DNA of 64,000 nt from Flavobacteriales bacterium (GTDB lineage Bacteria > Bacteroidota > Bacteroidia > Flavobacteriales > Schleiferiaceae): the NCBI GenBank assembly GCA_017795025.1, contig CP051243.1, positions 620,001 through 684,000 of the forward strand, written 5' to 3'. The notes beneath the pieces were generated by a model. The model was not told where the DNA came from and made no database searches. It worked only from the letters and a program-made list of their open reading frames with translations. This document shows positions 1-64,000 of the stretch, piece by piece (the first letter of the stretch is position 1; the number at the start of each line of letters is the position of its first letter). The translations under genes were made by a program, and so were the position numbers.

Positions 1-1
1 G

Positions 2-1237
2 CTGTACCGAGATATGAAGGATTTGGAGAAAGCAGAAAAGGTTTTGGTTAAAACCTTTCAAGCCTCAAGGGACTTAGCGGATAGTAGTGAATGGGCCTCT
101 GCCGCCTATAACTTAACGGTCTTGAATTTTAGATTAGGCGACTATGAACGCTCTATTCGCTATGGTCGTCGCTACATTGATATCAGCCCTTTTAAGGAGC
201 AGAAGATAACATATGGCGACGTATTTCATTTAGTGTCAAGGGCTTATGAGGAACTGGGGAATATAGATTCGGCTCACTTCTATTTGGATTCGGTTTACGG
301 TATTAGGATGCGTCATATGCAACGTATTATTGACGATAACTCCAGTAAGTATGAGGTCGTTAATCAATTAGAGAAGGAGCGCTTAGAGAACGATATCCTG
401 CAAGCTGAACGGGAGCAAAGTCGTTTACAGCTGATTATTTTGGCTTTAGCGGTACTTGTGGCCATCGTTCTCATTTATTTCGCCAACCGACAGCGAAATC
501 AATATAAACGAGCCAATGCCCAGCAAGAGGAGTATAGTAAAGAACTAGAGAATAGTCTTAATTTCAAGAATAAGCTGATAAGCATTGTAGCACACGATAT
601 TCGAAATCCTATAGCCTCCCTTAAAGGTCTTATTCACGTTTACAATGAGGGCCTTGTAGAGGAGAAGGATTTAGAACAAATGATGCGCGGTTTGGAGGCT
701 TCCGTCGGCAATGTGGATTTGCTCCTAGAGAATCTCCTGAACTTTGTACGCAGTCAGAGTGGCGAGCTCGATCCGCACATCGAGCGTTTGAATGTGGCAG
801 AAGTGGTTCATGTGTCCATCTCCGAAGCACAGGCCCAGCTTCAAGATAAGGGGATTTCGGTTAACCTGGATAAGCTCAATGCCCAAGATACCATCTCCAC
901 CGATGGAAATTATTTAGCTTTTGTTTTAAGGAATGTGTTGAGCAATGCCATTAAGTTCTCGGAGCCCAATTCTAGTATTGAGATTTCTTGTCATCACGAA
1001 GAGGATTTCGACTGTATTAATATTCAAGACTTTGGCAAGGGTATGAATGCGGAAACCTTAAGGCAAATCCGCGAGAACACCGCCATCCGCAGTAATCTTG
1101 GCACTGGAAATGAAAAAGGCACTGGTTTAGGCATTGGTTTAAGTCAGGAGTTTTTGCATAAAATAAACGGTAAGCTTAAAATTGAGAGTAGCCTAGGAGA
1201 AGGTACCACCGTTAGCATTTGTCTGCCTAAGTCCTAG
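2..1237 (+). CDS. TPR-containing sensor histidine kinase, 5' end outside window
   Basis: The reading frame is open to the left edge, so the 5' end lies outside the window. An internal ATG at 14 gives 407 residues and is probably not the start, because TPR-like helices are already running there. Numbered from that ATG: TPR-like repeats at 1-100, a coiled coil at 110-138, one membrane segment at 138-156, a HisKA domain with the phosphoacceptor His194 (IVAHDIRNP), and a HATPase_c domain with N-box Asn311, DFGKGM (339-344) and GTGLGIG (369-375). It is a membrane-bound histidine kinase with a TPR sensor region, a common Bacteroidota architecture. There is no receiver domain and no response regulator beside it. 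The input signal is unknown. The kinase call is firm. Confidence 0.93.
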   Translation: MYRDMKDLEKAEKVLVKTFQASRDLADSSEWASAAYNLTVLNFRLGDYERSIRYGRRYIDISPFKEQKITYGDVFHLVSRAYEELGNIDSAHFYLDSVYGIRMRHMQRIIDDNSSKYEVVNQLEKERLENDILQAEREQSRLQLIILALAVLVAIVLIYFANRQRNQYKRANAQQEEYSKELENSLNFKNKLISIVAHDIRNPIASLKGLIHVYNEGLVEEKDLEQMMRGLEASVGNVDLLLENLLNFVRSQSGELDPHIERLNVAEVVHVSISEAQAQLQDKGISVNLDKLNAQDTISTDGNYLAFVLRNVLSNAIKFSEPNSSIEISCHHEEDFDCINIQDFGKGMNAETLRQIRENTAIRSNLGTGNEKGTGLGIGLSQEFLHKINGKLKIESSLGEGTTVSICLPKS

Positions 1238-1357
1238 TCATTTAGGCCTTCCCTGCAACATAGTTTCAGCTCTTTATTTTGGAACTTAAAGGATGTGCAA
1301 CATAGCTATAAGCCCTTTGTTTGGTAGGCTTCTACTTTAGCCATCAAATCAACAGCT

Positions 1358-2749
1358 ATGCGACTCCTTACATTTCTTTTTTGCCTTTTCAGTATTTGCA
1401 ATGCAAAGGCACAAACCGAAGCCTTTTACACTTCTACCGAAAGACCTTTTGGTTTAAACTTCAGCATAAACTTACCACCCTTGGAGGGAAGGCCCAATCA
1501 GCAATTGGCATTTTGCACCAATCATTCGGCTATCGATACGGTGCGTTATCATTACAATCAAAAAGGTAAACTCGAGTATTACAGTACCCTAGAAGGAGCC
1601 AACTTCGGACTTCAGTTTAAGGAATTTCGGTTGGGGTATGATCCTCTTGGTCGACTAAACTCTTGGGAACATTTGCCAGATGCCACCAATAATGGCATGC
1701 GCTATTCTTGGTCGCTCGATTCCGTTGGAAATATTATAAGCCTCGAAACGTATGAAACGTCAACCCAGGGATCCATTCAAAGGGACCAAGCCTACCGCAT
1801 TGAAAGTAATTCGCAGTATTCGGTTTATCAGGTGAAACATCTATCAAGTAATAGTCGGCGTATCCATCAAATTAAGAAGGATTTCCAGCAATGGGATTCC
1901 TTGGTTTTTATTGATTTTCATCACTCGGGTCGGGTGGATTCCACTTGGGTTTTTGGTCCGCAGAATACTAACCTCACTAAGCTCAATGAGCCCGACTATA
2001 GATATCGATACGCTTATTTAGAGCAGGCTAATAAGTTAATTTGTATTCAAAAACTCAGTAGAGTAGAAACCTGGTACGATGGCTATTGGATTGTTGATCC
2101 CCTTTACGAAGGCTGGATTTGGCAGGTGCCCCCTTATAATCATCTGCCCTCAACTAAAGGAGGCTTTGCAAGTTTTGTGGTTGATAGTACTTGGGAGGAG
2201 GAGATAGTTCTTCAATCGCGATATCACTTTTATTCCAAGCGAAATCATATCTGGAACCTCGATTCCTTTGGTACTTTAAAACAACAAGCTCTGGAGGTAA
2301 ATCACAAATGGACTTATAATGCCAATGGTAGCTTAGTAGCCGCTCAGATTAGGCATTCTCCTCGCGAATGGGCAGCCTATAACTTTCAGCATTTATTTAA
2401 CCCCACAGATACCGGAGGGGTTTATGCCCAGTTTATGAATACACGCTTTAGGGAGGTGCAGTTTTGGAATTGTTCGGCGATTTTACATGAGCAACGGCAA
2501 AGCGTAGAAACGGGTTTCACGGTGTATCCAAACCCGAGTCGAGGGGCTTTAAACCTTAAGCTATCCTCATTTCTGGCGCAGGGTAATGCACAATTACTGA
2601 TATATGACAATCAATCCACCTTGCTTTTTCAAGAGGATGTTCAAGGAAGGGAAGTGGAACTCAATTTTGAAGCTTGGCCAAAGGGAGTCTATCATATTTG
2701 GGTCCGCGGGGCTAACAGTTGCAGCCATCAAACCTGGATTCGTCATTAA
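1358..2749 (+). CDS. secreted T9SS type A sorting-domain protein, YD-repeat-like
   Basis: 463 aa. The N-terminus is a clear signal peptide ending near NAKAQ (residue 19). The middle region has recurring Tyr/Asp/Gly-rich strands (for example LGYDPLGRLNSWEH and WSLDSVGNIISLE) that resemble the YD repeats of Rhs-type beta shells, but I see no toxin or core domain. The last 75 or so residues start with VYPNPSRG and end in a basic tail, the form of a T9SS type A sorting domain. The protein is therefore probably carried across the outer membrane and released or attached to the surface. Its TAA stop shares four bases with the stop of the convergent kinase gene. Function unknown. Confidence 0.85.
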   Translation: MRLLTFLFCLFSICNAKAQTEAFYTSTERPFGLNFSINLPPLEGRPNQQLAFCTNHSAIDTVRYHYNQKGKLEYYSTLEGANFGLQFKEFRLGYDPLGRLNSWEHLPDATNNGMRYSWSLDSVGNIISLETYETSTQGSIQRDQAYRIESNSQYSVYQVKHLSSNSRRIHQIKKDFQQWDSLVFIDFHHSGRVDSTWVFGPQNTNLTKLNEPDYRYRYAYLEQANKLICIQKLSRVETWYDGYWIVDPLYEGWIWQVPPYNHLPSTKGGFASFVVDSTWEEEIVLQSRYHFYSKRNHIWNLDSFGTLKQQALEVNHKWTYNANGSLVAAQIRHSPREWAAYNFQHLFNPTDTGGVYAQFMNTRFREVQFWNCSAILHEQRQSVETGFTVYPNPSRGALNLKLSSFLAQGNAQLLIYDNQSTLLFQEDVQGREVELNFEAWPKGVYHIWVRGANSCSHQTWIRH

Positions 2750-4149
2750 TGCCTTTCGGCTGAAAATGGAAGGCTCAGGCTAACCGTGGTTCCCTCGCCG
2801 AGGGTAGATTCAAACTCCATTTCACCTTGATGTTCTTCTATGATACTTCGGGTAATGCTTAACCCTAATCCGGTTCCTACGCCAGCCGCTTTGGTAGTGA
2901 AAAAGGGTTCAAAAATACGTTGGAGGTTTTCTTTGGAAATTCCACTGCCGCTGTCTTTTATAGCTATGATGAGCTTATTGTTTTTCTCTTGGACGCTAAT
3001 ATCAATTTGTCCTTGTTTATCAATCGCTTGTGCCGAATTAGAAATGAGGTTGGTAAATACTTGATGTAATTTGCCAACATTTCCTCGAATACTGGGTAAG
3101 TCCTTCGGGTACCGGGTATTAACTTCAATGCGTCCCTTAATTAGGTGGCTTAGCATTTGCAGGCAACTGTCAATAATCTCGTCGATTTTACAGTCCTCAT
3201 CAAAGGTGTCTTGGTTGCGATTAAAGTGGTTTAGCCCCTTAATAATACCGTTCATCTTCTCGCTTCCGGTGGCGATAAAGCCCAATAGTTCTTTAAGCTC
3301 CTCGTCTAATTTGCCCTCTTCTTCCAGCTTGGCAAAGAGCAATTGCTGAGAGCTGTTTATGTAATTCAACGGGTTTTTAATCTCATGCGCAATTCCGGCG
3401 GTGAGCATTCCTAAAGAAGCCAGTTTTTCCTTCTCAATAAGCTGATTCTGAGCATTTTTTAACTCATCCAATTTAGCGCGCAAGGTCTCATTGGCGTGCT
3501 GAAGTTCGTGATTAAGCTGATTGAGATCCTTAGTTTTTGTACTCACCTCTTCCTGCAGGTCATTTTTACGACTCTGTAATTTTTGGTACGAGTTTACCAG
3601 GTTTTTACGGTAATGATGCACAATGTCGAGGATTGCCACTCCAGTAAAACTGACTATCGTTAGATTTAAAGTCCAGGAAATTGGATTGCGGATATACGCT
3701 TCAACATCAAAATCCACTTTTAGATAGCCTTGAATGTGGGCTATGCCAAAAAGAGCATAGATGAGACTCGCCAATCCAATCGCGAAAAGAGCTCTTTTAT
3801 AATTTCCAGTGAGGTAGGCAAAGATGGGAATGAGACTCATGTAAAATATAGCGGCGGCTAATAAACCTAGCTTCCAGAGGCCCGCCGCCAATACGAGTAG
3901 AATGATGAAAAGTAAGGTATTGGCGATTGGCTTATACGGTATATGCTTGCGAAAGCGAATCACAAGTACGAAAATCAAATCAACAATTAGAACTGTCCAA
4001 AAGGTGGTGCCTTCACCAAAGAGATAATAGCGGACGGCTAAAACGACCGTAGCTAATGCAGCCAAGATGGAAAATACCTTCAATGCTCGATCTAGAATCA
4101 GCTCTTGCAGCTGATCGATGGTAATGCTATTCTCCTCTTTTTTAGACAA
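2746..4149 (-). CDS. multi-pass membrane sensor histidine kinase
   Basis: 467 aa. Six hydrophobic segments lie between about residues 26 and 177, followed by a long coiled coil (183-245). The HisKA domain carries His255 in GIAHEIKNPLNYI, and the HATPase_c domain has Asn371, DSGSGI (399-404) and GTGLGLS (425-431). The HEIKNPL H-box is typical of NtrB/AtoS-like kinases. There is no separate periplasmic sensor, so the membrane domain itself or its coiled coil may sense. The gene ends convergently against the upstream T9SS gene with a 4-bp overlap of the stop codons. No response regulator is adjacent. The kinase call is firm; the signal is unknown. Confidence 0.92.
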   Translation of the reverse strand: MSKKEENSITIDQLQELILDRALKVFSILAALATVVLAVRYYLFGEGTTFWTVLIVDLIFVLVIRFRKHIPYKPIANTLLFIILLVLAAGLWKLGLLAAAIFYMSLIPIFAYLTGNYKRALFAIGLASLIYALFGIAHIQGYLKVDFDVEAYIRNPISWTLNLTIVSFTGVAILDIVHHYRKNLVNSYQKLQSRKNDLQEEVSTKTKDLNQLNHELQHANETLRAKLDELKNAQNQLIEKEKLASLGMLTAGIAHEIKNPLNYINSSQQLLFAKLEEEGKLDEELKELLGFIATGSEKMNGIIKGLNHFNRNQDTFDEDCKIDEIIDSCLQMLSHLIKGRIEVNTRYPKDLPSIRGNVGKLHQVFTNLISNSAQAIDKQGQIDISVQEKNNKLIIAIKDSGSGISKENLQRIFEPFFTTKAAGVGTGLGLSITRSIIEEHQGEMEFESTLGEGTTVSLSLPFSAERH

Positions 4150-4367
4150 AGTGTTGTTCTTACGCTTTGATATTGAGTGCTTAAAGCACTGGCGAATTTA
4201 GTAAAACCCTACATAATTAGTTAACTAGAGGCTTTCCCTATTAATGTACGATGATCTCGCTTATTTGGGATTTGTAAGGTTGGATAAGGGTTTGAAATGG
4301 CGGATAATTGAAATGAATGGCTGGGCGGGTACAACAGGAGCTGTCAAAACCAATATTAGGATTTTGC

Positions 4368-5555
4368 CTAATTAACAGGAATAGTAAACTGAAAGCAACT
4401 GCCATGACCAAGTTCGCTGCTCACTTTAATTTGACCGCCTAATAGTTCGACAAAATCCTTACAGAGCATTAAGCCCAAGCCCGAACCCTTTTCATTTGCG
4501 GTACCTCTGGTACTTTTAGCTCTTAATGTGAATAGGCCGGCCGCTTGATCTTTGTTCATGCCTACACCATCATCGCTAACGCTAATATTCACATGACTTC
4601 CATTTATTTTGGCGTTTATTCTAACCACTCCTCCTTCATGACTAAACTTAATTGCATTGCCCACTAAGTTTCGTATCACGGTAGAAATTATTTCATAATC
4701 GCTATTCAGAGTTAGTTCGGGATCAATTTTATTCTGCAGGCTTATGGCTTTGCTTTGAGAAATACCTTTTAGATGCAGACATATTTCATCTACACAAAGA
4801 TTTAATCGGAACGGCTTTTTTTGGGGCCTAATATTGCCTCGTTGACAGTTAGCCCATTTCAAAAGATTATCTAAAAGAGCCTTGGTGCTTACTATAGAAT
4901 TATGAATCAGTTTTAGGTACTCCTTTTTTTCAAGGTCGTTTAAATCGTCTTCCTCCGATTGTAAGATTTCGGAGAGACCAACCAAGCTCCCCATGGGTCC
5001 TCGAAGGTCATGAGCAATTATAGAGAACATTTTGTCCTTCGATTCATTCAACTCAGCCAGCTTGGCTTCATTTTCCTTTAGGGCTTTTTCAGCTTTAAAG
5101 CGCTTGGTTATATCACGAATAATTCCGACCAAAAAATGATTGTTATCCTTATCTGTGAATCTGTTTTTTTTGGTGGCTATGATATGAGTGTCCCCAGACT
5201 CAACGGTTAGTGGTTCTTCATTAATATTTTCTTTACCATCCTTAATTACTTGTCGATCGATGGCCAGAAAGCTTTCCCGTTCTTCAGGAGGCACATTTTC
5301 GGCCAAGGTTTTACCAATGATTTCTTCTCGACTTAGTTTGAAGGTTTTGCAAAAGGCATCATTGACCAACAATAATCGACTTTCGGCATCTTTAACAAAA
5401 ACCGGATCACCCATAGTGTTGAGGGTGCGCATTAGGAAGTCGTGCTTCTCTTTTTCAGTGCGCGCTAAGGTGTCTTTTAAAATCTGATTTTGTTTACTTA
5501 GATCCTCAATTTTAGCTTTTAATTCGGCGCGGTCCATGAGCTTGAAATTGTTCAT
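4368..5555 (-). CDS. PAS-domain sensor histidine kinase, soluble
   Basis: 395 aa with no membrane segment, so probably cytoplasmic. Domains in order: an N-terminal coiled coil (8-40), one PAS domain (about 43-152, ending in the usual GIIRDITKR stretch), a HisKA domain with His182 in IIAHDLRGP, and a HATPase_c domain with DDGVGM (328-333) and GSGLGL (357-362). It is the third histidine kinase in 5.5 kb and again lacks a neighbouring response regulator. An 8-bp perfect inverted repeat lies immediately upstream of its ATG. The ligand or cofactor of the PAS domain cannot be read from sequence. Confidence 0.92.
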   Translation of the reverse strand: MNNFKLMDRAELKAKIEDLSKQNQILKDTLARTEKEKHDFLMRTLNTMGDPVFVKDAESRLLLVNDAFCKTFKLSREEIIGKTLAENVPPEERESFLAIDRQVIKDGKENINEEPLTVESGDTHIIATKKNRFTDKDNNHFLVGIIRDITKRFKAEKALKENEAKLAELNESKDKMFSIIAHDLRGPMGSLVGLSEILQSEEDDLNDLEKKEYLKLIHNSIVSTKALLDNLLKWANCQRGNIRPQKKPFRLNLCVDEICLHLKGISQSKAISLQNKIDPELTLNSDYEIISTVIRNLVGNAIKFSHEGGVVRINAKINGSHVNISVSDDGVGMNKDQAAGLFTLRAKSTRGTANEKGSGLGLMLCKDFVELLGGQIKVSSELGHGSCFQFTIPVN

Positions 5556-5558
5556 TTA

Positions 5559-5584
5559 AGATAATCATTTTTAAAGGATTATCT
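5559..5584 (-). promoter_or_regulatory. inverted repeat upstream of PAS kinase
   Basis: AGATAATC and GATTATCT form a perfect 8-bp inverted repeat separated by 10 bases, ending 3 bp before the kinase ATG (5555). It could be an operator or a weak hairpin at the end of the upstream mscS-like transcript. It has no T-tract typical of a strong terminator. Role not established. Confidence 0.35.
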
Positions 5585-5628
5585 AGGCAGACTGGGACTA
5601 AATAAGCTAAATTTTCATAGGGTTTAAA

Positions 5629-6144
5629 TTACTTGGTGAGGCTAATTCCTTTTTGGATGGCTAAATTATTTGGGTAGTATACCTCGCTTTCATCAGAGGT
5701 TTTAATGCGGATGGAGAAGGGGGAGAGGCTCAAGACTTCGCCAAGCACGGAATTGTCGCCATCGATGATTTTTATTTTGGAGCCGATCTTAATTGGGAAG
5801 AAGAAAAATAGGATAATCGAGGCGGTCACATTACTTACAATCGACCAGGTGGCGAAAAGTCCAACCCCAATTACCGCTAAAATAGAGGCAATGTAAACCG
5901 AAAGTCCTTCCAGAGAAACTTCCCAAATCATACCTAATAGCACCAGCATAAAAATTCCGATAAGGATTCGGAATATCTGCCGAATTCCCGCAATCCGAGC
6001 TTGATCGAAATTAAAAACGAGCGCCCGCCTAAAGATGGATCTCGAACTTAAGCGCCTTAAAATAAAGTAGGTAAGAACTACAGCTAGGCTTAAAACGATC
6101 TGGATGGCACTTTCTTGGTTTATTAATTCTTGTATCGGCTGCAT
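5629..6144 (-). CDS. small MscS-family mechanosensitive channel-like protein
   Basis: 171 aa from the ATG at 6144. A longer frame from 6252 would run into the divergent antiporter gene, so I prefer the internal start. Three membrane segments are visible (about 13-30, 54-72 and 81-112). The last runs into the Gly/Ala-rich pore-like helix of MscS proteins and is followed by the short beta domain (IKIGSKIKI...SIRIKT...VYYPNNLAI). The C-terminal alpha/beta vestibule domain of E. coli MscS is absent, so this is a minimal form. It may release solutes on osmotic downshock, but channel activity is inferred from the fold only. It is divergent from the antiporter by 37 bp. Confidence 0.8.
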   Translation of the reverse strand: MQPIQELINQESAIQIVLSLAVVLTYFILRRLSSRSIFRRALVFNFDQARIAGIRQIFRILIGIFMLVLLGMIWEVSLEGLSVYIASILAVIGVGLFATWSIVSNVTASIILFFFFPIKIGSKIKIIDGDNSVLGEVLSLSPFSIRIKTSDESEVYYPNNLAIQKGISLTK

Positions 6145-6181
6145 AAAAGGAATAGCTATTTTCACAATTTCAAATTTAACT

Positions 6182-7360
6182 ATGATTTTCGCCTCTGCCT
6201 TATCGCATGAACTGAATATTATATTGGGAATCGCCACTTCGGTGCTGCTCATCGGCTTAGTGCTGAAAAGATTAAAGCAGCCCTACATCATTGCTTACAT
6301 TTTAACGGGAGTGCTATTAGGGCCTTCGGGCGTGCATCTCATTACCGACTTCGAAACCGCAGAGCTCATTGGTGAGTTCGGTCTGGTGATTTTAATGTTT
6401 TTTATCGGCATGGAAATCTCCCTTTCCGACTTTATTCGCAAATGGAGAGTAGCCCTTTTTGGCACGGGCATGCAAGTCCTATTTAGTATCCTTATTGTGT
6501 ATATCCTAGGTGCTTTTTTGGATTGGCCCTTTAAACGCGTCTTACTGCTGGGTTTTATCATTTCTTTAAGTAGCTCTGCGGTGGTGATTAGGCTGGTGGA
6601 GGATCATGGCCTCTTACATAAGCGCATCGGACAGCAGGTCATTAGCATCCTGCTAACCCAGGATATTCTAATTGTTCCAATGATAATTCTGATGTCCTTT
6701 GTAGGGGATGGAGCTTTACATTGGGACCAGATTAGTTTACAGCTTATTGGAGGCGTACTTATTGTGCTCTTCCTTTTTTTCCTACTCCGGAAAAAGGAAA
6801 TTCGAATTCCTTTCGCAAAGGACTTAGAAGATGATCATGAGCTACAGGTGTTTGCCGGACTTATTATCTGTTTTGCCTTTGCCCTTTTCACTTCAAGTTT
6901 TGAGTTATCGGCCGGATTAGGGGCATTTGTAGCGGGCTTGTTTATTAATGCTTCACCCGCTAACCACTGGTTGCATGAGCGTCTCCATTCTTTTAGAGTT
7001 TTATTGATATCCGTCTTTTTTCTATCGGTAGGTATGCAGATTGATTTAGACTTTTTGGCGACTAATTGGCTGGTGGTAACTTTAATGGTGCTAGTGGTTT
7101 TTTTGAGCAACCACGGAATCAACACTTTTGCTTTACGCGGCCTAGGGAACTCCTGGCATAGAAGTATTTACGGAGCCTCTTTATTAGCCCAAATTGGGGA
7201 GTTTAGTTATGTCTTGGCCTCTTTGGGGTATCATTCAGAAATCATCACGAATTATACCTACCAACTCACGGTGCTGGTAATTTCCATCACCATTTTTATT
7301 AGTCCACTCTGGGTTGATGGAACGAAGTTGTTGATTGGGAGAAAGGGGATTAAAATGTAA
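6182..7360 (+). CDS. CPA2-family cation:proton antiporter (KefB-like membrane domain)
   Basis: 392 aa from the ATG at 6182, which gives the normal N-terminus (LSHELNIILGIATSVLLIG); a start at 6104 would overlap the divergent gene. About twelve hydrophobic segments and the CPA2 signatures QPYIIAYILTGVLLGPSG and GLVILMFFIGMEIS are visible. It would exchange Na+ or K+ for H+ across the inner membrane. The C-terminal TrkA-N nucleotide-binding domain of full KefB/C proteins is missing, so it is a membrane-domain-only member. Pairing with a divergent MscS-like channel suggests a shared role in ion or osmotic balance, which is inference. Confidence 0.9.
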   Translation: MIFASALSHELNIILGIATSVLLIGLVLKRLKQPYIIAYILTGVLLGPSGVHLITDFETAELIGEFGLVILMFFIGMEISLSDFIRKWRVALFGTGMQVLFSILIVYILGAFLDWPFKRVLLLGFIISLSSSAVVIRLVEDHGLLHKRIGQQVISILLTQDILIVPMIILMSFVGDGALHWDQISLQLIGGVLIVLFLFFLLRKKEIRIPFAKDLEDDHELQVFAGLIICFAFALFTSSFELSAGLGAFVAGLFINASPANHWLHERLHSFRVLLISVFFLSVGMQIDLDFLATNWLVVTLMVLVVFLSNHGINTFALRGLGNSWHRSIYGASLLAQIGEFSYVLASLGYHSEIITNYTYQLTVLVISITIFISPLWVDGTKLLIGRKGIKM

Positions 7361-7433
7361 CTTTTTGAATCCTTAAGGAAATATTTGGATAGCTATAATA
7401 ATCAGACAAGGATAACAGATATGTTTCGCTAAT

Positions 7434-7886
7434 ATGAAAGCAAGTAAGCTCAAAATAAGTAGTGTTTTCTCTTTATTATGCTTGGTATTGATGTCATGTA
7501 CAAAAGAGGAACAGCAACTATCCATTAATGAGCAAAGGCTTGAACTAGCAAAATCTGAATGCAATTCTCAAGGCTGGACAAACTGGGGCGTCATCGTGGA
7601 ACGTGATACTTCCATATCATTTGGTATGAGTGATAGTCTCTATAACCAACTATCCTTAACCATGCGCTTTCAACAAGTGACCTTAAGGAATATTTGCACC
7701 AACAACGATACTTCGGTTATGGCTGTTTTTTCGTGGTGTAACGTTTGTCCTGAAAAGGATGAATACTTTGAGTCTGTAACAAAAGGTAATGTAATGAATG
7801 TCTATACAAGCCCTTTTTATCTTAGATACGATATGACTGGGGAGATCATTAATTATGATAGCTTAGTGATGCCTAAGGGCTGGTGA
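7434..7886 (+). CDS. small lipoprotein, unknown function
   Basis: 150 aa with a lipoprotein signal ending at the lipobox LMSC near residue 22. The mature part is hydrophilic and contains paired cysteines in WCNVCPEKDEYF. I do not recognise a family. The gene stands alone and is followed by a good hairpin terminator about 80 bp downstream. It is probably an outer-membrane or periplasm-facing lipoprotein. A conserved leader, a normal start and its own terminator support a real gene. Confidence 0.72.
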   Translation: MKASKLKISSVFSLLCLVLMSCTKEEQQLSINEQRLELAKSECNSQGWTNWGVIVERDTSISFGMSDSLYNQLSLTMRFQQVTLRNICTNNDTSVMAVFSWCNVCPEKDEYFESVTKGNVMNVYTSPFYLRYDMTGEIINYDSLVMPKGW

Positions 7887-7966
7887 CGGTTAATAGGGAT
7901 TTGGACTATATAGAAGTATTGACGTTTTTGAGATAATTGAACCTCAATTAAATTATACCCATAAAA

Positions 7967-7990
7967 AAAGCCGAGATTTTTCTCGGCTTT
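7967..7990 (+). terminator. hairpin terminator after the lipoprotein gene
   Basis: A perfect 10-bp stem (AAAGCCGAGA with TCTCGGCTTT) and a TTTT loop, preceded by an A-tract. The A-tract on one side and T residues on the other would let it work in both directions. It closes the lipoprotein transcript before the next gene at 8082. Confidence 0.75.
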
Positions 7991-8081
7991 AATCATTTGG
8001 ATGTTGTGGTGCCAAACGGAATTTACTTGTTAAGTTTAGAAGGAGTAAATTTCTCTAGTGTTTTGAAGATTATCATATCTC

Positions 8082-9638
8082 ATGAGAATTAGTTGGTTAT
8101 TAGCATTCTTCTTTTTTTGTTATTCGCTTTTAGGTCAAGATTGGTCCTTTACAACCTCCGATTTCGCTACAAGAGCTAGAGACAGCTACGATTTTAAATC
8201 AAAGCTGGTAAATGACTCGATTCTGTACGTCGCGGTTGAGGGCACCTCAAATGGCTATGGGGAGGATTATACGGATATTGCTGTAATTGATATTAAAACA
8301 GGTGTCGTTTTAAGGAAGCGACAGTTAAATGGTTTTGGTGCTACCCAATTGGTTTTAGGAATAGGGTATTTTGATAAAGTGGGATACCTAGTCGAATATG
8401 ACAGCATAAATGATATTGGTAATCCTTCTCGACTAAGGTATCGTAATTACCGATTCTACTCCTACAGAAATGATAGTTTGCTGTGGTCAGGCTCTGGTTC
8501 ACTTTCTACCCTAGGCTCTGGAATGCCCTTTAACGGTCATGTTCTAAGGGATTCATCAACTTGGTTTCAAGATCCTGTTACAAATCAAGCTTTCCGGATT
8601 AATCTCTTTACTGGAGATACGCTTGAAGATGTAAGGGTTAATATCCTTGCTCGACGAATGAATCTCGACACAAACTTAGTTACTAACCTCATTAGGTTAG
8701 ACTCGAAGTATGTTGTTTATAGTGGAGACACCATAATGACTTACGGAATAGAAAATTACATTGACAGTAACGGTTTATCACAAATAGCAGGGTATTCATT
8801 TGTTATCGATGCTATGACTTGTACAAATATTACCGGTTTTAAGTTACCAGCTAGACCAGTAGTATTTCGAAACTCGAACATCCAATTTGATGAAAGTAGC
8901 CAGGTAATTGATAGTACTAGAATTTTACGAAACAAGGGATATACACGGAGAGTCTTCGGTAAAGAAAGCGCAGCAGATGGATCAATCATTGATAGTATTT
9001 TAGTTATTGACTCACTGTATTATCATCCAAATATTGCACGCTTTGGACAAGATCAACCTTATAACTATGAGCTGTATAGAAACGGAAGTTACCTTGCCTA
9101 TGTTCAGTCTGTTACAGGACCATATTTCAGAGATACATTACTAGATAACAAGCATGCCTTGATTAGGCTTTACAATAATGGCGTAAAGCAATATGAGCTC
9201 AGACTTCTAGATACATTAACCAGAAATGGGGAAGAGAATACAGAAATCAGTCATGTTCATATTTTATCAGATGGCTCTTTAATCCTTATTATGGATGTTG
9301 GCGATGATACGCCCTATACGACTTCAAGAATCTTAAGGGTAAGCTCCGATGGCTCTCACGGACTATCAACTAAAGAGATCAAGGAGGCTGAGTTGGAAAA
9401 GAAACCTATAGCTATTTATCCAACGGTATTTGATAACTTTATTACCATTGAAGTTTTTGAAGAGGATGTGACTCTTTCAATTTTTAATTTATCTGGGGAG
9501 TCATTTTTTGAGACAACAATTAACGCTAATAGAACATTAGAAATCAATCTTTCAAATCTTCCTTCTGGACTGTATTTTATAAAGGCAGGTTCAATGAGAA
9601 AGGGTTCTACTTATACAATTAAAGTTTTTAAAAAGTAA
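8082..9638 (+). CDS. secreted T9SS type A sorting-domain protein
   Basis: 518 aa. Signal peptide of about 19 residues (ending SLLGQ), then a long beta-rich region without a recognisable enzyme domain. A C-terminal domain from about residue 440 (IAIYPTVFDNFITIEV, then FNLSGE, LSNLPSGLYFIKAG and a KVFKK tail) matches the T9SS type A sorting form. The body recalls the beta-propeller-like secreted proteins of Bacteroidota, with repeated patterns such as GYFDKVGYLVEYDS. The base composition looks somewhat richer in A+T than that of the neighbouring envelope operon, which may mean a different origin. Function unknown. Confidence 0.82.
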   Translation: MRISWLLAFFFFCYSLLGQDWSFTTSDFATRARDSYDFKSKLVNDSILYVAVEGTSNGYGEDYTDIAVIDIKTGVVLRKRQLNGFGATQLVLGIGYFDKVGYLVEYDSINDIGNPSRLRYRNYRFYSYRNDSLLWSGSGSLSTLGSGMPFNGHVLRDSSTWFQDPVTNQAFRINLFTGDTLEDVRVNILARRMNLDTNLVTNLIRLDSKYVVYSGDTIMTYGIENYIDSNGLSQIAGYSFVIDAMTCTNITGFKLPARPVVFRNSNIQFDESSQVIDSTRILRNKGYTRRVFGKESAADGSIIDSILVIDSLYYHPNIARFGQDQPYNYELYRNGSYLAYVQSVTGPYFRDTLLDNKHALIRLYNNGVKQYELRLLDTLTRNGEENTEISHVHILSDGSLILIMDVGDDTPYTTSRILRVSSDGSHGLSTKEIKEAELEKKPIAIYPTVFDNFITIEVFEEDVTLSIFNLSGESFFETTINANRTLEINLSNLPSGLYFIKAGSMRKGSTYTIKVFKK

Positions 9639-9845
9639 GAATTTATGCAGATAAGCTTTGGTTTTAACCATTAACGCATCGCCCTTCGAAGGTCATTTAT
9701 AAGAAGATATTTATTATTAAGGACTAAGGAAAAAGGCTAACTGCCTAAAATCAATAATATAGACCCTTTGAAAAAATAGGGACAGACAGATTTTGACTTT
9801 TTTTAAAAGTATTGTTTTAGGGAACCAACTTTAAAACTGCACATA

Positions 9846-9878
9846 AAAAAAGCCTTCTCCGTCTGAGAAGGCTTTTTT
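9846..9878 (-). terminator. terminator of tRNA-Phe
   Basis: A perfect 14-bp inverted repeat (AAAAAAGCCTTCTC and GAGAAGGCTTTTTT) with a 5-base loop begins 6 bp beyond the tRNA 3' end on the minus strand and ends in a T-run in that direction. Confidence 0.9.
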
Positions 9879-9884
9879 AGAAGG

Positions 9885-9957
9885 TGGTGCCACCAGGAAT
9901 CGAACCGGGGACACAAGGATTTTCAGTCCTTTGCTCTACCAACTGAGCTATGGCACC
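9885..9957 (-). tRNA. tRNA-Phe (GAA)
   Basis: The minus strand folds into a standard 73-base cloverleaf. The acceptor pairs GGTGCCA with TGGCACC and the discriminator is A. The D-arm reads AGCTCAGTTGGTAGAGC, the anticodon stem AAGGA/TCCTT encloses the loop CTGAAAA (anticodon GAA), and the T-arm contains GGTTCGATTCC. The 3' CCA is not encoded (CCT follows). A promoter lies upstream and a strong terminator directly downstream, so it is a single-gene transcript. Confidence 0.97.
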
Positions 9958-9992
9958 TTGCTTTTGAGATATTAACTCTCTTTAGCGGGGCG

Positions 9993-10022
9993 CAAATGTA
10001 AAAACTTTTACATTCGTGCAAA
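9993..10022 (-). promoter_or_regulatory. Bacteroidota-type promoter of tRNA-Phe
   Basis: On the minus strand, TTTG (10022-10019) is followed after 18 bases by TACATTTG (10000-9993). This matches the Bacteroidota sigma-ABfr consensus TTTG-N19-21-TAnnTTTG except for a spacer one base short. The expected start is about 30 bases before the tRNA. The spacer and -7 box contain the dyad AATGTAAAA/TTTTACATT. Confidence 0.75.
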
Positions 10023-10037
10023 ACATTTTTTCACGCT

Positions 10038-10790
10038 TTGACCGCAAAATATTCATTAACCGCGCCGCGTACCATTATCGATGCTGGCAATACGCGTATT
10101 AAAGTCGCTCAATACCAGAACCAAAGCTGCTTAAGTCTCGAGGTTTTTGAAGAACAAGAAAATTTCGAAAAATATTTAAATACCCTGCCCAGCGAGCAAG
10201 CCTGTATCTTTTCGAGCACCGGTGCTTGGAATTTCGAAGTGCTCAAAAGGCGTTTTACTATTTGTGTTGAATTAAGTCCGCAAACGCCATTACCCTTTCC
10301 CATCCTGTACACCACCCCCAAAACTTTAGGTAATGATCGCCGAGCCCTGGCAGCGGCGGCCCTCCGAACCTATCCGGGAGAGGACGTGCTGGTATTAGAT
10401 TTGGGGACTTGTTTAACAGCCGACTTTGTCGATGCTAAGGGAAACTATCATGGCGGAGCAATTGCTCCAGGTTTAAAGATGCGGTTTAAATCACTTCAGC
10501 ATTTTACTGCCGGTTTACCCTTAGTGGATTGGTCGGGTTTAAAATATCCCAACTTAATTGGAGACAGCACCGAAAATAGCATTCTGAGCGGAGTGGTGCG
10601 TGGTTATGCCTCCGAAATTTCTGCCTGGATCACACAATATGAAGAAGAAATCGGCGCTATTCGAACAGTTCTTACGGGAGGAGATGCCAAGACCTTGCTC
10701 CCGTGGTTGAAAAATGACATATTTGCACCTTCAAAATTCTTGCTGAACGGCCTTGATTACATACTTGAGTACCATCTCCAATCATTATAA
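10038..10790 (+). CDS. coaX: type III pantothenate kinase
   Basis: 250 aa. It phosphorylates pantothenate, the first step of coenzyme A synthesis, in the cytoplasm. All family motifs are present: DAGNTRIK (15-22, phosphate binding), TLGNDR (96-101), DLGTCLTADFVD (121-132, with the catalytic Asp121), GGAIAPG (139-145) and TGGDA (213-217). No ATG is available between the upstream stop at 9999 and the first motif. TTG at 10038 is the best start; it places the first motif at the usual distance. Its 3' end overlaps the outer-membrane protein gene, so it leads the envelope operon. Length is normal for CoaX. Confidence 0.95.
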   Translation: MTAKYSLTAPRTIIDAGNTRIKVAQYQNQSCLSLEVFEEQENFEKYLNTLPSEQACIFSSTGAWNFEVLKRRFTICVELSPQTPLPFPILYTTPKTLGNDRRALAAAALRTYPGEDVLVLDLGTCLTADFVDAKGNYHGGAIAPGLKMRFKSLQHFTAGLPLVDWSGLKYPNLIGDSTENSILSGVVRGYASEISAWITQYEEEIGAIRTVLTGGDAKTLLPWLKNDIFAPSKFLLNGLDYILEYHLQSL

Positions 10791-12096
10791 AGCAGTCGCA
10801 GTACTGGCCCTTACCTTATTTTGGGGCAGCTTACATGCGCAAACCAATTCGGTTTCACCTTATTCACGCTATGGCTTTGGCGATTTATACCATAGCCTTA
10901 ACGCCCGATATATGGGCATGGGCGGTGCTTCCCTCGCTACCCCCGATGGTTTAAATCTAAACTTTGGGAGTCCAGCGTCCTATACCAATCTTAATCTCAC
11001 CACCTTTAATGTGGGCTTTGAAGGAAGTATAATCCAGCAACAACAGGATTTACCTCCGGTGAACTTGCAAAATTCGCGCTCAGGTATGCGAAACCTTTCC
11101 TTTGGAGTACCCGTTCAAGATTGGTGGGGTTCGGCTTTAGCGATTCAACCTTATAGTTTTAAGGGCTATCAGATTCGGAGCTCTCGCAGGCTGGCAAGCG
11201 ATTCTACGGTTTTAATTACCGATGAATTTAATGGGGAAGGAGGTCTAAACTCCGTGATCTGGGGAAATAGCTTTGAAGTAGCCAAGGGGCTTAGCCTTGG
11301 GGTAAACATGCATTATATTTTTGGCTCCTTGAGAGAAAATAATATCGTCAACTTCGATGATTTTCGTTTTCTCGATACTCGCAGTGATCGCGAGAGTCAG
11401 ATCAGCAACTTCTATTTAAGTTACGGCTTGCAATACCGCTATCAATTACCACGCGATCGATTTATCGCCTTGGCAGCACGTTTTCAAAATAGTTCGAATT
11501 TGACTTCCCAAGACATCAACTTCGACTACACTATCGATGGAAATTTAGCCGTAGACACCCTCATCGGAGGAACCTCTAGTGAAGGAACCTATACCATGCC
11601 CTCCGAATTTGGTTTTGGATTGAGCTATGGTAAGATGATGGAAAACTCCAATCAAGCTTCTTGGGGAATCAATGCCGATTATGAAACTTATTCGGGTTCA
11701 GAATTCCGCTCTTCCATCGGCGGCAGCCCCTTGGTAGACGGCTATAAGATGGAGATGGGTGGATTTTTAACGCCCCGTTATACCTTCAAATCTTTGGAGC
11801 GAGGTACGGGCTTTTTCAACAACACCGAATATCGCTTAGGTGCCTTTTACGAGAAGACACCTTTAAACCTCTCAGCACAAGACTTGTATAATTATGGCAT
11901 CACTTTTGGACTGGGATTACCGATTCGTCAGCGCAACCTTGCTCCCGGCGAGTACAAAGTGAGCACAGTCAATATTGGAATAGTGGCCGGACAAAGAGGA
12001 ACCCTAGCAAACAATTTGATACGCGAGCAGTATATAAGTTTTTACTTATCAGTTACGTTTAATGATAAGTGGTTCATAGAATATAAATACCGATAA
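10753..12096 (+). CDS. outer-membrane beta-barrel protein, FadL/OmpP1-like
   Basis: 447 aa from TTG 10753; TTG 10765 is equally possible, and both overlap the end of coaX. A signal peptide ends at LHAQ. The mature start PYSRYGFGDL, then ARYMGMGGASLA and LNFGSPASYTNL, is typical of a Bacteroidota barrel family distantly related to FadL/OmpP1. Alternating aromatic and polar strands run to a C-terminal strand ending in YKYR. It is probably an outer-membrane channel of unknown substrate. The conserved place between coaX and a TPR/LptC pair suggests a role in envelope biogenesis, but this is inference. Confidence 0.8.
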   Translation: MITYLSTISNHYKAVAVLALTLFWGSLHAQTNSVSPYSRYGFGDLYHSLNARYMGMGGASLATPDGLNLNFGSPASYTNLNLTTFNVGFEGSIIQQQQDLPPVNLQNSRSGMRNLSFGVPVQDWWGSALAIQPYSFKGYQIRSSRRLASDSTVLITDEFNGEGGLNSVIWGNSFEVAKGLSLGVNMHYIFGSLRENNIVNFDDFRFLDTRSDRESQISNFYLSYGLQYRYQLPRDRFIALAARFQNSSNLTSQDINFDYTIDGNLAVDTLIGGTSSEGTYTMPSEFGFGLSYGKMMENSNQASWGINADYETYSGSEFRSSIGGSPLVDGYKMEMGGFLTPRYTFKSLERGTGFFNNTEYRLGAFYEKTPLNLSAQDLYNYGITFGLGLPIRQRNLAPGEYKVSTVNIGIVAGQRGTLANNLIREQYISFYLSVTFNDKWFIEYKYR

Positions 12097-12107
12097 ACAC
12101 CAGCAAA

Positions 12108-13523
12108 ATGAAAGCAACCCTTTACACCCTCGTACTACTCATCGGTTTGGGTGGATTGCTCAAAGCCCAAGACTATGGTACCGACAGTATTAGCTGTCGC
12201 GAAAACCTGTACATCTACTACGAACTAGCCAAAAAGAAGCAATACTTAGAAGCTTACGATAGCTGGCAAAAGGTAATTGATATGTGTCCAGGTTCTTCCA
12301 AGAACAACTTTATCTATGGGCCCTATATCGTTAAGGCGAAAATTGAGGAAGCCGAAAAGGCAAACGATACCGCCGCCGAGAACAAGTTCAAGAAAATGCT
12401 TCTAGATGTTTACGATCAGCGTAATGAAATATATCCTGGTCGTGAAGCGGACGTAGCCACACGTAAGGCATTAGATTACTTCCAGTATTTTGATAATAAT
12501 GCCAAAGCCTACGAACTCTTTAATAAAGCTTTAGAGATTGGTGGTCAGGAACAACCAGCCGCCTTTTACAACTTTTTCTTTGTGGCTGCCGCCCGCATGT
12601 TTAACGAAAAGGTTTTTGAGGTTGAAGATGTTTTTAGAGCTTATAACATCGTAAATGAGGGGATTGAGTATAACAATAATGCCCTTAACACCACCATCGC
12701 TGAACTAATTGTAAAGCGCGATACTAATGGTCTTGAGCTTTCAACCCAGGAGCAGAAGGATTTAGGAAAGGCCGAGCGTGAGTTGGAGCGCTACACAAAA
12801 GTAGAATCGAACATTGAGAAGATTTTAGCCCCAATTGCTACTTGCGACAAGCTGAACTTGATTTACAATGAAGAAAGTTTTGCCGCCAATAGTAAGGATA
12901 CCGTATGGTTGAGACGTGCGGCTAAAATGTTGCAGAAAGAGCGTAAGAACGAAGAAGGCGAATATGAGGATTGTACCGATAATCCCATCTTCTATAAAAT
13001 TGCCGAAACTATTCATAATATGCAGCCATCTGCACCATCCGCCAGAGCGATGTTTATTAGGTCATACCGTAATAACGACTACGCTAAAGCCAGTGGTTTT
13101 ATTCGCGAGGCGATTAAGTTTGAAATCGACCCTATTAAGCGTTCTTCCGACTACCTTAAACTAGCAGCTGTACAAATGAAGCGTGGTAACCTCTCAGCAG
13201 CGAAATCGGCAGCCTTAAATGCAGCGAACTTAGATCGTAGCAATGGAGACCCTTACGTGATGCTAGCTACCATTTACGCGGCAGCAGCCGGTACTTGTGG
13301 AAACAACGTATTTGAGAAGAATGCCGTTTATTGGGCAGCTATCAACAAATTGAACTATGCTAAATCAATCGATGCCAGTGTAAATAGTAAGGCTAATCGT
13401 TTAATTGCTGCTTACAAAAAGTCCTTGCCCGATAAGTCAATTATCTTCCAATTAGGTTATGTGGAAGGTGATTCCTACACCATCGGATGTTGGATTAATG
13501 AAACCATTACCGTTAGCTATTAA
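12108..13523 (+). CDS. periplasmic TPR-repeat protein
   Basis: 471 aa with a signal peptide (ending LKAQ, about residue 20). It is helical throughout, with TPR-like pairs near 26-60, 130-150 and 325-395 (AAVQMKRGNLSAAKSAALNAA is one). The C-terminus is a short beta-rich tail. It lies 11 bp after the barrel gene and its TAA overlaps the lptC ATG by one base (TAATG), so the genes are translationally linked. TPR proteins at this position may act as assembly partners for the barrel or for LPS transport, which is inference. The catalytic role is unknown and probably absent. Confidence 0.82.
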   Translation: MKATLYTLVLLIGLGGLLKAQDYGTDSISCRENLYIYYELAKKKQYLEAYDSWQKVIDMCPGSSKNNFIYGPYIVKAKIEEAEKANDTAAENKFKKMLLDVYDQRNEIYPGREADVATRKALDYFQYFDNNAKAYELFNKALEIGGQEQPAAFYNFFFVAAARMFNEKVFEVEDVFRAYNIVNEGIEYNNNALNTTIAELIVKRDTNGLELSTQEQKDLGKAERELERYTKVESNIEKILAPIATCDKLNLIYNEESFAANSKDTVWLRRAAKMLQKERKNEEGEYEDCTDNPIFYKIAETIHNMQPSAPSARAMFIRSYRNNDYAKASGFIREAIKFEIDPIKRSSDYLKLAAVQMKRGNLSAAKSAALNAANLDRSNGDPYVMLATIYAAAAGTCGNNVFEKNAVYWAAINKLNYAKSIDASVNSKANRLIAAYKKSLPDKSIIFQLGYVEGDSYTIGCWINETITVSY

Positions 13524-14089
13524 TGGCTAGCAGTCTAAAAATAATAAGGAGCATCGTCACTTCCGTGGCGATGCTTTTTTGCTTCAGCTCCTGCGAGAAC
13601 GAGGTGAAGGAAGTGCAAAGCTTAGCGCGTGATGAGCGAATTCCTATGGAAGTGCAACGCGACTTTCTATTGCGCTATTCCGATAGTAGCTATATTAGAA
13701 TGGAGTTAACGGCCCCCTTAGCCGAAAGCTACCCGCAACTGGATCAACCTCAAAGAGAATTTCGCGAAGGTATCTTTGTACGATTTTTAGACGCTAATGG
13801 GAAAGAAACCAGTCGGTTAACCGCGGAGTATGCCTTGCAGCTAATCGATAAAGAGCTTTGGGAAGCACGGGGCAATGTGATTGTTATAAATGAGAAAGGG
13901 GAGGAGTTAAAGACCGAAAAGTTATTTTGGAATTCCCGCCGGGAAATTATTTACGGAGATGAGTTTGTAACCATTACTACTCCCGATCAAATAATTATGG
14001 GGGAAGGCTTTACGGCCGACCAAGACTTTACAGAATACGAACTGGACCGTCCGAGCGGCCAATTAAATATTGAAGACGATGCTTCTTAG
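13523..14089 (+). CDS. lptC: LptC, LPS export ABC transporter periplasmic protein
   Basis: 188 aa. It is a lipoprotein-like leader (CFSSC, Cys24) instead of the N-terminal anchor of E. coli LptC, followed by the LptC/YrbK jellyroll: REFREGIFVRFLD, SRLTAEYALQLI, WEARGNVIVIN, KTEKLFWNSRR and IIYGDEFVTI. In the Lpt pathway LptC accepts LPS from LptB2FG and passes it to LptA. The start codon overlaps the previous stop by one base and the 3' end overlaps the next small gene, so expression is coupled within the operon. The Bacteroidota LptC form is well known and the assignment is secure at family level. Confidence 0.9.
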   Translation: MASSLKIIRSIVTSVAMLFCFSSCENEVKEVQSLARDERIPMEVQRDFLLRYSDSSYIRMELTAPLAESYPQLDQPQREFREGIFVRFLDANGKETSRLTAEYALQLIDKELWEARGNVIVINEKGEELKTEKLFWNSRREIIYGDEFVTITTPDQIIMGEGFTADQDFTEYELDRPSGQLNIEDDAS

Positions 14090-14294
14090 GCTATTAAAAT
14101 TTGTAGAATTTGTGTGGGTAGGCTTCGGCTTTGTTTGTGCTTATCAGCTTTTCATGACTTGGGGTATGGAAGATAAGTTAACCTACATTTATGGAGGGGG
14201 CTTGATTGTCTCTATCTTTATGTTCTTCTTCCGTCGGTATTCGCGTCGAAAGTACGAGCAAATACAAGCCGATAAGAAGCCTAAACAAGACTAA
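14079..14294 (+). CDS. small two-helix membrane protein
   Basis: 71 aa from the ATG at 14079; an in-frame TTG at 14070 would add three residues. Two hydrophobic helices (about 10-28 and 39-54) are followed by a basic tail (RRYSRRKYEQ). It overlaps the 3' end of lptC and stops 2 bp before the CNNM gene. I do not recognise a named family. The constant position between lptC and the CorC-type gene supports a real gene of unknown function. Confidence 0.72.
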   Translation: MLLRLLKFVEFVWVGFGFVCAYQLFMTWGMEDKLTYIYGGGLIVSIFMFFFRRYSRRKYEQIQADKKPKQD

Positions 14295-14296
14295 GC

Positions 14297-15550
14297 TTGG
14301 AAATAGCAGTAATCATTTTAGCTTCCATTTTAGCCTCCGCCTTTTTCTCGGGTATGGAGATTGCCTTCATTTCATCTAACCGATTTCACATTGAGCTCGA
14401 ACAACAAAAAGGTAGATTTATCTATCGAGTGATTGGTTATTTGGTGAAGCATCCGTCGCGCTTTATCGCGGCTATGTTGGTGGGGAATAACATTGCTTTG
14501 GTTATTTACGGCTGGTTTATGCCAGAAGTAATGGAACCCTATTTACCGCTGAGCAACCCTTACTTACTTTTACTGGTGCAAACCGTGCTAAGTACTATTC
14601 TAGTGCTCATTTTCGCGGAGTTTTTACCGAAGGCCATCTTTAGTAGTAATGCTACTAATCTTTTGGAAGTATTTGCTGCACCTGCATGGCTTTTCAATTT
14701 TCTCTTTGCGCCAATTGTATGGTTAATGATGGGCATCAGCAATTTCGTGATGCGTTACATTTTGAGGACCAAGGAAGAGGAAGGTCAGAAAGCTTTTAAT
14801 AAAGTCGATCTCGAAAACTATATCAGCGAGCGCTCCGAAGCAAGTGAGGAGCAGGAAGAAGTGGATCACGAGATTCAAATTTTCCGAAATGCCTTAGAGT
14901 TTAGTGAGCGAAAGGCGCGTGAGTTTATGGTGCCTCGTACCGAAATAGTGGCCATGGATGTGGATGAAGACATCCAAAAACTGAGTCAGGAGTTTATTAG
15001 TAGCAGTCTTTCTAAGATTCTTATTTATCAGGGTAGTGTGGACAATATCATTGGCTATGTTCACTCTTTCGAACTCTTTAAAAAACCCAAGGACATTCGC
15101 TCCATCTTACGTCCAGTAAGTTTTTTACCAGAAAGTATGCCCGCCCACGAAACGCTTAATTTGTTGATGCGTGAGCGCCGAAGTATTGCGGTAATCCTCG
15201 ATGAGTTTGGAGGCACCAGCGGCTTGGTTACGATCGAAGATGTGGTGGAGGAAATTTTTGGTGAAATAGACGATGAGCACGACGTAGAGGAACTTTTAGA
15301 ACAAGAAGTTCGTGAAGGTGAGTTTCTCTTTTCGGCTCGCCAGGAGATTGATTACCTCAATGATAAATACAACCTTAACCTGCCAGAAGATGAAGGGTAT
15401 AATAGTTTAGGAGGTCTTATTATCAATCACCTTGAATCGATCCCTGAGAAAGGAGAGGAATTGCGTATCCCTGGTTTCCATTTAAAAATGGAAGAAGTGA
15501 GCAATAGTAAGATCGAGGTTGTTCGCTTGCGCCTAAGGGAAGATGACTAG
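14297..15550 (+). CDS. CNNM/CorC-family transporter (hemolysin-like, CBS pair)
   Basis: 417 aa, starting with TTG (14297). Domain order: DUF21/CNNM membrane domain with about four helices (1-185; GMEIAFISSNRF near residue 19), a CBS pair (about 208-320; MVPRTEIVAMD and LDEFGGTSGLVTIEDV) and a CorC_HlyC domain (335-415). Members are linked to Mg2+ or Co2+ efflux and resistance; the hemolysin name is historical. The order coaX-barrel-TPR-lptC-small protein-CNNM looks like the usual Bacteroidota arrangement. From memory a SurA-like isomerase often comes next; here it is absent and a peptidase gene follows after 95 bp. Confidence 0.9.
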   Translation: MEIAVIILASILASAFFSGMEIAFISSNRFHIELEQQKGRFIYRVIGYLVKHPSRFIAAMLVGNNIALVIYGWFMPEVMEPYLPLSNPYLLLLVQTVLSTILVLIFAEFLPKAIFSSNATNLLEVFAAPAWLFNFLFAPIVWLMMGISNFVMRYILRTKEEEGQKAFNKVDLENYISERSEASEEQEEVDHEIQIFRNALEFSERKAREFMVPRTEIVAMDVDEDIQKLSQEFISSSLSKILIYQGSVDNIIGYVHSFELFKKPKDIRSILRPVSFLPESMPAHETLNLLMRERRSIAVILDEFGGTSGLVTIEDVVEEIFGEIDDEHDVEELLEQEVREGEFLFSARQEIDYLNDKYNLNLPEDEGYNSLGGLIINHLESIPEKGEELRIPGFHLKMEEVSNSKIEVVRLRLREDD

Positions 15551-15645
15551 CAAATTCTGGACTTATTGCGGCTAAGCCCTACGGCCGGATTGCAAATAAA
15601 CCATTTTCCTCTTCTTGCATTATATTAGTTCCAAATCAAGGAACT

Positions 15646-17445
15646 ATGAAGCAGATTTACTTAGGCTTAGTGCTTTTATTCTCCAGCTACACCGCTTGGG
15701 CTCAAGGCCTTTCCAGTCAGGAATTGTTAAACATTTTACAAGGGAATTATAATCCCAGTAGCTACAGCTCTTCTCAGCCTATCGATGCTTCCGATCAAAT
15801 ATCTTGCGAACTCATTAATATAATATCGGCAGATACTCTACATCAAAACCTGGAAACTTTAAGTGGCTTTGGAACTCGACATACCTGGTCGGATACCCTA
15901 AGTAATACGCGCGGTATTGGTGCCGCAAGACGCTGGATCGAATCGCGCTTTCAATCCTATAGCGCCCGCAATGAAAATAGACTCCGGAGTGGTTTTTTCA
16001 GTTTTGATATTACCAATAATTCTTGTGGTGATCTCTTTAATACGAAGAACGTAATCGGCGTGTTACCGGGGCGTGATACAAGTGATAAGTCAGTCATATT
16101 AATGATGGCTCATATGGATTCGCGTTGCGAGGGCCGTTGTGATACAGCGTGTTATGCACCAGGTGCAGATGATAATGGCTCAGGAACGGTATTGGTAATG
16201 GAGCTAGCTAGAGTACTTAGTCGGTACACTTTTAATCACACCTTAGTATTTATGCTTACCAATGGTGAGGAACAAGGGCTTTTGGGAGCAAGGGCCTTTT
16301 CGGATTACTGTTCCAATAATGGAATTTCAATAAAGGCGGTTTTAAATAATGACATTGTTGGCGGAACTATTTGTGGGCAAACCGCATCTCCTCCGGGTTG
16401 CTCTCCTGCTGGTGATATCGATAGCATTCGGGTGAGAATGTATGGAAACCCTTTGTCAGACCGAAATCCCTATCAGGGTTACGCGCGGAGCGTAAAGATG
16501 AATTTTGATGAAAAGTTGCGTCCGAACCTCTTTGTAAAGCCTGCGATTGAATTGGTAAATCAGGAAGACCGATCGGGTCGTGGTGGCGACCATATTGCTT
16601 TCCGCGAGAACGGTTTTCTAAATGTTCGATTCACTTCAGCTCATGAACATGGTAACGGAAACCCCTTAGGGACACCAAATTATCAAGATCATCAGCATAC
16701 GTCATTAGACGAAATTGGCATTGACCTAGATAGTAATGGCACTATTGATAGCTTCTATGTAGACTTTAATTATCTGCGACGTAATGCTCTGATTAACGGG
16801 ACTTCTGCCGTAATTATAGATGCAGCGCCAGAGGTTCCTAGTTTTACTTTGCATGATGAGGCAGGAGGACTGCGACTGGAAGTGATGGATTCCGATTTGG
16901 CTTTTGAGTACCGGGTTGGGGTTAAAGGTCCGGTTGGCGGTGAATATGATAGTTTATATCGTTTTCAGGGACGAAACTTTGTGATTCCGGGCTTGCAGGC
17001 GAACCAGTTGTATTTGATTGGTTTAGCAGCTTTGGATAGCAATGGATTAATGAGTCCTTTTACCCAGGATGATCGCGAAACACCACAAGTTTCCACACCT
17101 CCGGGGACGACTGATAATCTGCCTTATAGTTTTAATTGTATGCAGGTAACTTTACAGGAGTTGCCAGAATTTAGGCAGTCGGGTCTCGAGGTAATGCCTC
17201 CTCGTCCTAATCCAAACCACGGTCAAAGTGAGTTGGTATTTTGGGTTCGCGACCAGATTTGGGAAGGTCCTGCGGTTTTAAGGGTTTTTGATTATCAGGG
17301 ACGAGAGGTGTATCGCCAAGACTTAAACTTAAAGTACGGGGCAAGCAGTGTGAATTACAATCACCAAGGCCGTGGCGGTGTATTTTTCTATTACATCGAG
17401 CAAGCTGGGAAAAGGTCTGTGCTGCAGCGTATGTTGGTGAAGTAG
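15646..17445 (+). CDS. secreted M28 zinc peptidase with T9SS sorting domain
   Basis: 599 aa. The signal peptide ends at AWAQ (20). The M28 domain (about 60-385) keeps all co-catalytic zinc ligands and the base: His156 (MAHMDS), Asp175 (GADDNGSG), Glu208/Glu209 (NGEEQG), Asp236 (NNDIVG) and His351 (HQHTS). A fibronectin-like region follows, then a C-terminal domain (from about 513: LEVMPPRPNPNHG, FDYQGREVY) of T9SS type A form. It is expected to be an exported aminopeptidase that degrades peptides outside the cell. Two extra cysteines beside the first zinc motif (CEGRCDTACY) may form disulfides. Confidence 0.92.
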   Translation: MKQIYLGLVLLFSSYTAWAQGLSSQELLNILQGNYNPSSYSSSQPIDASDQISCELINIISADTLHQNLETLSGFGTRHTWSDTLSNTRGIGAARRWIESRFQSYSARNENRLRSGFFSFDITNNSCGDLFNTKNVIGVLPGRDTSDKSVILMMAHMDSRCEGRCDTACYAPGADDNGSGTVLVMELARVLSRYTFNHTLVFMLTNGEEQGLLGARAFSDYCSNNGISIKAVLNNDIVGGTICGQTASPPGCSPAGDIDSIRVRMYGNPLSDRNPYQGYARSVKMNFDEKLRPNLFVKPAIELVNQEDRSGRGGDHIAFRENGFLNVRFTSAHEHGNGNPLGTPNYQDHQHTSLDEIGIDLDSNGTIDSFYVDFNYLRRNALINGTSAVIIDAAPEVPSFTLHDEAGGLRLEVMDSDLAFEYRVGVKGPVGGEYDSLYRFQGRNFVIPGLQANQLYLIGLAALDSNGLMSPFTQDDRETPQVSTPPGTTDNLPYSFNCMQVTLQELPEFRQSGLEVMPPRPNPNHGQSELVFWVRDQIWEGPAVLRVFDYQGREVYRQDLNLKYGASSVNYNHQGRGGVFFYYIEQAGKRSVLQRMLVK

Positions 17446-17469
17446 TTGAAGGATTAGGTTATTTTAATT

Positions 17470-18303
17470 GGTAAATCCACTCATCCGCTCATCTGCGTTC
17501 ATGGTAAGAAAAAGAACACTGATGAAAGGATGAATGGATTGAGTTTGATAGGTTTTGAGGTAGAACCACTCATCTGCGTCATCTGCGTTCAAGCCTAGAA
17601 AAAGAACACCGGTAAAAGGGTGAAGGGTTAGAAGAAAACAGGTTACAGGCAAAATCCACTCATCTACTCATCTGCGTTCAAGCCTAAAGTAGGACACTGA
17701 TAAAAGGATGAAGGGATAGAAGAAAACAGGTTCTAGGTAAAATCCACTCATCTACTCATCTGCGTTCCAAGCCAAAAATAGAACACTAATGAAAGGATAA
17801 AGGGATAGAATAAAACAAGTTATAGGTAAAATCCAATCATCCGCGTCATCTGCGTTCAAGCCTAAAATAGAACACCGATGAAAGGATAAAGGGATTGAAT
17901 AAAATAGGTCATAGGTAAAATCCACTCATCCGCGTCATCTGCGTTCAAGCCTAAAGTAGGACACTGATAAAAGGATGAAGGGATAGAAGAAAACAGGTTA
18001 CAGGCAAAATCCACTCATCTACTCATCTGCGTTCCAAGCCAAAAATAGAACACTAATGAAAGGATAAAGGGATAGAATAAAACAAGTTATAGGTAAAATC
18101 CAATCATCCGCGTCATCTGCGTTCAAGCCTAAAATAGAACACCGATGAAAGGATAAAGGGATTGAATAAAATAGGTCATAGGTAAAATCCACTCATCCGC
18201 GTCATCTGCGTTCAAGCCTAAAATAGAACACTGACGAAAGGAAGAAGGGATTGAATAAAATAGGTCATAGGTAGAATCCACTCATCCGCGTCATCTGCGT
18301 ACT
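17470..18303 (+). repeat. tandem array of 89-bp repeats, about 10 copies
   Basis: Ten occurrences of the core CATCTGCGTTC are spaced 88-90 bp apart (starting near 17490, 17580, 17670, 17758, 17848, 17937, 18025, 18115, 18204 and 18293). The unit runs from AATCCACTCATCCGCGTC to CATAGGTAA and measures 89 bp where I counted it. Variants recur with a three-unit period: the block from 17691 is repeated from 17958, exactly 267 bp later. The unit length is not a multiple of three, and the frames that cross it are short. The spacing leaves no unique spacers, so it is not a CRISPR array. The rest of the 17446-18398 gap shows no gene. Confidence 0.93.
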
Positions 18304-18398
18304 ATTAAGCTATCCGATACCAATCAATTAAAACCCCTCAGATACTACAACCAAGATACATGAGTTAATTACTCCTAGAACCACACTAATTTCAGAAG

Positions 18399-18779
18399 AT
18401 GTCCAAGCTCAAACAAATTTCCCTCCTTTTACCTGAATACCTCCTTATTGCTGCCGTTCTCTTCTATTGGGTGTCCACCGCCGTGATCCTCAACCCCGTG
18501 GCCATCATCCTCTTGACCGGCTTATTACTGCAAATTATTTTTAAAAACCGAATAACAGGGATAATTATCCCAAGTATCCTTTTGCTGCTAAGCGCCTATC
18601 TACTGTTAGCCTTATTTTCAGAGTTTAAGGAATTTCCGAGTTTTAATGCCGAGGCCCAAGAGTTTTTATTTATTGGATTAGGCTTTCTGTTGGGAACAAT
18701 TACCTTATCATCAATCATGCTTTATCGCTACTTAACTTTAAATAGCATAAAACCTCCGCAAGAGAAAGAAATGGTTTGA
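18399..18779 (+). CDS. small membrane protein, four helices
   Basis: 126 aa with four hydrophobic segments (about 9-25, 29-46, 52-70 and 87-107) and a polar C-terminal tail. It lies between the 89-bp tandem array and the convergent murQ gene; its stop ends one base before the murQ stop. I do not recognise a family, and no enzyme motif is visible. It is probably an inner-membrane protein. Gene status rests on the ATG start, the well-formed helices and the snug fit with murQ. Confidence 0.62.
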   Translation: MSKLKQISLLLPEYLLIAAVLFYWVSTAVILNPVAIILLTGLLLQIIFKNRITGIIIPSILLLLSAYLLLALFSEFKEFPSFNAEAQEFLFIGLGFLLGTITLSSIMLYRYLTLNSIKPPQEKEMV

Positions 18780-19592
18780 CTAGATCCTGGAATAGCCATC
18801 TACGGCGCCGCGTACACTACCATGCTTCCGCAGTAACGCTTCTGCTTCCTCAGCCATAAGCCCGGTTTCCTGCATAACCATCCGTGTACCACGATCTACC
18901 AGCTTATTATTGTTCAATTGCATATCTACCATTTTATTTCCTCGAACACGTCCGAGCTTAATCATAATGGAGGTAGAAATCATATTGAGTACCAGCTTTT
19001 GAGCCGTTCCTGCTTTCATACGCGTAGATCCGGTAATAAACTCAGGGCCAACAACTACTTCGATTGGAATATCAGCTTGTTCCGCTAAGTTTGAGTTTTC
19101 ATTGCATACGATGCCTACAGTAAGTAAACCTTTTTCTCGAGCAGTCTTTAATCCACCAACCACATAGGGCGTAGTGCCACTCGCGGCAATGCCTAAGATA
19201 GTGTCATTACTTTTGGGTGCATATTCTTCAAGATCTCGCCAAGCACCGTCAATATCATCCTCAGCGTTTTCTACCGCCGTGCGAATAGCAGCATCACCTC
19301 CCGCAATGAGCCCGACTACCCAATCAGGATTTGCTCCAAATGTAGGGGGAAGCTCTGAAGCATCTACTACGCCTAATCTTCCGCTGGTTCCTGCTCCTAA
19401 ATAAAAGAGCCGACCGCCATTTTTCATTCGACCGACAATAGCGTCAACAGCCTTTTCAATTTGGGGGATTACCCGAGATACGGCGATAGGCACGCTGCGG
19501 TCTTCCGCATTGATGCCTTCCAAAATATCGAGGGTCGACATTTTATCGATATTATCGTACCGACTATCGGATTCTGTGGTCTTTAGGCTCAC
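18780..19592 (-). CDS. murQ: N-acetylmuramic acid 6-phosphate etherase
   Basis: 270 aa, slightly shorter than E. coli MurQ. It cleaves the lactyl ether of MurNAc-6-phosphate to GlcNAc-6-phosphate and D-lactate in cell-wall recycling. The SIS-domain phosphate loop YLGAGTSGRLG (64-74) and DASELPPTFG with Glu80 match the catalytic acid region, and Glu111 (NAEDD) matches the second essential acid. Further family blocks are GIAASGTTPYV and TGSTRMKAGTAQKL. No other recycling gene (anmK, nagZ, ampG) lies beside it. It is convergent with and directly abuts the small membrane protein gene. Confidence 0.94.
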   Translation of the reverse strand: MSLKTTESDSRYDNIDKMSTLDILEGINAEDRSVPIAVSRVIPQIEKAVDAIVGRMKNGGRLFYLGAGTSGRLGVVDASELPPTFGANPDWVVGLIAGGDAAIRTAVENAEDDIDGAWRDLEEYAPKSNDTILGIAASGTTPYVVGGLKTAREKGLLTVGIVCNENSNLAEQADIPIEVVVGPEFITGSTRMKAGTAQKLVLNMISTSIMIKLGRVRGNKMVDMQLNNNKLVDRGTRMVMQETGLMAEEAEALLRKHGSVRGAVDGYSRI

Positions 19593-19629
19593 GGTTTTTC
19601 GTAATTTAAAGCCCTAATCTGCTTTTTCA

Positions 19630-21093
19630 ATGCGCAAGGTACAATTGATTTTGGGCTTCTTACTCTTTTGCAGCCAAATTTGGGGGCAAGGTTTTGAGCG
19701 AAGCTTCTCGGTGAACAACGGAGAGTGGATTTCGGATTGCGATTCTTTAGGACCGGACTTATGGAAGCTTACCTTTAGCTCTTACCATGGCGGCTCAGGG
19801 CCTAATTACGGCATTGTTAGTCAGGCGATTTACGATAAATCAAGCAATTCTCTGGGCCCGACTAAGATCGTAGAGCGGCTTCATCAAGATAATCGCTATC
19901 GACTGCCTAGGCTAAACATATCTAGGTATAAAGGGGTGAGTTTAGACCTTTATGATGCCTATCCTTTCCTCAACGCTTCCTGGATTGACTTTAGAGACAC
20001 AGGCCAGCAGAAATTTGTGGACATTCCTAGGATGGCCGTTTCTTTTAATTGGCAATATTGTCGGGATACGGTTTTCGGCTTGTTTAATGATTTGGGCTAT
20101 AAAGATTGGAGCGATAATCGCTTGGGAAATGATACATTCTTCCTTTGCAGGATGATCCCTTATTCCCCAAACTTTGAGGTACTCGATACTTTTAAGCTTG
20201 AATTGGATTTAAAAAGCCCCGGTACTTTTTTAATGGCTTCTGATGCTCGCAGCTTCGAATACATCAATGACAGTCTGCATTATCATTACCGTAGAGGAAA
20301 GCCGCAAGCCGATACTTTTTATGTAGATACCAATGCCTTTTACGGAGCACCAAAAGCTCGTAATCAATACAATGCGCATTTTTCCAAAAATCATCGTTTG
20401 AATCTAAACTACCTACTGGGTAAGTTTCAAAAGATAGAGCATGATTCAGGTTATCGCCTAATCGAAACGCTGCGAGATGGCTCCACTTTGCTAAGAGATG
20501 ACGTGGTTTATCCCCATCATAAGATTGCTGTGCCGCGCAGCACCCCTTGGTATCCTCATAATTTGAAAATCAAGGACCAGGGCGATGGGATTTACACCTT
20601 TGCCTATCGGAGTACTCATTTTGATAGCGTGTATTTGGTTCGCACAGAAAATAAACAAATTGCAAGCCAGCGTCTTTTTCTTCGCCCGGCAAATTCAGAC
20701 TTTATTTTAGAGAATGTCCTCAGTTTTAAGGACGGCTCTTTTCTAATGCTAGGTAAGGTGAATTATGTTTATAATCCAGGATGGATGGAGGGCTATTCTA
20801 AGCCGCATTTGGTTTACATCGATAAAAATTGTTCCTACCAATGGATGGAAGAGGAAGATGCCTTTCAATTGCATTACGATGATGAGAATAGTCAACTGCG
20901 TATTTTTTATCCCGAGCTGGATGCAAACCTAAATTACCGCATTCTTGACGCTAAGGGACGAGTTTATAAGGAAGGGCAATCTCAACCAGTAAGCCCTATC
21001 GACCTCCCTCACTGGAGGACGGGGATTTATTATCTCCAGTTATGGGTTGAACAAGAATCCTATATTGGAACTAAACCCTTTTTAAAGAATTGA
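19630..21093 (+). CDS. tandem secreted paralog 1, T9SS-like C-terminus
   Basis: 487 aa. First of five consecutive related genes. The signal peptide ends at IWGQ and the mature protein starts GFERSFSV, the family's hallmark start. The body is beta-rich with many aromatic residues and no known catalytic motif. A shared block near 370 reads KDGSFLMLGKV. The last 70 residues (NYRILDAKGRVYKEG, then HWRTGIYYLQLW and a tail ending KPFLKN) resemble a T9SS type A sorting domain lacking the usual YPNP start. It is divergent from murQ by 37 bp. It is the most divergent member of the array together with paralog 2. Function unknown. Confidence 0.8.
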   Translation: MRKVQLILGFLLFCSQIWGQGFERSFSVNNGEWISDCDSLGPDLWKLTFSSYHGGSGPNYGIVSQAIYDKSSNSLGPTKIVERLHQDNRYRLPRLNISRYKGVSLDLYDAYPFLNASWIDFRDTGQQKFVDIPRMAVSFNWQYCRDTVFGLFNDLGYKDWSDNRLGNDTFFLCRMIPYSPNFEVLDTFKLELDLKSPGTFLMASDARSFEYINDSLHYHYRRGKPQADTFYVDTNAFYGAPKARNQYNAHFSKNHRLNLNYLLGKFQKIEHDSGYRLIETLRDGSTLLRDDVVYPHHKIAVPRSTPWYPHNLKIKDQGDGIYTFAYRSTHFDSVYLVRTENKQIASQRLFLRPANSDFILENVLSFKDGSFLMLGKVNYVYNPGWMEGYSKPHLVYIDKNCSYQWMEEEDAFQLHYDDENSQLRIFYPELDANLNYRILDAKGRVYKEGQSQPVSPIDLPHWRTGIYYLQLWVEQESYIGTKPFLKN

Positions 21094-21095
21094 GC

Positions 21096-22547
21096 ATGAG
21101 GTTAAAAGAAATTATCATATGCTTCATTCTTTCGAGCTCCTTTCTTTTTGGGCAGGGCTATGGTCGCATTGTGGGTAAGGACTTCGCAAACTCAATCGAC
21201 AGTTTAACCTATTTAGGGGATGGAAACTTCCGACTTCGATTCAGTTATGTTTGGCAAGGATCTGGTCCTGATCATGGTAGGGATTTTTACGCCATCTACA
21301 ATCCTGTTAAAGACAGCCTAGGTGTAAATCATATTATTAGTAGATGGAGCTCTGCTACACACGACTATAGCAGGTGGTCAATTAAGTTAAGTGAGACCAA
21401 CTTTTTATTTACACGTCAAGGGTGCTGTTCTATAGGACGCAGACAGGGTACTTCCATCCGCCATGTCGATTTAAGCCGCGATTATACATTGGAAGAATAT
21501 CATATGGCTTTTCAGAGTGGGTCCTTCGATCCTCTTTACTGCAATGATTCCATTTTTTTCCTGCGCAGCATTGATTCTACTCACTTGTTAACCAACCCTT
21601 ATAGACAGTTTAGCAATAATTCGCATAAGATATTGTGCTTTTATGATCTGGCTATGGATAGTCTGATGCCTTTGGATACCATCAATTTTGGAATCAACTT
21701 TAAAGCACCGGGAACGCTGCTATTCGATTCGGCTAATCAGCAATTCGAGTTACTCTACGATTCGCTGCAGTTCTTCTTTAAAAGGGGAGATACCCTGCCT
21801 CGACTTAGTCGCATTCATCGGGGTTCCTTCTGGCATGGAGGACGTTACCGGTCTTATTGGACGCATGGTGAAATGGAAACCCATACCGTAAATGAGTGGA
21901 GAAATCGCTATCTAAAAAATGATTCTTGCTGGACGGTAGAGGATACCCTTGGTTACCAGTGGGTTGAGCTTTGTATGGATCGCAATGGGCAGGTGAGGAT
22001 GAACATTCCGTTTGCAGCTCCAGAATTACCTTTTGAAGGATATCAAATTATTAGAGGAGGTAAGCTAATAAAAGGAAGTAAGTTTTATATAGCTTCTCAC
22101 GAGAGTAATGGCTCCATATATCTTCTGGAGTACAAGAATGATTCGCTAGTTCACGCAATGTACCTCAAGGAGAAACCTCACAATATGATAATCAATGATG
22201 TATATAAAAATGAGGATGGATCATTTTATTTAGTGGGTACTGTGACCCGCAGTGTGCCGATTTTTGTAAAGGTTGATGCGGATGGCAGCTATCAGTTGAA
22301 CGAAAAGGATAAAGAGATTTATTTCTTCCTGAGTCAGTATGGAAAGGTATTTCCATTTTTAGAGGAACCCTATTTAGATTATCGTTATCGATTAACAAAT
22401 AGTTCTGGAGCGACGATAAAAGAAGGAGAAATTATGGGTTGCGATGGTTTAGCTACTTACCTCTTAAGTCCTGGGTTATATAACGTTCAGTTATGGTATC
22501 AGAATAATGGGCAGTATCTAGGTCAAGGAAGATTTATAAAACCATGA
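21096..22547 (+). CDS. tandem secreted paralog 2, T9SS-like C-terminus
   Basis: 483 aa from the ATG at 21096, 2 bp after the previous stop; an in-frame TTG at 21090 would overlap that stop. The signal peptide ends at LFGQ and the mature start is GYGRIVGK. It carries the family block EDGSFYLVGTV near 370 and the C-terminal form YRLTNSSGATIKEG...SPGLYNVQLW, ending GRFIKP. It has a Cys pair (QGCCSIG) that the other members place differently. The stop overlaps the next ATG (ATGA), so the genes are translationally coupled. No known domain; probably a secreted surface protein. Confidence 0.8.
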   Translation: MRLKEIIICFILSSSFLFGQGYGRIVGKDFANSIDSLTYLGDGNFRLRFSYVWQGSGPDHGRDFYAIYNPVKDSLGVNHIISRWSSATHDYSRWSIKLSETNFLFTRQGCCSIGRRQGTSIRHVDLSRDYTLEEYHMAFQSGSFDPLYCNDSIFFLRSIDSTHLLTNPYRQFSNNSHKILCFYDLAMDSLMPLDTINFGINFKAPGTLLFDSANQQFELLYDSLQFFFKRGDTLPRLSRIHRGSFWHGGRYRSYWTHGEMETHTVNEWRNRYLKNDSCWTVEDTLGYQWVELCMDRNGQVRMNIPFAAPELPFEGYQIIRGGKLIKGSKFYIASHESNGSIYLLEYKNDSLVHAMYLKEKPHNMIINDVYKNEDGSFYLVGTVTRSVPIFVKVDADGSYQLNEKDKEIYFFLSQYGKVFPFLEEPYLDYRYRLTNSSGATIKEGEIMGCDGLATYLLSPGLYNVQLWYQNNGQYLGQGRFIKP

Positions 22548-24064
22548 TAAGAATGCCGCTAAGAATATTAAAAGGAAACTTGCTTTTCATTTTTGCTTTT
22601 ATCAGCTCTGGCATACTCGCTCAAGGGTTCGAGCGAACCCTCAATTTAGATACCCTCGATGGAAGGGTAACTAGTCTTAGAGTAGTCAATAACAATATTC
22701 TTGAGCTGGATGTTACGGTTTGCCGTTCGGGTCCGGGCCTAGATGGTTGTAGGTATTTAAAAACATGGTATTACATTAAAGAAGATAGTTTAGGGGCCCA
22801 GAGGAGCTATAGCAGTTCCTTTTTTGGAGGAAGGTCTGATCAGCTTTTGGTCAAAGACGAATTATGGTTAAACTTCTATCATGATAATACATCTTGCGGC
22901 GGTCGAAGCTTTCTCAATATGAGTGTTTTAAAGCTCGGGAATCAATCGGTCAAACTCCCTGATTATTATGACTGGACCTTTATTTCTGGAGCTTATAATG
23001 CCCTTTACCTAAATGACACGATTTATGCCTATCACGGACAGTCGGGCTGCATGGAGGACTCCCCAGGAATAAATGGGAACGATACTCTTTACTACTATTG
23101 GGTCGACATTGAGAAAGGCGAAATCAACTATTTAGACACCATTGCCTTAGGCTTTCCCATGTACCTTCCAGGAAGCTTAATTCACGATTCAACTACAGGG
23201 CAAAACGTGCTATTTTATGATAGTCTAAGGATATACCTTAAGCCTGCTCGTAGTTCCCCCGATTCTACTGTAGTGGATTCGAGCCTCTGGGAAATGCCTT
23301 TTGGAGACCACTGGTCTGGAAACATGGAAAGACACTATTGGGCCTTTACTTATAATCAAGGGGCCTATCGCAATCAGCGGGTAGTCTGGGACACATTGGG
23401 AGCCTATCGAGTGGATGTTTTCACGGATTGGTTTGGGAAATCAGGTCAAGTGGTATATCCCTTAGTTCCAGATTATCCAGATTATGAAGACATTGGGGTC
23501 CTCAAGATAAACCGCGAATCCGATTCGGTGCTTACTTATGGCATAATTGGAGCCCAAAGGTCAAGTCAGTCTATCGATTTATATCGTTTGGTTAATGAGA
23601 AAGTAGTAAAGCACAGTCGTTATGCAGCCCCGCCTGGAGTAACTTACTTTCTTAATAGTGTAACCAGCGATGCTGAGGGTAATTTTTACATCGCTGGAAA
23701 TCTTTCGTTAAGAGGGAACCGTAGCTATTGGTTTTATGACCCAGATGAATATGGCTTGTATAATATTCTATTGATAAAAGTAGATGCAAATGGTATGAGC
23801 CGAGATTACACCAAAGGTGATCCTTTTAGCCTACAGCAAGATCTGATTACGCGCGATGGCACCGCAATCAGTTTTAAAACCCAGGATCCCAATGAATTGG
23901 TTTCCTATCGATTATTAGATGTTTCGGGTCGGAGCTATGCCGCCGGAAGAACTTATTCAGGGGCTTTAATCAATACCTCCACATTAAAAAAAGGGCTCTA
24001 TTACCTTTCCTTGTGGGGGGAAGAAGGGAACTATATTGGACAACAAGCTTTTATAAAGAACTAG
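22544..24064 (+). CDS. tandem secreted paralog 3, T9SS-like C-terminus
   Basis: 506 aa. The ATG overlaps the previous TGA. After the leader (ending ILAQ) the mature start is GFERTLNLDTLDG. Together with paralogs 4 and 5 it forms the closer subgroup: they share INDS/VNNNILELD near the N-terminus, a CR(Y)LK(T/A)WY(Y/F)I block, YLNDTIYAYHG, LYYYWVD, a GQNVLFYDSL(R/K)IY strand and EGNFYIAGNL. The C-terminus (YRLLDVSGRSYAAG, KKGLYYLSLW, ending QAFIKN) is sorting-domain-like. Only 2 bp separate it from the next ATG. Function unknown. Confidence 0.8.
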   Translation: MIRMPLRILKGNLLFIFAFISSGILAQGFERTLNLDTLDGRVTSLRVVNNNILELDVTVCRSGPGLDGCRYLKTWYYIKEDSLGAQRSYSSSFFGGRSDQLLVKDELWLNFYHDNTSCGGRSFLNMSVLKLGNQSVKLPDYYDWTFISGAYNALYLNDTIYAYHGQSGCMEDSPGINGNDTLYYYWVDIEKGEINYLDTIALGFPMYLPGSLIHDSTTGQNVLFYDSLRIYLKPARSSPDSTVVDSSLWEMPFGDHWSGNMERHYWAFTYNQGAYRNQRVVWDTLGAYRVDVFTDWFGKSGQVVYPLVPDYPDYEDIGVLKINRESDSVLTYGIIGAQRSSQSIDLYRLVNEKVVKHSRYAAPPGVTYFLNSVTSDAEGNFYIAGNLSLRGNRSYWFYDPDEYGLYNILLIKVDANGMSRDYTKGDPFSLQQDLITRDGTAISFKTQDPNELVSYRLLDVSGRSYAAGRTYSGALINTSTLKKGLYYLSLWGEEGNYIGQQAFIKN

Positions 24065-24066
24065 AT

Positions 24067-25539
24067 ATGCGGTCATTTTTTCTCATCCTGTTTTTATTGC
24101 CTGAACTTTTTAGTTCTGGGCAAGGTTTTGAACGATTTCTATCCGATGAAATAAGAGTGGAAGTTACCGGAATGAAAATGATCAATGACTCCATTATAGA
24201 GTTGAATTTTCAGGGAAATGGGGGTATGGGAAGTGGTACTCGTTACTTGAAAGCATGGTATTTCATAAATCAGGATAGCTTAGGTACACTGTATACTTTT
24301 TTCGATGCTACTTTCCCGGGTTCTTATGATTTCATCCGTACAGAAGATGGTACGCTTTTAAATTACTATAATAATTCGCATGACTGTCGTAGCCAGTATT
24401 ACCTTAATATGCGGGTATTAGACTTTAATAATGCAGGTTACCACGATTTTCCTAAAGAAGCTCACCCTTTTATAGCGGGCTCTTACAATCACCTTTATCT
24501 AAATGATAGCCTTTTTGGCTACCATGGTAAGAATTTCTGTTATGAGCAGGGACACGACCTTAGCCAAAATAACAAGCTATACTATTATTACTACAATTAC
24601 CGCACGGGTTCTATTACTTATCTGGATACGATTAGTCTTCCTTTTACCATGCGCGAAGGTGCTAGTTTATTAAGGCATCCAAAAACAGGTCAGAACATTC
24701 TTTTTTACGATAGTTTGAAAATTTACATGAGTCCAGGAAGTTCTTCCTACGACTCCATTATTAGTGAACCCAGTATTTGGGTTAAAAATGGCGAGCGGTT
24801 GTATGCCAATAACTTGGATCGACATTATGCAAAGTTTACCTATAGCAGGGGACAAATACGTTTTTTCCGAGAGGTGCTTGATACGCTTGATGCCGAGTGG
24901 GTTACCCTAGTGGTAGACTGGTTCGACAGCCTGTATATCAAGCCGTTTCGCCGATTAGCTGGTTATGAAGACTATTGGCCAACTCAAGGCTCCGTAGTAC
25001 CTTGTTTAGAAGATTCCATTGATGTTTATAAACTGGACCAGAGCGAAAATTACAGTCAGCGTATATTGCTGCTAGCTCTTCGAAATGGGGAGCTTTTACA
25101 GGAAAGAACATTTATCCCTGGCCCCACGCGTACCATGCACATTAAAGGGATAGGAATGGATTCTCAGGGCAATTTTTACCTCGCGGGAATCTTGGTTGCC
25201 AGGCCCTATATTGGTCGTTACTATAATGACCCCAATCGAATGGGTTTTAAACGAAATGTTATAATTAAAATAGACTCCACGGGCTATAGTCGTGAAATGC
25301 CGAGTCAACCAAAAATGAGTTTACAAACTGGGCAAGATGCTATTAGTTTTAAGATTGATGATCCCTTCCAAGAGGTTGATTATCGAGTACTTGGCCTAGG
25401 AGGCAAGGTTTATAAAGAAGGAAGGGAAGTTTCAGGAGCATGGATTAGCATTAATAGCCTTAACAACGGTTTGTATTATTTTCAGGTATGGTCCAGCGAT
25501 GGTGCTTTGATAGGGCAAGAGCCTTTTGTAAAGAACTAG
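24067..25539 (+). CDS. tandem secreted paralog 4, T9SS-like C-terminus
   Basis: 490 aa from the ATG at 24067; a longer frame from 24013 would run 52 bases into paralog 3 and is unlikely. The leader ends SSGQ and the mature start is GFERFLSDEI. It keeps the subgroup blocks INDSIIELNF, YLNDSLFGYHG, LYYYYYN, GQNILFYDSLKIY and QGNFYLAGIL. The C-terminal domain ends GLYYFQVW...QEPFVKN. It differs by losing the Gly-Cys pair after the first long strand (GGMGSGTRYLK here versus GPGLDGCRYLK in paralog 3). It is 2 bp before paralog 5. Confidence 0.8.
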   Translation: MRSFFLILFLLPELFSSGQGFERFLSDEIRVEVTGMKMINDSIIELNFQGNGGMGSGTRYLKAWYFINQDSLGTLYTFFDATFPGSYDFIRTEDGTLLNYYNNSHDCRSQYYLNMRVLDFNNAGYHDFPKEAHPFIAGSYNHLYLNDSLFGYHGKNFCYEQGHDLSQNNKLYYYYYNYRTGSITYLDTISLPFTMREGASLLRHPKTGQNILFYDSLKIYMSPGSSSYDSIISEPSIWVKNGERLYANNLDRHYAKFTYSRGQIRFFREVLDTLDAEWVTLVVDWFDSLYIKPFRRLAGYEDYWPTQGSVVPCLEDSIDVYKLDQSENYSQRILLLALRNGELLQERTFIPGPTRTMHIKGIGMDSQGNFYLAGILVARPYIGRYYNDPNRMGFKRNVIIKIDSTGYSREMPSQPKMSLQTGQDAISFKIDDPFQEVDYRVLGLGGKVYKEGREVSGAWISINSLNNGLYYFQVWSSDGALIGQEPFVKN

Positions 25540-25541
25540 AT

Positions 25542-27038
25542 ATGCGTTCATTTTATCTCAAGTTATTTTTAATTACCGGACTCCTAACTTCTGCCCAAGG
25601 TTTTGAGCGAACGTTACCGCTTGAGGTAGTTGATGCCAAACCCCAGTCCATTAGGTTTATGAATGACAATATCCTAGAATTGGATTTTCAGAAATGTTAT
25701 TCTGGACCTGGTTTAGATGGTTGTATTGAATGTAAGGCCTATTACTACATTAAAGAGGATAGCTTAGGTGCTCTTAAGTCTTACTCTGAAACCCATTATG
25801 GTGGTTATTTTAATCAAGTTCTTTACCGCGACAGCATTTGGTTAACTTATGGTAATGATTATTCAGGTTGTGGAAGAAGAGCATGGATGAGATTCGAAGC
25901 CTTAGACCTAAATGATTGGGACTTTAAATATCCACAAGGAATCGATTTCCCTTATTCCACTGGGATTTATCAACATATTATAATTGATGATAGTATTTAT
26001 GGCTACCACGGAAAGCCGCTATGCAAGGGGATAAAAGATAATTTCTATCAAAATGATACACTTTATTACTACCGTATGGATTTATTTGAATCCAAAGTAG
26101 AATATCAGGATACCCTTATTTTACCCTTTACCATGTATTCTCCAGGCAGTGGTTATCACCTTGAATCTACTGGTCAGAATATTATTTTCTACGATTCCGC
26201 TTTAGTTTATCATAGCCCAGGTCGCTCTGTACCCGATTCTGTTGTGATTGATAGTACTATTTGGGGTGTTCTCGGGTGGAAGCCCAATCGGGGTAATTGG
26301 CTTCGACATTATCAGGCATTTACGCGTAGAAACGCCATTCCAAGGCATCACCAGACGTTTTGGGATACTTTAAATTATTATCAAGTGGATCGCTGGATAG
26401 ACATTATGGGAAATGAGGTGTATGAATATCTCCCTAAAATATCTGGATATCAGGATAGGGGTGATTATAAGTCATACCTTTTTAGTAGGCAGGGGGATAG
26501 TATAATTAACATTGGCATTTTTCCTTCCGAATCTTCGTGGCAGCGAATTGAACTTTTTAGAATAGTAAATGGAGCTGTAGTCAATCAGGTCTCTTATGTA
26601 GCTCCTACCAATAAAACATATAGCTTTCAAGCAATAAGTAGTGATAGCAAGGGTAACTTTTATTTAGCCGGGAACTTGAAAAAGAAAGGGAATAGGAGTT
26701 ACTGGTACCCCGATCTCAATTCTTGGGGCTCCTACAATGTATTGCTTCTTAAAATTGACGAACATGGCAACAGCCGTGACTTTAAACAAGAGGATCTCTT
26801 TAGCTTAAAAACATACCCGGATAGAAATTCTACTTTCTTTATGGAATTCAAATTCCGTAATCCACGCGAGTTAATGAACTATAAAATCATTGATGTAAGC
26901 GGTCGTACTTTTTGGGAAGGGACAGCCTTATCCGCAGATGTTTTAGATTTAAGTAACCTTGAAAAAGGGCTTTATTATTTCTTGCTTTGGGATTCGAAAG
27001 ATAACTACGTTGGGGAACAAGTGTTTCAAAGGCCCTAA
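25542..27038 (+). CDS. tandem secreted paralog 5, T9SS-like C-terminus
   Basis: 498 aa from the ATG at 25542, 2 bp after the previous stop. The leader ends TSAQ and the mature start is GFERTLPLEVVDA. It is closest to paralog 3: both have SGPGLDGC, VVDSSLW/VIDSTIW and GNRSYW(F/Y) blocks. It keeps KGNFYLAGNL and a C-terminus ending in GLYYFLLW...EQVFQRP. It ends the array. A weak 6-bp hairpin (27043-27060) follows the stop and may be the terminator. No known domain or catalytic motif; it is probably secreted through the T9SS like its relatives. Confidence 0.8.
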   Translation: MRSFYLKLFLITGLLTSAQGFERTLPLEVVDAKPQSIRFMNDNILELDFQKCYSGPGLDGCIECKAYYYIKEDSLGALKSYSETHYGGYFNQVLYRDSIWLTYGNDYSGCGRRAWMRFEALDLNDWDFKYPQGIDFPYSTGIYQHIIIDDSIYGYHGKPLCKGIKDNFYQNDTLYYYRMDLFESKVEYQDTLILPFTMYSPGSGYHLESTGQNIIFYDSALVYHSPGRSVPDSVVIDSTIWGVLGWKPNRGNWLRHYQAFTRRNAIPRHHQTFWDTLNYYQVDRWIDIMGNEVYEYLPKISGYQDRGDYKSYLFSRQGDSIINIGIFPSESSWQRIELFRIVNGAVVNQVSYVAPTNKTYSFQAISSDSKGNFYLAGNLKKKGNRSYWYPDLNSWGSYNVLLLKIDEHGNSRDFKQEDLFSLKTYPDRNSTFFMEFKFRNPRELMNYKIIDVSGRTFWEGTALSADVLDLSNLEKGLYYFLLWDSKDNYVGEQVFQRP

Positions 27039-27187
27039 TTTTAAAGGTCTTATTACCTTTTAGATGAATCCGACCCTTATAGTTCGATGATTTACCACAC
27101 GCATAATGGTTTAACTCGAAACCTCAAACCTAATTATAGAAGTATTTTTAAGAAACTAACTAGAAACTAAACCTCACCACCAGATAT

Positions 27188-28402
27188 CTACACCCGCTCC
27201 AATAAAGCCATATAAAAACCATCACTCCATTGTGATGGGTTTACGCGTTTCTGATGATGGAGCTTAAACTCGGGATGTTGGGCTAAAAACCGTTCTACCT
27301 GATCCTCATTCTCCGATCGTAAAATGCTGCAAGTCGCGTAAACCATTTTACCACCTTTCTTGAGCATTTTCGAATAATCCTCTAAAATATCTGCTTGTAT
27401 CTTCCGCACCCGGTCGAGGTGCTCGGGCTTAAGCTTCCACTTGGTATCAGGATTGCGTTTTACCACTCCCGTACCAGAGCAGGGAACATCCAATAGCAGT
27501 CGGTCTGCCGAATCTTGTAAGCGTTTGATGCTTTTGGCATTCTCGATCGGACGGGTCTCAATATTGTGAACGCCATTGCGACGGGCGCGCTTTTGCAGCT
27601 CTTTCAGCTTCCAAGCTTCCACATCCATAGCGATAATCTGACCTTTATTTTCCATTAGGGCCGCAAGGTGTAAGGATTTACCTCCGGCACCAGCGCAAGC
27701 ATCAATCACGCGCATGCCAGGTTTAACCTCTAAAAAAGGAGCAATCATCTGACTGCCGCCATCTTGCACCTCGAAATAGCCCGCCTGAAAACTGGGCAAG
27801 CGAAAAGTATTCTTACGCTTCTCCAAAACAATCCCCACCTCATTCGCCTCTAGCGGCTTGGCCGAACAGTTTTCATCAGCCAACTGTTTTAATAGGGCCG
27901 AGCGATTGGTTTTAAGGGTATTGGTGCGTAGGAATACATCGGCCGGAATATTAGAAGCATGTGCAATTTCGGGCCAGGCCTCACCTAACTCCGATTCGGC
28001 TAGTTCGGCTAACCAATCGGGCCAACTTTCGCGTACGGCTAAATGGCTTTCTAGTTCTTTAAAGCGAGCTTCGATATCAATACCTCTTACCGTATCAAAT
28101 TGCGACCAATCCTCGGGAAGATGATAACCTTGCCATTGCCACCAAATGCCAAATAATCGATAAAGTTCCTTGCGCTTTAAGCTGGGTTCTTTGCCATAAA
28201 GCTCCCAAAGTAAACGCCACCAACGAACCATTTCATAGGTGCTTTCGGCAATAAAACCCCGATCGCGAGCGCCCCATTTAGGGTTGCGCTTTAAAATGCG
28301 TTCAATAACCTTATCGGCGTAATAGCCCTTGCCAAAGGCTGTTTCCAGCGCTTCGATAACGGCCGCAACCAAATTTTTATGTAAACGTGGACCTTGTTCC
28401 AA
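27188..28402 (-). CDS. RsmB/NOP-family RNA cytosine-5 methyltransferase
   Basis: 404 aa. A NusB-like helical N-terminus is followed by a Rossmann methyltransferase domain: SAM motif I DACAGAGGKS (234-243), motif IV DVPCSGTG with Cys308, and motif VI YATCSI with the catalytic Cys358. The two-cysteine mechanism forms m5C in RNA, in E. coli RsmB at C967 of 16S rRNA. The exact target cannot be assigned from sequence; RsmB and RsmF relatives share these motifs. The gene lies 2 bp downstream of the fused E1 gene in the same direction, so they may be co-transcribed. Confidence 0.92.
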   Translation of the reverse strand: MEQGPRLHKNLVAAVIEALETAFGKGYYADKVIERILKRNPKWGARDRGFIAESTYEMVRWWRLLWELYGKEPSLKRKELYRLFGIWWQWQGYHLPEDWSQFDTVRGIDIEARFKELESHLAVRESWPDWLAELAESELGEAWPEIAHASNIPADVFLRTNTLKTNRSALLKQLADENCSAKPLEANEVGIVLEKRKNTFRLPSFQAGYFEVQDGGSQMIAPFLEVKPGMRVIDACAGAGGKSLHLAALMENKGQIIAMDVEAWKLKELQKRARRNGVHNIETRPIENAKSIKRLQDSADRLLLDVPCSGTGVVKRNPDTKWKLKPEHLDRVRKIQADILEDYSKMLKKGGKMVYATCSILRSENEDQVERFLAQHPEFKLHHQKRVNPSQWSDGFYMALLERV

Positions 28403-28404
28403 AC

Positions 28405-30825
28405 TTATAGGGCAGGGTACTGCGCAGGATTAAATTCATGCATCATCGCATATACCTGCTCAAATACATCTTCAGCGCTAGGCTTGCTAAAGTAATCGCC
28501 ATCACTACCATATGCCGGACGATGAGCCTTAGCACTTAAAGTTTGTGGCTTGGAGTCCAAGTAACGGTAAGCCTCTTGCTCTTCTACAATTTGCTGTAAA
28601 ATAAAGGCCGAGGCTCCTCCTGGTACATCTTCATCAACCACCAACAGTCGATTGGTCTTTTTCACGCTCTCAACAATGCTGTGGTGAATGTCAAAGGGGA
28701 GTAAGGATTGAGGGTCAATTACTTCCACCTCAATACCGAATTCGGCTAATTGCTCGGCCGCTTCCATTACAATACGCAGGGTAGAGCCATAAGAAACAAT
28801 GCTCAGGTCTTTGCCTTCGCGAATAATCTCTGGTATCCCCAGTGGCGTGCGAATGTCGGCTAAATTAGTAGGCATTTGCTCCTTTAAGCGATAACCATTT
28901 AGGCATTCTACAATCAAGGCGGGATCGTCGCTCTCCAACATGGTATTGTAAAAACCAGCCGCTTGCGTCATATTTCGCGGCACCAAAACATGAATCCCTC
29001 GAATAGCATTAATAATAGCTCCCATGGGGGAACCGGAATGCCAAATACCTTCTAAGCGGTGCCCGCGGGTACGAACAATCACCGGCGCTTTTTGGCGACC
29101 TTTACTGCGATATTGTACGGTGGCCAAATCGTCGCTCATTACCTGTAGGGCGTAGAGTAAATAATCGAGGTATTGAATCTCAGCGATGGGACGCAAACCC
29201 CGCATCGCCATGCCAATCCCTTGACCTAAAATCGTAGCTTCTCGAATACCAGTATCGTAAACACGACCTTCGCCATGCTTATCTTGTAAACCTTCTAGAC
29301 CTTGGTTTACATCGCCAATTTTCCCGGAGTCTTCACCAAAAACCACTACCTCGGGACGTTCCGCTAAAATGCGATCGAAGTTATCGCGCAGGATAATACG
29401 CGCATCAACTGTTTCACTATCCTCGGAATAATTTGGGGCTACGCCTTCCACTTTTAGTGGCGAAAGTGCCGACTCACTGTAAAGGTGCGAGCCATAACGA
29501 TCGTGGTTTTCGTTTTGCGCCTTTTCCAACCACTGCTTAATATTTTGCTTAAGCTCGGTCTGCTCATTCCGCAAGTAACGCAGGGTTTTGCGCAGGGCTG
29601 CAATGCCATCTCTGCGTAAGGGTTCGGTGGTGGCTGCCAATTCATTATCTAAGGCTTTAATCGCCTCCGGATTAGAGGCCACAGCTTGAGCCTGCCCTAA
29701 GAATTCGCGAACTTGTTTAATTTCTTCCTTAATCGGTGCGATGTAGTTTTTCCAAGCGGCGGCCTTAGCCTCACGGGCCGATTTTTTAGCTTCTTTTTCC
29801 AAGTGGTCCAATTGCTCCTCATCGCTAATGCCAGAGCTAAGGATAAACTCGCGCATCTTTTTGATACAATCAAAATCGCGCTCCCAGCTTAAACGTTGTT
29901 CGTTTTTGTAGCGTTCGTGCGATCCAGAGGTAGAGTGTCCCTGAGGTTGAGTAACCTCCGTAACATGCACCATTACTGGAATATGCTTTTTACGGGCAAT
30001 TTTTTCGGCTTTCTCGTAAGTTTCAATTAATCCGGGGTAATCATGCGCCTTCACCCTTAAGATTTCATAGCCGTTTGTGTCGCCGTCCTTTTGAAAGCCT
30101 TTTAAAATTTCAGAGATATTCTCCTTAGTGGTTTGATACTTACTGTGCACCGATATTCCGTAATCATCATCCCAAATAGAAATCACCATTGGGATTTGTA
30201 AAACTCCGGCGGCGTTAATGGCTTCAAAGAAAGGACCTTCCGATGTGGAGGCATTGCCAATGGTTCCCCAGGCAATTTCGTCGCCATTTTTGGAAAACTG
30301 CTTAAAGTCTTTTAAACCTTTATTATTGCGATAATGCTTACTGGCTTCCGCCAATCCTACCAAGCGTGGCATTTGCCCAGCAGTGGGGGAGATATCGGCC
30401 GAACTATTGGGCTGCTCGGTTAAATTTACCCAATTACCATCGGCATCCAGGCTTTGGGTAGCAAAGTGTCCGTTCATTTGCCTTCCGGCAGATGCAGGTT
30501 CATTTTCGTGATTAGTATCGGCATACAGACTAGCGAAAAACTCCTGGGTAGTTAAGGCCCCTATGGCCATCATAAAAGTTTGATCGCGGTAATAACCAGA
30601 ACGAAAATCGCCCGGCTTAAAAACCTTTGCCCATGCGATTTGGGGTAATTCCTTTCCATCGCCAAAGATTCCAAACTTGGCTTTTCCGGTAAGCACCTCC
30701 CGACGACCGATTAAACTTGCTTCACGACTTTCCACTGCCAACCGATAGTCAGCAAGGATTTGCGCTTTAATTTGTTCTTCGGGACTTAAGGTTTTTTGCT
30801 CGCTTTGCACGCCAGATTCACTCAT
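28405..30825 (-). CDS. fused alpha/beta E1 component of branched-chain 2-oxoacid dehydrogenase
   Basis: 806 aa. Residues about 1-430 are the E1-alpha (thiamine diphosphate) half, with GTIGNASTSEGPFFEAINAA and the DDYGISVH block. About 465-800 form the E1-beta half, with EVVVFGEDSGKIGDV, RVYDTGIREATILGQ and the transketolase C-terminal domain (VIDPQSLLPFD). A single chain of this length is the normal Bacteroidota form. It decarboxylates 2-oxo acids from Val, Leu and Ile and passes the acyl group to E2, feeding branched fatty-acid primer synthesis. E2 and E3 are not in the window. Substrate preference within the family is inferred. Confidence 0.9.
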   Translation of the reverse strand: MSESGVQSEQKTLSPEEQIKAQILADYRLAVESREASLIGRREVLTGKAKFGIFGDGKELPQIAWAKVFKPGDFRSGYYRDQTFMMAIGALTTQEFFASLYADTNHENEPASAGRQMNGHFATQSLDADGNWVNLTEQPNSSADISPTAGQMPRLVGLAEASKHYRNNKGLKDFKQFSKNGDEIAWGTIGNASTSEGPFFEAINAAGVLQIPMVISIWDDDYGISVHSKYQTTKENISEILKGFQKDGDTNGYEILRVKAHDYPGLIETYEKAEKIARKKHIPVMVHVTEVTQPQGHSTSGSHERYKNEQRLSWERDFDCIKKMREFILSSGISDEEQLDHLEKEAKKSAREAKAAAWKNYIAPIKEEIKQVREFLGQAQAVASNPEAIKALDNELAATTEPLRRDGIAALRKTLRYLRNEQTELKQNIKQWLEKAQNENHDRYGSHLYSESALSPLKVEGVAPNYSEDSETVDARIILRDNFDRILAERPEVVVFGEDSGKIGDVNQGLEGLQDKHGEGRVYDTGIREATILGQGIGMAMRGLRPIAEIQYLDYLLYALQVMSDDLATVQYRSKGRQKAPVIVRTRGHRLEGIWHSGSPMGAIINAIRGIHVLVPRNMTQAAGFYNTMLESDDPALIVECLNGYRLKEQMPTNLADIRTPLGIPEIIREGKDLSIVSYGSTLRIVMEAAEQLAEFGIEVEVIDPQSLLPFDIHHSIVESVKKTNRLLVVDEDVPGGASAFILQQIVEEQEAYRYLDSKPQTLSAKAHRPAYGSDGDYFSKPSAEDVFEQVYAMMHEFNPAQYPAL

Positions 30826-31043
30826 GCTCGATTTGCTTTTTAAGAGGCTGCGAAGGTAAGGATTTTATAGGCTTTTAGGGGTAATACTTCCAGCAGGCTA
30901 AACTCGCATACTACGGTTCTTATTTAATCAAAGGTTTGACCTGCTTGGCGCAGATAAAGTACTTCAATGCCAAAGCTTTATAGCCTTTTTTAGCTAAGAG
31001 TGAATTTCACTAGTGATAAAAGGTATATTTCTAAAGGCCGGAC

Positions 31044-32201
31044 CTATCTAAAAACCCGTTTCCAAATACTACGTCCAATAGACCAAAAAAACGGTCCCCA
31101 GGGCATGTGGAACATAATCAGGAAGTCTTCCCACCAGGCGCTCTGTTCATCTAAAAAGCGGAAAATTCGGGGGAGAGGGTGAACCTTAAACAAGCGCTTG
31201 AAAATTTTTGGGAGAGGGTTATTTCTTTTTTGCCAGAGGTTGAGCAGTAATTCATCGTAGAGCCAAGCGGCTTTGGAATGACCAGGTTTAGGGATGGGGG
31301 CGCCTTGTTTTAGGGCTAGGGCTATCTCCCAAGAATGGGCGGCAATTTTTTTAAAGGCAAAGCCCGTGCTGGCTTTCACCACCCCGGCTCGAACGCCAAT
31401 CGGAAAGTAACTTTCCCCTCGTTCATGCCATTTCTGCTTCGAATTTAAACTGAGGGTCATCGGAATTTTGTTGATTTCCTTTTCCTCAATTTGGTATTCC
31501 TCTATGCCCATGTTCTTGAGGTAGGCCTCGATAATGGGTTTAGACTCTTCTTCGTTTAAAATAAACTTGCCAAAACGGGTAAACTCGATCAAGGCTTCCT
31601 CTTGATGGGTCGGTAAAAAGTACATGAATTGCAATCCGCGTACTTGAGGCACCTCAAAGTCCATCAATCGACAATAGTCAATATTAAAGTTGGCCCCTTT
31701 TGCTTTGATGCGGTAACCCACAAAGCTTTGCCAAATAAGATCGCGATCCACAATTTTGGGGGGTCGGCTATCAAAAACATCCTGGGCTAAAACCTCTGCA
31801 CCAGAACTAAGGCCAATTCGGTAGAACTGGTCGTAGCGCAGTTTATGCACCGAATCCTTAATGCGTTTAATATTGGGATATGGGGCAAGGGCTTCTTCAA
31901 CAAAAGCATAAAAATCCTTACTGCGAATTTGCACATATTGATAAGGACTCATCGCTTCAGGTTCCGTGGTAGCGCCTTCTACTTGCACCCAGCGATGACT
32001 TACGCAGGAGCTAAACATTTGCCAAGCCGGATCCATTTGATCGGTCCAAAAGCACCAAGTTCGATCATTGCTATCCTTGGCTTCTGGCTCAATAAGGGCG
32101 ATGTGGTATTGATCAAGGATTCCCTGTAAATGCATGGCATACAGTAAGCTAAGGCTAGAAGCGCCCCCGCCAATTAAGGCTATATCGTAGGTTTTAGTCA
32201 A
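31044..32201 (-). CDS. crtY: lycopene beta-cyclase family protein
   Basis: 385 aa from TTG (32201); the start overlaps the photolyase stop by 8 bp. The N-terminal Rossmann signature YDIALIGGGASSLSLLYAM (5-23) binds FAD/NAD, and the NDRTWCFW motif near 44 is typical of Bacteroidota CrtY/CrtL-type lycopene cyclases. It closes the ends of lycopene to beta-ionone rings, giving beta-carotene, the precursor of zeaxanthin and, in some marine relatives, retinal. No other carotenoid gene is within the window. The tight coupling to a photolyase gene suggests joint light-stress control. Confidence 0.88.
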   Translation of the reverse strand: MTKTYDIALIGGGASSLSLLYAMHLQGILDQYHIALIEPEAKDSNDRTWCFWTDQMDPAWQMFSSCVSHRWVQVEGATTEPEAMSPYQYVQIRSKDFYAFVEEALAPYPNIKRIKDSVHKLRYDQFYRIGLSSGAEVLAQDVFDSRPPKIVDRDLIWQSFVGYRIKAKGANFNIDYCRLMDFEVPQVRGLQFMYFLPTHQEEALIEFTRFGKFILNEEESKPIIEAYLKNMGIEEYQIEEKEINKIPMTLSLNSKQKWHERGESYFPIGVRAGVVKASTGFAFKKIAAHSWEIALALKQGAPIPKPGHSKAAWLYDELLLNLWQKRNNPLPKIFKRLFKVHPLPRIFRFLDEQSAWWEDFLIMFHMPWGPFFWSIGRSIWKRVFR

Positions 32202-33699
32202 GTGCTTTTATTTTCTTTAGGAAGTTTTCGGCCGCATTAAAAATATGCGCTTTTCGTTCCGAATTCATTTTCTTTAAAGTGCCCAGCATCATACCCATAC
32301 GGTGATTTTTGGCAAAGGTCTCACGATGCCGGTCGATAAAGCGCCAATATAGGCCATCTACAACATCACACCAATCGCCTTTGGGATAATGACTCATCTT
32401 GCGCAGGTAATTGCTGCCAGCGATATAAGGCTTAGTGGCAAAACTACCGCCATCCGCAAACTGACTCATCCCAAAAACATTGGGGGCCATAACCCAGTCG
32501 GCACTGTCGATGTACATCTCCATAAACCAGCGGTAAACTTCTTGGGGGTGAATCTCACAGAGCAACATTAAGTTGCCAATGACCATGAGGCGTTCGATAT
32601 GATGATTGTAAGCCTCCTCATTAACCTTGCGAATGCAATCGTCTAGAGGAGGAATGCCGGTATTCCCTTCATACCAGTGATTACTCAACTTTGCTTGCAG
32701 GTCGAAGTGATTTTTATCGAAGTCAAAATTGCGGTACATCCCACGTATAAACTCCCGCCAACCCATCACTTGACGAACAAAACCCTCCACCGATGGAAGG
32801 TGACTATCATGTTTTTGATAATGCTTTAAGACTTGGTCTAAGACCTCCTCGGGGGTAATCAGTCCGATATTCAAATAGGGACTTAAAGTGGAGTGGAAGA
32901 GGAATTTATATTCTGCTTCGAAAGCATCTTCATAAGGTCCGAAGAGCTCTAGCTTCTCGTGAATAAATTGCTCTACAACCGCTTTTACTTGCTCGGGCGT
33001 AGTGGCCCATCTAAATTCCTTGGTGTTGCCCGGGTGTTCGCTAAAGTGCCGATTTACCATCGCCTTTACCTCTTTGAGCTTAGGCGATTCATGGAAAGCA
33101 AGCGAATGGGGTAGACTAATTTTAGTAGGAAGCTTCTTACGGTTATCCTGGTCGTAGGACCATTGCCCACCGGTGGGTTCTAATTTATCATCAACCAAGA
33201 TTTTTAAGGCCTTACGTTGCTTTTCATAATAGGTTTTAAGAAAAGGTTTGCGACTGGAGTCGAGGTAGTCTTTAAAGTTTTGAAGATTGAAAAGAAACTT
33301 TGGGGAAGGGACCCATTCCACCTGAATTTCATGCTGATGCGCCCAAGCTTTTAAGCGTTTTTCGAAGAAAAGGTCATCCACCTCATAGCATCGTAAGGTG
33401 TTGATTTTAGGCTGCTTTGACAGGTGGTGGTCGAGTTTTTCTTCAAAGCTTCGGGTATCCAAATTTTCCCCTTGGTCTTCGAGCGGGTAATAGCTTAGCT
33501 CATGATTTTGTTCTAGCCTTTTCGCATGCTCCCGCATCGACGTCAAAAAGAAAACCAGCTTGTGCTTATGGTAGCGGTAGTGGGTGCAAAGGCCATAATC
33601 CTCAATCATTAAGATTTGCTGTTGACCTGGGGCTTGCAGTAATTGGTCGTGATTTGGAAATAGGCAATCGCCCATTATAAGATGCAGGGTGGCGCTCAT
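32194..33699 (-). CDS. FeS-BCP-type cryptochrome/photolyase (DPRP family)
   Basis: 501 aa from the ATG at 33699; an ATG 24 bp upstream (33723) is possible but gives a poor leader. The order is an N-terminal alpha/beta domain (LHLIMGDCLFPNHDQLL), then the helical FAD domain with GWREFIRGMYRN, CIRKVNEEAYNHHIERLMV (Cys355), ADWVMAPNVFGMSQFADGG and KPYIAGSNYLRKMS. This fits the PhrB/CryB class of (6-4) photolyases. The two adjacent Fe-S cysteines of PhrB are replaced by HYPKGDW, with one possible remaining Cys444. The protein may lack the cluster. It probably repairs UV lesions or senses light. It is divergent from DUF2256 by 39 bp. Confidence 0.85.
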   Translation of the reverse strand: MSATLHLIMGDCLFPNHDQLLQAPGQQQILMIEDYGLCTHYRYHKHKLVFFLTSMREHAKRLEQNHELSYYPLEDQGENLDTRSFEEKLDHHLSKQPKINTLRCYEVDDLFFEKRLKAWAHQHEIQVEWVPSPKFLFNLQNFKDYLDSSRKPFLKTYYEKQRKALKILVDDKLEPTGGQWSYDQDNRKKLPTKISLPHSLAFHESPKLKEVKAMVNRHFSEHPGNTKEFRWATTPEQVKAVVEQFIHEKLELFGPYEDAFEAEYKFLFHSTLSPYLNIGLITPEEVLDQVLKHYQKHDSHLPSVEGFVRQVMGWREFIRGMYRNFDFDKNHFDLQAKLSNHWYEGNTGIPPLDDCIRKVNEEAYNHHIERLMVIGNLMLLCEIHPQEVYRWFMEMYIDSADWVMAPNVFGMSQFADGGSFATKPYIAGSNYLRKMSHYPKGDWCDVVDGLYWRFIDRHRETFAKNHRMGMMLGTLKKMNSERKAHIFNAAENFLKKIKALD

Positions 33700-33738
33700 A
33701 TCCCATAAACTTATAAGCGGCAATAATGTTGAAGGAAT

Positions 33739-33879
33739 ATGAAGAAAAGTGAATTACCGGAAAAGATCTGTCCGGTATGCCAACGGCCTTTTACCTGGCG
33801 CAAAAAATGGGAGCGCAACTGGGATTCGGTAAAGTATTGTTCAAATGCTTGTCGAAAAAAGAAAAAAGCCACAGGATAA
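33739..33879 (+). CDS. DUF2256 zinc-binding small protein
   Basis: 46 aa. Start ATG 33739, stop TAA 33877-33879. The sequence has [10 protein letters not shown] and [10 protein letters not shown], giving four cysteines as two CxxC pairs (Cys11/14 and Cys34/38 spacing CxxxC), plus WRKKWERNW, the hallmark of DUF2256 (PF10013). These proteins are commonly adjacent or fused to photolyase/cryptochrome genes, as here, where the photolyase is divergent 39 bp away. It probably binds zinc; the function is not known to me. The 3' codons form the 5' arm of the terminator. The identification is by recognisable motif and context. Confidence 0.85.
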
Positions 33880-33921
33880 AAGAAAGGGGGGGAATCGGGA
33901 TTAAGTTCCTGTGGCTTTTTT
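33862..33921 (+). terminator. terminator overlapping the end of the DUF2256 gene
   Basis: AAAAAAGCCACAGGA (33862-33876) pairs perfectly with TCCTGTGGCTTTTTT (33907-33921): 15 bp, a loop of 30 bases and a T-run. The 5' arm lies in the last codons of the small gene, so coding and terminator share the sequence. Confidence 0.75.
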
Positions 33922-34042
33922 GTTGGTACAAAGGAAGCAAAGCCACAAGAATTCGAGTTTTGGAATCTGCCTTTCGGGGAAGGAAATAAAATTGATTTTT
34001 ACTACGAAAGGGGATTGGAGAAGCAGAAATTGCAAATGGGGG

Positions 34043-34340
34043 TGGATTGGTAGAGTGGTAGAATGGTAGAGTGGTGGATTGGTAGATTGGTGGAATGGTG
34101 GATTGGGTTTTGTGCGATTGCTTCAACGCAGAGCCTTGCTCGCCGTACAGAACTTTGGCAGGCGATGCCAAGCCGTCGGTCAAGCCTTCGGCAGGCAAGC
34201 CTTGCTAGCCGTACAAGACTTTGGCAGGCAAGAACCCAGAGATTAAAGAGTTTCGCAGAGGGCCTTTTTTTTGAGTACGATGTCCGGTGAAGGAGACGTC
34301 CCTTCAAGGGTTTTTGGGCTGTAAAACAGGGTAGTTGCCA
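34043..34340 (+). repeat. intergenic repeat family A, copy 1 (partial)
   Basis: It begins with degenerate GGTAGA/GGTGGATT units, then a module with GCTTCAACGCAGAGCC, CTTTGGCAGGCAAGAACCC, a GGAGACGTCCCTTCAAGGG stretch and ends at ACAGGGTAGTTGC. The same order occurs on the minus strand at 59316-59589 and 62326-62612. No gene is supported in the 33922-34416 gap. All three copies follow a gene and read in its direction. Confidence 0.8.
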
Positions 34341-34416
34341 CCAGGAACACTGTACCGAAAAGAGTGTAAATCACCAATGGCTGGTATCATTTCAAAAAGC
34401 TGATTAAATTTGTTTT

Positions 34417-34641
34417 ATGGACATTCAAGCTGAAAAATTAAAGTTAATTCAATGGCTTGCGCAATTAAGCGATGAAGGCATGATAGCTAAAATCAGAGCT
34501 TTACGAAATGAAGGCTCTGATTGGTGGGACGAGATTTCGGAGCAGGAGCGGGTAGAAATTGAGGAAGGACTAAATCAAGCAGAGCAAGGGAATTTAAAGT
34601 CTCATTTGGAGATCCGTAAGAAGTACGAGAAGTGGCTCTGA
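34417..34641 (+). CDS. putative antitoxin of a ParE-type module
   Basis: 74 aa, acidic, helical, with no membrane segment. It overlaps the toxin gene by 10 bp (toxin start GTG 34632), the usual antitoxin-first order. The N-terminal MDIQAEKLKLIQWLAQLSDEG and the WWDEISEQERVEIEEGL segment resemble small Bacteroidota partners of RelE/ParE toxins. It should bind and inhibit the toxin and repress the promoter. The identification rests mainly on partner, size and overlap. A -7-like TAAATTTG (34405-34412) lies directly before the ATG, so the transcript may be leaderless, which I hold with low certainty. Confidence 0.72.
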   Translation: MDIQAEKLKLIQWLAQLSDEGMIAKIRALRNEGSDWWDEISEQERVEIEEGLNQAEQGNLKSHLEIRKKYEKWL

Positions 34642-34925
34642 AAATAGTTTGGACTCCAACAGCGGAAAAGGGATTTGAACGCATCATTTTATACCTAGAG
34701 GAAAATTGGTCCGAACGTGAAGTCCATAGCTTTATTCGAAACTCATTTGAATTCTTTGATCTTTTAGCCCAGCAGCCTGAAATCCTTCAAAAATCAACTA
34801 AGCAGAGAAATGTTTATCGGGGTCCGATGGACAGCCATAATATATTGACCTATCGCTATCGTCCGCGAAAAAAGCAAATAGAACTTTTGAATATTCGGTC
34901 AGCGCGACGTAAGCCACTAAAGTAA
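34632..34925 (+). CDS. RelE/ParE-family toxin
   Basis: 97 aa, starting with GTG. KIVWTPTAEKGFERIILYLEENW at the N-terminus is the ParE fold start (beta strand then the two-helix hairpin); RNVYRGPMDSHNILTYRYRPRKKQIELLNI covers the central strands, and the basic tail ends RRKPLK. ParE toxins poison DNA gyrase while RelE cleaves mRNA at the ribosome; the target cannot be told from sequence. It forms a two-gene operon with the overlapping antitoxin, flanked by intergenic repeats, which fits a mobile stability module. A degenerate or inactive form is possible; no frameshift is visible. Confidence 0.8.
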   Translation: MALKIVWTPTAEKGFERIILYLEENWSEREVHSFIRNSFEFFDLLAQQPEILQKSTKQRNVYRGPMDSHNILTYRYRPRKKQIELLNIRSARRKPLK

Positions 34926-34950
34926 ATGCTTAAGGCAAATCTTTCAAGCC

Positions 34951-35092
34951 TTGATTTCCTCGCCCGCCACAGCCAATTATGGCGGGTTGTATTTGCCATA
35001 GCATAAGCGGCGGCGGGTAGTATTTGCCATAGCATAAGCGGCGGCGGGCACGGTTGGTTCTTTTTGGAATCAAGCCAAAAAGAACGAAACAA
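34951..35092. repeat. intergenic repeat module D with a 31-bp tandem duplication
   Basis: A 28-bp stretch (TATTTGCCATAGCATAAGCG followed by GCGGCGGG) is present at 34990-35017 and again at 35021-35048. The flanks (CTTTCAAGCCTTGATTTCCT, CCGCC-rich) match the minus strand of 61950-62010 and part of 61380-61420. No gene is supported. Confidence 0.7.
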
Positions 35093-35165
35093 ATAGTTTA
35101 ACAGTCAATTATCAGGTTACCAAATTCGAACGATAAGGTGATTAATCGAATCTGGCATATTTAAA

Positions 35166-35343
35166 CTACCCCGCTTTGGACTGAAGTCCAAACCACCCCT
35201 TCGTCGCACGAAGGGGACTGTCCTCCAAAGCAATAGTTTATCCTTTGGAAGAAAAATAATAGTACCAAAAAGATTAATAGTCTCACAGGGAGCACCGCGA
35301 CCGATCTAAGCTCTAACAAGGAGCATCGCGACTGGTCTAGGCT
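35166..35343 (-). repeat. intergenic repeat family C, copy near the esterase gene
   Basis: Read on the minus strand it contains AGACCAGTCGCGATGCTCCT, TTAGATCGGTCGCGG and a TTCCAAAGGATAAAC stretch, then CCCCTTCGTGCGACGAAGGG. The same modules lie in the plus direction at 58400-58890. It begins directly at the stop of the esterase gene. Nothing coding is seen in 34926-35343. Confidence 0.75.
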
Positions 35344-35997
35344 CTAAGCTCCCCCCCTAAACCACTCCAATAAATCCCGTAAATTATCTTGATTTATCCC
35401 GTGGCCCGCCGGGTATTCCTGATAGCGATGTTTCACTTGTAGCTTTTCCAAGAAATCGGTGGTCATTCGGGCCGCTTGCACGGGAATAACATCATCCTGA
35501 TTACCATGCGAAACAAAGAAGTCGAGGTGCTTAAGATCCTCGGGACGATAGTTTTCGGGAACAATTTCCTTGAGGACATAGCCACTTAAGGCCATAACCC
35601 GCGAAAACTTTTGGGGGTAGCTAAGGGCAAGTCCGTAACTTAGAATGGCGCCTTGACTAAAACCCATTAACCAACAAGGATTCTCAGGGAGCTCTTTTTC
35701 TTCGCGAAAGGCCTCAATGAATTTTAATATTTGATCTCGGCTTTGTGCCGCCATTGCAGTATCGGAGGTTTTAGCGCCCACGGCATCAAAATGAATGGGG
35801 TACCAGGCGAAACCGCCGAAGCCTAAAGTCATTGGGGCGCGTAGACTAACATAGTGCACCTCCGTTCCGAAATAATCCTTTAAACCGTATAAATCGTTTT
35901 CGTGACTACCATAACCGTGAATCATAACTAGGATTGGCGCTGATTCGGGATTTTTAGTGGCCGCTTGATAGTTGTGTACTAGACTTAAGTCAGACAT
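35344..35997 (-). CDS. alpha/beta hydrolase, carboxylesterase/phospholipase family
   Basis: 217 aa, cytoplasmic. It has HGYGSHENDLYGL (27-39), the nucleophile Ser114 in GFSQG, Asp169 in NQDDVIPV and His199 in PAGHGI, a complete catalytic triad of the small esterase/lysophospholipase group (DLH/YpfH-like). Substrate unknown. It ends the leftward Cry-DASH operon; its ATG shares one base with the Nudix stop. Its own stop is followed directly by family C repeat DNA. Length and motif spacing are normal. Confidence 0.88.
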   Translation of the reverse strand: MSDLSLVHNYQAATKNPESAPILVMIHGYGSHENDLYGLKDYFGTEVHYVSLRAPMTLGFGGFAWYPIHFDAVGAKTSDTAMAAQSRDQILKFIEAFREEKELPENPCWLMGFSQGAILSYGLALSYPQKFSRVMALSGYVLKEIVPENYRPEDLKHLDFFVSHGNQDDVIPVQAARMTTDFLEKLQVKHRYQEYPAGHGINQDNLRDLLEWFRGGA

Positions 35998-36536
35998 TAA
36001 GAAAGCTTTAAAGTGCCAATATTGAGTTCATCTGGGGCACCATTCAAGATATTAATCCAATGTTGCAAAGCATGGGTATTACTGGAAAAGGCCATTTCAT
36101 CCCAAGGGATGTCCTCGGCAGAGAAGAAATCAATTTCCGTGCTCTCTGGCGTTAGCTCCACGTGATTGTTGAGCATCTTGGCCCGAAAGAAAAGGTAAAC
36201 TTGCTGGGCTTTCAGCAGATTGTAAATGGTATGGAGTTTTTCGATTTTCACTTGGGCGCCGGTCTCCTCTAAGACCTCTCGAAGGGCTCCTTCTTCTACT
36301 CCTTCTTCAATTTCCATAAAGCCCGCCGGTAAATTCCAATAGCCCTTGCGGGGCTCAATACCTCGACGTGCCAGTAAAACTTTGCCTTCCGCATTAAGCA
36401 CCAAGCAGCCTACCACAATCTTTGGATTGATGTAATGTATGGTTTGGCAGTTTTTGCATACCAATCGCAAGCGATGATCATCCGCAGGGATTTCAGTTTT
36501 TAACGCTTTACTGCCACAATGCGAACAATAATTCAC
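35997..36536 (-). CDS. Nudix hydrolase with zinc ribbon
   Basis: 179 aa. A zinc ribbon (Cys4, Cys7, Cys27, Cys30) is followed by a Nudix box GFMEIEEGVEEGALREVLEE (72-91, with Glu87, Glu90 and Glu91) that keeps every essential residue. The layout resembles the NADH pyrophosphatase (NudC) group without the N-terminal domain, so it may cleave NAD-like dinucleotides or other nucleoside diphosphate derivatives. It lies 1 bp after the small barrel gene and overlaps the esterase by one base. The substrate cannot be assigned. Confidence 0.9.
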   Translation of the reverse strand: MNYCSHCGSKALKTEIPADDHRLRLVCKNCQTIHYINPKIVVGCLVLNAEGKVLLARRGIEPRKGYWNLPAGFMEIEEGVEEGALREVLEETGAQVKIEKLHTIYNLLKAQQVYLFFRAKMLNNHVELTPESTEIDFFSAEDIPWDEMAFSSNTHALQHWINILNGAPDELNIGTLKLS

Positions 36537-36537
36537 C

Positions 36538-37041
36538 TTAGTCGAATTGCCACCTCAGGCTTAAAGCCAAGTTGAGGTCGAGATTATCAATATTATTATT
36601 AAATAAATTGAAAGCGGGATTAATATCAGCCGAAACTAAAAGGGGTAAATCTGCCGTCGTTTTAAAGTCATATTCCACTCCCACAATGCCCACTACATTT
36701 ACAATATTGTAGTTATTATCGGTAATCAGAATATTGTTGCGGTCTAAGAAACCGAATCCAGCACCGCCACCATAATACCAGCGGAAGTTTTCGCCAAACT
36801 CCGGTAAATCGGCCACCCATTGGTAGGTTCCAGTTAAGCTAAAGGCATTGATACCACTATTATCGCGTGTACCCAGGTCAAACTGAAAGCGATTCACTTC
36901 GGATACCCGGAACTGATAAGTGATTTCATTGCCGTAACCCAAGCCCCCACCAACTCTTAATCCGATGGCGTGTTTACTGATTTGGGCGTTTAAGGCTAAG
37001 CTGCTGATTACTAAACCTAAGCTAAAAAGTAGTTTTCTCAT
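36538..37041 (-). CDS. small outer-membrane beta-barrel protein
   Basis: 167 aa. A signal peptide ends at LNAQ (20). The mature part has alternating strands with Gly-rich turns (LRVGGGLGYGNEITYQF, WYYGGGAGFGFLD) and ends in an aromatic strand (LSLRWQFD), the form of a small OMP_b-brl barrel. It probably sits in the outer membrane. It follows the AarF-like gene by 9 bp and precedes the Nudix gene by 1 bp, an unusual mix of an outer-membrane protein with cytoplasmic enzymes in one operon. Function unknown. Confidence 0.82.
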   Translation of the reverse strand: MRKLLFSLGLVISSLALNAQISKHAIGLRVGGGLGYGNEITYQFRVSEVNRFQFDLGTRDNSGINAFSLTGTYQWVADLPEFGENFRWYYGGGAGFGFLDRNNILITDNNYNIVNVVGIVGVEYDFKTTADLPLLVSADINPAFNLFNNNIDNLDLNLALSLRWQFD

Positions 37042-37050
37042 CCTCTAAGT

Positions 37051-38367
37051 TTAGGCCAAAAATAACTGATCTACGGCAGATCGAGTCTTAATTTTCGCCT
37101 TTAACAGATGCAGCATATTGTAGAGTCCAAAATAGGTGCGGTTTAAGTATATCGCATCCTTGGGTCCGCGGCCCGCCTTGGCCTTGCGAATCATCTTATC
37201 ATTTTGGTACACATCGGCTAAGCCGTAAATTTCTTCGAAGTAGCTTTTATCGGCAAAATCAAACTCTTCTTCAAAGAAGGGACGTCCTAAAAGTCCTAAT
37301 ACATCGGCATATACCGCTTGGAAATGCTCCACTTCCTCCTGACTATCCGATTTTAAAAGGAACTCCAAATCATAAAGCAGGGAAAGGAATTCTTCTTTAT
37401 CCTGCTCAATGGCCGGTCGCATAATTTGGAAGTAACGCTCGTAAAATTTCGGGGGCAGTACTTTAATACAACCAAAATCGATTACGCCCACACTGCCATC
37501 GGCCTCAAAAAGGAAATTGCCCGGGTGCGGATCGGCATGCACTTCTTTTAAGTGATGAATTTGGTAATCGTAAAAATCCCAAATAACCTGTCCTATTCTG
37601 TTGCGGGTTTCCTGATCGGGATTGGTCTCTAAAAATTTATCCAGATGCAAGCCCGACATCCAGTCCATGGTAAGTACCCGCTCGGCCGAATATTCGGGAT
37701 AGTACTGTGGAAATTTTAGACCTTCGATATGGGCACACTCCTTACAAATGCGGAGGCCCCGTTCTAGTTCTAGGTGGTAATCGGTTTCTTCCATTAAGCG
37801 ACCTTCTACCTCGGCGAGGTAGTGGTTTATTTCGGCCTGACTAATATTAAACATGGCACCAACCACGGGTCGCACCATTTTAAGGTCGGAAGAAATGCTG
37901 TTGGCTACACCAGGGTATTGCACTTTTACGGCTAAGTCTAAATCCCCTTTCTTGGCGCGATGCACCTGCCCGATACTGGCTGCAGCCACACTTTGTCGGG
38001 AGAAATCTTCGAAAATCTCTAAAGGATTTTTCGAAAAGTACTGCTGAAAGGTTTTAACGACTAGGGGATAGGAGAGAGGTGGGGCCGAGTATTGCGCTTG
38101 GGCAAATTTTTGGGTGTAGGCCTGAGGCAATAATCCCTGATCCATACTGAGCATCTGCGCCACTTTAAGAGCCGAACCTTTAAGGTTACTCAGGGCATCA
38201 TATACATCATTGGCATTGGCTTCTTGTAATTCGGCATCATTGCTTTCGCCCGTTACCAGCTTTTTACTGTAATGCTTTAAGTAGTTGGCACCAACCTTGG
38301 CGCCCGTCTTTAAGAACTTGCCGGTTCGTTGGGCTCTACTGCTGTAGATTTTATCTTGTTCTTTCAT
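37051..38367 (-). CDS. AarF/ABC1/UbiB-family atypical kinase
   Basis: 438 aa. It keeps the ABC1 motifs: a KxGQ-like segment (KVAQ, around 68-71), the Ala-rich loop AAASIGQVH (128-136), Lys148 in AVKVQYPG, HADPHPGN (277-284) and DFG (297-299). Members are atypical kinases or ATPases; UbiB helps ubiquinone synthesis and plastid homologs act in lipid and stress metabolism. Here the last base of KxGQ is A-Q, a common variant. Its start overlaps the TetR gene by 4 bp and it sits in the Cry-DASH operon, so a redox or light-stress role is plausible but inferred. Confidence 0.9.
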   Translation of the reverse strand: MKEQDKIYSSRAQRTGKFLKTGAKVGANYLKHYSKKLVTGESNDAELQEANANDVYDALSNLKGSALKVAQMLSMDQGLLPQAYTQKFAQAQYSAPPLSYPLVVKTFQQYFSKNPLEIFEDFSRQSVAAASIGQVHRAKKGDLDLAVKVQYPGVANSISSDLKMVRPVVGAMFNISQAEINHYLAEVEGRLMEETDYHLELERGLRICKECAHIEGLKFPQYYPEYSAERVLTMDWMSGLHLDKFLETNPDQETRNRIGQVIWDFYDYQIHHLKEVHADPHPGNFLFEADGSVGVIDFGCIKVLPPKFYERYFQIMRPAIEQDKEEFLSLLYDLEFLLKSDSQEEVEHFQAVYADVLGLLGRPFFEEEFDFADKSYFEEIYGLADVYQNDKMIRKAKAGRGPKDAIYLNRTYFGLYNMLHLLKAKIKTRSAVDQLFLA

Positions 38368-39017
38368 CGATTCTGAAACATGAATTTTCCAAAATCAAAA
38401 GCGGAGTCGAGAGCATTCTTCTCGATTAAGTCGAAAGAAAGATTTACCGACTTTTCAATGGCTTCATCGCTGCGCTCAAAGCCTGCGGAACGGTCTTTCC
38501 GCCAATAGTCGAGCAAGAAGAGAAATTGCATCCAAAAGAGGTCATCGTAAATGTCGTTTAGTTTGGAGCGACTGGCAATTTCGTTGTTCTGTTGTCCTTC
38601 GGCAACCAGCTCCTTCACCATGTCTTTATAGCCCGATTTCAATTCTTTTAGTTCCTCCGCTCCACGCGGACTGGCCATATTTACCGACTTTAAGATGAGT
38701 AAGGCATAGGAACGATGTCCTTTTAAGGACTCGAAAAAGCCGTAGTAAAAGCTCAGGAGTTTTTCGCGGGCGCTAAAACTTTCCCACTCCGGACTGCTTT
38801 GTAGGCGCTCTTGGGTAGCTTCTAAGATGCTTAACCAAAAGTGGGCAGCGATTTGATCGAAATCACTAAAATGCTGGTAGAACTCCGCTTCGGAAATTTC
38901 GAGGTCTTTGCAAAAAGCATACACACTGGCCGGACTTTTTCCTTCCAAGAGCAGAAACTCCTGGTACTTTTCAATGATTTCCTGTTTAAGGTTTTTAGAA
39001 TCGGTTTCTTGTGTCAT
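38364..39017 (-). CDS. TetR-like transcriptional regulator
   Basis: 217 aa. The N-terminus has the TetR-like helix-turn-helix pattern (IIEKYQEFLLLEGKSPASVY, then DLEISEAEFYQHFSDFDQIAAHFW) with the typical EFYxHFxxxDxL segment. The rest is all helical and should form the ligand and dimer domain. It overlaps the AarF gene by 4 bp and follows the Cry-DASH gene by 74 bp, so it may control its own operon. The ligand is unknown. A helical, HTH-poor variant lacking DNA binding is the alternative. Confidence 0.82.
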   Translation of the reverse strand: MTQETDSKNLKQEIIEKYQEFLLLEGKSPASVYAFCKDLEISEAEFYQHFSDFDQIAAHFWLSILEATQERLQSSPEWESFSAREKLLSFYYGFFESLKGHRSYALLILKSVNMASPRGAEELKELKSGYKDMVKELVAEGQQNNEIASRSKLNDIYDDLFWMQFLFLLDYWRKDRSAGFERSDEAIEKSVNLSFDLIEKNALDSAFDFGKFMFQNR

Positions 39018-39091
39018 TTGTCAATTTTCTGAGGTGTATAACGTCTTAGTAGGCCTTTCGGTTCCATCAAAAGCCTAAAGATTTGTTAGGA

Positions 39092-40363
39092 TTAATCTAT
39101 CTCCGATAACCATAACTTTCGAAAGCTTTGGTCGGCATCATAGCGGTCGGCTTGTCCAGCCACATTAAAGTAGCGATCGGGCCTGGGATCATGACCAATT
39201 CCCGCCACATAGGTCCAGTTTCCATAATTGCTGCATACATCGTAATCAATCAATTGCGACTCGAACCACTGGGCGCCCAAGAACCAGGGGAGCTTAAGGT
39301 CATGTACGAGGAAGGAAGCTACATTTTGCCGCCCGCGATTACTCATAAAACCGGTGTGCAATAATTCTTTCATATTGGCATCAACAAAGTCCTGACCGGT
39401 TTCTCCCAAGCGCCAGGCTTCTAGCTTAGGAAGCTTAGGGTATTTTGGCTTTCGTTGGATGCGGAAGAAGTGATTCCCTTCCTTAAGGGCGGTAAAGCGA
39501 AAAAAATCGCGCCATACCAATTCGAAGTATAGCCAATAGGTAGAGGAGTTTTTATGCCGCTCCTTTTCGTAGCGCTTTATTTCGGCATAAATCTCCCTCG
39601 GCGAAATAGAGCCACTGGCCAGCCAGGGGGAAAATTTGGAGCTATAGTCGGCTCCCACCAAACCATTGCGGGTTTGCTTATACGCTTTGAGATGATCGCC
39701 CTCCCAGAAGTAAGCTTTTAATCGCTGCCATGCCGCTTTGCTTCCCCCTTTAAATGAAAGCACCGCACGGGAATCGCCTTCAGGCGCTTCTAGGCCCAAA
39801 TCTTGGAGACTGGGAAGAATAGTCGGTTTTAGTTCTTTCGGGGTAGAGATCCGATTTGGAGCAGGTAGAGGAGCCTCTACTTTGGAAAGTTTCTCCATTT
39901 TCTTTCGAAAGGATGTAAACACATCTGGTAATTGCGCTATTGCGAAGGGTAAATCTTCTTTCCTGTACAAGGTATATTGCCAGAATCGCTTCAGGCGAAA
40001 GCCGGCTTGCTCAATTGCGCTTTCTAATTCCAACTCTTCAAAGCTGCACTCTTCGGCGCAGTAAATTTCATCGAAGGCAAAGGCTTGTTTTAAGCCCTTC
40101 AAAGCTTGCACCGTAGAACCTTGGTAAATCTGTAAAGGCGCATCCAATTTAGCTAGGCTGGCTTGTAAATCTGCTACCGACTCCCTAATAAACTGCGCTC
40201 TGAAAGGTCCGGTTTTAGCAAAACCACTTTCGGAGGATACATACCATCGCTCATCGAAGCAATAGAAGGGAATAATTTCATCGGCATCCTTTAAAGCGGC
40301 GCTTAGAGCAGGATGATCACTTAAGCGTAAATCATTTCTAAACCACACTACAATACGCTTCAT
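39092..40363 (-). CDS. cryptochrome DASH / photolyase family protein
   Basis: 423 aa. It has the photolyase N-terminal Rossmann domain (RIVVWFRNDLRLSDHPAL) and the FAD-binding C-domain: FSPWLASGSISPREIY, YWLYFELVWRDFFRF, FMSNRGRQNVASFL and YDVCSNYGNWTYVAGIGHDP, which match Cry-DASH proteins. These repair single-stranded or loop CPD lesions and may sense blue light. It is the first gene of the six-gene leftward operon. It is unrelated in subclass to the FeS-BCP-type photolyase 6 kb away. C-terminal ending KLWL is normal; no extension. Confidence 0.9.
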   Translation of the reverse strand: MKRIVVWFRNDLRLSDHPALSAALKDADEIIPFYCFDERWYVSSESGFAKTGPFRAQFIRESVADLQASLAKLDAPLQIYQGSTVQALKGLKQAFAFDEIYCAEECSFEELELESAIEQAGFRLKRFWQYTLYRKEDLPFAIAQLPDVFTSFRKKMEKLSKVEAPLPAPNRISTPKELKPTILPSLQDLGLEAPEGDSRAVLSFKGGSKAAWQRLKAYFWEGDHLKAYKQTRNGLVGADYSSKFSPWLASGSISPREIYAEIKRYEKERHKNSSTYWLYFELVWRDFFRFTALKEGNHFFRIQRKPKYPKLPKLEAWRLGETGQDFVDANMKELLHTGFMSNRGRQNVASFLVHDLKLPWFLGAQWFESQLIDYDVCSNYGNWTYVAGIGHDPRPDRYFNVAGQADRYDADQSFRKLWLSEID

Positions 40364-40644
40364 GCAAAACTTTTCCCCTTAACAGGCTGATGTACCTATT
40401 TGTTGTAGCTCCTAACATCTAACAGACATTCAGGATAGTTTACACCTTTCTTCCAATTTGAACTGGGCTTAGGTTGTTTTAAAGTTATGAAGCGGAGAGC
40501 TTAGTAATCCTTGCTTAAAATTTAGCAAGGCTAATTTGGACAATTGATTGCTGCGCAAGCTTTATAAAGAGGCATCCCATTTTCTAGAGATGAGAAATAC
40601 CTGAATAGGAGTCTTATCTTGTCAATAATAATGTAGAGCTCTTT

Positions 40645-42024
40645 ATGCGTTTACTTCTCTTATTTTTAGCATCTCTAATCCTTTGTGCCTGTAAAACAGA
40701 ACGGAGCGAAGAACTGCTTCACCTTATTGAAAGCAAGCCCTATAAAGGTCAGTTTCATGGGGGTGTTTTTTATCAGGAGGGTTTAAAGGATAGCATATTT
40801 ATTCCGGTTGAGCACCAGCTTGGTTCCCTAGAAGGTTTTAACTCTGATTATGCAGTGCCTTTGGCTTCTCTATCAAAACTTATTGTGGAAGTTGGCATTT
40901 TGAAGTTAGCCAAAAATGGAAAAATCAAATTAGAGTCCAAGCTTTTAACCTATCTACCTAAATGTAGAGCAAAATATGCAAGCGCCTTAAAAATTATAGA
41001 CCTGCTGCAAATGAAATCAGGACTGCCACGCGAATTAAATTTTAAGGGAACGGAGCATCCGGAATTTGATGAAAACTTTAAGGCGCAAAGTTTCATGGAG
41101 CAGGATTTCGGTTTAGATCTGTTGTTTGAACCGGGCACCAAGGAATCATATTCCAATTTAGCTTATTGGTACCTAGGCGCAGTGATAGAAAATCTTACTG
41201 GAAAGAACTTGCATGATGCACTCAATGAATTAGTTTTAGATCCAATGGGAATGGAAAACAGTGGTTGGTTGGGAGATGATCAAGTAAAAATGAATGCGCA
41301 TTATCACTATGATAATCGGTGGAAAGAGATGCCGTCTGGTTATTTAAACCGGTATGCCTCTGGGGGATTATATGCTTCGATGAAGGACATGAAAGCTTTT
41401 GCCAAAAACTTAGCCAATGGTTTTTTAAGCGAGACTAGTCTTGAGGTATTAACTAAGGGGCAAGGGCAAATTACGGTTTATGGCTCCTTACCAAGTGTGA
41501 GCCATTTGTACTTCCAAGATTTTGAATCGGAGCAAGTATTTATCTTCTTAAATTCAATTGGAATAAGGGATTTAGAGCTTGTAAATCATTTTATGGTCGA
41601 CTTTAATCAATTGGCCCATATATCGAATAAAAGACCCAAGCGAAAGGTCACCTTACAAGCCTTGTCTGATTTAAACGACTCTATTCCCATGGAGGCCTTT
41701 CTAAAGCAATTTTCTGAAATTATCCTGGAGGAGGATTCAGAGCTAATTTATTCCTGCTTAAGTCGGTTTGCCGAAGATGAGGCCCTAATTAAGGAAGATC
41801 CTACCTGGAAGGCTATGGCCGATTTAAAACACCGCTTTCCCGAGATGGTAGTAAGAGGTTATCGCTGGAGCCTTGAGGAAGAGCCTAAGGGAATCGAACT
41901 TTGGCTTACAGGGGAGGAAGCACGAATTACGTTTCGATTTATAGTATCGGAAAAGCAGCAATTTCAATTTGAGGGACTATTTATTATGCCAGACGATATG
42001 ACTTGGCAGGGCTCAAATTTTTAA
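40645..42024 (+). CDS. beta-lactamase-fold serine hydrolase lipoprotein
   Basis: 459 aa. Lipobox LCAC (Cys16). The S12/class C beta-lactamase fold is seen in the SLSK motif (Ser75-Lys78), YSN (169-171) and the surrounding FEPGTKESYSNLAYWYLGAVIE block; the GLPREL segment is also typical. The third HxG/KTG-like motif is not obvious in the position I expect. Roles in the family include D-Ala carboxypeptidase, esterase and peptidase activity, so no substrate is given. It starts a short rightward group with the next gene 3 bp downstream. Confidence 0.82.
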   Translation: MRLLLLFLASLILCACKTERSEELLHLIESKPYKGQFHGGVFYQEGLKDSIFIPVEHQLGSLEGFNSDYAVPLASLSKLIVEVGILKLAKNGKIKLESKLLTYLPKCRAKYASALKIIDLLQMKSGLPRELNFKGTEHPEFDENFKAQSFMEQDFGLDLLFEPGTKESYSNLAYWYLGAVIENLTGKNLHDALNELVLDPMGMENSGWLGDDQVKMNAHYHYDNRWKEMPSGYLNRYASGGLYASMKDMKAFAKNLANGFLSETSLEVLTKGQGQITVYGSLPSVSHLYFQDFESEQVFIFLNSIGIRDLELVNHFMVDFNQLAHISNKRPKRKVTLQALSDLNDSIPMEAFLKQFSEIILEEDSELIYSCLSRFAEDEALIKEDPTWKAMADLKHRFPEMVVRGYRWSLEEEPKGIELWLTGEEARITFRFIVSEKQQFQFEGLFIMPDDMTWQGSNF

Positions 42025-42027
42025 ACA

Positions 42028-42924
42028 ATGCCTAAAAGTCTTTTAATAGTATTCTTTTTAGCGTTGGGTTTTTGCCAGGCTCACCCCAGCGGCAATATGC
42101 TTGAATTTGAGAATCGAGTATTCTGGCCTTATGTGTTAGACTCAACAGATGCAGATCACCATAGCGCGGTGATGGTTTGGGAGGATGAGGCGGAAGTTGC
42201 TGTGTTTCTCCAATCAAAAGAAGTGGCGAGTGATTTCTTCCTATCCAAAACTAAAGAGGCACTCTACCTTATGGAACGCGCCTACAGAGCTCAGCAAGAT
42301 AAGTTTGAATACCGGCTTTGGAAGTACAACGCTAAAGACAGCTTACATATTATTTGGCCTTGGTTTCAATTAGAATTAAGATTGAGTGATGGTAGTTTCG
42401 TAGTCGAGAGTGAACAATCTTTAGTCGTGGTAGCTTATCCAAAGCTCTATCGATTGAAGTCGACATTAAGCGTAGAACCTCTGGCCTGGACAAAGGAAGC
42501 TGTAAAAGGAATTAGGTCCGTTAAAGGGGGGAATTACTTGCTAAGCATGGAGAACGCTTTTAGTCTGGTGAATCCCAAAGGGGAAGAACTGCGCCATTGG
42601 TCGAACCTCATTGATCCTACCTGGCCACAAGAAAAATCGCCCTTAGGAAGAAACACCATTTTTGATGCTGATTACCGAGATGATACCTTGGTTTTTGCTT
42701 ATTGGGGGAAGCAACAGATAATAGCTCAGCATCAATCGACACAGGCAGTGGTTTATCAAGCCGAAGGATTTTTTAATCCCCATTGGGTGCTTATTCGGGC
42801 TGATTCCATTTTGGCCTTTTGCTCGGAAATGCGGTTTGATGGGAGGGGCTTACGCCCTCTCTTGCTGAAAATAGATCGAATAGGGGGTGACAGGAAGAAG
42901 CCGAAAGTGCTGTGGCAATTTTAA
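42028..42924 (+). CDS. secreted protein of unknown function
   Basis: 298 aa. A signal peptide ends near FCQAHP (20). The mature part is beta-rich with recurring WSNLI, YWGKQQII and LAFCSEMRF patterns that suggest a propeller-like fold, without a catalytic motif. It lies 3 bp after the serine hydrolase gene and is probably co-transcribed. There is no T9SS sorting domain, so it may stay in the periplasm. I do not recognise a family. Confidence 0.7.
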   Translation: MPKSLLIVFFLALGFCQAHPSGNMLEFENRVFWPYVLDSTDADHHSAVMVWEDEAEVAVFLQSKEVASDFFLSKTKEALYLMERAYRAQQDKFEYRLWKYNAKDSLHIIWPWFQLELRLSDGSFVVESEQSLVVVAYPKLYRLKSTLSVEPLAWTKEAVKGIRSVKGGNYLLSMENAFSLVNPKGEELRHWSNLIDPTWPQEKSPLGRNTIFDADYRDDTLVFAYWGKQQIIAQHQSTQAVVYQAEGFFNPHWVLIRADSILAFCSEMRFDGRGLRPLLLKIDRIGGDRKKPKVLWQF

Positions 42925-42957
42925 TTATGGAGTATAAGGTGGTTAGAATCTAAATGA

Positions 42958-42965
42958 TAATTTTG
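42958..42965 (+). promoter_or_regulatory. possible -7 promoter element of the haloperoxidase gene
   Basis: TAATTTTG matches the Bacteroidota TAnnTTTG -7 box and lies 23 bp before the ATG at 42989. A clear TTTG at -33 is not seen, so this is only suggestive. Confidence 0.45.
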
Positions 42966-42988
42966 CCACACCAATCCCTAAACCTACC

Positions 42989-44458
42989 ATGAAAAAACTT
43001 AGCTTATTTTTAGCCTTTGCATTCTTAACGAGCTGCCTTTCTCAAGATACTCCCCAAAGTAAAGAACCACGCGGTGCCGAAAATGTAGCCTACCAATGGG
43101 GGAAAATGGCATTAGAAGCGACCGCTTTAGATACGGAGCGTTTTAAGCCTCGTCCCACAATTACCTCTCGTTATTTAGGATTAATCTTTATTTCCGTTTT
43201 TGATGCTTGGTCGCGTTACGATTCATCTGCAGTTCCTGTTTATTTGGATGTTGACCGCCGCCCAATAGCCGAACGTAGCTTACGAAACAAAGAAATCGCT
43301 ATTAGCTATGCGGCATTTGGTGCTATGTGCGAATATTATTACAGCGATTCGGTTCTCTTTGCCAATTTTATGAAGGAACTGGGTTTAGATCCCAATAACA
43401 AGAGTTTGGACCCAAATACTCCAGAGGGAATAGGCAATCTTGCCGCGCAAGCTGTAATTAAGGCCCGAAAAGGAGATGGTGCCAATCAGTATGGGGAGGA
43501 AAGTGATTCGATTAATACACCCTATTACGACTACACCAATTACAGTCCGGTAAACCCTGTAGATACGAATGTCGATATTAACCGTTGGCAGCCAAAATAC
43601 TTTAGCGATGGTGATGGAGGGCAATATGCTCCCGCTTGTCTTACCCCTTTTTGGGATCAGGTAAAGCCCGTTAGCATGAAATCAGGCGATCAATTTCGTC
43701 CGGGTCCACCTCCATTGGTGGGTTCCGACCGCTTAAAGAAGGAAGTTGCTGAGGTTGTTGAAATGCAAGCCAATCTTACTGACCCTCAAAAGGCTCTAGT
43801 AGAGTTTATGAGAGATGGACCTCAATCCGTTCAACAAGCTGGGCATTGGTTAAATTTCGCACAAGACGTTTCAGTGCGGGATAAGCATACTTTAGATGAA
43901 GATGTTAAGATGTACTTCCTCAATCAGGTGGTAGCGATGGATGCTTTTATCGCTTCCTGGGATTCTAAAATGTTTTACGACTATGCTCGCCCTTTTGCCT
44001 TGGTGCATGAATATTACGGAGGTAAAACCATCACGGCTTGGGGTGGCGAAGGTAAAGGCATGATGGAAATGGATGGTAATCTATGGCGTCCTTATTCACC
44101 TGCGACCTTTTTATGTCCGCCTTTCCCAAGCTATACCTCTGGTCACAGCACTGTTAGTGGAGCTTGCGCAGAGGCTTTAAAGATTTGGACCGGTAGTGAT
44201 ACTTTTGGGTCTGAGGTGGAATGGGTGGCGGGCTCATTAACAGAATTAGATCGATTGGGAGATACCGTGGTTTTAAGTTTCCCCACCTTTACGGATGCCG
44301 CTGAGCAAGCAGGAATTTCAAGGGTTTATGGAGGCTACCATATCCAAGCCGATAATATTGAAGGATTGGAATTGGGACGCAAAGTTGCCCGCAATGCTTG
44401 GTGGTTTTACAAAAGACATGTGCCATCCGCGAGTTCAACTTTTGAAGCGGAGCTATAA
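42989..44458 (+). CDS. vanadium-dependent haloperoxidase/PAP2-family lipoprotein
   Basis: 489 aa. The leader has the lipobox LTSC (Cys16). The C-terminal half carries the vanadate/phosphate-binding signature: Lys327 and Arg334 (K-x6-RP), PSYTSGHS with His386, and Arg445-x5-His451 (RVYGGYH). These correspond to the vanadate ligands and catalytic His of fungal chloroperoxidase, and also to acid phosphatases of the PAP2 fold. It should face the periplasm or outer surface. Whether it oxidises halides or cleaves phosphate cannot be told. A -7-like element lies upstream; it is convergent with the DUF255 gene. Confidence 0.88.
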   Translation: MKKLSLFLAFAFLTSCLSQDTPQSKEPRGAENVAYQWGKMALEATALDTERFKPRPTITSRYLGLIFISVFDAWSRYDSSAVPVYLDVDRRPIAERSLRNKEIAISYAAFGAMCEYYYSDSVLFANFMKELGLDPNNKSLDPNTPEGIGNLAAQAVIKARKGDGANQYGEESDSINTPYYDYTNYSPVNPVDTNVDINRWQPKYFSDGDGGQYAPACLTPFWDQVKPVSMKSGDQFRPGPPPLVGSDRLKKEVAEVVEMQANLTDPQKALVEFMRDGPQSVQQAGHWLNFAQDVSVRDKHTLDEDVKMYFLNQVVAMDAFIASWDSKMFYDYARPFALVHEYYGGKTITAWGGEGKGMMEMDGNLWRPYSPATFLCPPFPSYTSGHSTVSGACAEALKIWTGSDTFGSEVEWVAGSLTELDRLGDTVVLSFPTFTDAAEQAGISRVYGGYHIQADNIEGLELGRKVARNAWWFYKRHVPSASSTFEAEL

Positions 44459-44476
44459 GTTTTAGATTGGAGAACC

Positions 44477-46552
44477 CTAAGGTTGCATTTGCTTTAGGGC
44501 TTCTTCTACTTTTTGCACGGGCATTTTACAATTTCCAAACTGGCAAACATAAATCCAGGTTTCATTCTCCTGTAGCCGATTTTGAAAAATGGGAAGCTTT
44601 GTTTCTTGAGACCACGCTAAAAAGGCATGGGGTAATGGTTCTTGGAATAAGGAGTCGACCAGCTGCTTAGCTTCAGTTCCCACTATAGCAATTTCATAAT
44701 AAGGGAAAACCTCTCGGAGCGCTAGGCGAAGCCATAAACTATGTTCTGCTGGATACTGACTAAATCGATTTTGCATACCCGTAATCATGGCCTGTGCTTG
44801 CTCTCGCTTTGGTAAATCTTCATTTAGCAAGGAAAGGCGCAATAAGTTTTGAGCTATTGTAGCATTTGCAGAGGGAAGGATAGATTCTGTAGTTTCGATA
44901 CCGGCGATGATTTCTTGGCCGCTCAACTGGCTGTTGTTATAGTAATAAGGACTATCATCGATTTTAAACTCCTCATCTAATATTTCCTGCCATCGGAGTG
45001 CTTGATCTAGGTAACTAAAATCATTAGTAAGAACGGCCAGGTCAATAAATGCACTTATGGCATAGGCATAATCCCGAGCAAATCCTAAACTTCCTTTAAT
45101 CGAATTCCTAATAGAATGATGCAATTTACCCTCCTTATCGCTTAAGGCTGTATTTAACCATTGACCTAAAGCCTCCGCTTTTTCGAGGTAAATAGGGTTT
45201 AAGCTGTTTCGATAAAGCTCAGCGTAAGCTTTTATCATCAAAGCATTCCAATCGCATAATTGTTTATCATCAATAATAGGTTGGGGGCGATTGGACCTTG
45301 CTTGGAGTAAGAGGGATTTCCAATTTTTAACTTTTTGCTCTAATTCTTCGGCAGAATATCCATGCTCAAGGATTAGATCATCCGAATTAAAAGGATCTCT
45401 TTGTAAAATGAAAACATCCTTTTTCCAAAGGGCTTTACCATTTATTTGATAATAACTCTTAAAAAGGTCCCAATCTGCTTCGGGAATAACAGCCCGTAGT
45501 TCCTCAAGACCCCAAGTATAATAAAGCCCTTCTTCGCCTTCAAGATCGGCATCGGTACTGGAGTAAAAACCGCCAGCGGGATCTTGCCAAAACCGTTCAC
45601 AGAAGCCGATGGTTTGCATCGCCACACGAGTGTAGCTGCTGTCTTTCAAATAGCGTCCCGTTTTGGCATACAAACGTGCCAATAGGGCATTGTCATAAAG
45701 CATTTTTTCAAAGTGAGGTACTGTCCACTGCTCATCGGTGCTGTAGCGTGAAAAGCCACCGCCAATATGATCGTACAAACCTCCCGCAGCCATCGCTTGC
45801 AAGGTGTTTTCTACAAATTGCAAGCTAGCGCTATCTTGGGCCAAAAGGGCATAGTCTAACAAGGTTTCTAAACTTAAAGCAGCTGGAAACTTGGGGGCCG
45901 GCTTAAACCCACCATCCTTATAATCCCAAGCCGATTGCCACTTTTCTAAGGTTTCGTTTAGGCTGTCTTTTGTGTAGCTAATACTTCCATTCGGCTTAGC
46001 TATAAGCTGACTTTGTTGAACCCCTTCAGCAATTTTTTCGGCCGTTTCCCACATTTTCTTTGGGTCTTCCTTATAGTAGGATTGGCATTTTTGCAAAAGT
46101 TCGAGCCACTGCTTTTTATCTAAATAGGTGGCGGCATAAAAAGCCCTGCCATCAGGCATGCAGATTACGTTTAGTGGCCAGCCACTAATGCCTGAAGCCA
46201 AGCTAGCCGATCGTTGGTAGATAGCATCAAGATCCGGTCTTTCTTCACGGTCTACCTTTATCGAGATATAATGTTCGTTCATATAGTCAGCCACCTCTTC
46301 ATCGCTAAAGCAATTTTCCTCCATTACGTGGCACCAGTGACAAGCGGTATAGCCGATACTAAGAATTAAAAGTTTTTGTTCCTGCTTCGCTTTTTCAATT
46401 ACGGCGGAACTCCATTCTTGCCAATGCACCGGGTTTTGAGCATGCTGTAATAAGTAGGGACTGTTCGACTGGGCTAGGGTATTCGTGTTCTCTTGACAAC
46501 TACTAAGACCTTGTAGCAGGACAATAAGGCAAAAGATTAGTATTCGATTCAA
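44477..46552 (-). CDS. DUF255/YyaL thioredoxin-domain lipoprotein
   Basis: 691 aa. Lipobox LSSC (Cys19). The DUF255 thioredoxin-like domain starts at SPYLLQHAQNPVHWQEW and keeps the redox CxxC (Cys71-His-Trp-Cys74) and the KVDREERPDLDAIYQ block. The rest is the six-hairpin alpha/alpha toroid of YyaL/SSP411 proteins (GGGFSRYSTDEQWTVPHFEK). The family is linked to sugar epimerases or N-acyl-glucosamine-like folds, but its reaction is not established. The lipoprotein leader places it outside the inner membrane, unlike many cytoplasmic relatives. It is convergent with the haloperoxidase gene. Confidence 0.9.
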   Translation of the reverse strand: MNRILIFCLIVLLQGLSSCQENTNTLAQSNSPYLLQHAQNPVHWQEWSSAVIEKAKQEQKLLILSIGYTACHWCHVMEENCFSDEEVADYMNEHYISIKVDREERPDLDAIYQRSASLASGISGWPLNVICMPDGRAFYAATYLDKKQWLELLQKCQSYYKEDPKKMWETAEKIAEGVQQSQLIAKPNGSISYTKDSLNETLEKWQSAWDYKDGGFKPAPKFPAALSLETLLDYALLAQDSASLQFVENTLQAMAAGGLYDHIGGGFSRYSTDEQWTVPHFEKMLYDNALLARLYAKTGRYLKDSSYTRVAMQTIGFCERFWQDPAGGFYSSTDADLEGEEGLYYTWGLEELRAVIPEADWDLFKSYYQINGKALWKKDVFILQRDPFNSDDLILEHGYSAEELEQKVKNWKSLLLQARSNRPQPIIDDKQLCDWNALMIKAYAELYRNSLNPIYLEKAEALGQWLNTALSDKEGKLHHSIRNSIKGSLGFARDYAYAISAFIDLAVLTNDFSYLDQALRWQEILDEEFKIDDSPYYYNNSQLSGQEIIAGIETTESILPSANATIAQNLLRLSLLNEDLPKREQAQAMITGMQNRFSQYPAEHSLWLRLALREVFPYYEIAIVGTEAKQLVDSLFQEPLPHAFLAWSQETKLPIFQNRLQENETWIYVCQFGNCKMPVQKVEEALKQMQP

Positions 46553-46855
46553 GCCATAAAATTTTGGAATGCCAAAGATGCGTAATGATTAGTTAAGCTA
46601 GATAATTTAAGGCCAAATGCTGTAACTAAGCTTTTCATTATTAGAGGAATTTAAACTGAAGGTTAAGTTCACAAATTATTAGGTCGTATAAATCTGGTAA
46701 TCAGTGGTGTTTTTGAATCTATTGAAAACTAACTTAGAATTGCCTTGTAAGTAAAGGCTTTGATTTATTATTTTGCTATCCATTAAAACACCTTAACCCG
46801 CAACGCTACTTTCCGAGCGGAAGGTGTATTTAAGAACCAACTAAACACCCCCGCT
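46553..46855. other. intergenic region before the surface-protein operon
   Basis: 303 bp between two divergent genes. I see no gene, no clear TAnnTTTG box and no strong hairpin. TTTG-like and AT-rich stretches (46765-46790) could hold a promoter for the operon starting at 46856, but nothing is certain. Confidence 0.4.
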
Positions 46856-48328
46856 ATGAGCGAAAGACTATCCCCGCTTTCTTTCCTTAAGCAGCTTTGC
46901 GCTGTTTTAGCTTTCTCCCTTCTAGTATTAAATTCGCATAATTTAAACGCGCAATGCACTACACCTGGACCTGGTGAGGTGGCTCTCGAAATAGTTATGC
47001 GTTCACCAAGTTTTGCTACTGAAATTTACTGGGTCCTTAGCGATAGCGCGTCCAATAATCAGTTCGCGGCGACCACCGCAGGAATATATCCAACTAATGG
47101 AGTCGATTATGATGGAACATATATTCCACAGCATCAGTTGTGTGTGCCTACAAATACAACTTTAAAGCTTGACGCCCTCGACAGTTTCGGTGATGGTTGG
47201 AATGGGGGAACCTTTACCGCGCGGTACAACAGTACCAAAGACACTGTTTTTCAGTATTCCCTAACAGGTAGTGGATTTAATCCCAATACCGGTGCAACAG
47301 TATATTTCCAGGTTCCACCAATTCCAGTTGAAATAAACATCTGCCAAGGCGATACGTCTCCGGCCATTGTAATTAGTGACACTATTGCGGCGGATACCGG
47401 TCAATATGTATATACCTGGGAAGAGTCTTTTGATCAAGTAACCTGGGTTCCAGCACCGAATTGGGGAGGAGATGATTATGTTTATCAGCCGGTAGGTTCT
47501 CGCACGGATACTTCCTACTACCGCAGGACAGCGATCGATGGTCCGGCTAACGATACGATTATTAATATCATACCACTACACGTGCCCGACTCTTTGTTAA
47601 TTGATTCGGCCACAGTCGATTCGGCCGTTTGCTCTGGAGTAGACGATGGCGCAATCCAAGTTCATGTAAGTGGGGGAGCAGCCCCCTATACCTATAATTG
47701 GAGTGATGGTGGCAATGGTGCAAACCGTACAGGATTAGCGCCAGGAATTTATTCTGTTACGGTTACCGATCAAACGGGATGTGCCGATTCTATTACAGTG
47801 GAAATTGCCTCCACAAATCCTTTTACGGCAAGTATTAGTTTAGACCAAGCAATAGAATGCTATAATGATTCACTCGCAACGGTTTCTTTGGGAGGTTTCA
47901 CGGCTACGGTAAATCATGTTTTCTTGTGGAGTAATGGCGAAACGACCCAAACAGTAGATAGTTTGCTTGCAGGAACCTATTGGGGCCGCGTTACCGATAC
48001 CTCTACCGGTTGTGTGGCGAGCGATACCATTACCATTATGCAACCCGATACTTTGGTCATCGATTCTATCGTGCTCAATAACAATGTCTCTTGTTTTGGC
48101 GGAAGTGATGGAAGTGTAACGGTATATCACAGCGGAGGCACCGGTTCAGTAAGTTATACTTTCACTGGGCAAAACACTTCTGCCGTACTGAGTGACCCGG
48201 ATGCTTTGGAAGCAGATACTTACACAGTTACCATTACTGATGCCAATGGTTGTACGGCCATTAATAGCATGGATGTCACTGTTGGAAGCGATCGTGCCCA
48301 ATTGAACGGTGGCACCATCGGAAACTAA
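46856..48328 (+). CDS. SprB-repeat surface protein, apparently C-terminally truncated
   Basis: 490 aa. A signal peptide ends at LNAQ (33). Residues 34-155 form a domain with DSFGDGWNGG (109-118) that is nearly duplicated in the 1,756-aa protein downstream. Three SprB-like repeats follow (about 249-320, 330-398, 402-475; SGGAAPYTYNW, GIYSVTVTDQTGC). The protein ends at LNGGTIGN, just where a further Ig-like domain would be expected to begin, and it has no T9SS sorting domain. I infer loss of the original 3' part. It is followed after 19 bp by the VCBS gene in the same direction. Without a sorting domain it may not be exported. Confidence 0.82.
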   Translation: MSERLSPLSFLKQLCAVLAFSLLVLNSHNLNAQCTTPGPGEVALEIVMRSPSFATEIYWVLSDSASNNQFAATTAGIYPTNGVDYDGTYIPQHQLCVPTNTTLKLDALDSFGDGWNGGTFTARYNSTKDTVFQYSLTGSGFNPNTGATVYFQVPPIPVEINICQGDTSPAIVISDTIAADTGQYVYTWEESFDQVTWVPAPNWGGDDYVYQPVGSRTDTSYYRRTAIDGPANDTIINIIPLHVPDSLLIDSATVDSAVCSGVDDGAIQVHVSGGAAPYTYNWSDGGNGANRTGLAPGIYSVTVTDQTGCADSITVEIASTNPFTASISLDQAIECYNDSLATVSLGGFTATVNHVFLWSNGETTQTVDSLLAGTYWGRVTDTSTGCVASDTITIMQPDTLVIDSIVLNNNVSCFGGSDGSVTVYHSGGTGSVSYTFTGQNTSAVLSDPDALEADTYTVTITDANGCTAINSMDVTVGSDRAQLNGGTIGN

Positions 48329-48347
48329 GCCAATAGTATTTGCTCCT

Positions 48348-51300
48348 ATGGTTTCAGGTTTGAAATATGGTATTTCAGCACTAAGACTTTTTGGTCTGCT
48401 GGTTTTAGCTTCGGCGTGCTCGAATGAGGGCCCTGTGGCAGATCAGAAGGATGCTATTACGGAGCAGGCCCTTTTCCAAGCGAAAAAAAGTAGTACTACC
48501 GGCTTGGCCTTCTATAATAAATTAGAAGAGAATATCTTCTCCCACGAGAATGTACTCACCTTCGAAAACTACTATAACGGCAGTGGGGTAGCAGCTGGCG
48601 ACCTTAATAATGATGGTTTACCAGATGTCTACTTTGGCGCCAATACCACCGCTAATGCGCTCTATAAAAATTTAGGTAATTGGAAGTTCGAAGCTATCGA
48701 AGATCCTATGATTAAAGCGGCCGACCGCTGGACTAATGGGGTATGCATGGCTGATGTTAACCAAGATGGCCTTTTGGATGTTTACCTTGCTTGCGGCGGA
48801 CCAAGTATTAATGAAGAAGACCGTCGAAACCGACTGTTTATTAATCTAGGCGATTTTAAATTTAGGGAAGCGGCAGCAGAATATGGCATCGACGATTCTA
48901 ATTGGTCTACCCATGCTTCCTTTTTCGATTACGACCAAGATGGTGATTTAGACCTTTTTGTGATGAACCATACCACCTATTGGGGCGTACGCATTCCGGA
49001 AGTGGTAGAATTGATGAAGGATACGGCTAATATGTTGCCGGCCACCAATCATTTATACCGTAATGATGGCAAGCAAGGCTTTACAGATGTAACCATCGAG
49101 GCCGGCGTACTTGCCTATGGTTATGGACTGGGTCTTTCGACCACAGATATCAATGGCGATGGCTTGGTAGATATTTATGTGGCGAACGATTATTCGGTGC
49201 CCGACTTCATGTACATCAATCAAGGCGACGGCACTTTTGTAGATGAGCAAAAAGCGCGGACCCGACAAATTACCTATTTCGGGATGGGGGTTGATGTTGC
49301 CGACCTTAATAATGATTTGACTCCCGAAATTCTGGTAGTCGATATGGCGATTGACGATCATTACCGCAGTAAAACGTTAATGGCAAGTATGAACACCCAA
49401 CTGTTCTACTACCTCACCGAAAATCTAAAGCTGCCGCATCAATACATGTTTAACAGTTTGCAGTTAAATGATGGTAGTGGGCATTTCGTAAATGTGGCGC
49501 ATCAAACGGGGCTGTCTAAAAGCGATTGGTCTTGGACGGCCCTAATGCAAGATTTTGATGGCGATAGCTACAAGGATGTATTTATTAGTAATGGAATTCG
49601 CCGCTATCCGCGGGATAACGATTTCCGGATGGCGATGCAAAAAGCAAAAGAGGCCAATGGCGGTTCGGTACCTAATCACTTAAAGGAGGAGCTCTTTGCC
49701 ATGATGCCGAGTATCCCATTATCGAATGAATTTTACCGCAATCGGGCCGGGGAAATGAAATTCGATAAACTGCCTGGAGCTTTTGGGAACGACTCTGCCT
49801 ATACATATGGTGTGGCCTACGCCGACTTCGATCAAGATGGAGATCTTGATTTGGTAATGAATAACATTGACGACACGGCTTTTGTATTCGAAAATTTAAG
49901 CGTTAACAATTATCTCAAATTACACTTAAATAAGGCCGATAAAGGGCCTAATGACATCAATGCCAAGGTATATTTAAAATCGAATGGAGCTTGGCAATAT
50001 CAAGAGCTATCGCCCATCCGGGGCTATTTCTCCTCTATGGAGCCTATTCTTTACTTTGGTTTAGCCGATGCACCTATGGTGGAGGAATTATGGGTGCAAT
50101 GGTCTGATGGGACATGGTCTCAGCAAGTAGAAATTGCGGCTAATCAAACGCTTAGTTTAAATGCCCAATCAGCGACAAAACTAGCTTCAGGTCCAAGTGT
50201 TTTAAATAGCTCGGCTAAAAGAATAATAAAGCCGTATGGGCAAAAGGATTTACCTATAGCGCATAAGCATTACGACGAACCTTATAATGAATTTAGGGCG
50301 GAGATATTATTACCGCATTCCCAAGGACGTTTAGGACCATCAGCTGCGGTAGGAGACGCTAATGGTGACGGCCTAGAGGATCTTTATTTAGGTGGAGGGA
50401 AACACCAGGCGGGAGCCTTATACTTACAAAATACCGACGGCAGCTTCGCATTGGCTCCGGTTCAACCCTGGACCGACGACTATCGTTCGGAAGACATGGG
50501 AGCTTTATTTATTGATTACGATAATGACGGTGATCAAGATTTATATGTTTGCTCCGGTGGAGGCTCCGAAATGTTACAGTATGATGCCGCTGTATTTACC
50601 GACCGTTTATACGAGAATAGAGGTGGAGGCGACTTTGTGCGCAAAGCAGGGGTAATTCCAAGTTGGACGAGTAGCACTAAGGTGGTTAAAGCGGCCGACT
50701 TTGATAATGACGGAGATTTGGACTTGTTTGTAGGCGGCCGTACCTCGCCAGCGGCTTATCCCACCATTCCAGCCTCTAAATTATTGGTTAATGAGAACGG
50801 TGTATTTAAGGACCGTACCGTAGAATATTTCGGCACCTTTAAACTGGGAATGATTGCTGATGCCGCTTGGGCTGATTTTAATGGCGATGGAAAACTCGAC
50901 TTAGTGTTGGCCGGCGAATGGATGCCACTAAGCCTATATATTCAAGGAGAGGAAAAGTTTGAAGAGTCGGGTAAGGACTATGGCCTTGAACATACAGAAG
51001 GTTGGTGGCATAGTCTATTGGTTGATGATTTTAATGGCGACGGCAAGGCAGATATTATTGCCGGTAATATTGGTGAGAATAACAAGTTTCATCCTAGCCC
51101 AGAGCATCCTTTATACCTTTTTGCCAACAACTTTGATGGGGAGCGCAATATCGATATTGTACTAGCCAAGGAGTATGAGGACAAATTGGTGCCAGTTCGA
51201 GGCCGCGAGTGTTCCTCCCAGCAAATGCCCTTTTTAAAGGATAAGTTTCCACAATATTCAGATTTTGCCTCGGCTTCCTTAGAGGAGATTTACGGAAAAG

Positions 51301-51719
51301 AAATGTTGGAGGAGGCCCTTCAATTTAAAGCAGTGACTTTTAGCTCTACAGCCTTTATGAGCTCTGCCAATGGATTTCAAGCCCAAGCCTTGCCTTTCCG
51401 CGCGCAACAATCACCTATAAATGCCATGCTTAGCATAGATGTCAACCAGGATGGCTTAAAGGATTTAATTGGAATTGGAAATCACTATATCAGCGAACCA
51501 GAAACACCGCGCTACGATGCGGGATCGGGTTTTGTTTATATCAGAACTCCAGAAGGAAATTGGCAATATCTAGAAAGTGGCTTGTATTGTCCAAAGGATG
51601 CCAAAGATTTAAAACTAATTCAGCGTGAAGCGGCAATGCCCATTTTGGTTGTTCCCAATAACGCAGACAGCACTCAATTTTTCGAATTACAATTAAGCTC
51701 AGTATCAACAGACTCTTAA
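48348..51719 (+). CDS. VCBS/FG-GAP repeat lipoprotein with ASPIC/UnbV domain
   Basis: 1,123 aa from the ATG at 48348; an upstream start at 48309 would overlap the previous gene and adds no leader. The lipobox is ASAC. About twelve calcium-binding FG-GAP loops of the form DxNxDGxxDxxxx recur (DLNNDGLPDVYFG, DYDQDGDLDLFVM, DANGDGLEDLYLG, DFNGDGKLDLVLAG), with an ASPIC/UnbV domain near the middle (RGYFSSMEPILYFGLADAP, LWVQWSDGTW). Such proteins form beta propellers on the cell surface, often near SusC/SusD pairs; none is present here. It lies between two paralogous surface-protein genes, with gaps of 19 and 10 bp. Confidence 0.92.
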   Translation: MVSGLKYGISALRLFGLLVLASACSNEGPVADQKDAITEQALFQAKKSSTTGLAFYNKLEENIFSHENVLTFENYYNGSGVAAGDLNNDGLPDVYFGANTTANALYKNLGNWKFEAIEDPMIKAADRWTNGVCMADVNQDGLLDVYLACGGPSINEEDRRNRLFINLGDFKFREAAAEYGIDDSNWSTHASFFDYDQDGDLDLFVMNHTTYWGVRIPEVVELMKDTANMLPATNHLYRNDGKQGFTDVTIEAGVLAYGYGLGLSTTDINGDGLVDIYVANDYSVPDFMYINQGDGTFVDEQKARTRQITYFGMGVDVADLNNDLTPEILVVDMAIDDHYRSKTLMASMNTQLFYYLTENLKLPHQYMFNSLQLNDGSGHFVNVAHQTGLSKSDWSWTALMQDFDGDSYKDVFISNGIRRYPRDNDFRMAMQKAKEANGGSVPNHLKEELFAMMPSIPLSNEFYRNRAGEMKFDKLPGAFGNDSAYTYGVAYADFDQDGDLDLVMNNIDDTAFVFENLSVNNYLKLHLNKADKGPNDINAKVYLKSNGAWQYQELSPIRGYFSSMEPILYFGLADAPMVEELWVQWSDGTWSQQVEIAANQTLSLNAQSATKLASGPSVLNSSAKRIIKPYGQKDLPIAHKHYDEPYNEFRAEILLPHSQGRLGPSAAVGDANGDGLEDLYLGGGKHQAGALYLQNTDGSFALAPVQPWTDDYRSEDMGALFIDYDNDGDQDLYVCSGGGSEMLQYDAAVFTDRLYENRGGGDFVRKAGVIPSWTSSTKVVKAADFDNDGDLDLFVGGRTSPAAYPTIPASKLLVNENGVFKDRTVEYFGTFKLGMIADAAWADFNGDGKLDLVLAGEWMPLSLYIQGEEKFEESGKDYGLEHTEGWWHSLLVDDFNGDGKADIIAGNIGENNKFHPSPEHPLYLFANNFDGERNIDIVLAKEYEDKLVPVRGRECSSQQMPFLKDKFPQYSDFASASLEEIYGKEMLEEALQFKAVTFSSTAFMSSANGFQAQALPFRAQQSPINAMLSIDVNQDGLKDLIGIGNHYISEPETPRYDAGSGFVYIRTPEGNWQYLESGLYCPKDAKDLKLIQREAAMPILVVPNNADSTQFFELQLSSVSTDS

Positions 51720-51729
51720 ACTCGAGATT

Positions 51730-54700
51730 ATGATCAATAACTATTTTATTAAATTAAGGAGGACGGCCACGCTTGGGGCTTTCTTTGCGCTGCTGCTCCT
51801 TTTCGGCAATGAGGCTAAGGCGCAGTGCACTACGCCCGGACCAGGTGAAGTTTCTATAGAAATAGTTATGCGATCGGTAAGCTTTGCTTCCGAGATGTAT
51901 TGGGTCTTAAGCGATAGTACTACCAATGCGCAGATTGCGGCTACCACCTCCGGAACCTATCCAACCAATGGGCTTGATTACGATGGATCTTTTATTCCTC
52001 AGCATCAGCTTTGTGTGCCCGCAAACGAAACCCTAAAGCTTGATGCTTTAGATAGTTTTGGCGACGGTTGGAATGGTGGAACCTTTACTGTGCGCTACAA
52101 TAGCACCAAGGATACGGTTTTTCAATATTCTTTAACTGGTGGTGGATTTAACCCAAATACTGGAGCCACCGTTTACTTCCAAGTACCACCACCACCCGTT
52201 TACGTGCACATCTGTAAGGGCGACGTTGCACCGCCTTTTAACAATAACGATTCCATTACTGGGGGTTCAGGTAATTTTATGATTACGTGGCAAGAGTCTG
52301 CCGATCAAAACACTTGGGTTGATGCTCCAGGAGATAATGATAGCATTAACTACCAGTTACCTGGTCAACAATTTGATACAAAGTACTTCCGTCGGAGAGT
52401 GATTGATACCACTTGCGGAGATACCGCTTATAGTAATGTTTTAACGCTTTCCGTTCCCGATTCCCTGTTAATCGACTCTGCAGAAGTGCAAAACGTCAGC
52501 TGTTTTGGAGCCATGGATGGACAGCTGGAAGCTTTTGTTAGCGGTGGCCGCCCGCCATACACCTACGCCTGGAGCAACGGGGATAGCACTGCTGTAATCG
52601 ATTCTTTGGGGCCTGGCACTTATACGCTTACCGTAAGCGATCTAAGCGGTTGTACTTATGTTGATTCCTTTACAGTTACTCAGCCCGATCCATTGGATTT
52701 AAGCATTACCCTTCAAAAGTCGGTGGATTGTCCGGGCTTTGATGACGGTGAATTACTCGCGGTTCCTTTAGGCGGAATTCCTCCTTACACATTCTTGTGG
52801 TCTAATGGGGATACCACTGCTCTAGCCGATACCATTTCAGCCGGAACCTACACCGTTATTATGACCGACAGTAATGGCTGCCAGGGTTTTGATACCATAG
52901 TCGTTAACGATATCGATACCGTTTTACCAACTGTAATAAGTCAAAATGTAACGACTTACCTAAACAACAGCGGCGCCACCTTAATTAGCGCGGCAATGGT
53001 AAACAATGGTTCTAACGACTTATGTGGTTTGCGTCGAGTGTCGCTTAACGACTCCATTTTCTCTTGTGCCCATTTAGGCATGAATACGCGCTACCTTATA
53101 GTAGAAGACCTAAATGGCAATAAGGATAGTGCCTCATTTACGGTTAATGTGCTGGATACTATTACTCCTGTGGCGAAAAGCAAGAATGCCACCATTTATT
53201 TAAATGCTAATGGCCTGGCGATTCTAAATCCGAGCATGGTGAATTCGGGAAGCTCTGATAATTGTGCCACAACTTTAAGTTTAAGTCAGGATACCTTTAC
53301 TTGTGCCGACAAGGGCCTACAGCTTCGCGAGCTTACCGTAAGCGATGCCAGTGGAAATAGCAGTAGCGCTAGTTTCTTAGTGGATATTCGCGATACCATC
53401 AGTCCAACTATCGTCGCAAGGACCATCACCATCCAATTGGGAGCAACTGGTCAGGCCAGTATTGCTGCTTCTCAACTCGACGGTGGTAGTTCAGATAATT
53501 GTTCCAATCAATTATTCTACTCGGCTTCCAAAACTATTTTCGATTGTACAGATTTGGGTACTAACCAAGTTACACTTACCATCACCGATCAAAATGCCAA
53601 TTCGAGCACGGGTATTGCCACGGTAATTGTAGAGGATAACCTAAACCCATCTGCGCAAGCGCAAAACTTAACGGTTAACCTAGATGCCAATGGCATGGGA
53701 AGCATTACTGCTATGCAGGCCAATAATGGAAGTTCCGACAATTGCAGCATCGATAGTATGTGGGTTAGTCAAACCGATTTTAGTTGTGCCGATTTAGGTG
53801 CAAATAGCATCAGCTTTACGGTAAGAGATACCGAAGGAAACACCAATTCAACCAATTTGGTGGTAACCGTGCAAGATAATATTGCCCCTAGCGTAATTGC
53901 TCAAGGTCAAACCATTTATCTAGATGCCAATGGCGCGGCCAGCATTAGCCCAGCCATGATTGATAATGGCTCATCTGATAACTGTGCCATCACAAACATG
54001 ACCTTGGATAAGATGAACTTCTCTTGTTCCGATTTAGGTAGCAATACGGTAAGTCTTACAGCGAGCGATGCTTCAGGAAATAGTCAGAGCGCTAGTGCGA
54101 CCATTACGGTATTAGACACTAACAAGCCTATGGCAATGGCCCAAAATATCACGGTAAACCTCGATGCGAGTGGCAGTGCTAGCATCACTACCGCAATGCT
54201 CGATAATGGTTCTAGCGACAACTGCAGCATTAGCAGCATGAGCTTAAGTCAAACCAATTTCGATTGTAATGATTTGGGTCCAAACAATGTTGTGCTTACC
54301 GTTACCGACCAAAGCAATAACCAAAGCAGTACAGTAGCGGTGGTTACGGTAGTAGATAATACCCCGGCAACAGTTCTAACAAATGGCTATACTTTATACC
54401 TCGATGCCAACGGAATGGGCAGTATAACGGCTAGTGATGTGGATAATGGTAGTTCGGATAATTGCGGGATTAGCACTTTAAGTGTAGATCAATCGAGCTT
54501 TAGCTGTAACGATTTAGGTCAAAACCTAATTACCTTAAGCGCTACCGATGCAAGTGGAAATACCGCTTCAGGCACGGCTATTGTAACGGTATTGGACACG
54601 GTATCGCCTCAAATTAGCGCTCAGGGAATCAGCTTATACCTCGATTCGAATGGCACTGCCGCTATTACGGTAGCCGACATCAATAATGGTAGTTCGGATA

Positions 54701-57000
54701 ATTGTGTTATTAGCACTATAAGCCTCAGTAAAACCACCTTTAACTGTAGCAACCTTGGTCCAAATATGGTGAGCCTAAGTGCCAGCGATGCCAGCGGTAA
54801 TATGTCGAGTGCAAACGTAACGGTTACGGTTATCGACACCATTCGTCCTAGTGTGCTTACTAGCAATATGACGCTTTCGCTCGATGCCAGTGGAAATGCT
54901 TCCCTTAACGCGGTGCAGTTTGATAATGGCTCTTTCGATAATTGTCAAATTTCGACCATGAGCCTTAGTAAAACTAGCTTTAGCTGTGCCGATATTGGTC
55001 CTAATTTGGTAACCCTTACCGTAACCGATAATAGTGGGAACGTAAAAACCTCCACTTCTACGGTAACCGTAGTTGATAATATGGCACCCAATGTGGTTAC
55101 CCAAAACCTCACAATTTACCTCGATGCCAGCGGCGCGGCCAGTATTACTCCACAAGACATTAATAATAATAGTACCGACAACTGTGCGATAAACACCTTA
55201 AGTGCCGATATAACGGTATTTGATTGTGCGGATTTAGGTCAGAACTTGGTAATTCTCAGTGCCACGGATAATTCGGGAAATACAGCTAGTGCCGGAACCT
55301 TTGTTACGGTTTTAGATACCATTACGCCTAGCATAGATAATCTACCAGCCAACATTACCACTTATGCCGACGCAGGTCAGTGTGGTACGAATGTGCAATG
55401 GCCCACTATTACAGCCAGCGATAATTGTAATACTACTAGTGTGCTAAGCAATCAGCTAAATGGTTCGTATTTCCCATTAGGTATTACCACGGTGGTAGTT
55501 ACTGCCAGCGACCCCAGCGGAAACTCCGTAACGCAATCCTTTACCATTAATGTTCAGGATACAGTGTCGCCGGTAATTTCCAACTTGCCAAGCAGCTTCC
55601 AAATTGTTCCAAATGCCGGATCATGTGATGCAGTGGTAAGCTGGGTTAGCCCAACGGCAACGGATAATTGTGGGGCCCCAACTTTAGTTACCAGTCATAC
55701 ACCGGGTAGCACCTTCCCATTGGGTAACACTACCGTTACGTACACCGCCACCGATGCAAATGGTAATTCAAGCACCGGTTCCTTTGTGGTTACGGTTACG
55801 GATGTAATCGCTCCAACCATCTTAAACGTTCCTAATGACACAGTTGTAAGTAATACCGCAGCAGCTTGTGAGGGTATTGTTAATTATCCTCCAGCCAGTG
55901 TTACCGATAATTGTACGGGTGCAAGCCTGTCGTACTCTAATCCATCGGGAACGGTATTTAGTTTAGGAACTACCGTAGTTACCATTACCGCTACAGATGG
56001 TGCCGGTAACACCAGCACTGCCACCTTTACGGTTACGGTTGAGGATAATGAGAAGCCTTTCCCAACCTTTGTTCCTAGTTCGGATACCATTGGAATTTGT
56101 AGTGCAAATTATAGTTACGGTACAGTAACGGGAAGCGATAATTGTGGTACGATTAGCATCACCCAAACCGCAGGATTACCCAGCGGAAGTATTTTCCCCA
56201 TTGGCACCACGCAAAACGTATTCCGAATTCGGGATAATGCGGGTAACGATTCGGTGGTAAGCTTTACGGTAACGGTAGTTCCACAAGGTCAGCCTGCTAT
56301 TACAAGCTTATTGGAAATTTGTGCTAACGAGGCTCCAGTAGATATTAGCTTAGGACAGCCTACCATGGTGTGGACCGGCCCTGGAGTAACAGGAGGCAAC
56401 ACTTTTAATCCGCAATTAGCGGGACCCGGTCGTCATCAACTGAATTACACCTTCACCGACGATTATAACTGTTCGGTAAGTGGTATCATCACGGTTACCG
56501 TTTTACCAGTTCCCATTACTCCAGTGATTATTCAGGTGGGAACTACAACCTTAGGCGTGCAAGGTGCTTATACTACTTACCAGTGGTATCGCGATGGACA
56601 AATTATTCCAGGCGCGGTTAATTCCACCTTAGCCTATACTGTAGGAGGTAATTATCAGGTAGTGGTAGGTAATGCTTCGGGCTGTTTAAGTTATGGTCAA
56701 GGCTTTATCATTGGCTCCGGAAACGGTGGAATCGGTTTGGAAGAACTGGATATTACCACGCTCGATGTTTATCCTAACCCTACCGAAGGTTTAATAAACA
56801 TCAAGCTTAATGCGCAGCAAACGACCCAATTGCAAGTAGAATTAATGAGTTTAGAAGGTAAATTGATTTACCAAAAAACTTCAGAAACTAGCGAAAATGG
56901 TCTGTTGAGCTTAGACTTCAGTCATTTACCTACCGCCACCTATATTTTACGAATCTCCAATGATGAGTCGGTAGCCAACCGTAGAATCATCATTAAATAA
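51730..57000 (+). CDS. giant T9SS surface protein with 10 x 80-aa repeats and HYR domains
   Basis: 1,756 aa. Order: signal peptide (ending AKAQ, 32), an N-terminal domain with DSFGDGWNGG (108-117), two SprB repeats (249-395), ten repeats of about 80 aa (396-1195) sharing the pattern DxxxPxxxxxxxxxxLDAxG, NGSSDNC, FxCxDLG and DxSGN, four HYR domains (1196-1517, each with SDNC or TDNC and PLGxTxV), an Ig-like segment, and a T9SS type A domain (1678-1756, VYPNPTEG, ending RRIIIK). It is likely a surface adhesin or filament. Two Cys per repeat may form disulfides. It lies 10 bp after the VCBS gene and 10 bp before the OmpA gene. Confidence 0.94.
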   Translation: MINNYFIKLRRTATLGAFFALLLLFGNEAKAQCTTPGPGEVSIEIVMRSVSFASEMYWVLSDSTTNAQIAATTSGTYPTNGLDYDGSFIPQHQLCVPANETLKLDALDSFGDGWNGGTFTVRYNSTKDTVFQYSLTGGGFNPNTGATVYFQVPPPPVYVHICKGDVAPPFNNNDSITGGSGNFMITWQESADQNTWVDAPGDNDSINYQLPGQQFDTKYFRRRVIDTTCGDTAYSNVLTLSVPDSLLIDSAEVQNVSCFGAMDGQLEAFVSGGRPPYTYAWSNGDSTAVIDSLGPGTYTLTVSDLSGCTYVDSFTVTQPDPLDLSITLQKSVDCPGFDDGELLAVPLGGIPPYTFLWSNGDTTALADTISAGTYTVIMTDSNGCQGFDTIVVNDIDTVLPTVISQNVTTYLNNSGATLISAAMVNNGSNDLCGLRRVSLNDSIFSCAHLGMNTRYLIVEDLNGNKDSASFTVNVLDTITPVAKSKNATIYLNANGLAILNPSMVNSGSSDNCATTLSLSQDTFTCADKGLQLRELTVSDASGNSSSASFLVDIRDTISPTIVARTITIQLGATGQASIAASQLDGGSSDNCSNQLFYSASKTIFDCTDLGTNQVTLTITDQNANSSTGIATVIVEDNLNPSAQAQNLTVNLDANGMGSITAMQANNGSSDNCSIDSMWVSQTDFSCADLGANSISFTVRDTEGNTNSTNLVVTVQDNIAPSVIAQGQTIYLDANGAASISPAMIDNGSSDNCAITNMTLDKMNFSCSDLGSNTVSLTASDASGNSQSASATITVLDTNKPMAMAQNITVNLDASGSASITTAMLDNGSSDNCSISSMSLSQTNFDCNDLGPNNVVLTVTDQSNNQSSTVAVVTVVDNTPATVLTNGYTLYLDANGMGSITASDVDNGSSDNCGISTLSVDQSSFSCNDLGQNLITLSATDASGNTASGTAIVTVLDTVSPQISAQGISLYLDSNGTAAITVADINNGSSDNCVISTISLSKTTFNCSNLGPNMVSLSASDASGNMSSANVTVTVIDTIRPSVLTSNMTLSLDASGNASLNAVQFDNGSFDNCQISTMSLSKTSFSCADIGPNLVTLTVTDNSGNVKTSTSTVTVVDNMAPNVVTQNLTIYLDASGAASITPQDINNNSTDNCAINTLSADITVFDCADLGQNLVILSATDNSGNTASAGTFVTVLDTITPSIDNLPANITTYADAGQCGTNVQWPTITASDNCNTTSVLSNQLNGSYFPLGITTVVVTASDPSGNSVTQSFTINVQDTVSPVISNLPSSFQIVPNAGSCDAVVSWVSPTATDNCGAPTLVTSHTPGSTFPLGNTTVTYTATDANGNSSTGSFVVTVTDVIAPTILNVPNDTVVSNTAAACEGIVNYPPASVTDNCTGASLSYSNPSGTVFSLGTTVVTITATDGAGNTSTATFTVTVEDNEKPFPTFVPSSDTIGICSANYSYGTVTGSDNCGTISITQTAGLPSGSIFPIGTTQNVFRIRDNAGNDSVVSFTVTVVPQGQPAITSLLEICANEAPVDISLGQPTMVWTGPGVTGGNTFNPQLAGPGRHQLNYTFTDDYNCSVSGIITVTVLPVPITPVIIQVGTTTLGVQGAYTTYQWYRDGQIIPGAVNSTLAYTVGGNYQVVVGNASGCLSYGQGFIIGSGNGGIGLEELDITTLDVYPNPTEGLINIKLNAQQTTQLQVELMSLEGKLIYQKTSETSENGLLSLDFSHLPTATYILRISNDESVANRRIIIK

Positions 57001-57010
57001 TCGCAGCCAA

Positions 57011-58210
57011 ATGAAAAAGTTAATCGCCCTTATACTTATTGCCGCTACCGGACACTCGGTTAAGGCTCAGGCCACGGGAACGGATCTAAATGATCAACTA
57101 AAACCCTTAACCATCGGTATTCGAGGAATGCATGTTTACGATTTGCCCTCTTATCGATTTGATGGTCCATTGGCTCAGGATATGTATGGCTTAAATGGAG
57201 CTAAGACCAATTTTGATTTAGGCTTTGAAGTGTATCTCGAGTATATGTTTAATCCATTTATTGGTATTCAACTCGATCATCGTCGCGCTAATATTACGGG
57301 CGCTAGTGATGTAGAGTATTACGATGGAAGCTTTAATCTTACCGGTTTGGATGGTATCCTTATTTGGAATAACCTCAATCCAACATTAATTAATCGCAAG
57401 TGGAACGTGATTACCAAATTGGGATTGGGTTACGGGGCCTATTCTTCCGAGCAGTTTCTATTGGCCGATGATGCACCGGATCAATCGAGCTCCGAAAACT
57501 TTTGGGCCGGAAGAGCGGGTATGGGATTGCAGTATGAATTAAACACTGCTTGGCGGATTGACCTTGAGGTGCTCTATAATGTAGCCTATAATGATGGTTT
57601 TGACGGATTTAATGAGGCCCAAGGCAGTGATACTTATCTTACCACTGCTTTAGGTATAGCCTATACCTTTGGTAGCAAGGATAAGAAACCCACTTATCAG
57701 GTCGATTACTTCGGTCAGGATTACTTAAATGTACAGGGGGTAAATACCGATACTACACCCCAAGTTAATCAGGAGAAGATTGCCAGTTTAAGCAATAGTT
57801 TAGAAGAGCAAGAAGAGAAGCTAGCGGAGAAGGAAGGCAAAATCAATAACCTAGAAGAAGAGTTAAAAGCCCTAAAGGCTAAAAGCTCAGAGGAAAAAAC
57901 CAATACCCTTGCCAATGTAGAGGAGGTGTACTTTGGTTTTGATTCGGCCATTCTATCTGCGGAAGCCAAGAAGGATTTAGCTCGCATTGCACAACGTAAG
58001 CCTAAGTCGATTAAGTTGGTGGCTTTTGCCGATAAAGTTGGCTCTGATTCCTATAACAATGACCTTAAGAAACGTCGTGCAGAGGCTGTAAAGGCCTTCT
58101 TAATGCAATTTGGTATGAAGGCGAATCAGATCAACATCGAGATGGGACAAACTATGCCTTTTGATGAGAATGATCAATTCTTGAACCGTAAGGTTAGTTT
58201 GTACTATTAG
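57011..58210 (+). CDS. OmpA-family outer-membrane protein with barrel and coiled coil
   Basis: 399 aa. The signal peptide ends at VKAQ (20). A beta-barrel-like N-terminal domain follows (to about 245), then a coiled coil (about 258-300), then an OmpA peptidoglycan-binding domain (about 305-399; YFGFDSAILSAEAKKDL, VAFADKVGSDSYNNDLKKRR). It lies 10 bp after the giant surface protein gene. SprF/PorP-type partners usually follow SprB-type adhesins; this OmpA protein could instead tether the adhesin to the cell wall, which is inference. A hairpin terminator ends the operon. Confidence 0.9.
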   Translation: MKKLIALILIAATGHSVKAQATGTDLNDQLKPLTIGIRGMHVYDLPSYRFDGPLAQDMYGLNGAKTNFDLGFEVYLEYMFNPFIGIQLDHRRANITGASDVEYYDGSFNLTGLDGILIWNNLNPTLINRKWNVITKLGLGYGAYSSEQFLLADDAPDQSSSENFWAGRAGMGLQYELNTAWRIDLEVLYNVAYNDGFDGFNEAQGSDTYLTTALGIAYTFGSKDKKPTYQVDYFGQDYLNVQGVNTDTTPQVNQEKIASLSNSLEEQEEKLAEKEGKINNLEEELKALKAKSSEEKTNTLANVEEVYFGFDSAILSAEAKKDLARIAQRKPKSIKLVAFADKVGSDSYNNDLKKRRAEAVKAFLMQFGMKANQINIEMGQTMPFDENDQFLNRKVSLYY

Positions 58211-58234
58211 GTAATGACCTTGTAGAAGATTTAG

Positions 58235-58262
58235 AAGCGAGTCGTAAGGCTCGCTTTTTTTA
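58235..58262 (+). terminator. terminator of the surface-protein operon
   Basis: AAGCGAG pairs with CTCGCTT, extended by a T-G and a C-G pair, with a GTAA tetraloop, followed by a T-run (58255-58261). It closes the operon 25 bp after the OmpA stop. Confidence 0.82.
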
Positions 58263-58270
58263 TTGGTAAG

Positions 58271-58890
58271 GACGTGTTGCGGAGATCGCCCCCTTCGTAT
58301 GACGAAGGGGTAGGTTCCGAGGTAAGTCGGACGACAGGCCCTTCATTACATTACGGGCTGTAATACGGGGTAGGATAACCTGCGGCTGCGCCTTCGGCAG
58401 ATCCTAGACCAGTCGCTGCGCTCCTTGTTAGAGCTGAGACCGGTCGCAAGCCTGCGGCAGAACATAGACCAGTCGCTGCGCTCCTTGTTAGAACCTAGAT
58501 CGGTCGCGGTGCTCCCTTTTAGACTTTATTTTCTCTCGAAGTGCCTATTTTCTTCCGAAGGAAAAATTAATGTTGCGGAGGACAGTCCCCTTCGTGCGCT
58601 ACGGGGTGTAAAACGGGGTAGGGTTTGCCTGCGGCTGTACCTTCGGCAGAACCTAGACCAGTCGCTGCGCTCCTTGTTAGAGCTTAGATCGGTCGCAAGC
58701 CTGCGGCAGAACATAGACCAGTCGCTGCGCTCCTTGTTAGAACCTAGATCGGTCGCGGAGCTCCCTGTTAGACTATTATTTTCTTTGGTGCTATTATTTT
58801 TCTTCCAAAGGAATAATTGCGTGTTGCGGAGACCATCCCCTTTGCAGGGCGAAGGGGTGGTTTGGCCTGCAAGGCCAAAGCGGGGTAGTT
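58271..58890 (+). repeat. family C repeat cluster
   Basis: A 60-bp unit (starting AGACCAGTCGCTGCGCTCCT) occurs at 58406, 58466, 58655 and 58715. The two pairs are 249 bp apart. Each pair is flanked by a hyphenated CCCCTTCGTNNGACGAAGGGG-like motif after GTTGCGGAG (58273, 58572, 58823). The region has open frames on both strands, but they mirror the repeats and are not credible genes. Confidence 0.85.
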
Positions 58891-58964
58891 TAAACATGCC
58901 AAATTCACGAACCACGCAGTCGTTCGAATCTGGTAACCTGATTATAAGACTCCTCAACTGCTCT

Positions 58965-59130
58965 TTTCTTTCATTTTTGCTTGATCAACCGAGAGCTCCG
59001 CTCGAGCTCACGGATACCATTGAAAATTAAAGCGACATCCGTAAAAACGAAACATCCGCCAGAGGCGGACAAGAAAAATCAAGGCTTGGAAGGTTCGCCT
59101 CAAAAATGTTCCTAGCCTCCTGCTTCGGTG
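58965..59130 (+). repeat. intergenic repeat family B, copy 1
   Basis: Contains TTTTTGCTTGATCAACCGAG, CTCGAGCTCACGGATACC, AAAGCGACATCCGTAA and CTAGCCTCCTGCTTCGGTG in the same order as the copy at 61295-61462. No gene is supported. Confidence 0.75.
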
Positions 59131-59156
59131 GGCGAGCTCCTGATGTCGCAACCCAT

Positions 59157-59589
59157 CTCAGCTAGTCGTCTACTTCCATTTTTTCGTCTACCCTTCCTAG
59201 GCCGGATCACCTCCTCACTTAAAATTGGTTTTAGTAGAATTATATCTGATTTCTAGTGCATCTACTGTATGTCGTCCAGATACAGGTAGTATTGCCTCCG
59301 TAAGGAATAGCTTAAGCAACTACCCTGTTTTACAGCGCAAAAACCCTTAAAGGGGACGTCTCTTTAACCTGACATCGTACTCAAAATGAAGGCCCTCTGC
59401 GAAACTCTTTGATCTCTGAGGTCTTGCCTGCCAAAGTCTTGTACGGCGAGCAAGGCTTGCCTGCCGAAGGCTTGACCGAAGGCTTGACTCTGCGTTGAAG
59501 CAAACCCAATTCCCCAATCTACGAATCTCTCAATCCACTAATCCACTAATCCACCAATCTACCAATTTCCCAATTCACCATTCCACCGC
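59157..59589 (-). repeat. intergenic repeat family A, copy 2 (full length)
   Basis: About 430 bp. Plus-strand landmarks: CTCAGCTAGTCGTCTACTTC (59157), a CTAGGCCGGATCACC stretch, GCAACTACCC (59316), GGACGTCTCTTTAACCTGAC, GCTTGACTCTGCGTTGAAGC and a tail of AATCCACCAATC units. The order matches 62167-62612 and, inverted, 34043-34340. It ends 12 bp before the stop of the minus-strand secreted-protein gene. Confidence 0.85.
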
Positions 59590-59600
59590 AATTCCAAAAC

Positions 59601-60161
59601 CTACTCCATCGCTTTCATGAGCTCTTTTAAGGTATCCTCACATTCATCAAGTTCCCAGTTAGAATCAAAGCCATTCCAGAAGATGCGGATGCTTTTATCG
59701 CCTCCTTCATAGATGACAACTTTGAGTTCCCCAAATTGAAAGAGTCCGTTGTTTTGATCTTTTTCATCAGAGAAGAAATTGTCTTCCCGTTCAAATAAGC
59801 TGATAATGCGGTTAAGGAAATCGATGGCTTCCGCTTTGGGTAAATAGTAGAAGTCAGAAGCCTCGGAGCTTCGGCCATCGCTGTTTTTTTGCTCTCCATT
59901 AAATCCTAGCAGGAGTCCTTCCTTGCCCTGACTTTCACATTTAAAGTAGAGCGTGGTCATTTCGGCCGATTTGCCCGCTTCTAAAGGGTGGAGGATAAAA
60001 CGTGTAATGCTATCAGAGCTGCGGTCTATAAGTTCAAAAGCGGCGTATTCCTTGGCTTTATAAAGGGCCATTTCCTCGGTGTATTCAGGATCTTCTTCCT
60101 TGGTTTGGGCAAAAGATAATTGAGCTAGAAGACAGGCGGCCAACAGTAATCGAATTTTCAT
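59601..60161 (-). CDS. secreted protein of unknown function
   Basis: 186 aa. The signal peptide ends at LSFAQ (19). The mature part is acidic and mixed alpha/beta (TLYFKCESQGKEGLLLGFNG, FYYLPKAEAIDFLNRI, LKVVIYEGGDKSIRIFWNG). I do not recognise a family, and no catalytic motif is visible. It has no T9SS domain and should be periplasmic. It stands alone between repeat DNA and the hydrolase gene 104 bp upstream. Confidence 0.75.
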   Translation of the reverse strand: MKIRLLLAACLLAQLSFAQTKEEDPEYTEEMALYKAKEYAAFELIDRSSDSITRFILHPLEAGKSAEMTTLYFKCESQGKEGLLLGFNGEQKNSDGRSSEASDFYYLPKAEAIDFLNRIISLFEREDNFFSDEKDQNNGLFQFGELKVVIYEGGDKSIRIFWNGFDSNWELDECEDTLKELMKAME

Positions 60162-60265
60162 AATGGGGGTATTTGTTTGATTTGGATTGAATGTGGAAAG
60201 TAAAGTAAAAAAGAAATACGATTATTTTAAAGTCCATCGCGTCCCGCCCACCTTGAGCTTTAAGT

Positions 60266-61057
60266 CTAAGTGTTTTTAAGAAATAATTGAATTAATTCAA
60301 TCAGAACAGCGGGCTTATCATGGATTAGATTATGTCCAGCCCCCGGAACTATTTGAAGTTGTCCCTTAGGGATATTACCGGCAATAGCAGCACTATGACG
60401 CTTTTTAATCACATCGTGTTCCCCGCTTATCACTAATGTGGGACAGCTGATTTTAGCTAATGTGGAATCGGGAATTTGCGGATAACGGTCCATCAAGCGC
60501 AATAAAGACCGTTGGCGAAGTTTTTTCGATGTGCTATCGCCTGCGTTGATTTGGGCTGCTAATGTGGCCAAATCCTTCTTTAAGTTTTGCACATCGCTTG
60601 CTATTAAAGCAGTTGTATCCGGACGAATATTCGCACCGATAGTCACTAATTGCTTAATCTGATCAGGATGTTCCATGGCGAGGATGAGCCCGATTATACC
60701 GCCATCACTCTCCCCAATCAGAATGACGGAGTCTAGCTTCAGCTTACGCAATAGCTGATGATAGTCCTCTGCCATCAGATCGTAGGTCAGCTCCCGACCA
60801 TCATGACTACTCTCCCCATGGTAACGGCTATCTGGAGCGATAATAAAGTAATCGTGTTGAAAATGTTCGATGAGCGCCCAACCATTGGCATGACTACCGT
60901 TATTTCCGTGGATGAATAGGAGGGGAGGGTTTTTAGGCATACCACGGAAATGCACTCTGAGGCTTATATTGTTTACTTCATAACGGTTAAAGGAGCCTCC
61001 CCATTTACAGGCTGTCAATAGCAGGAAGGAGCAGGAAATTAAAAACCACTTTTTCAT
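60266..61057 (-). CDS. alpha/beta hydrolase lipoprotein
   Basis: 263 aa. Lipobox LTAC (Cys17). The fold is clear: HGNNGSHANGW (50-60, oxyanion loop), the nucleophile Ser117 in GESDGG, Asp215 in GEHDVI and His242 in PGAGHNLIHD. It is an alpha/beta hydrolase of the esterase/lipase type anchored as a lipoprotein; the substrate is unknown. The nucleophile elbow reads GxSxGG, slightly unusual in its Asp following the Ser. It is followed at 104 bp by the secreted-protein gene in the same direction. A weak TAnnTTT(A) match (61073-61081 region, minus strand) lies upstream. Confidence 0.87.
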   Translation of the reverse strand: MKKWFLISCSFLLLTACKWGGSFNRYEVNNISLRVHFRGMPKNPPLLFIHGNNGSHANGWALIEHFQHDYFIIAPDSRYHGESSHDGRELTYDLMAEDYHQLLRKLKLDSVILIGESDGGIIGLILAMEHPDQIKQLVTIGANIRPDTTALIASDVQNLKKDLATLAAQINAGDSTSKKLRQRSLLRLMDRYPQIPDSTLAKISCPTLVISGEHDVIKKRHSAAIAGNIPKGQLQIVPGAGHNLIHDKPAVLIELIQLFLKNT

Positions 61058-61294
61058 AGGCGGAATTAAAGCATAAAGGTAGATTTTCTATTTCCGATAG
61101 ATTCTATAAGCCATGCTTCGACAGGCTCACCATGAATCAGCCAAGAGTTTTTTTACTATTGTCACGGCGAGCTTGTTGAATCACTTCGCGTGGCGAAGGG
61201 GGGGATTCCGCCGTAGGTTTAACTTTCCAGACTTAAAAAACAACCTGATTTTTCGAATTTGGTGACCTGATTATAGGGTGCTAAACAGTTCCTT

Positions 61295-61462
61295 CCTTTC
61301 ATTTTTTCTTGATAAACCGAGAGCTCTGCTCGAGCTCACGGATTCCATTGAAAATAAAGCGACATCCGTAACAACCAGCCGTCGCTAAAGCTATGGCTGG
61401 CGAGGAAATCAAGGCTTGGAAGGTTCGTCTCTAAAATGTTCCTAGCCTCCTGCTTCGGTGCA
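61295..61462 (+). repeat. intergenic repeat family B, copy 2
   Basis: Matches the copy at 58965-59130 across CTTGATAAACCGAGAGCTCT, CTCGAGCTCACGGATTCC, AAAGCGACATCCGTAA, GGCTTGGAAGGTTCG and CCTAGCCTCCTGCTTCGGTG. Copy 2 has an extra CCAGCCGTCGCTAAAGCTAT insert that resembles module D. Confidence 0.75.
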
Positions 61463-61839
61463 CGAGTTAGATTGCTTTTTTGGTCAGCTAATACCGTTCT
61501 ATTTAACAGTTCTTTTCTTTCATTTTTTCTTGATAAAAAACGAAACAAAAAATCAATTGAGCTGGAAGGCAATTACTCTAAGGCTTCACGCCTTAAAGTA
61601 CCACAGAATCTCAGGCCAGACCAGCCTGAGGAAATTTCTAATCTAAATTCTCTAATCTCGACCTCTTGAGAGTTAGGTGCTATAAACTGCCTTTCGACCT
61701 GTTATTGCTGCCCAACTCAAAGGCCTCCGAACTTAACATTCTGGATTGGCAGAAATTTTCCCATGGTCTTAGTCATTAAAACATTGTTCCGAGTTCCAAA
61801 CTCACCTATGGAAGCATTAGGGCTTTCCCCAGTGATAGT

Positions 61840-62070
61840 GAGGACCTGAGCAGCTTGTCCGCCTCTGGAGGACAATTGCGTCCGCCTCGGGCGGAAGAAG
61901 CATGGAGCGATTAGGGCCGAGCAGTTTTGCGGACGAAAGGAAGGCAACCGTGCCCCGCCGCCGCTAACGCTATGGCTAATACAACCCGCCATAGCTGGCT
62001 GCGGCAGGCGGGAAATCACCTAGGGAAAGGCCTTGGGTTTTCCGCCTGCCAAAGCTATAGCGGCGGACAG
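61840..62070. repeat. module D-like repeat with inverted GC-rich stretches
   Basis: CCGCCGCCGCTAACGCTATG followed by GCTAATACAACCCGCCATAG matches the minus strand of 34951-35060. Several short inverted GC-rich pieces (CCGCCTCTGG/CCTCGGGCGG, GCCTGCC/GGCAGGC) suggest secondary structure. No gene is supported in 61058-62604 as a whole. Confidence 0.6.
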
Positions 62071-62166
62071 GTTGGATACTTTTTACAAACGTATCTGTTA
62101 TTTATAAGGTGTTTGTGAGCTCGGCCAAGGCCTTCGGTTTGCCAATGAAAAAAGTATCGTAAAAAC

Positions 62167-62612
62167 TCAGCTAGTCGTCTACTTCCATTTTTTCGTCTAC
62201 CCTTCCTAGGCCGGATCACCCCCTCACAGATTTTTAGATTTAAATGAAAACCTTTGGAATTCTAGTGCAGCTATCGTGTATCGTCCATTTACAGGTAATA
62301 TTTCTAAATCATAAGGAATACCCTGAGCAACTACCCCGGCTGCGCCACCCCTTCAACCCTTGAAGGGGACGTCTCCTTAACCTGATATTATACTCAAAGG
62401 GAATACCCTCCGCGAATCTCCTTAATCTCTGGGTTCTTGCCTGCCGAAGGCTTGTACGGCGAGCAAGTCTTGCCTGCCGAAGGCTTGACCGACGGCTTGG
62501 CTCTGCGTTGAAGCAATCGCACAAAACCCAATCCACCATTCCACCAATCTACCAATCCACCAATTTCCCAATCCACCAATCCACCAATCCACCAATCCAC
62601 CATTCTACCGCA
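62167..62612 (-). repeat. intergenic repeat family A, copy 3 (full length)
   Basis: About 445 bp with the same module order as 59157-59589 (CTCAGCTAGTCGTCTACTTC at the start, GCAACTACCC at 62326, GGACGTCTCC, GGCTCTGCGTTGAAGC and an AATCCACCAATC tail). Its end overlaps the patatin gene's stop (62605-62607). Confidence 0.85.
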
Positions 62613-64000
62613 ACAACTTATGCTTTTCCATATCTTCCTTAACCGTATCCAATACGCGTTCCACGGCTTTGCGTTTAAGGAATAGTTTGTAGGCCAAGTA
62701 GATCATTACGCGGCTAAAGAGATTGAGTTTCTTTTTCTTTTTAGGCTTTCGGGAAGTTTGTTCGGGGTTCTTGGCATTTAGGTTTTTCAACACCATGTCC
62801 ATGCGTTTCCCAATTTGTCCGGCATAAGCGTCAATTTCTTCCCTTTTACGGAGCGGCCATTTTTTGTTGTGCTCGAAGGTGGGCATATAGCCGCGGCGAC
62901 GCGCTTCCTCGGTGGGAGCTTCCGGTTTAAAGATGGGAATGATCTGCAATTCGCCGGAATAGCTGGTAAATTTTTTAAGGTTGGCTTCATCCAATTCCTT
63001 ATAGCCTTCCACAAATATCTCGTTGGTGCATTCCTTCGAAACGGTGAAGTGGTGACGGAGGAAACGCTCGCAATTATGGCGACCCAGGAAATAGTCGTGA
63101 ATACGGAATTCCTTATGAATAAATCCTCCAAAGCCGCCTAAGAAGCCACAGGCAATAGCTTCGGCACCACTTTTCTTGCCATTATAAGTACGGCGAACGG
63201 GCGCAATCTGGAAGCGACGTTTGTTCTTAGGGTCCTGAGTAGGTTTAGTGTACTCGGGCTTGGTTCGTAAATGCCCTATCATGGCCGACAAGGTTTTGGA
63301 GATCATATCGTCGAAGTTGGTGGCCTGCATATCAAAGTCCTTAAGGTAACTAGGGAAAGGGTCTACCATTAAAGTGGTGGCCTTAAAGTGATTCTCATCA
63401 TCGTGTAAACCAGGTAAAAGACTGCTTAGTTTTTCGAAAGGCTCATTGTTTATCATGCCCCCATCAACGATTAAGGCTCTGTAAGGGTCGGGACCAGTAA
63501 GGGGAAAGTTTTGGAAGAGCTTACGGTTCCAGTCCATGTCGTTAACATAATGAAGGGGACGCTCGATGATACGGGGCTTAAGACCAATAGGGAAAGCACC
63601 GGTGGCCATAGCCGCGTTTTTAGCGATATCCGCATTGTAGCCAGTAAAAAAGTCGAGGGGCATCCATCCGTCTTTCTTGTAATCGGAGGCCTTACTGTTC
63701 AACTTAAAAGTGGCATAGTCGGCATGATAGGAGGAATGGTAGTTATTTTCGTGATTATTCCCCTGAAACTCGGAAAAGAAGGGAAAGCCTTTGGTATTAC
63801 TAAGGGTAGTGAAAACCTTTAGGTTACGGTCCACATATTTGGGGTAAATCTTAAAAGCATGGTTTACCTGCATGGCGCGTTCCGCCACAGCGTCGATAAA
63901 ATCGGAGTTTAGCAGCGATTCTACCTTTCCGGGACGGATATCATCGGTGGCAAGGAGTTTTTGCAGCATGTCGGTTTGGGTAAGGTCTACCCAGCTATGA
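62605..64000 (-). CDS. patatin-like phospholipase, 5' part outside window
   Basis: The frame is open to the right edge, so the N-terminal part with the GxSxG serine and oxyanion motif lies outside. An ATG at 63969 is internal and gives 454 residues. The patatin Asp is in VDGGMINNEPFEKL (Asp169 from that ATG), and an AAMATGAFPIGLKPR segment precedes it as in the family. The C-terminal extension is basic and mixed helical (KKKKKLNLFSRV, ending KHKLLR). Patatin enzymes act as acyl hydrolases on lipids. The gene's stop lies inside repeat family A copy 3. The catalytic dyad cannot be confirmed here. Confidence 0.85.
   Translation of the reverse strand, partial: HSWVDLTQTDMLQKLLATDDIRPGKVESLLNSDFIDAVAERAMQVNHAFKIYPKYVDRNLKVFTTLSNTKGFPFFSEFQGNNHENNYHSSYHADYATFKLNSKASDYKKDGWMPLDFFTGYNADIAKNAAMATGAFPIGLKPRIIERPLHYVNDMDWNRKLFQNFPLTGPDPYRALIVDGGMINNEPFEKLSSLLPGLHDDENHFKATTLMVDPFPSYLKDFDMQATNFDDMISKTLSAMIGHLRTKPEYTKPTQDPKNKRRFQIAPVRRTYNGKKSGAEAIACGFLGGFGGFIHKEFRIHDYFLGRHNCERFLRHHFTVSKECTNEIFVEGYKELDEANLKKFTSYSGELQIIPIFKPEAPTEEARRRGYMPTFEHNKKWPLRKREEIDAYAGQIGKRMDMVLKNLNAKNPEQTSRKPKKKKKLNLFSRVMIYLAYKLFLKRKAVERVLDTVKEDMEKHKLLR

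Follow-up and report, generated by a model that had tools for sequence, protein, structure and literature searches.

A tandem array of predicted exported, propeller-like paralogs and its apparent turnover beside murQ in one genus of Flavobacteriales

The array and its member genes

Five co-directional open reading frames, m1 to m5, lie one behind the other on the forward strand of the window, by which we mean the whole stretch of 64,000 nucleotides of Flavobacteriales DNA that was analysed. The first array gene, m1 (19630-21093, 487 aa), is divided into a leader (19630-19686), a propeller-like core (19687-20862) and a T9SS-like tail (20863-21093), and the same three parts were delimited in m2 (21096-22547, 483 aa; leader 21096-21152, core 21153-22316, tail 22317-22547), m3 (22544-24064, 506 aa; leader 22544-22621, core 22622-23824, tail 23825-24064), m4 (24067-25539, 490 aa; leader 24067-24120, core 24121-25314, tail 25315-25539) and m5 (25542-27038, 498 aa; leader 25542-25595, core 25596-26798, tail 26799-27038). 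The length of m2 is counted from an ATG, with a TTG 6 bp upstream as a possible start. Each member comprises a putative signal peptide cut before a glutamine, a core of approximately 390 residues and a tail of approximately 75. The 5′ side of the array adjoins a divergent open reading frame on the reverse strand (18780-19592) which we take to be murQ-like, and on the 3′ side lies a convergent open reading frame, also on the reverse strand (27188-28402), which is presumably RNA-methyltransferase-like.

The junctions between the five genes are, in order, a 2-bp gap, a 4-bp ATGA overlap at 22544 and two further 2-bp gaps; the original prediction of five tandem secreted paralogs with coupled starts was confirmed in both its gene sizes and its spacing. 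From this spacing we infer that m1-m5 form one transcription unit. Promoter- and terminator-like sites occurred at chance level, and the Rfam search of the window returned only a distant tRNA. The m3/m4 junction, comprised of the end of m3 and the leader of m4 (24035-24135, forward strand), shares 76% identity over 101 nt with the m4/m5 junction (25510-25610), and this repeat is the footprint left by a tandem duplication.

An all-against-all comparison shows m1-m5 to be homologous along their whole length, far beyond chance: global alignment of all 10 pairs gave Z-scores of 9.8-50.8 (100 shuffles each), and of 6.3-50.0 after 25 residues had been trimmed from the N-terminus and 85 from the C-terminus. 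Full-length identity ranges from 25 to 43%, with m3-m5 sharing 33-43% with one another and pairs involving m1 or m2 sharing 25-29%, in agreement with the closer subgroup that had been proposed; m1 and m2, on whose kinship with m3-m5 the original prediction depended, proved homologous to them. A search with the single sequence of m3 recovered m5 (E 2.9e-131), m4 (1.5e-92), m2 (1.2e-17) and m1 (4.1e-16). The mature start is QGFER in m1, m3, m4 and m5 and QGYGR in m2. The other motifs that had been put forward held less evenly. The ending (A/P)F-x-K-N/P is found in m1, m3 and m4 but not in m2 (RFIKP) or m5 (VFQRP); the DG/GNFY(L/I)AG block is degenerate in m1 (DGSFLMLG) and m2 (DGSFYLVG); and the SGPGLDGC segment, described as coming and going, occurs in m3 and m5 only, with SGPNYG in m1 and SGPDHG in m2.

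Predicted export

In the alignment of the 14 family members found in the genomes searched (see below), a glutamine directly follows the hydrophobic leader in every one, and the leader is a predicted helix in the AlphaFold model of m3. A glutamine after the signal peptide is the Q-rule described for Bacteroidetes (PMC5837995); as this rule is general in the phylum, the shared QGFER start is in part a phylum-wide feature.

The T9SS-like C-terminus that had been proposed is present, though weak, by both the TIGR04183 model and profile-profile comparison. In the protein search TIGR04183 matched m1 (E 1.2e-4), m3 (0.0028), m4 (0.014) and m5 (0.014); The curated cut-off being 23 bits, m1 reached 21.9 as a protein and 24.6 when the genome was searched, whereas m3, m4 and m5 scored 15.4-17.6 as proteins and were under the cut-off in the genome search too; m1 in the genome search is therefore the one tail of the five to exceed the threshold. 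The tail of m2 was unmatched by TIGR04183 in the protein and genome searches and was identified by aligning m2 with the rest of the family. Profile-profile comparison of the array tails with three above-cut-off tails of the window gave P 5.7e-5 and a probability of 66%. In the m3 model six strands span residues 428-505, with blocks from residue 441 onwards at pLDDT 78-91, and this C-terminal part is predicted to be a beta-sandwich.

SprA and PorV are both encoded in the host genome, the former scoring 2581 bits where 200 suffice and the latter 454.9 where the cut-off is 250, and the genome has 122 T9SS type A tails at E <= 0.01, 115 of which exceed the cut-off. In comparison with such type A cargo (TIGR04183 / PF18962), the array tails are alike in size, place and final F-x-K, and a G-x-Y-Y near their end resembles the PxGxYVV motif (PMC5445135); they differ in that four of the five fall under the cut-off, and in having neither a PNP start nor a KxxxK end. 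Taken together, the array tail is likely to represent a diverged form of the T9SS type A sorting domain, with the proteins exported by this route, and a location of the m1-m5 products at the cell surface would be in keeping with this.

A probable propeller of no named family

No Pfam or NCBIfam family matched the core in m1-m5 or in the 14 members, the rows obtained at E up to 10 being at chance level, which agrees with the earlier statement that no named family could be recognised. Among the sequences of solved structures the best match had an E-value of 0.021, to a lipase tail. AlphaFold models were built from the alignment of the 14 members; the whole m3 model (pLDDT 74.0, pTM 0.69) has a core of approximately 28 strands, and the model of the m1 core reached pLDDT 75.9 and pTM 0.76. 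With Foldseek, 144 solved chains matched the m3 model at E <= 0.001 (best 1.5e-8) and 345 the m1 core model (best 1.3e-8), at low TM-scores of 0.15-0.35. VIA gave Z-scores up to 10.4 for m3 (288 residues, 5.2 Å) and up to 12.4 for the m1 core (301 residues, 6.0 Å), with an rmsd mostly of 4-8 Å. The VIA matches listed are, so far as we can identify them, nearly all propellers, EMC1, WD40 proteins, YncE, BamB, NanA and CylK among them. These models suggest that the core is probably one beta-propeller of approximately 390 residues, built of radial four-stranded blades and matching no named Pfam or NCBIfam family, the low TM-scores and high rmsd being too loose to fix blade number or lineage. The original prediction would have given way to a confident match of all five to a known enzyme or propeller family; a propeller-like fold was found, yet no named propeller or enzyme family of Pfam or NCBIfam was matched.

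Whether such propellers bind or catalyse can be considered from the same data. The five could be secreted enzymes, for example glycan-active propeller lyases or sialidase-like proteins which have diverged in substrate, the array then being a small nutrient-acquisition set. The fold neighbours do include the NanA sialidase, an endosialidase, L-rhamnose-alpha-1,4-D-glucuronate lyase and CylK, and two aspartates and one near-invariant arginine are conserved. However, searches of the core against Pfam and NCBIfam gave no enzyme family, and at a threshold as lax as E 10 nothing but chance-level rows; the columns invariant among the 14 members are Q1, D127 and D167 only (m1 core numbering), the first of which is the glutamine of the cleavage site; and none of the neighbouring genes that could be read is a carbohydrate gene. 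So few invariant columns speak against a shared active site, although the two aspartates could be catalytic, and we regard an enzymatic role as unlikely. We infer instead that the core is a ligand-binding module, of an adhesin or recognition type. A conserved scaffold carrying variable loops was also considered and is not apparent, column identity being 0.217 in predicted strands against 0.215 in coil.

Distribution of the family

A search with m3 found matches in 4 of 59 genomes, all belonging to one genus, and a search with m1 matched 7 of 88 genomes of the taxonomic family, four of the genus and three via the tail only. When a profile of the 14 members was run against the 59 genomes, the whole-length matches were the 14 members themselves and the other listed matches were C-terminal. 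A core profile was then applied more widely, with no more than four candidates scored per genome. Among 395 genomes of the order, whole-length matches were confined to the window genome (G000), G002, G003 and G005, with short partial matches in seven genomes of other genera and in G006 (E 2.9e-4 to 0.0098); among 395 genomes of the phylum whole-length matches came from G000 alone, with short matches in G159, G417 and G421, the best of these (E 3.9e-5) covering model positions 24-114. The short matches outside the genus were considered as distant relatives and are better read as shared blades or chance. Among the genomes searched, the family therefore appears restricted to one genus.

A viral vehicle was also considered and set aside: m3 has no relative in viral contigs and the core of G3_3, the third gene of G003, has no match in phages or plasmids, with one query used for each and records near the window genome possibly excluded.

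Gain and loss at the murQ site

Four of the seven genomes of the genus carry the array, with five copies in G000 (m1-m5), five in G003, three in G002 and one in G005, and in all four the divergent murQ-like gene adjoins its 5′ side. The copy number therefore varies among related genomes, a check that had been suggested at the outset. The 3′ flank is the methyltransferase gene in G000 and G005; in G003 this gene is located elsewhere, and that of G002 sits on a separate contig, one ending in a similar repeat.

The remaining genomes offer a view of the site when the array is absent. In G004 the site is empty, with 45 bp between murQ and the methyltransferase gene. In G001 a stretch of 91 bp, 90% identical to the start of the G005 array, takes in 30 bp of upstream sequence plus the 61 nt with which the gene begins, beyond which nothing is recognisable; the flanking genes of these two genomes share 90% and 93% DNA identity. 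This relic records a loss. In G006 the slot holds approximately 0.9 kb which, by eye, resembles a decayed transposase gene. As it is absent from three of the seven genomes, the array appears to be dispensable.

The suggestion of a locally expanding family is consequently only half of the picture: copy number does vary, but it also falls, to one copy, to a relic or to none, and in relatives it is accompanied by core exchange and by conversion of gene ends. Phase selection, the other process proposed, is not supported: the array contains no homopolymer of at least 8 bases, no 2-4-base unit repeated at least five times and no sizeable tandem array; its tandem repeats amount to two very short ones, and its inverted pairs are weak.

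Exchange and conversion in relatives

The exchange and conversion events described here were seen in the metagenome-assembled genomes (MAGs) G002 and G003 and not in the window. The clearest concerns G3_3 and G2_2, the second gene of G002: their cores are 92% identical, their tails 74% and their leaders 33%. At the DNA level the identity is 88-100% per 40-base step across nucleotides ~60-940 (~880 bp) and approximately 70% outside, with one isolated step at 92%; dS stands at 0.178 over the 286 codons of the tract, at 0.967 over the 22 codons of the leader and at 1.643 over the 175 codons that follow the tract. A control of 93.5 kb aligned between G002 and G003, drawn from sampled parts of the genomes (796 kb and 640 kb), gave 810 overlapping windows of 500 columns with a median identity of 76.2% and a maximum of 89.8%, none reaching 92%. 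A near-identical core between diverged ends, and these controls, indicate that once the two species had diverged the core passed from one to the other, or was received by each of them from a third.

This finding should be set against the possibility of an assembly or binning artefact, as both genomes are MAGs and one of the contigs is only 9.3 kb. However, the tract is 95-97% identical in 500-column windows, not 100%; the identity changes gradually, inside an open gene; the murQ genes of the same contigs are 75% identical in DNA; and the two records carry different assembly names. An artefact is, in our view, very improbable, and a transfer of the core is the reading followed here.

The gene ends of relatives tell of smaller events. 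In a strict BLAST comparison of the 14 genes, the ends of G3_1 and G3_3 share 102 nt at 93%, those of G3_2 and G3_3 share 101 nt at 90%, and G2_1 and G2_2 share 40 nt at 95%, the cores of these pairs being less than 40% identical in DNA; 20 codon-shuffled controls gave no hits. Local conversion is seen, then, in the tails of relatives. Homogenisation of whole tails within G003 was considered as well, but the tail data reject G3_1, G3_2 and G3_3 as a clade (p-AU 0.005), G2_2 being placed between them, and the claim is therefore limited to the short tracts above. The frequency of the same codon among same-residue pairs is 0.47 in the tail against 0.39 expected from codon usage; at the QGFER codons, which were considered as a recombination anchor, it is not raised (0.42 against 0.38). 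Among the window members the strict comparison found no pair with a recent tract, the sole trace being the junction repeat described above, and m1-m5 themselves are old and free of recent exchange.

When leader, core and tail are compared separately, the leader of the first gene proves 63-79% identical from one array to another, and by BLAST these leaders share 58-80 nt at 78-88%, with one pair sharing 29 nt at 90%. The single gene of G005 (G5_1) has such a leader, yet its core pairs with that of the second gene of G003 (G3_2) at 35% identity and with those of the other first genes at 17%, and the core data reject a tree in which G5_1 groups with the latter (p-AU 0.0003), a test for which the group was named after the leader matrix had been seen. 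The simplest reading is that a deletion joined the leader of a first gene to the core of a second. The tail was also tried as evidence for such a chimera; its alignment does not reject a clade of G3_2 and G5_1 (p-AU 0.097), and hence the conflict lies between leader and core.

The conserved first-gene leader may be held in place by the adjoining murQ promoter, and this raises the question of whether any of the diversity is selected. It could be argued that the array is the product of old, near-neutral divergence of redundant orphan genes, in which the leader reflects the murQ promoter and the shared core of G002 and G003 is one accidental recombination between species. Likeness across species is confined to the first-gene leader, which in m1 lies 37 bp from murQ and into which the murQ frame extends in G005 and G001; one genome has a relic only and two have none, and the window members are without recent exchange. 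On the other hand, all 14 members are uninterrupted frames, which indicates that purifying selection acts; dN in the exchanged tract is 0.013 against a dS of 0.178; and the events are of several kinds (core exchange, tail conversion in two genomes and junction duplication). We therefore doubt that neutral divergence accounts for the array.

Discussion

The reading that we prefer, to which we would give a probability of roughly 0.55, is that of exported propellers of a single family which take the T9SS route, have a role in binding or recognition and undergo rapid turnover at one site. The precursors would leave the cytoplasm via a signal peptide cut before the glutamine, and a divergent type A C-terminal domain would most likely give them passage across the outer membrane via the type IX secretion system, the part displayed or released being one propeller of approximately 390 residues. 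The array itself would be a site of rapid turnover, at which genes are duplicated in tandem or deleted, cores pass between species and tails are converted, so that the export ends stay alike whilst identity between the propellers falls to approximately 20%. The selective pressure on the array may come from prey, host, kin or phage.

Parts of this arrangement have precedents. PorZ of Porphyromonas gingivalis (PMC5121618) is likewise a surface protein in which beta-propellers are followed by a T9SS C-terminal beta-sandwich, and it offers the closest parallel to a propeller joined to a tail of this kind; it has, however, two propellers and is a single, essential T9SS component, whereas the array encodes tandem paralogs with one predicted propeller each, is dispensable and has no sequence match to it. 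For domain exchange in T9SS surface proteins the nearest precedent (PMC5266723) is that of the Kgp, HagA and PrtT variants of P. gingivalis, in which export ends are kept and internal domains exchanged, giving a mosaic which departs from the genome tree. That case, as described there, involves strains of one species and known adhesin and protease domains, whereas the array is a tandem row of an orphan propeller family with exchange between species approximately 75% identical in DNA. Polymorphic toxin systems also recombine modules under a constant export part, but the array has neither a toxin domain nor immunity genes, and it is the middle that is exchanged and not the C-terminal tip. The LRR repeat proteins of Flavobacterium psychrophilum are another variable surface set (PMC8400371). 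Among the openly available full texts listed for T9SS with tandem paralogs, propellers, gene conversion or recombination, none describes the family.

It is tempting to go further and to see here a surface recognition repertoire specific to the genus, in which a variable number of propeller genes is kept beside murQ, cores are interchangeable between constant leaders and tails and are passed horizontally, and the resulting combination marks or protects a lineage through kin recognition, evasion of phages or predators, or partner binding. This extension is speculative and we hold it to be rather improbable as a whole. The preferred reading of exported, binding propellers in rapid turnover is of wider interest in its own right. 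Bacteroidota export very many proteins by the T9SS, and much of this cargo is without a known role; a compact, genus-restricted family with a measurable record of birth, death and core exchange at one site would provide a testable case of repertoire evolution. If the propellers are indeed the swapped part, then binding specificity is likely to be the trait under selection.

The three-gene array of the related genome G002 is probably complete and adjoins the methyltransferase gene, as a similar repeat closes both of the G002 contigs involved (locus L016, 1-240, and locus L044, 3820-4415). Upstream of the array in the window lies an exported gene (15646-17445), the product of which we take to be peptidase-like, and this gene is kept beside murQ also in G001, G003, G004, G005, and G006. 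In the last of these, a gene resembling a decayed transposase, as judged by eye, occupies the place in which the array would be expected (locus L046, approximately 5800-6600).

Outside the genus, the core-profile search found short matches, covering model positions 24-114, in two genomes from another family of the phylum, G417 and G421 (loci L178 and L179; E values of 3.9e-5 and 4.0e-4), both within frames of approximately 790 aa.

A genome-wide search with TIGR04183 found two T9SS-tail matches at 4219-13496 of the window's own contig and again at 3387802-3397079, outside the window and close to both contig ends; the identical scores and spacing of the two pairs suggest that the assembly has a terminal repeat, some 55 kb in length. 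The same search placed four consecutive tail matches at 894036-901085 on the reverse strand of this contig, also outside the window, and this row is possibly a further tandem cargo group.
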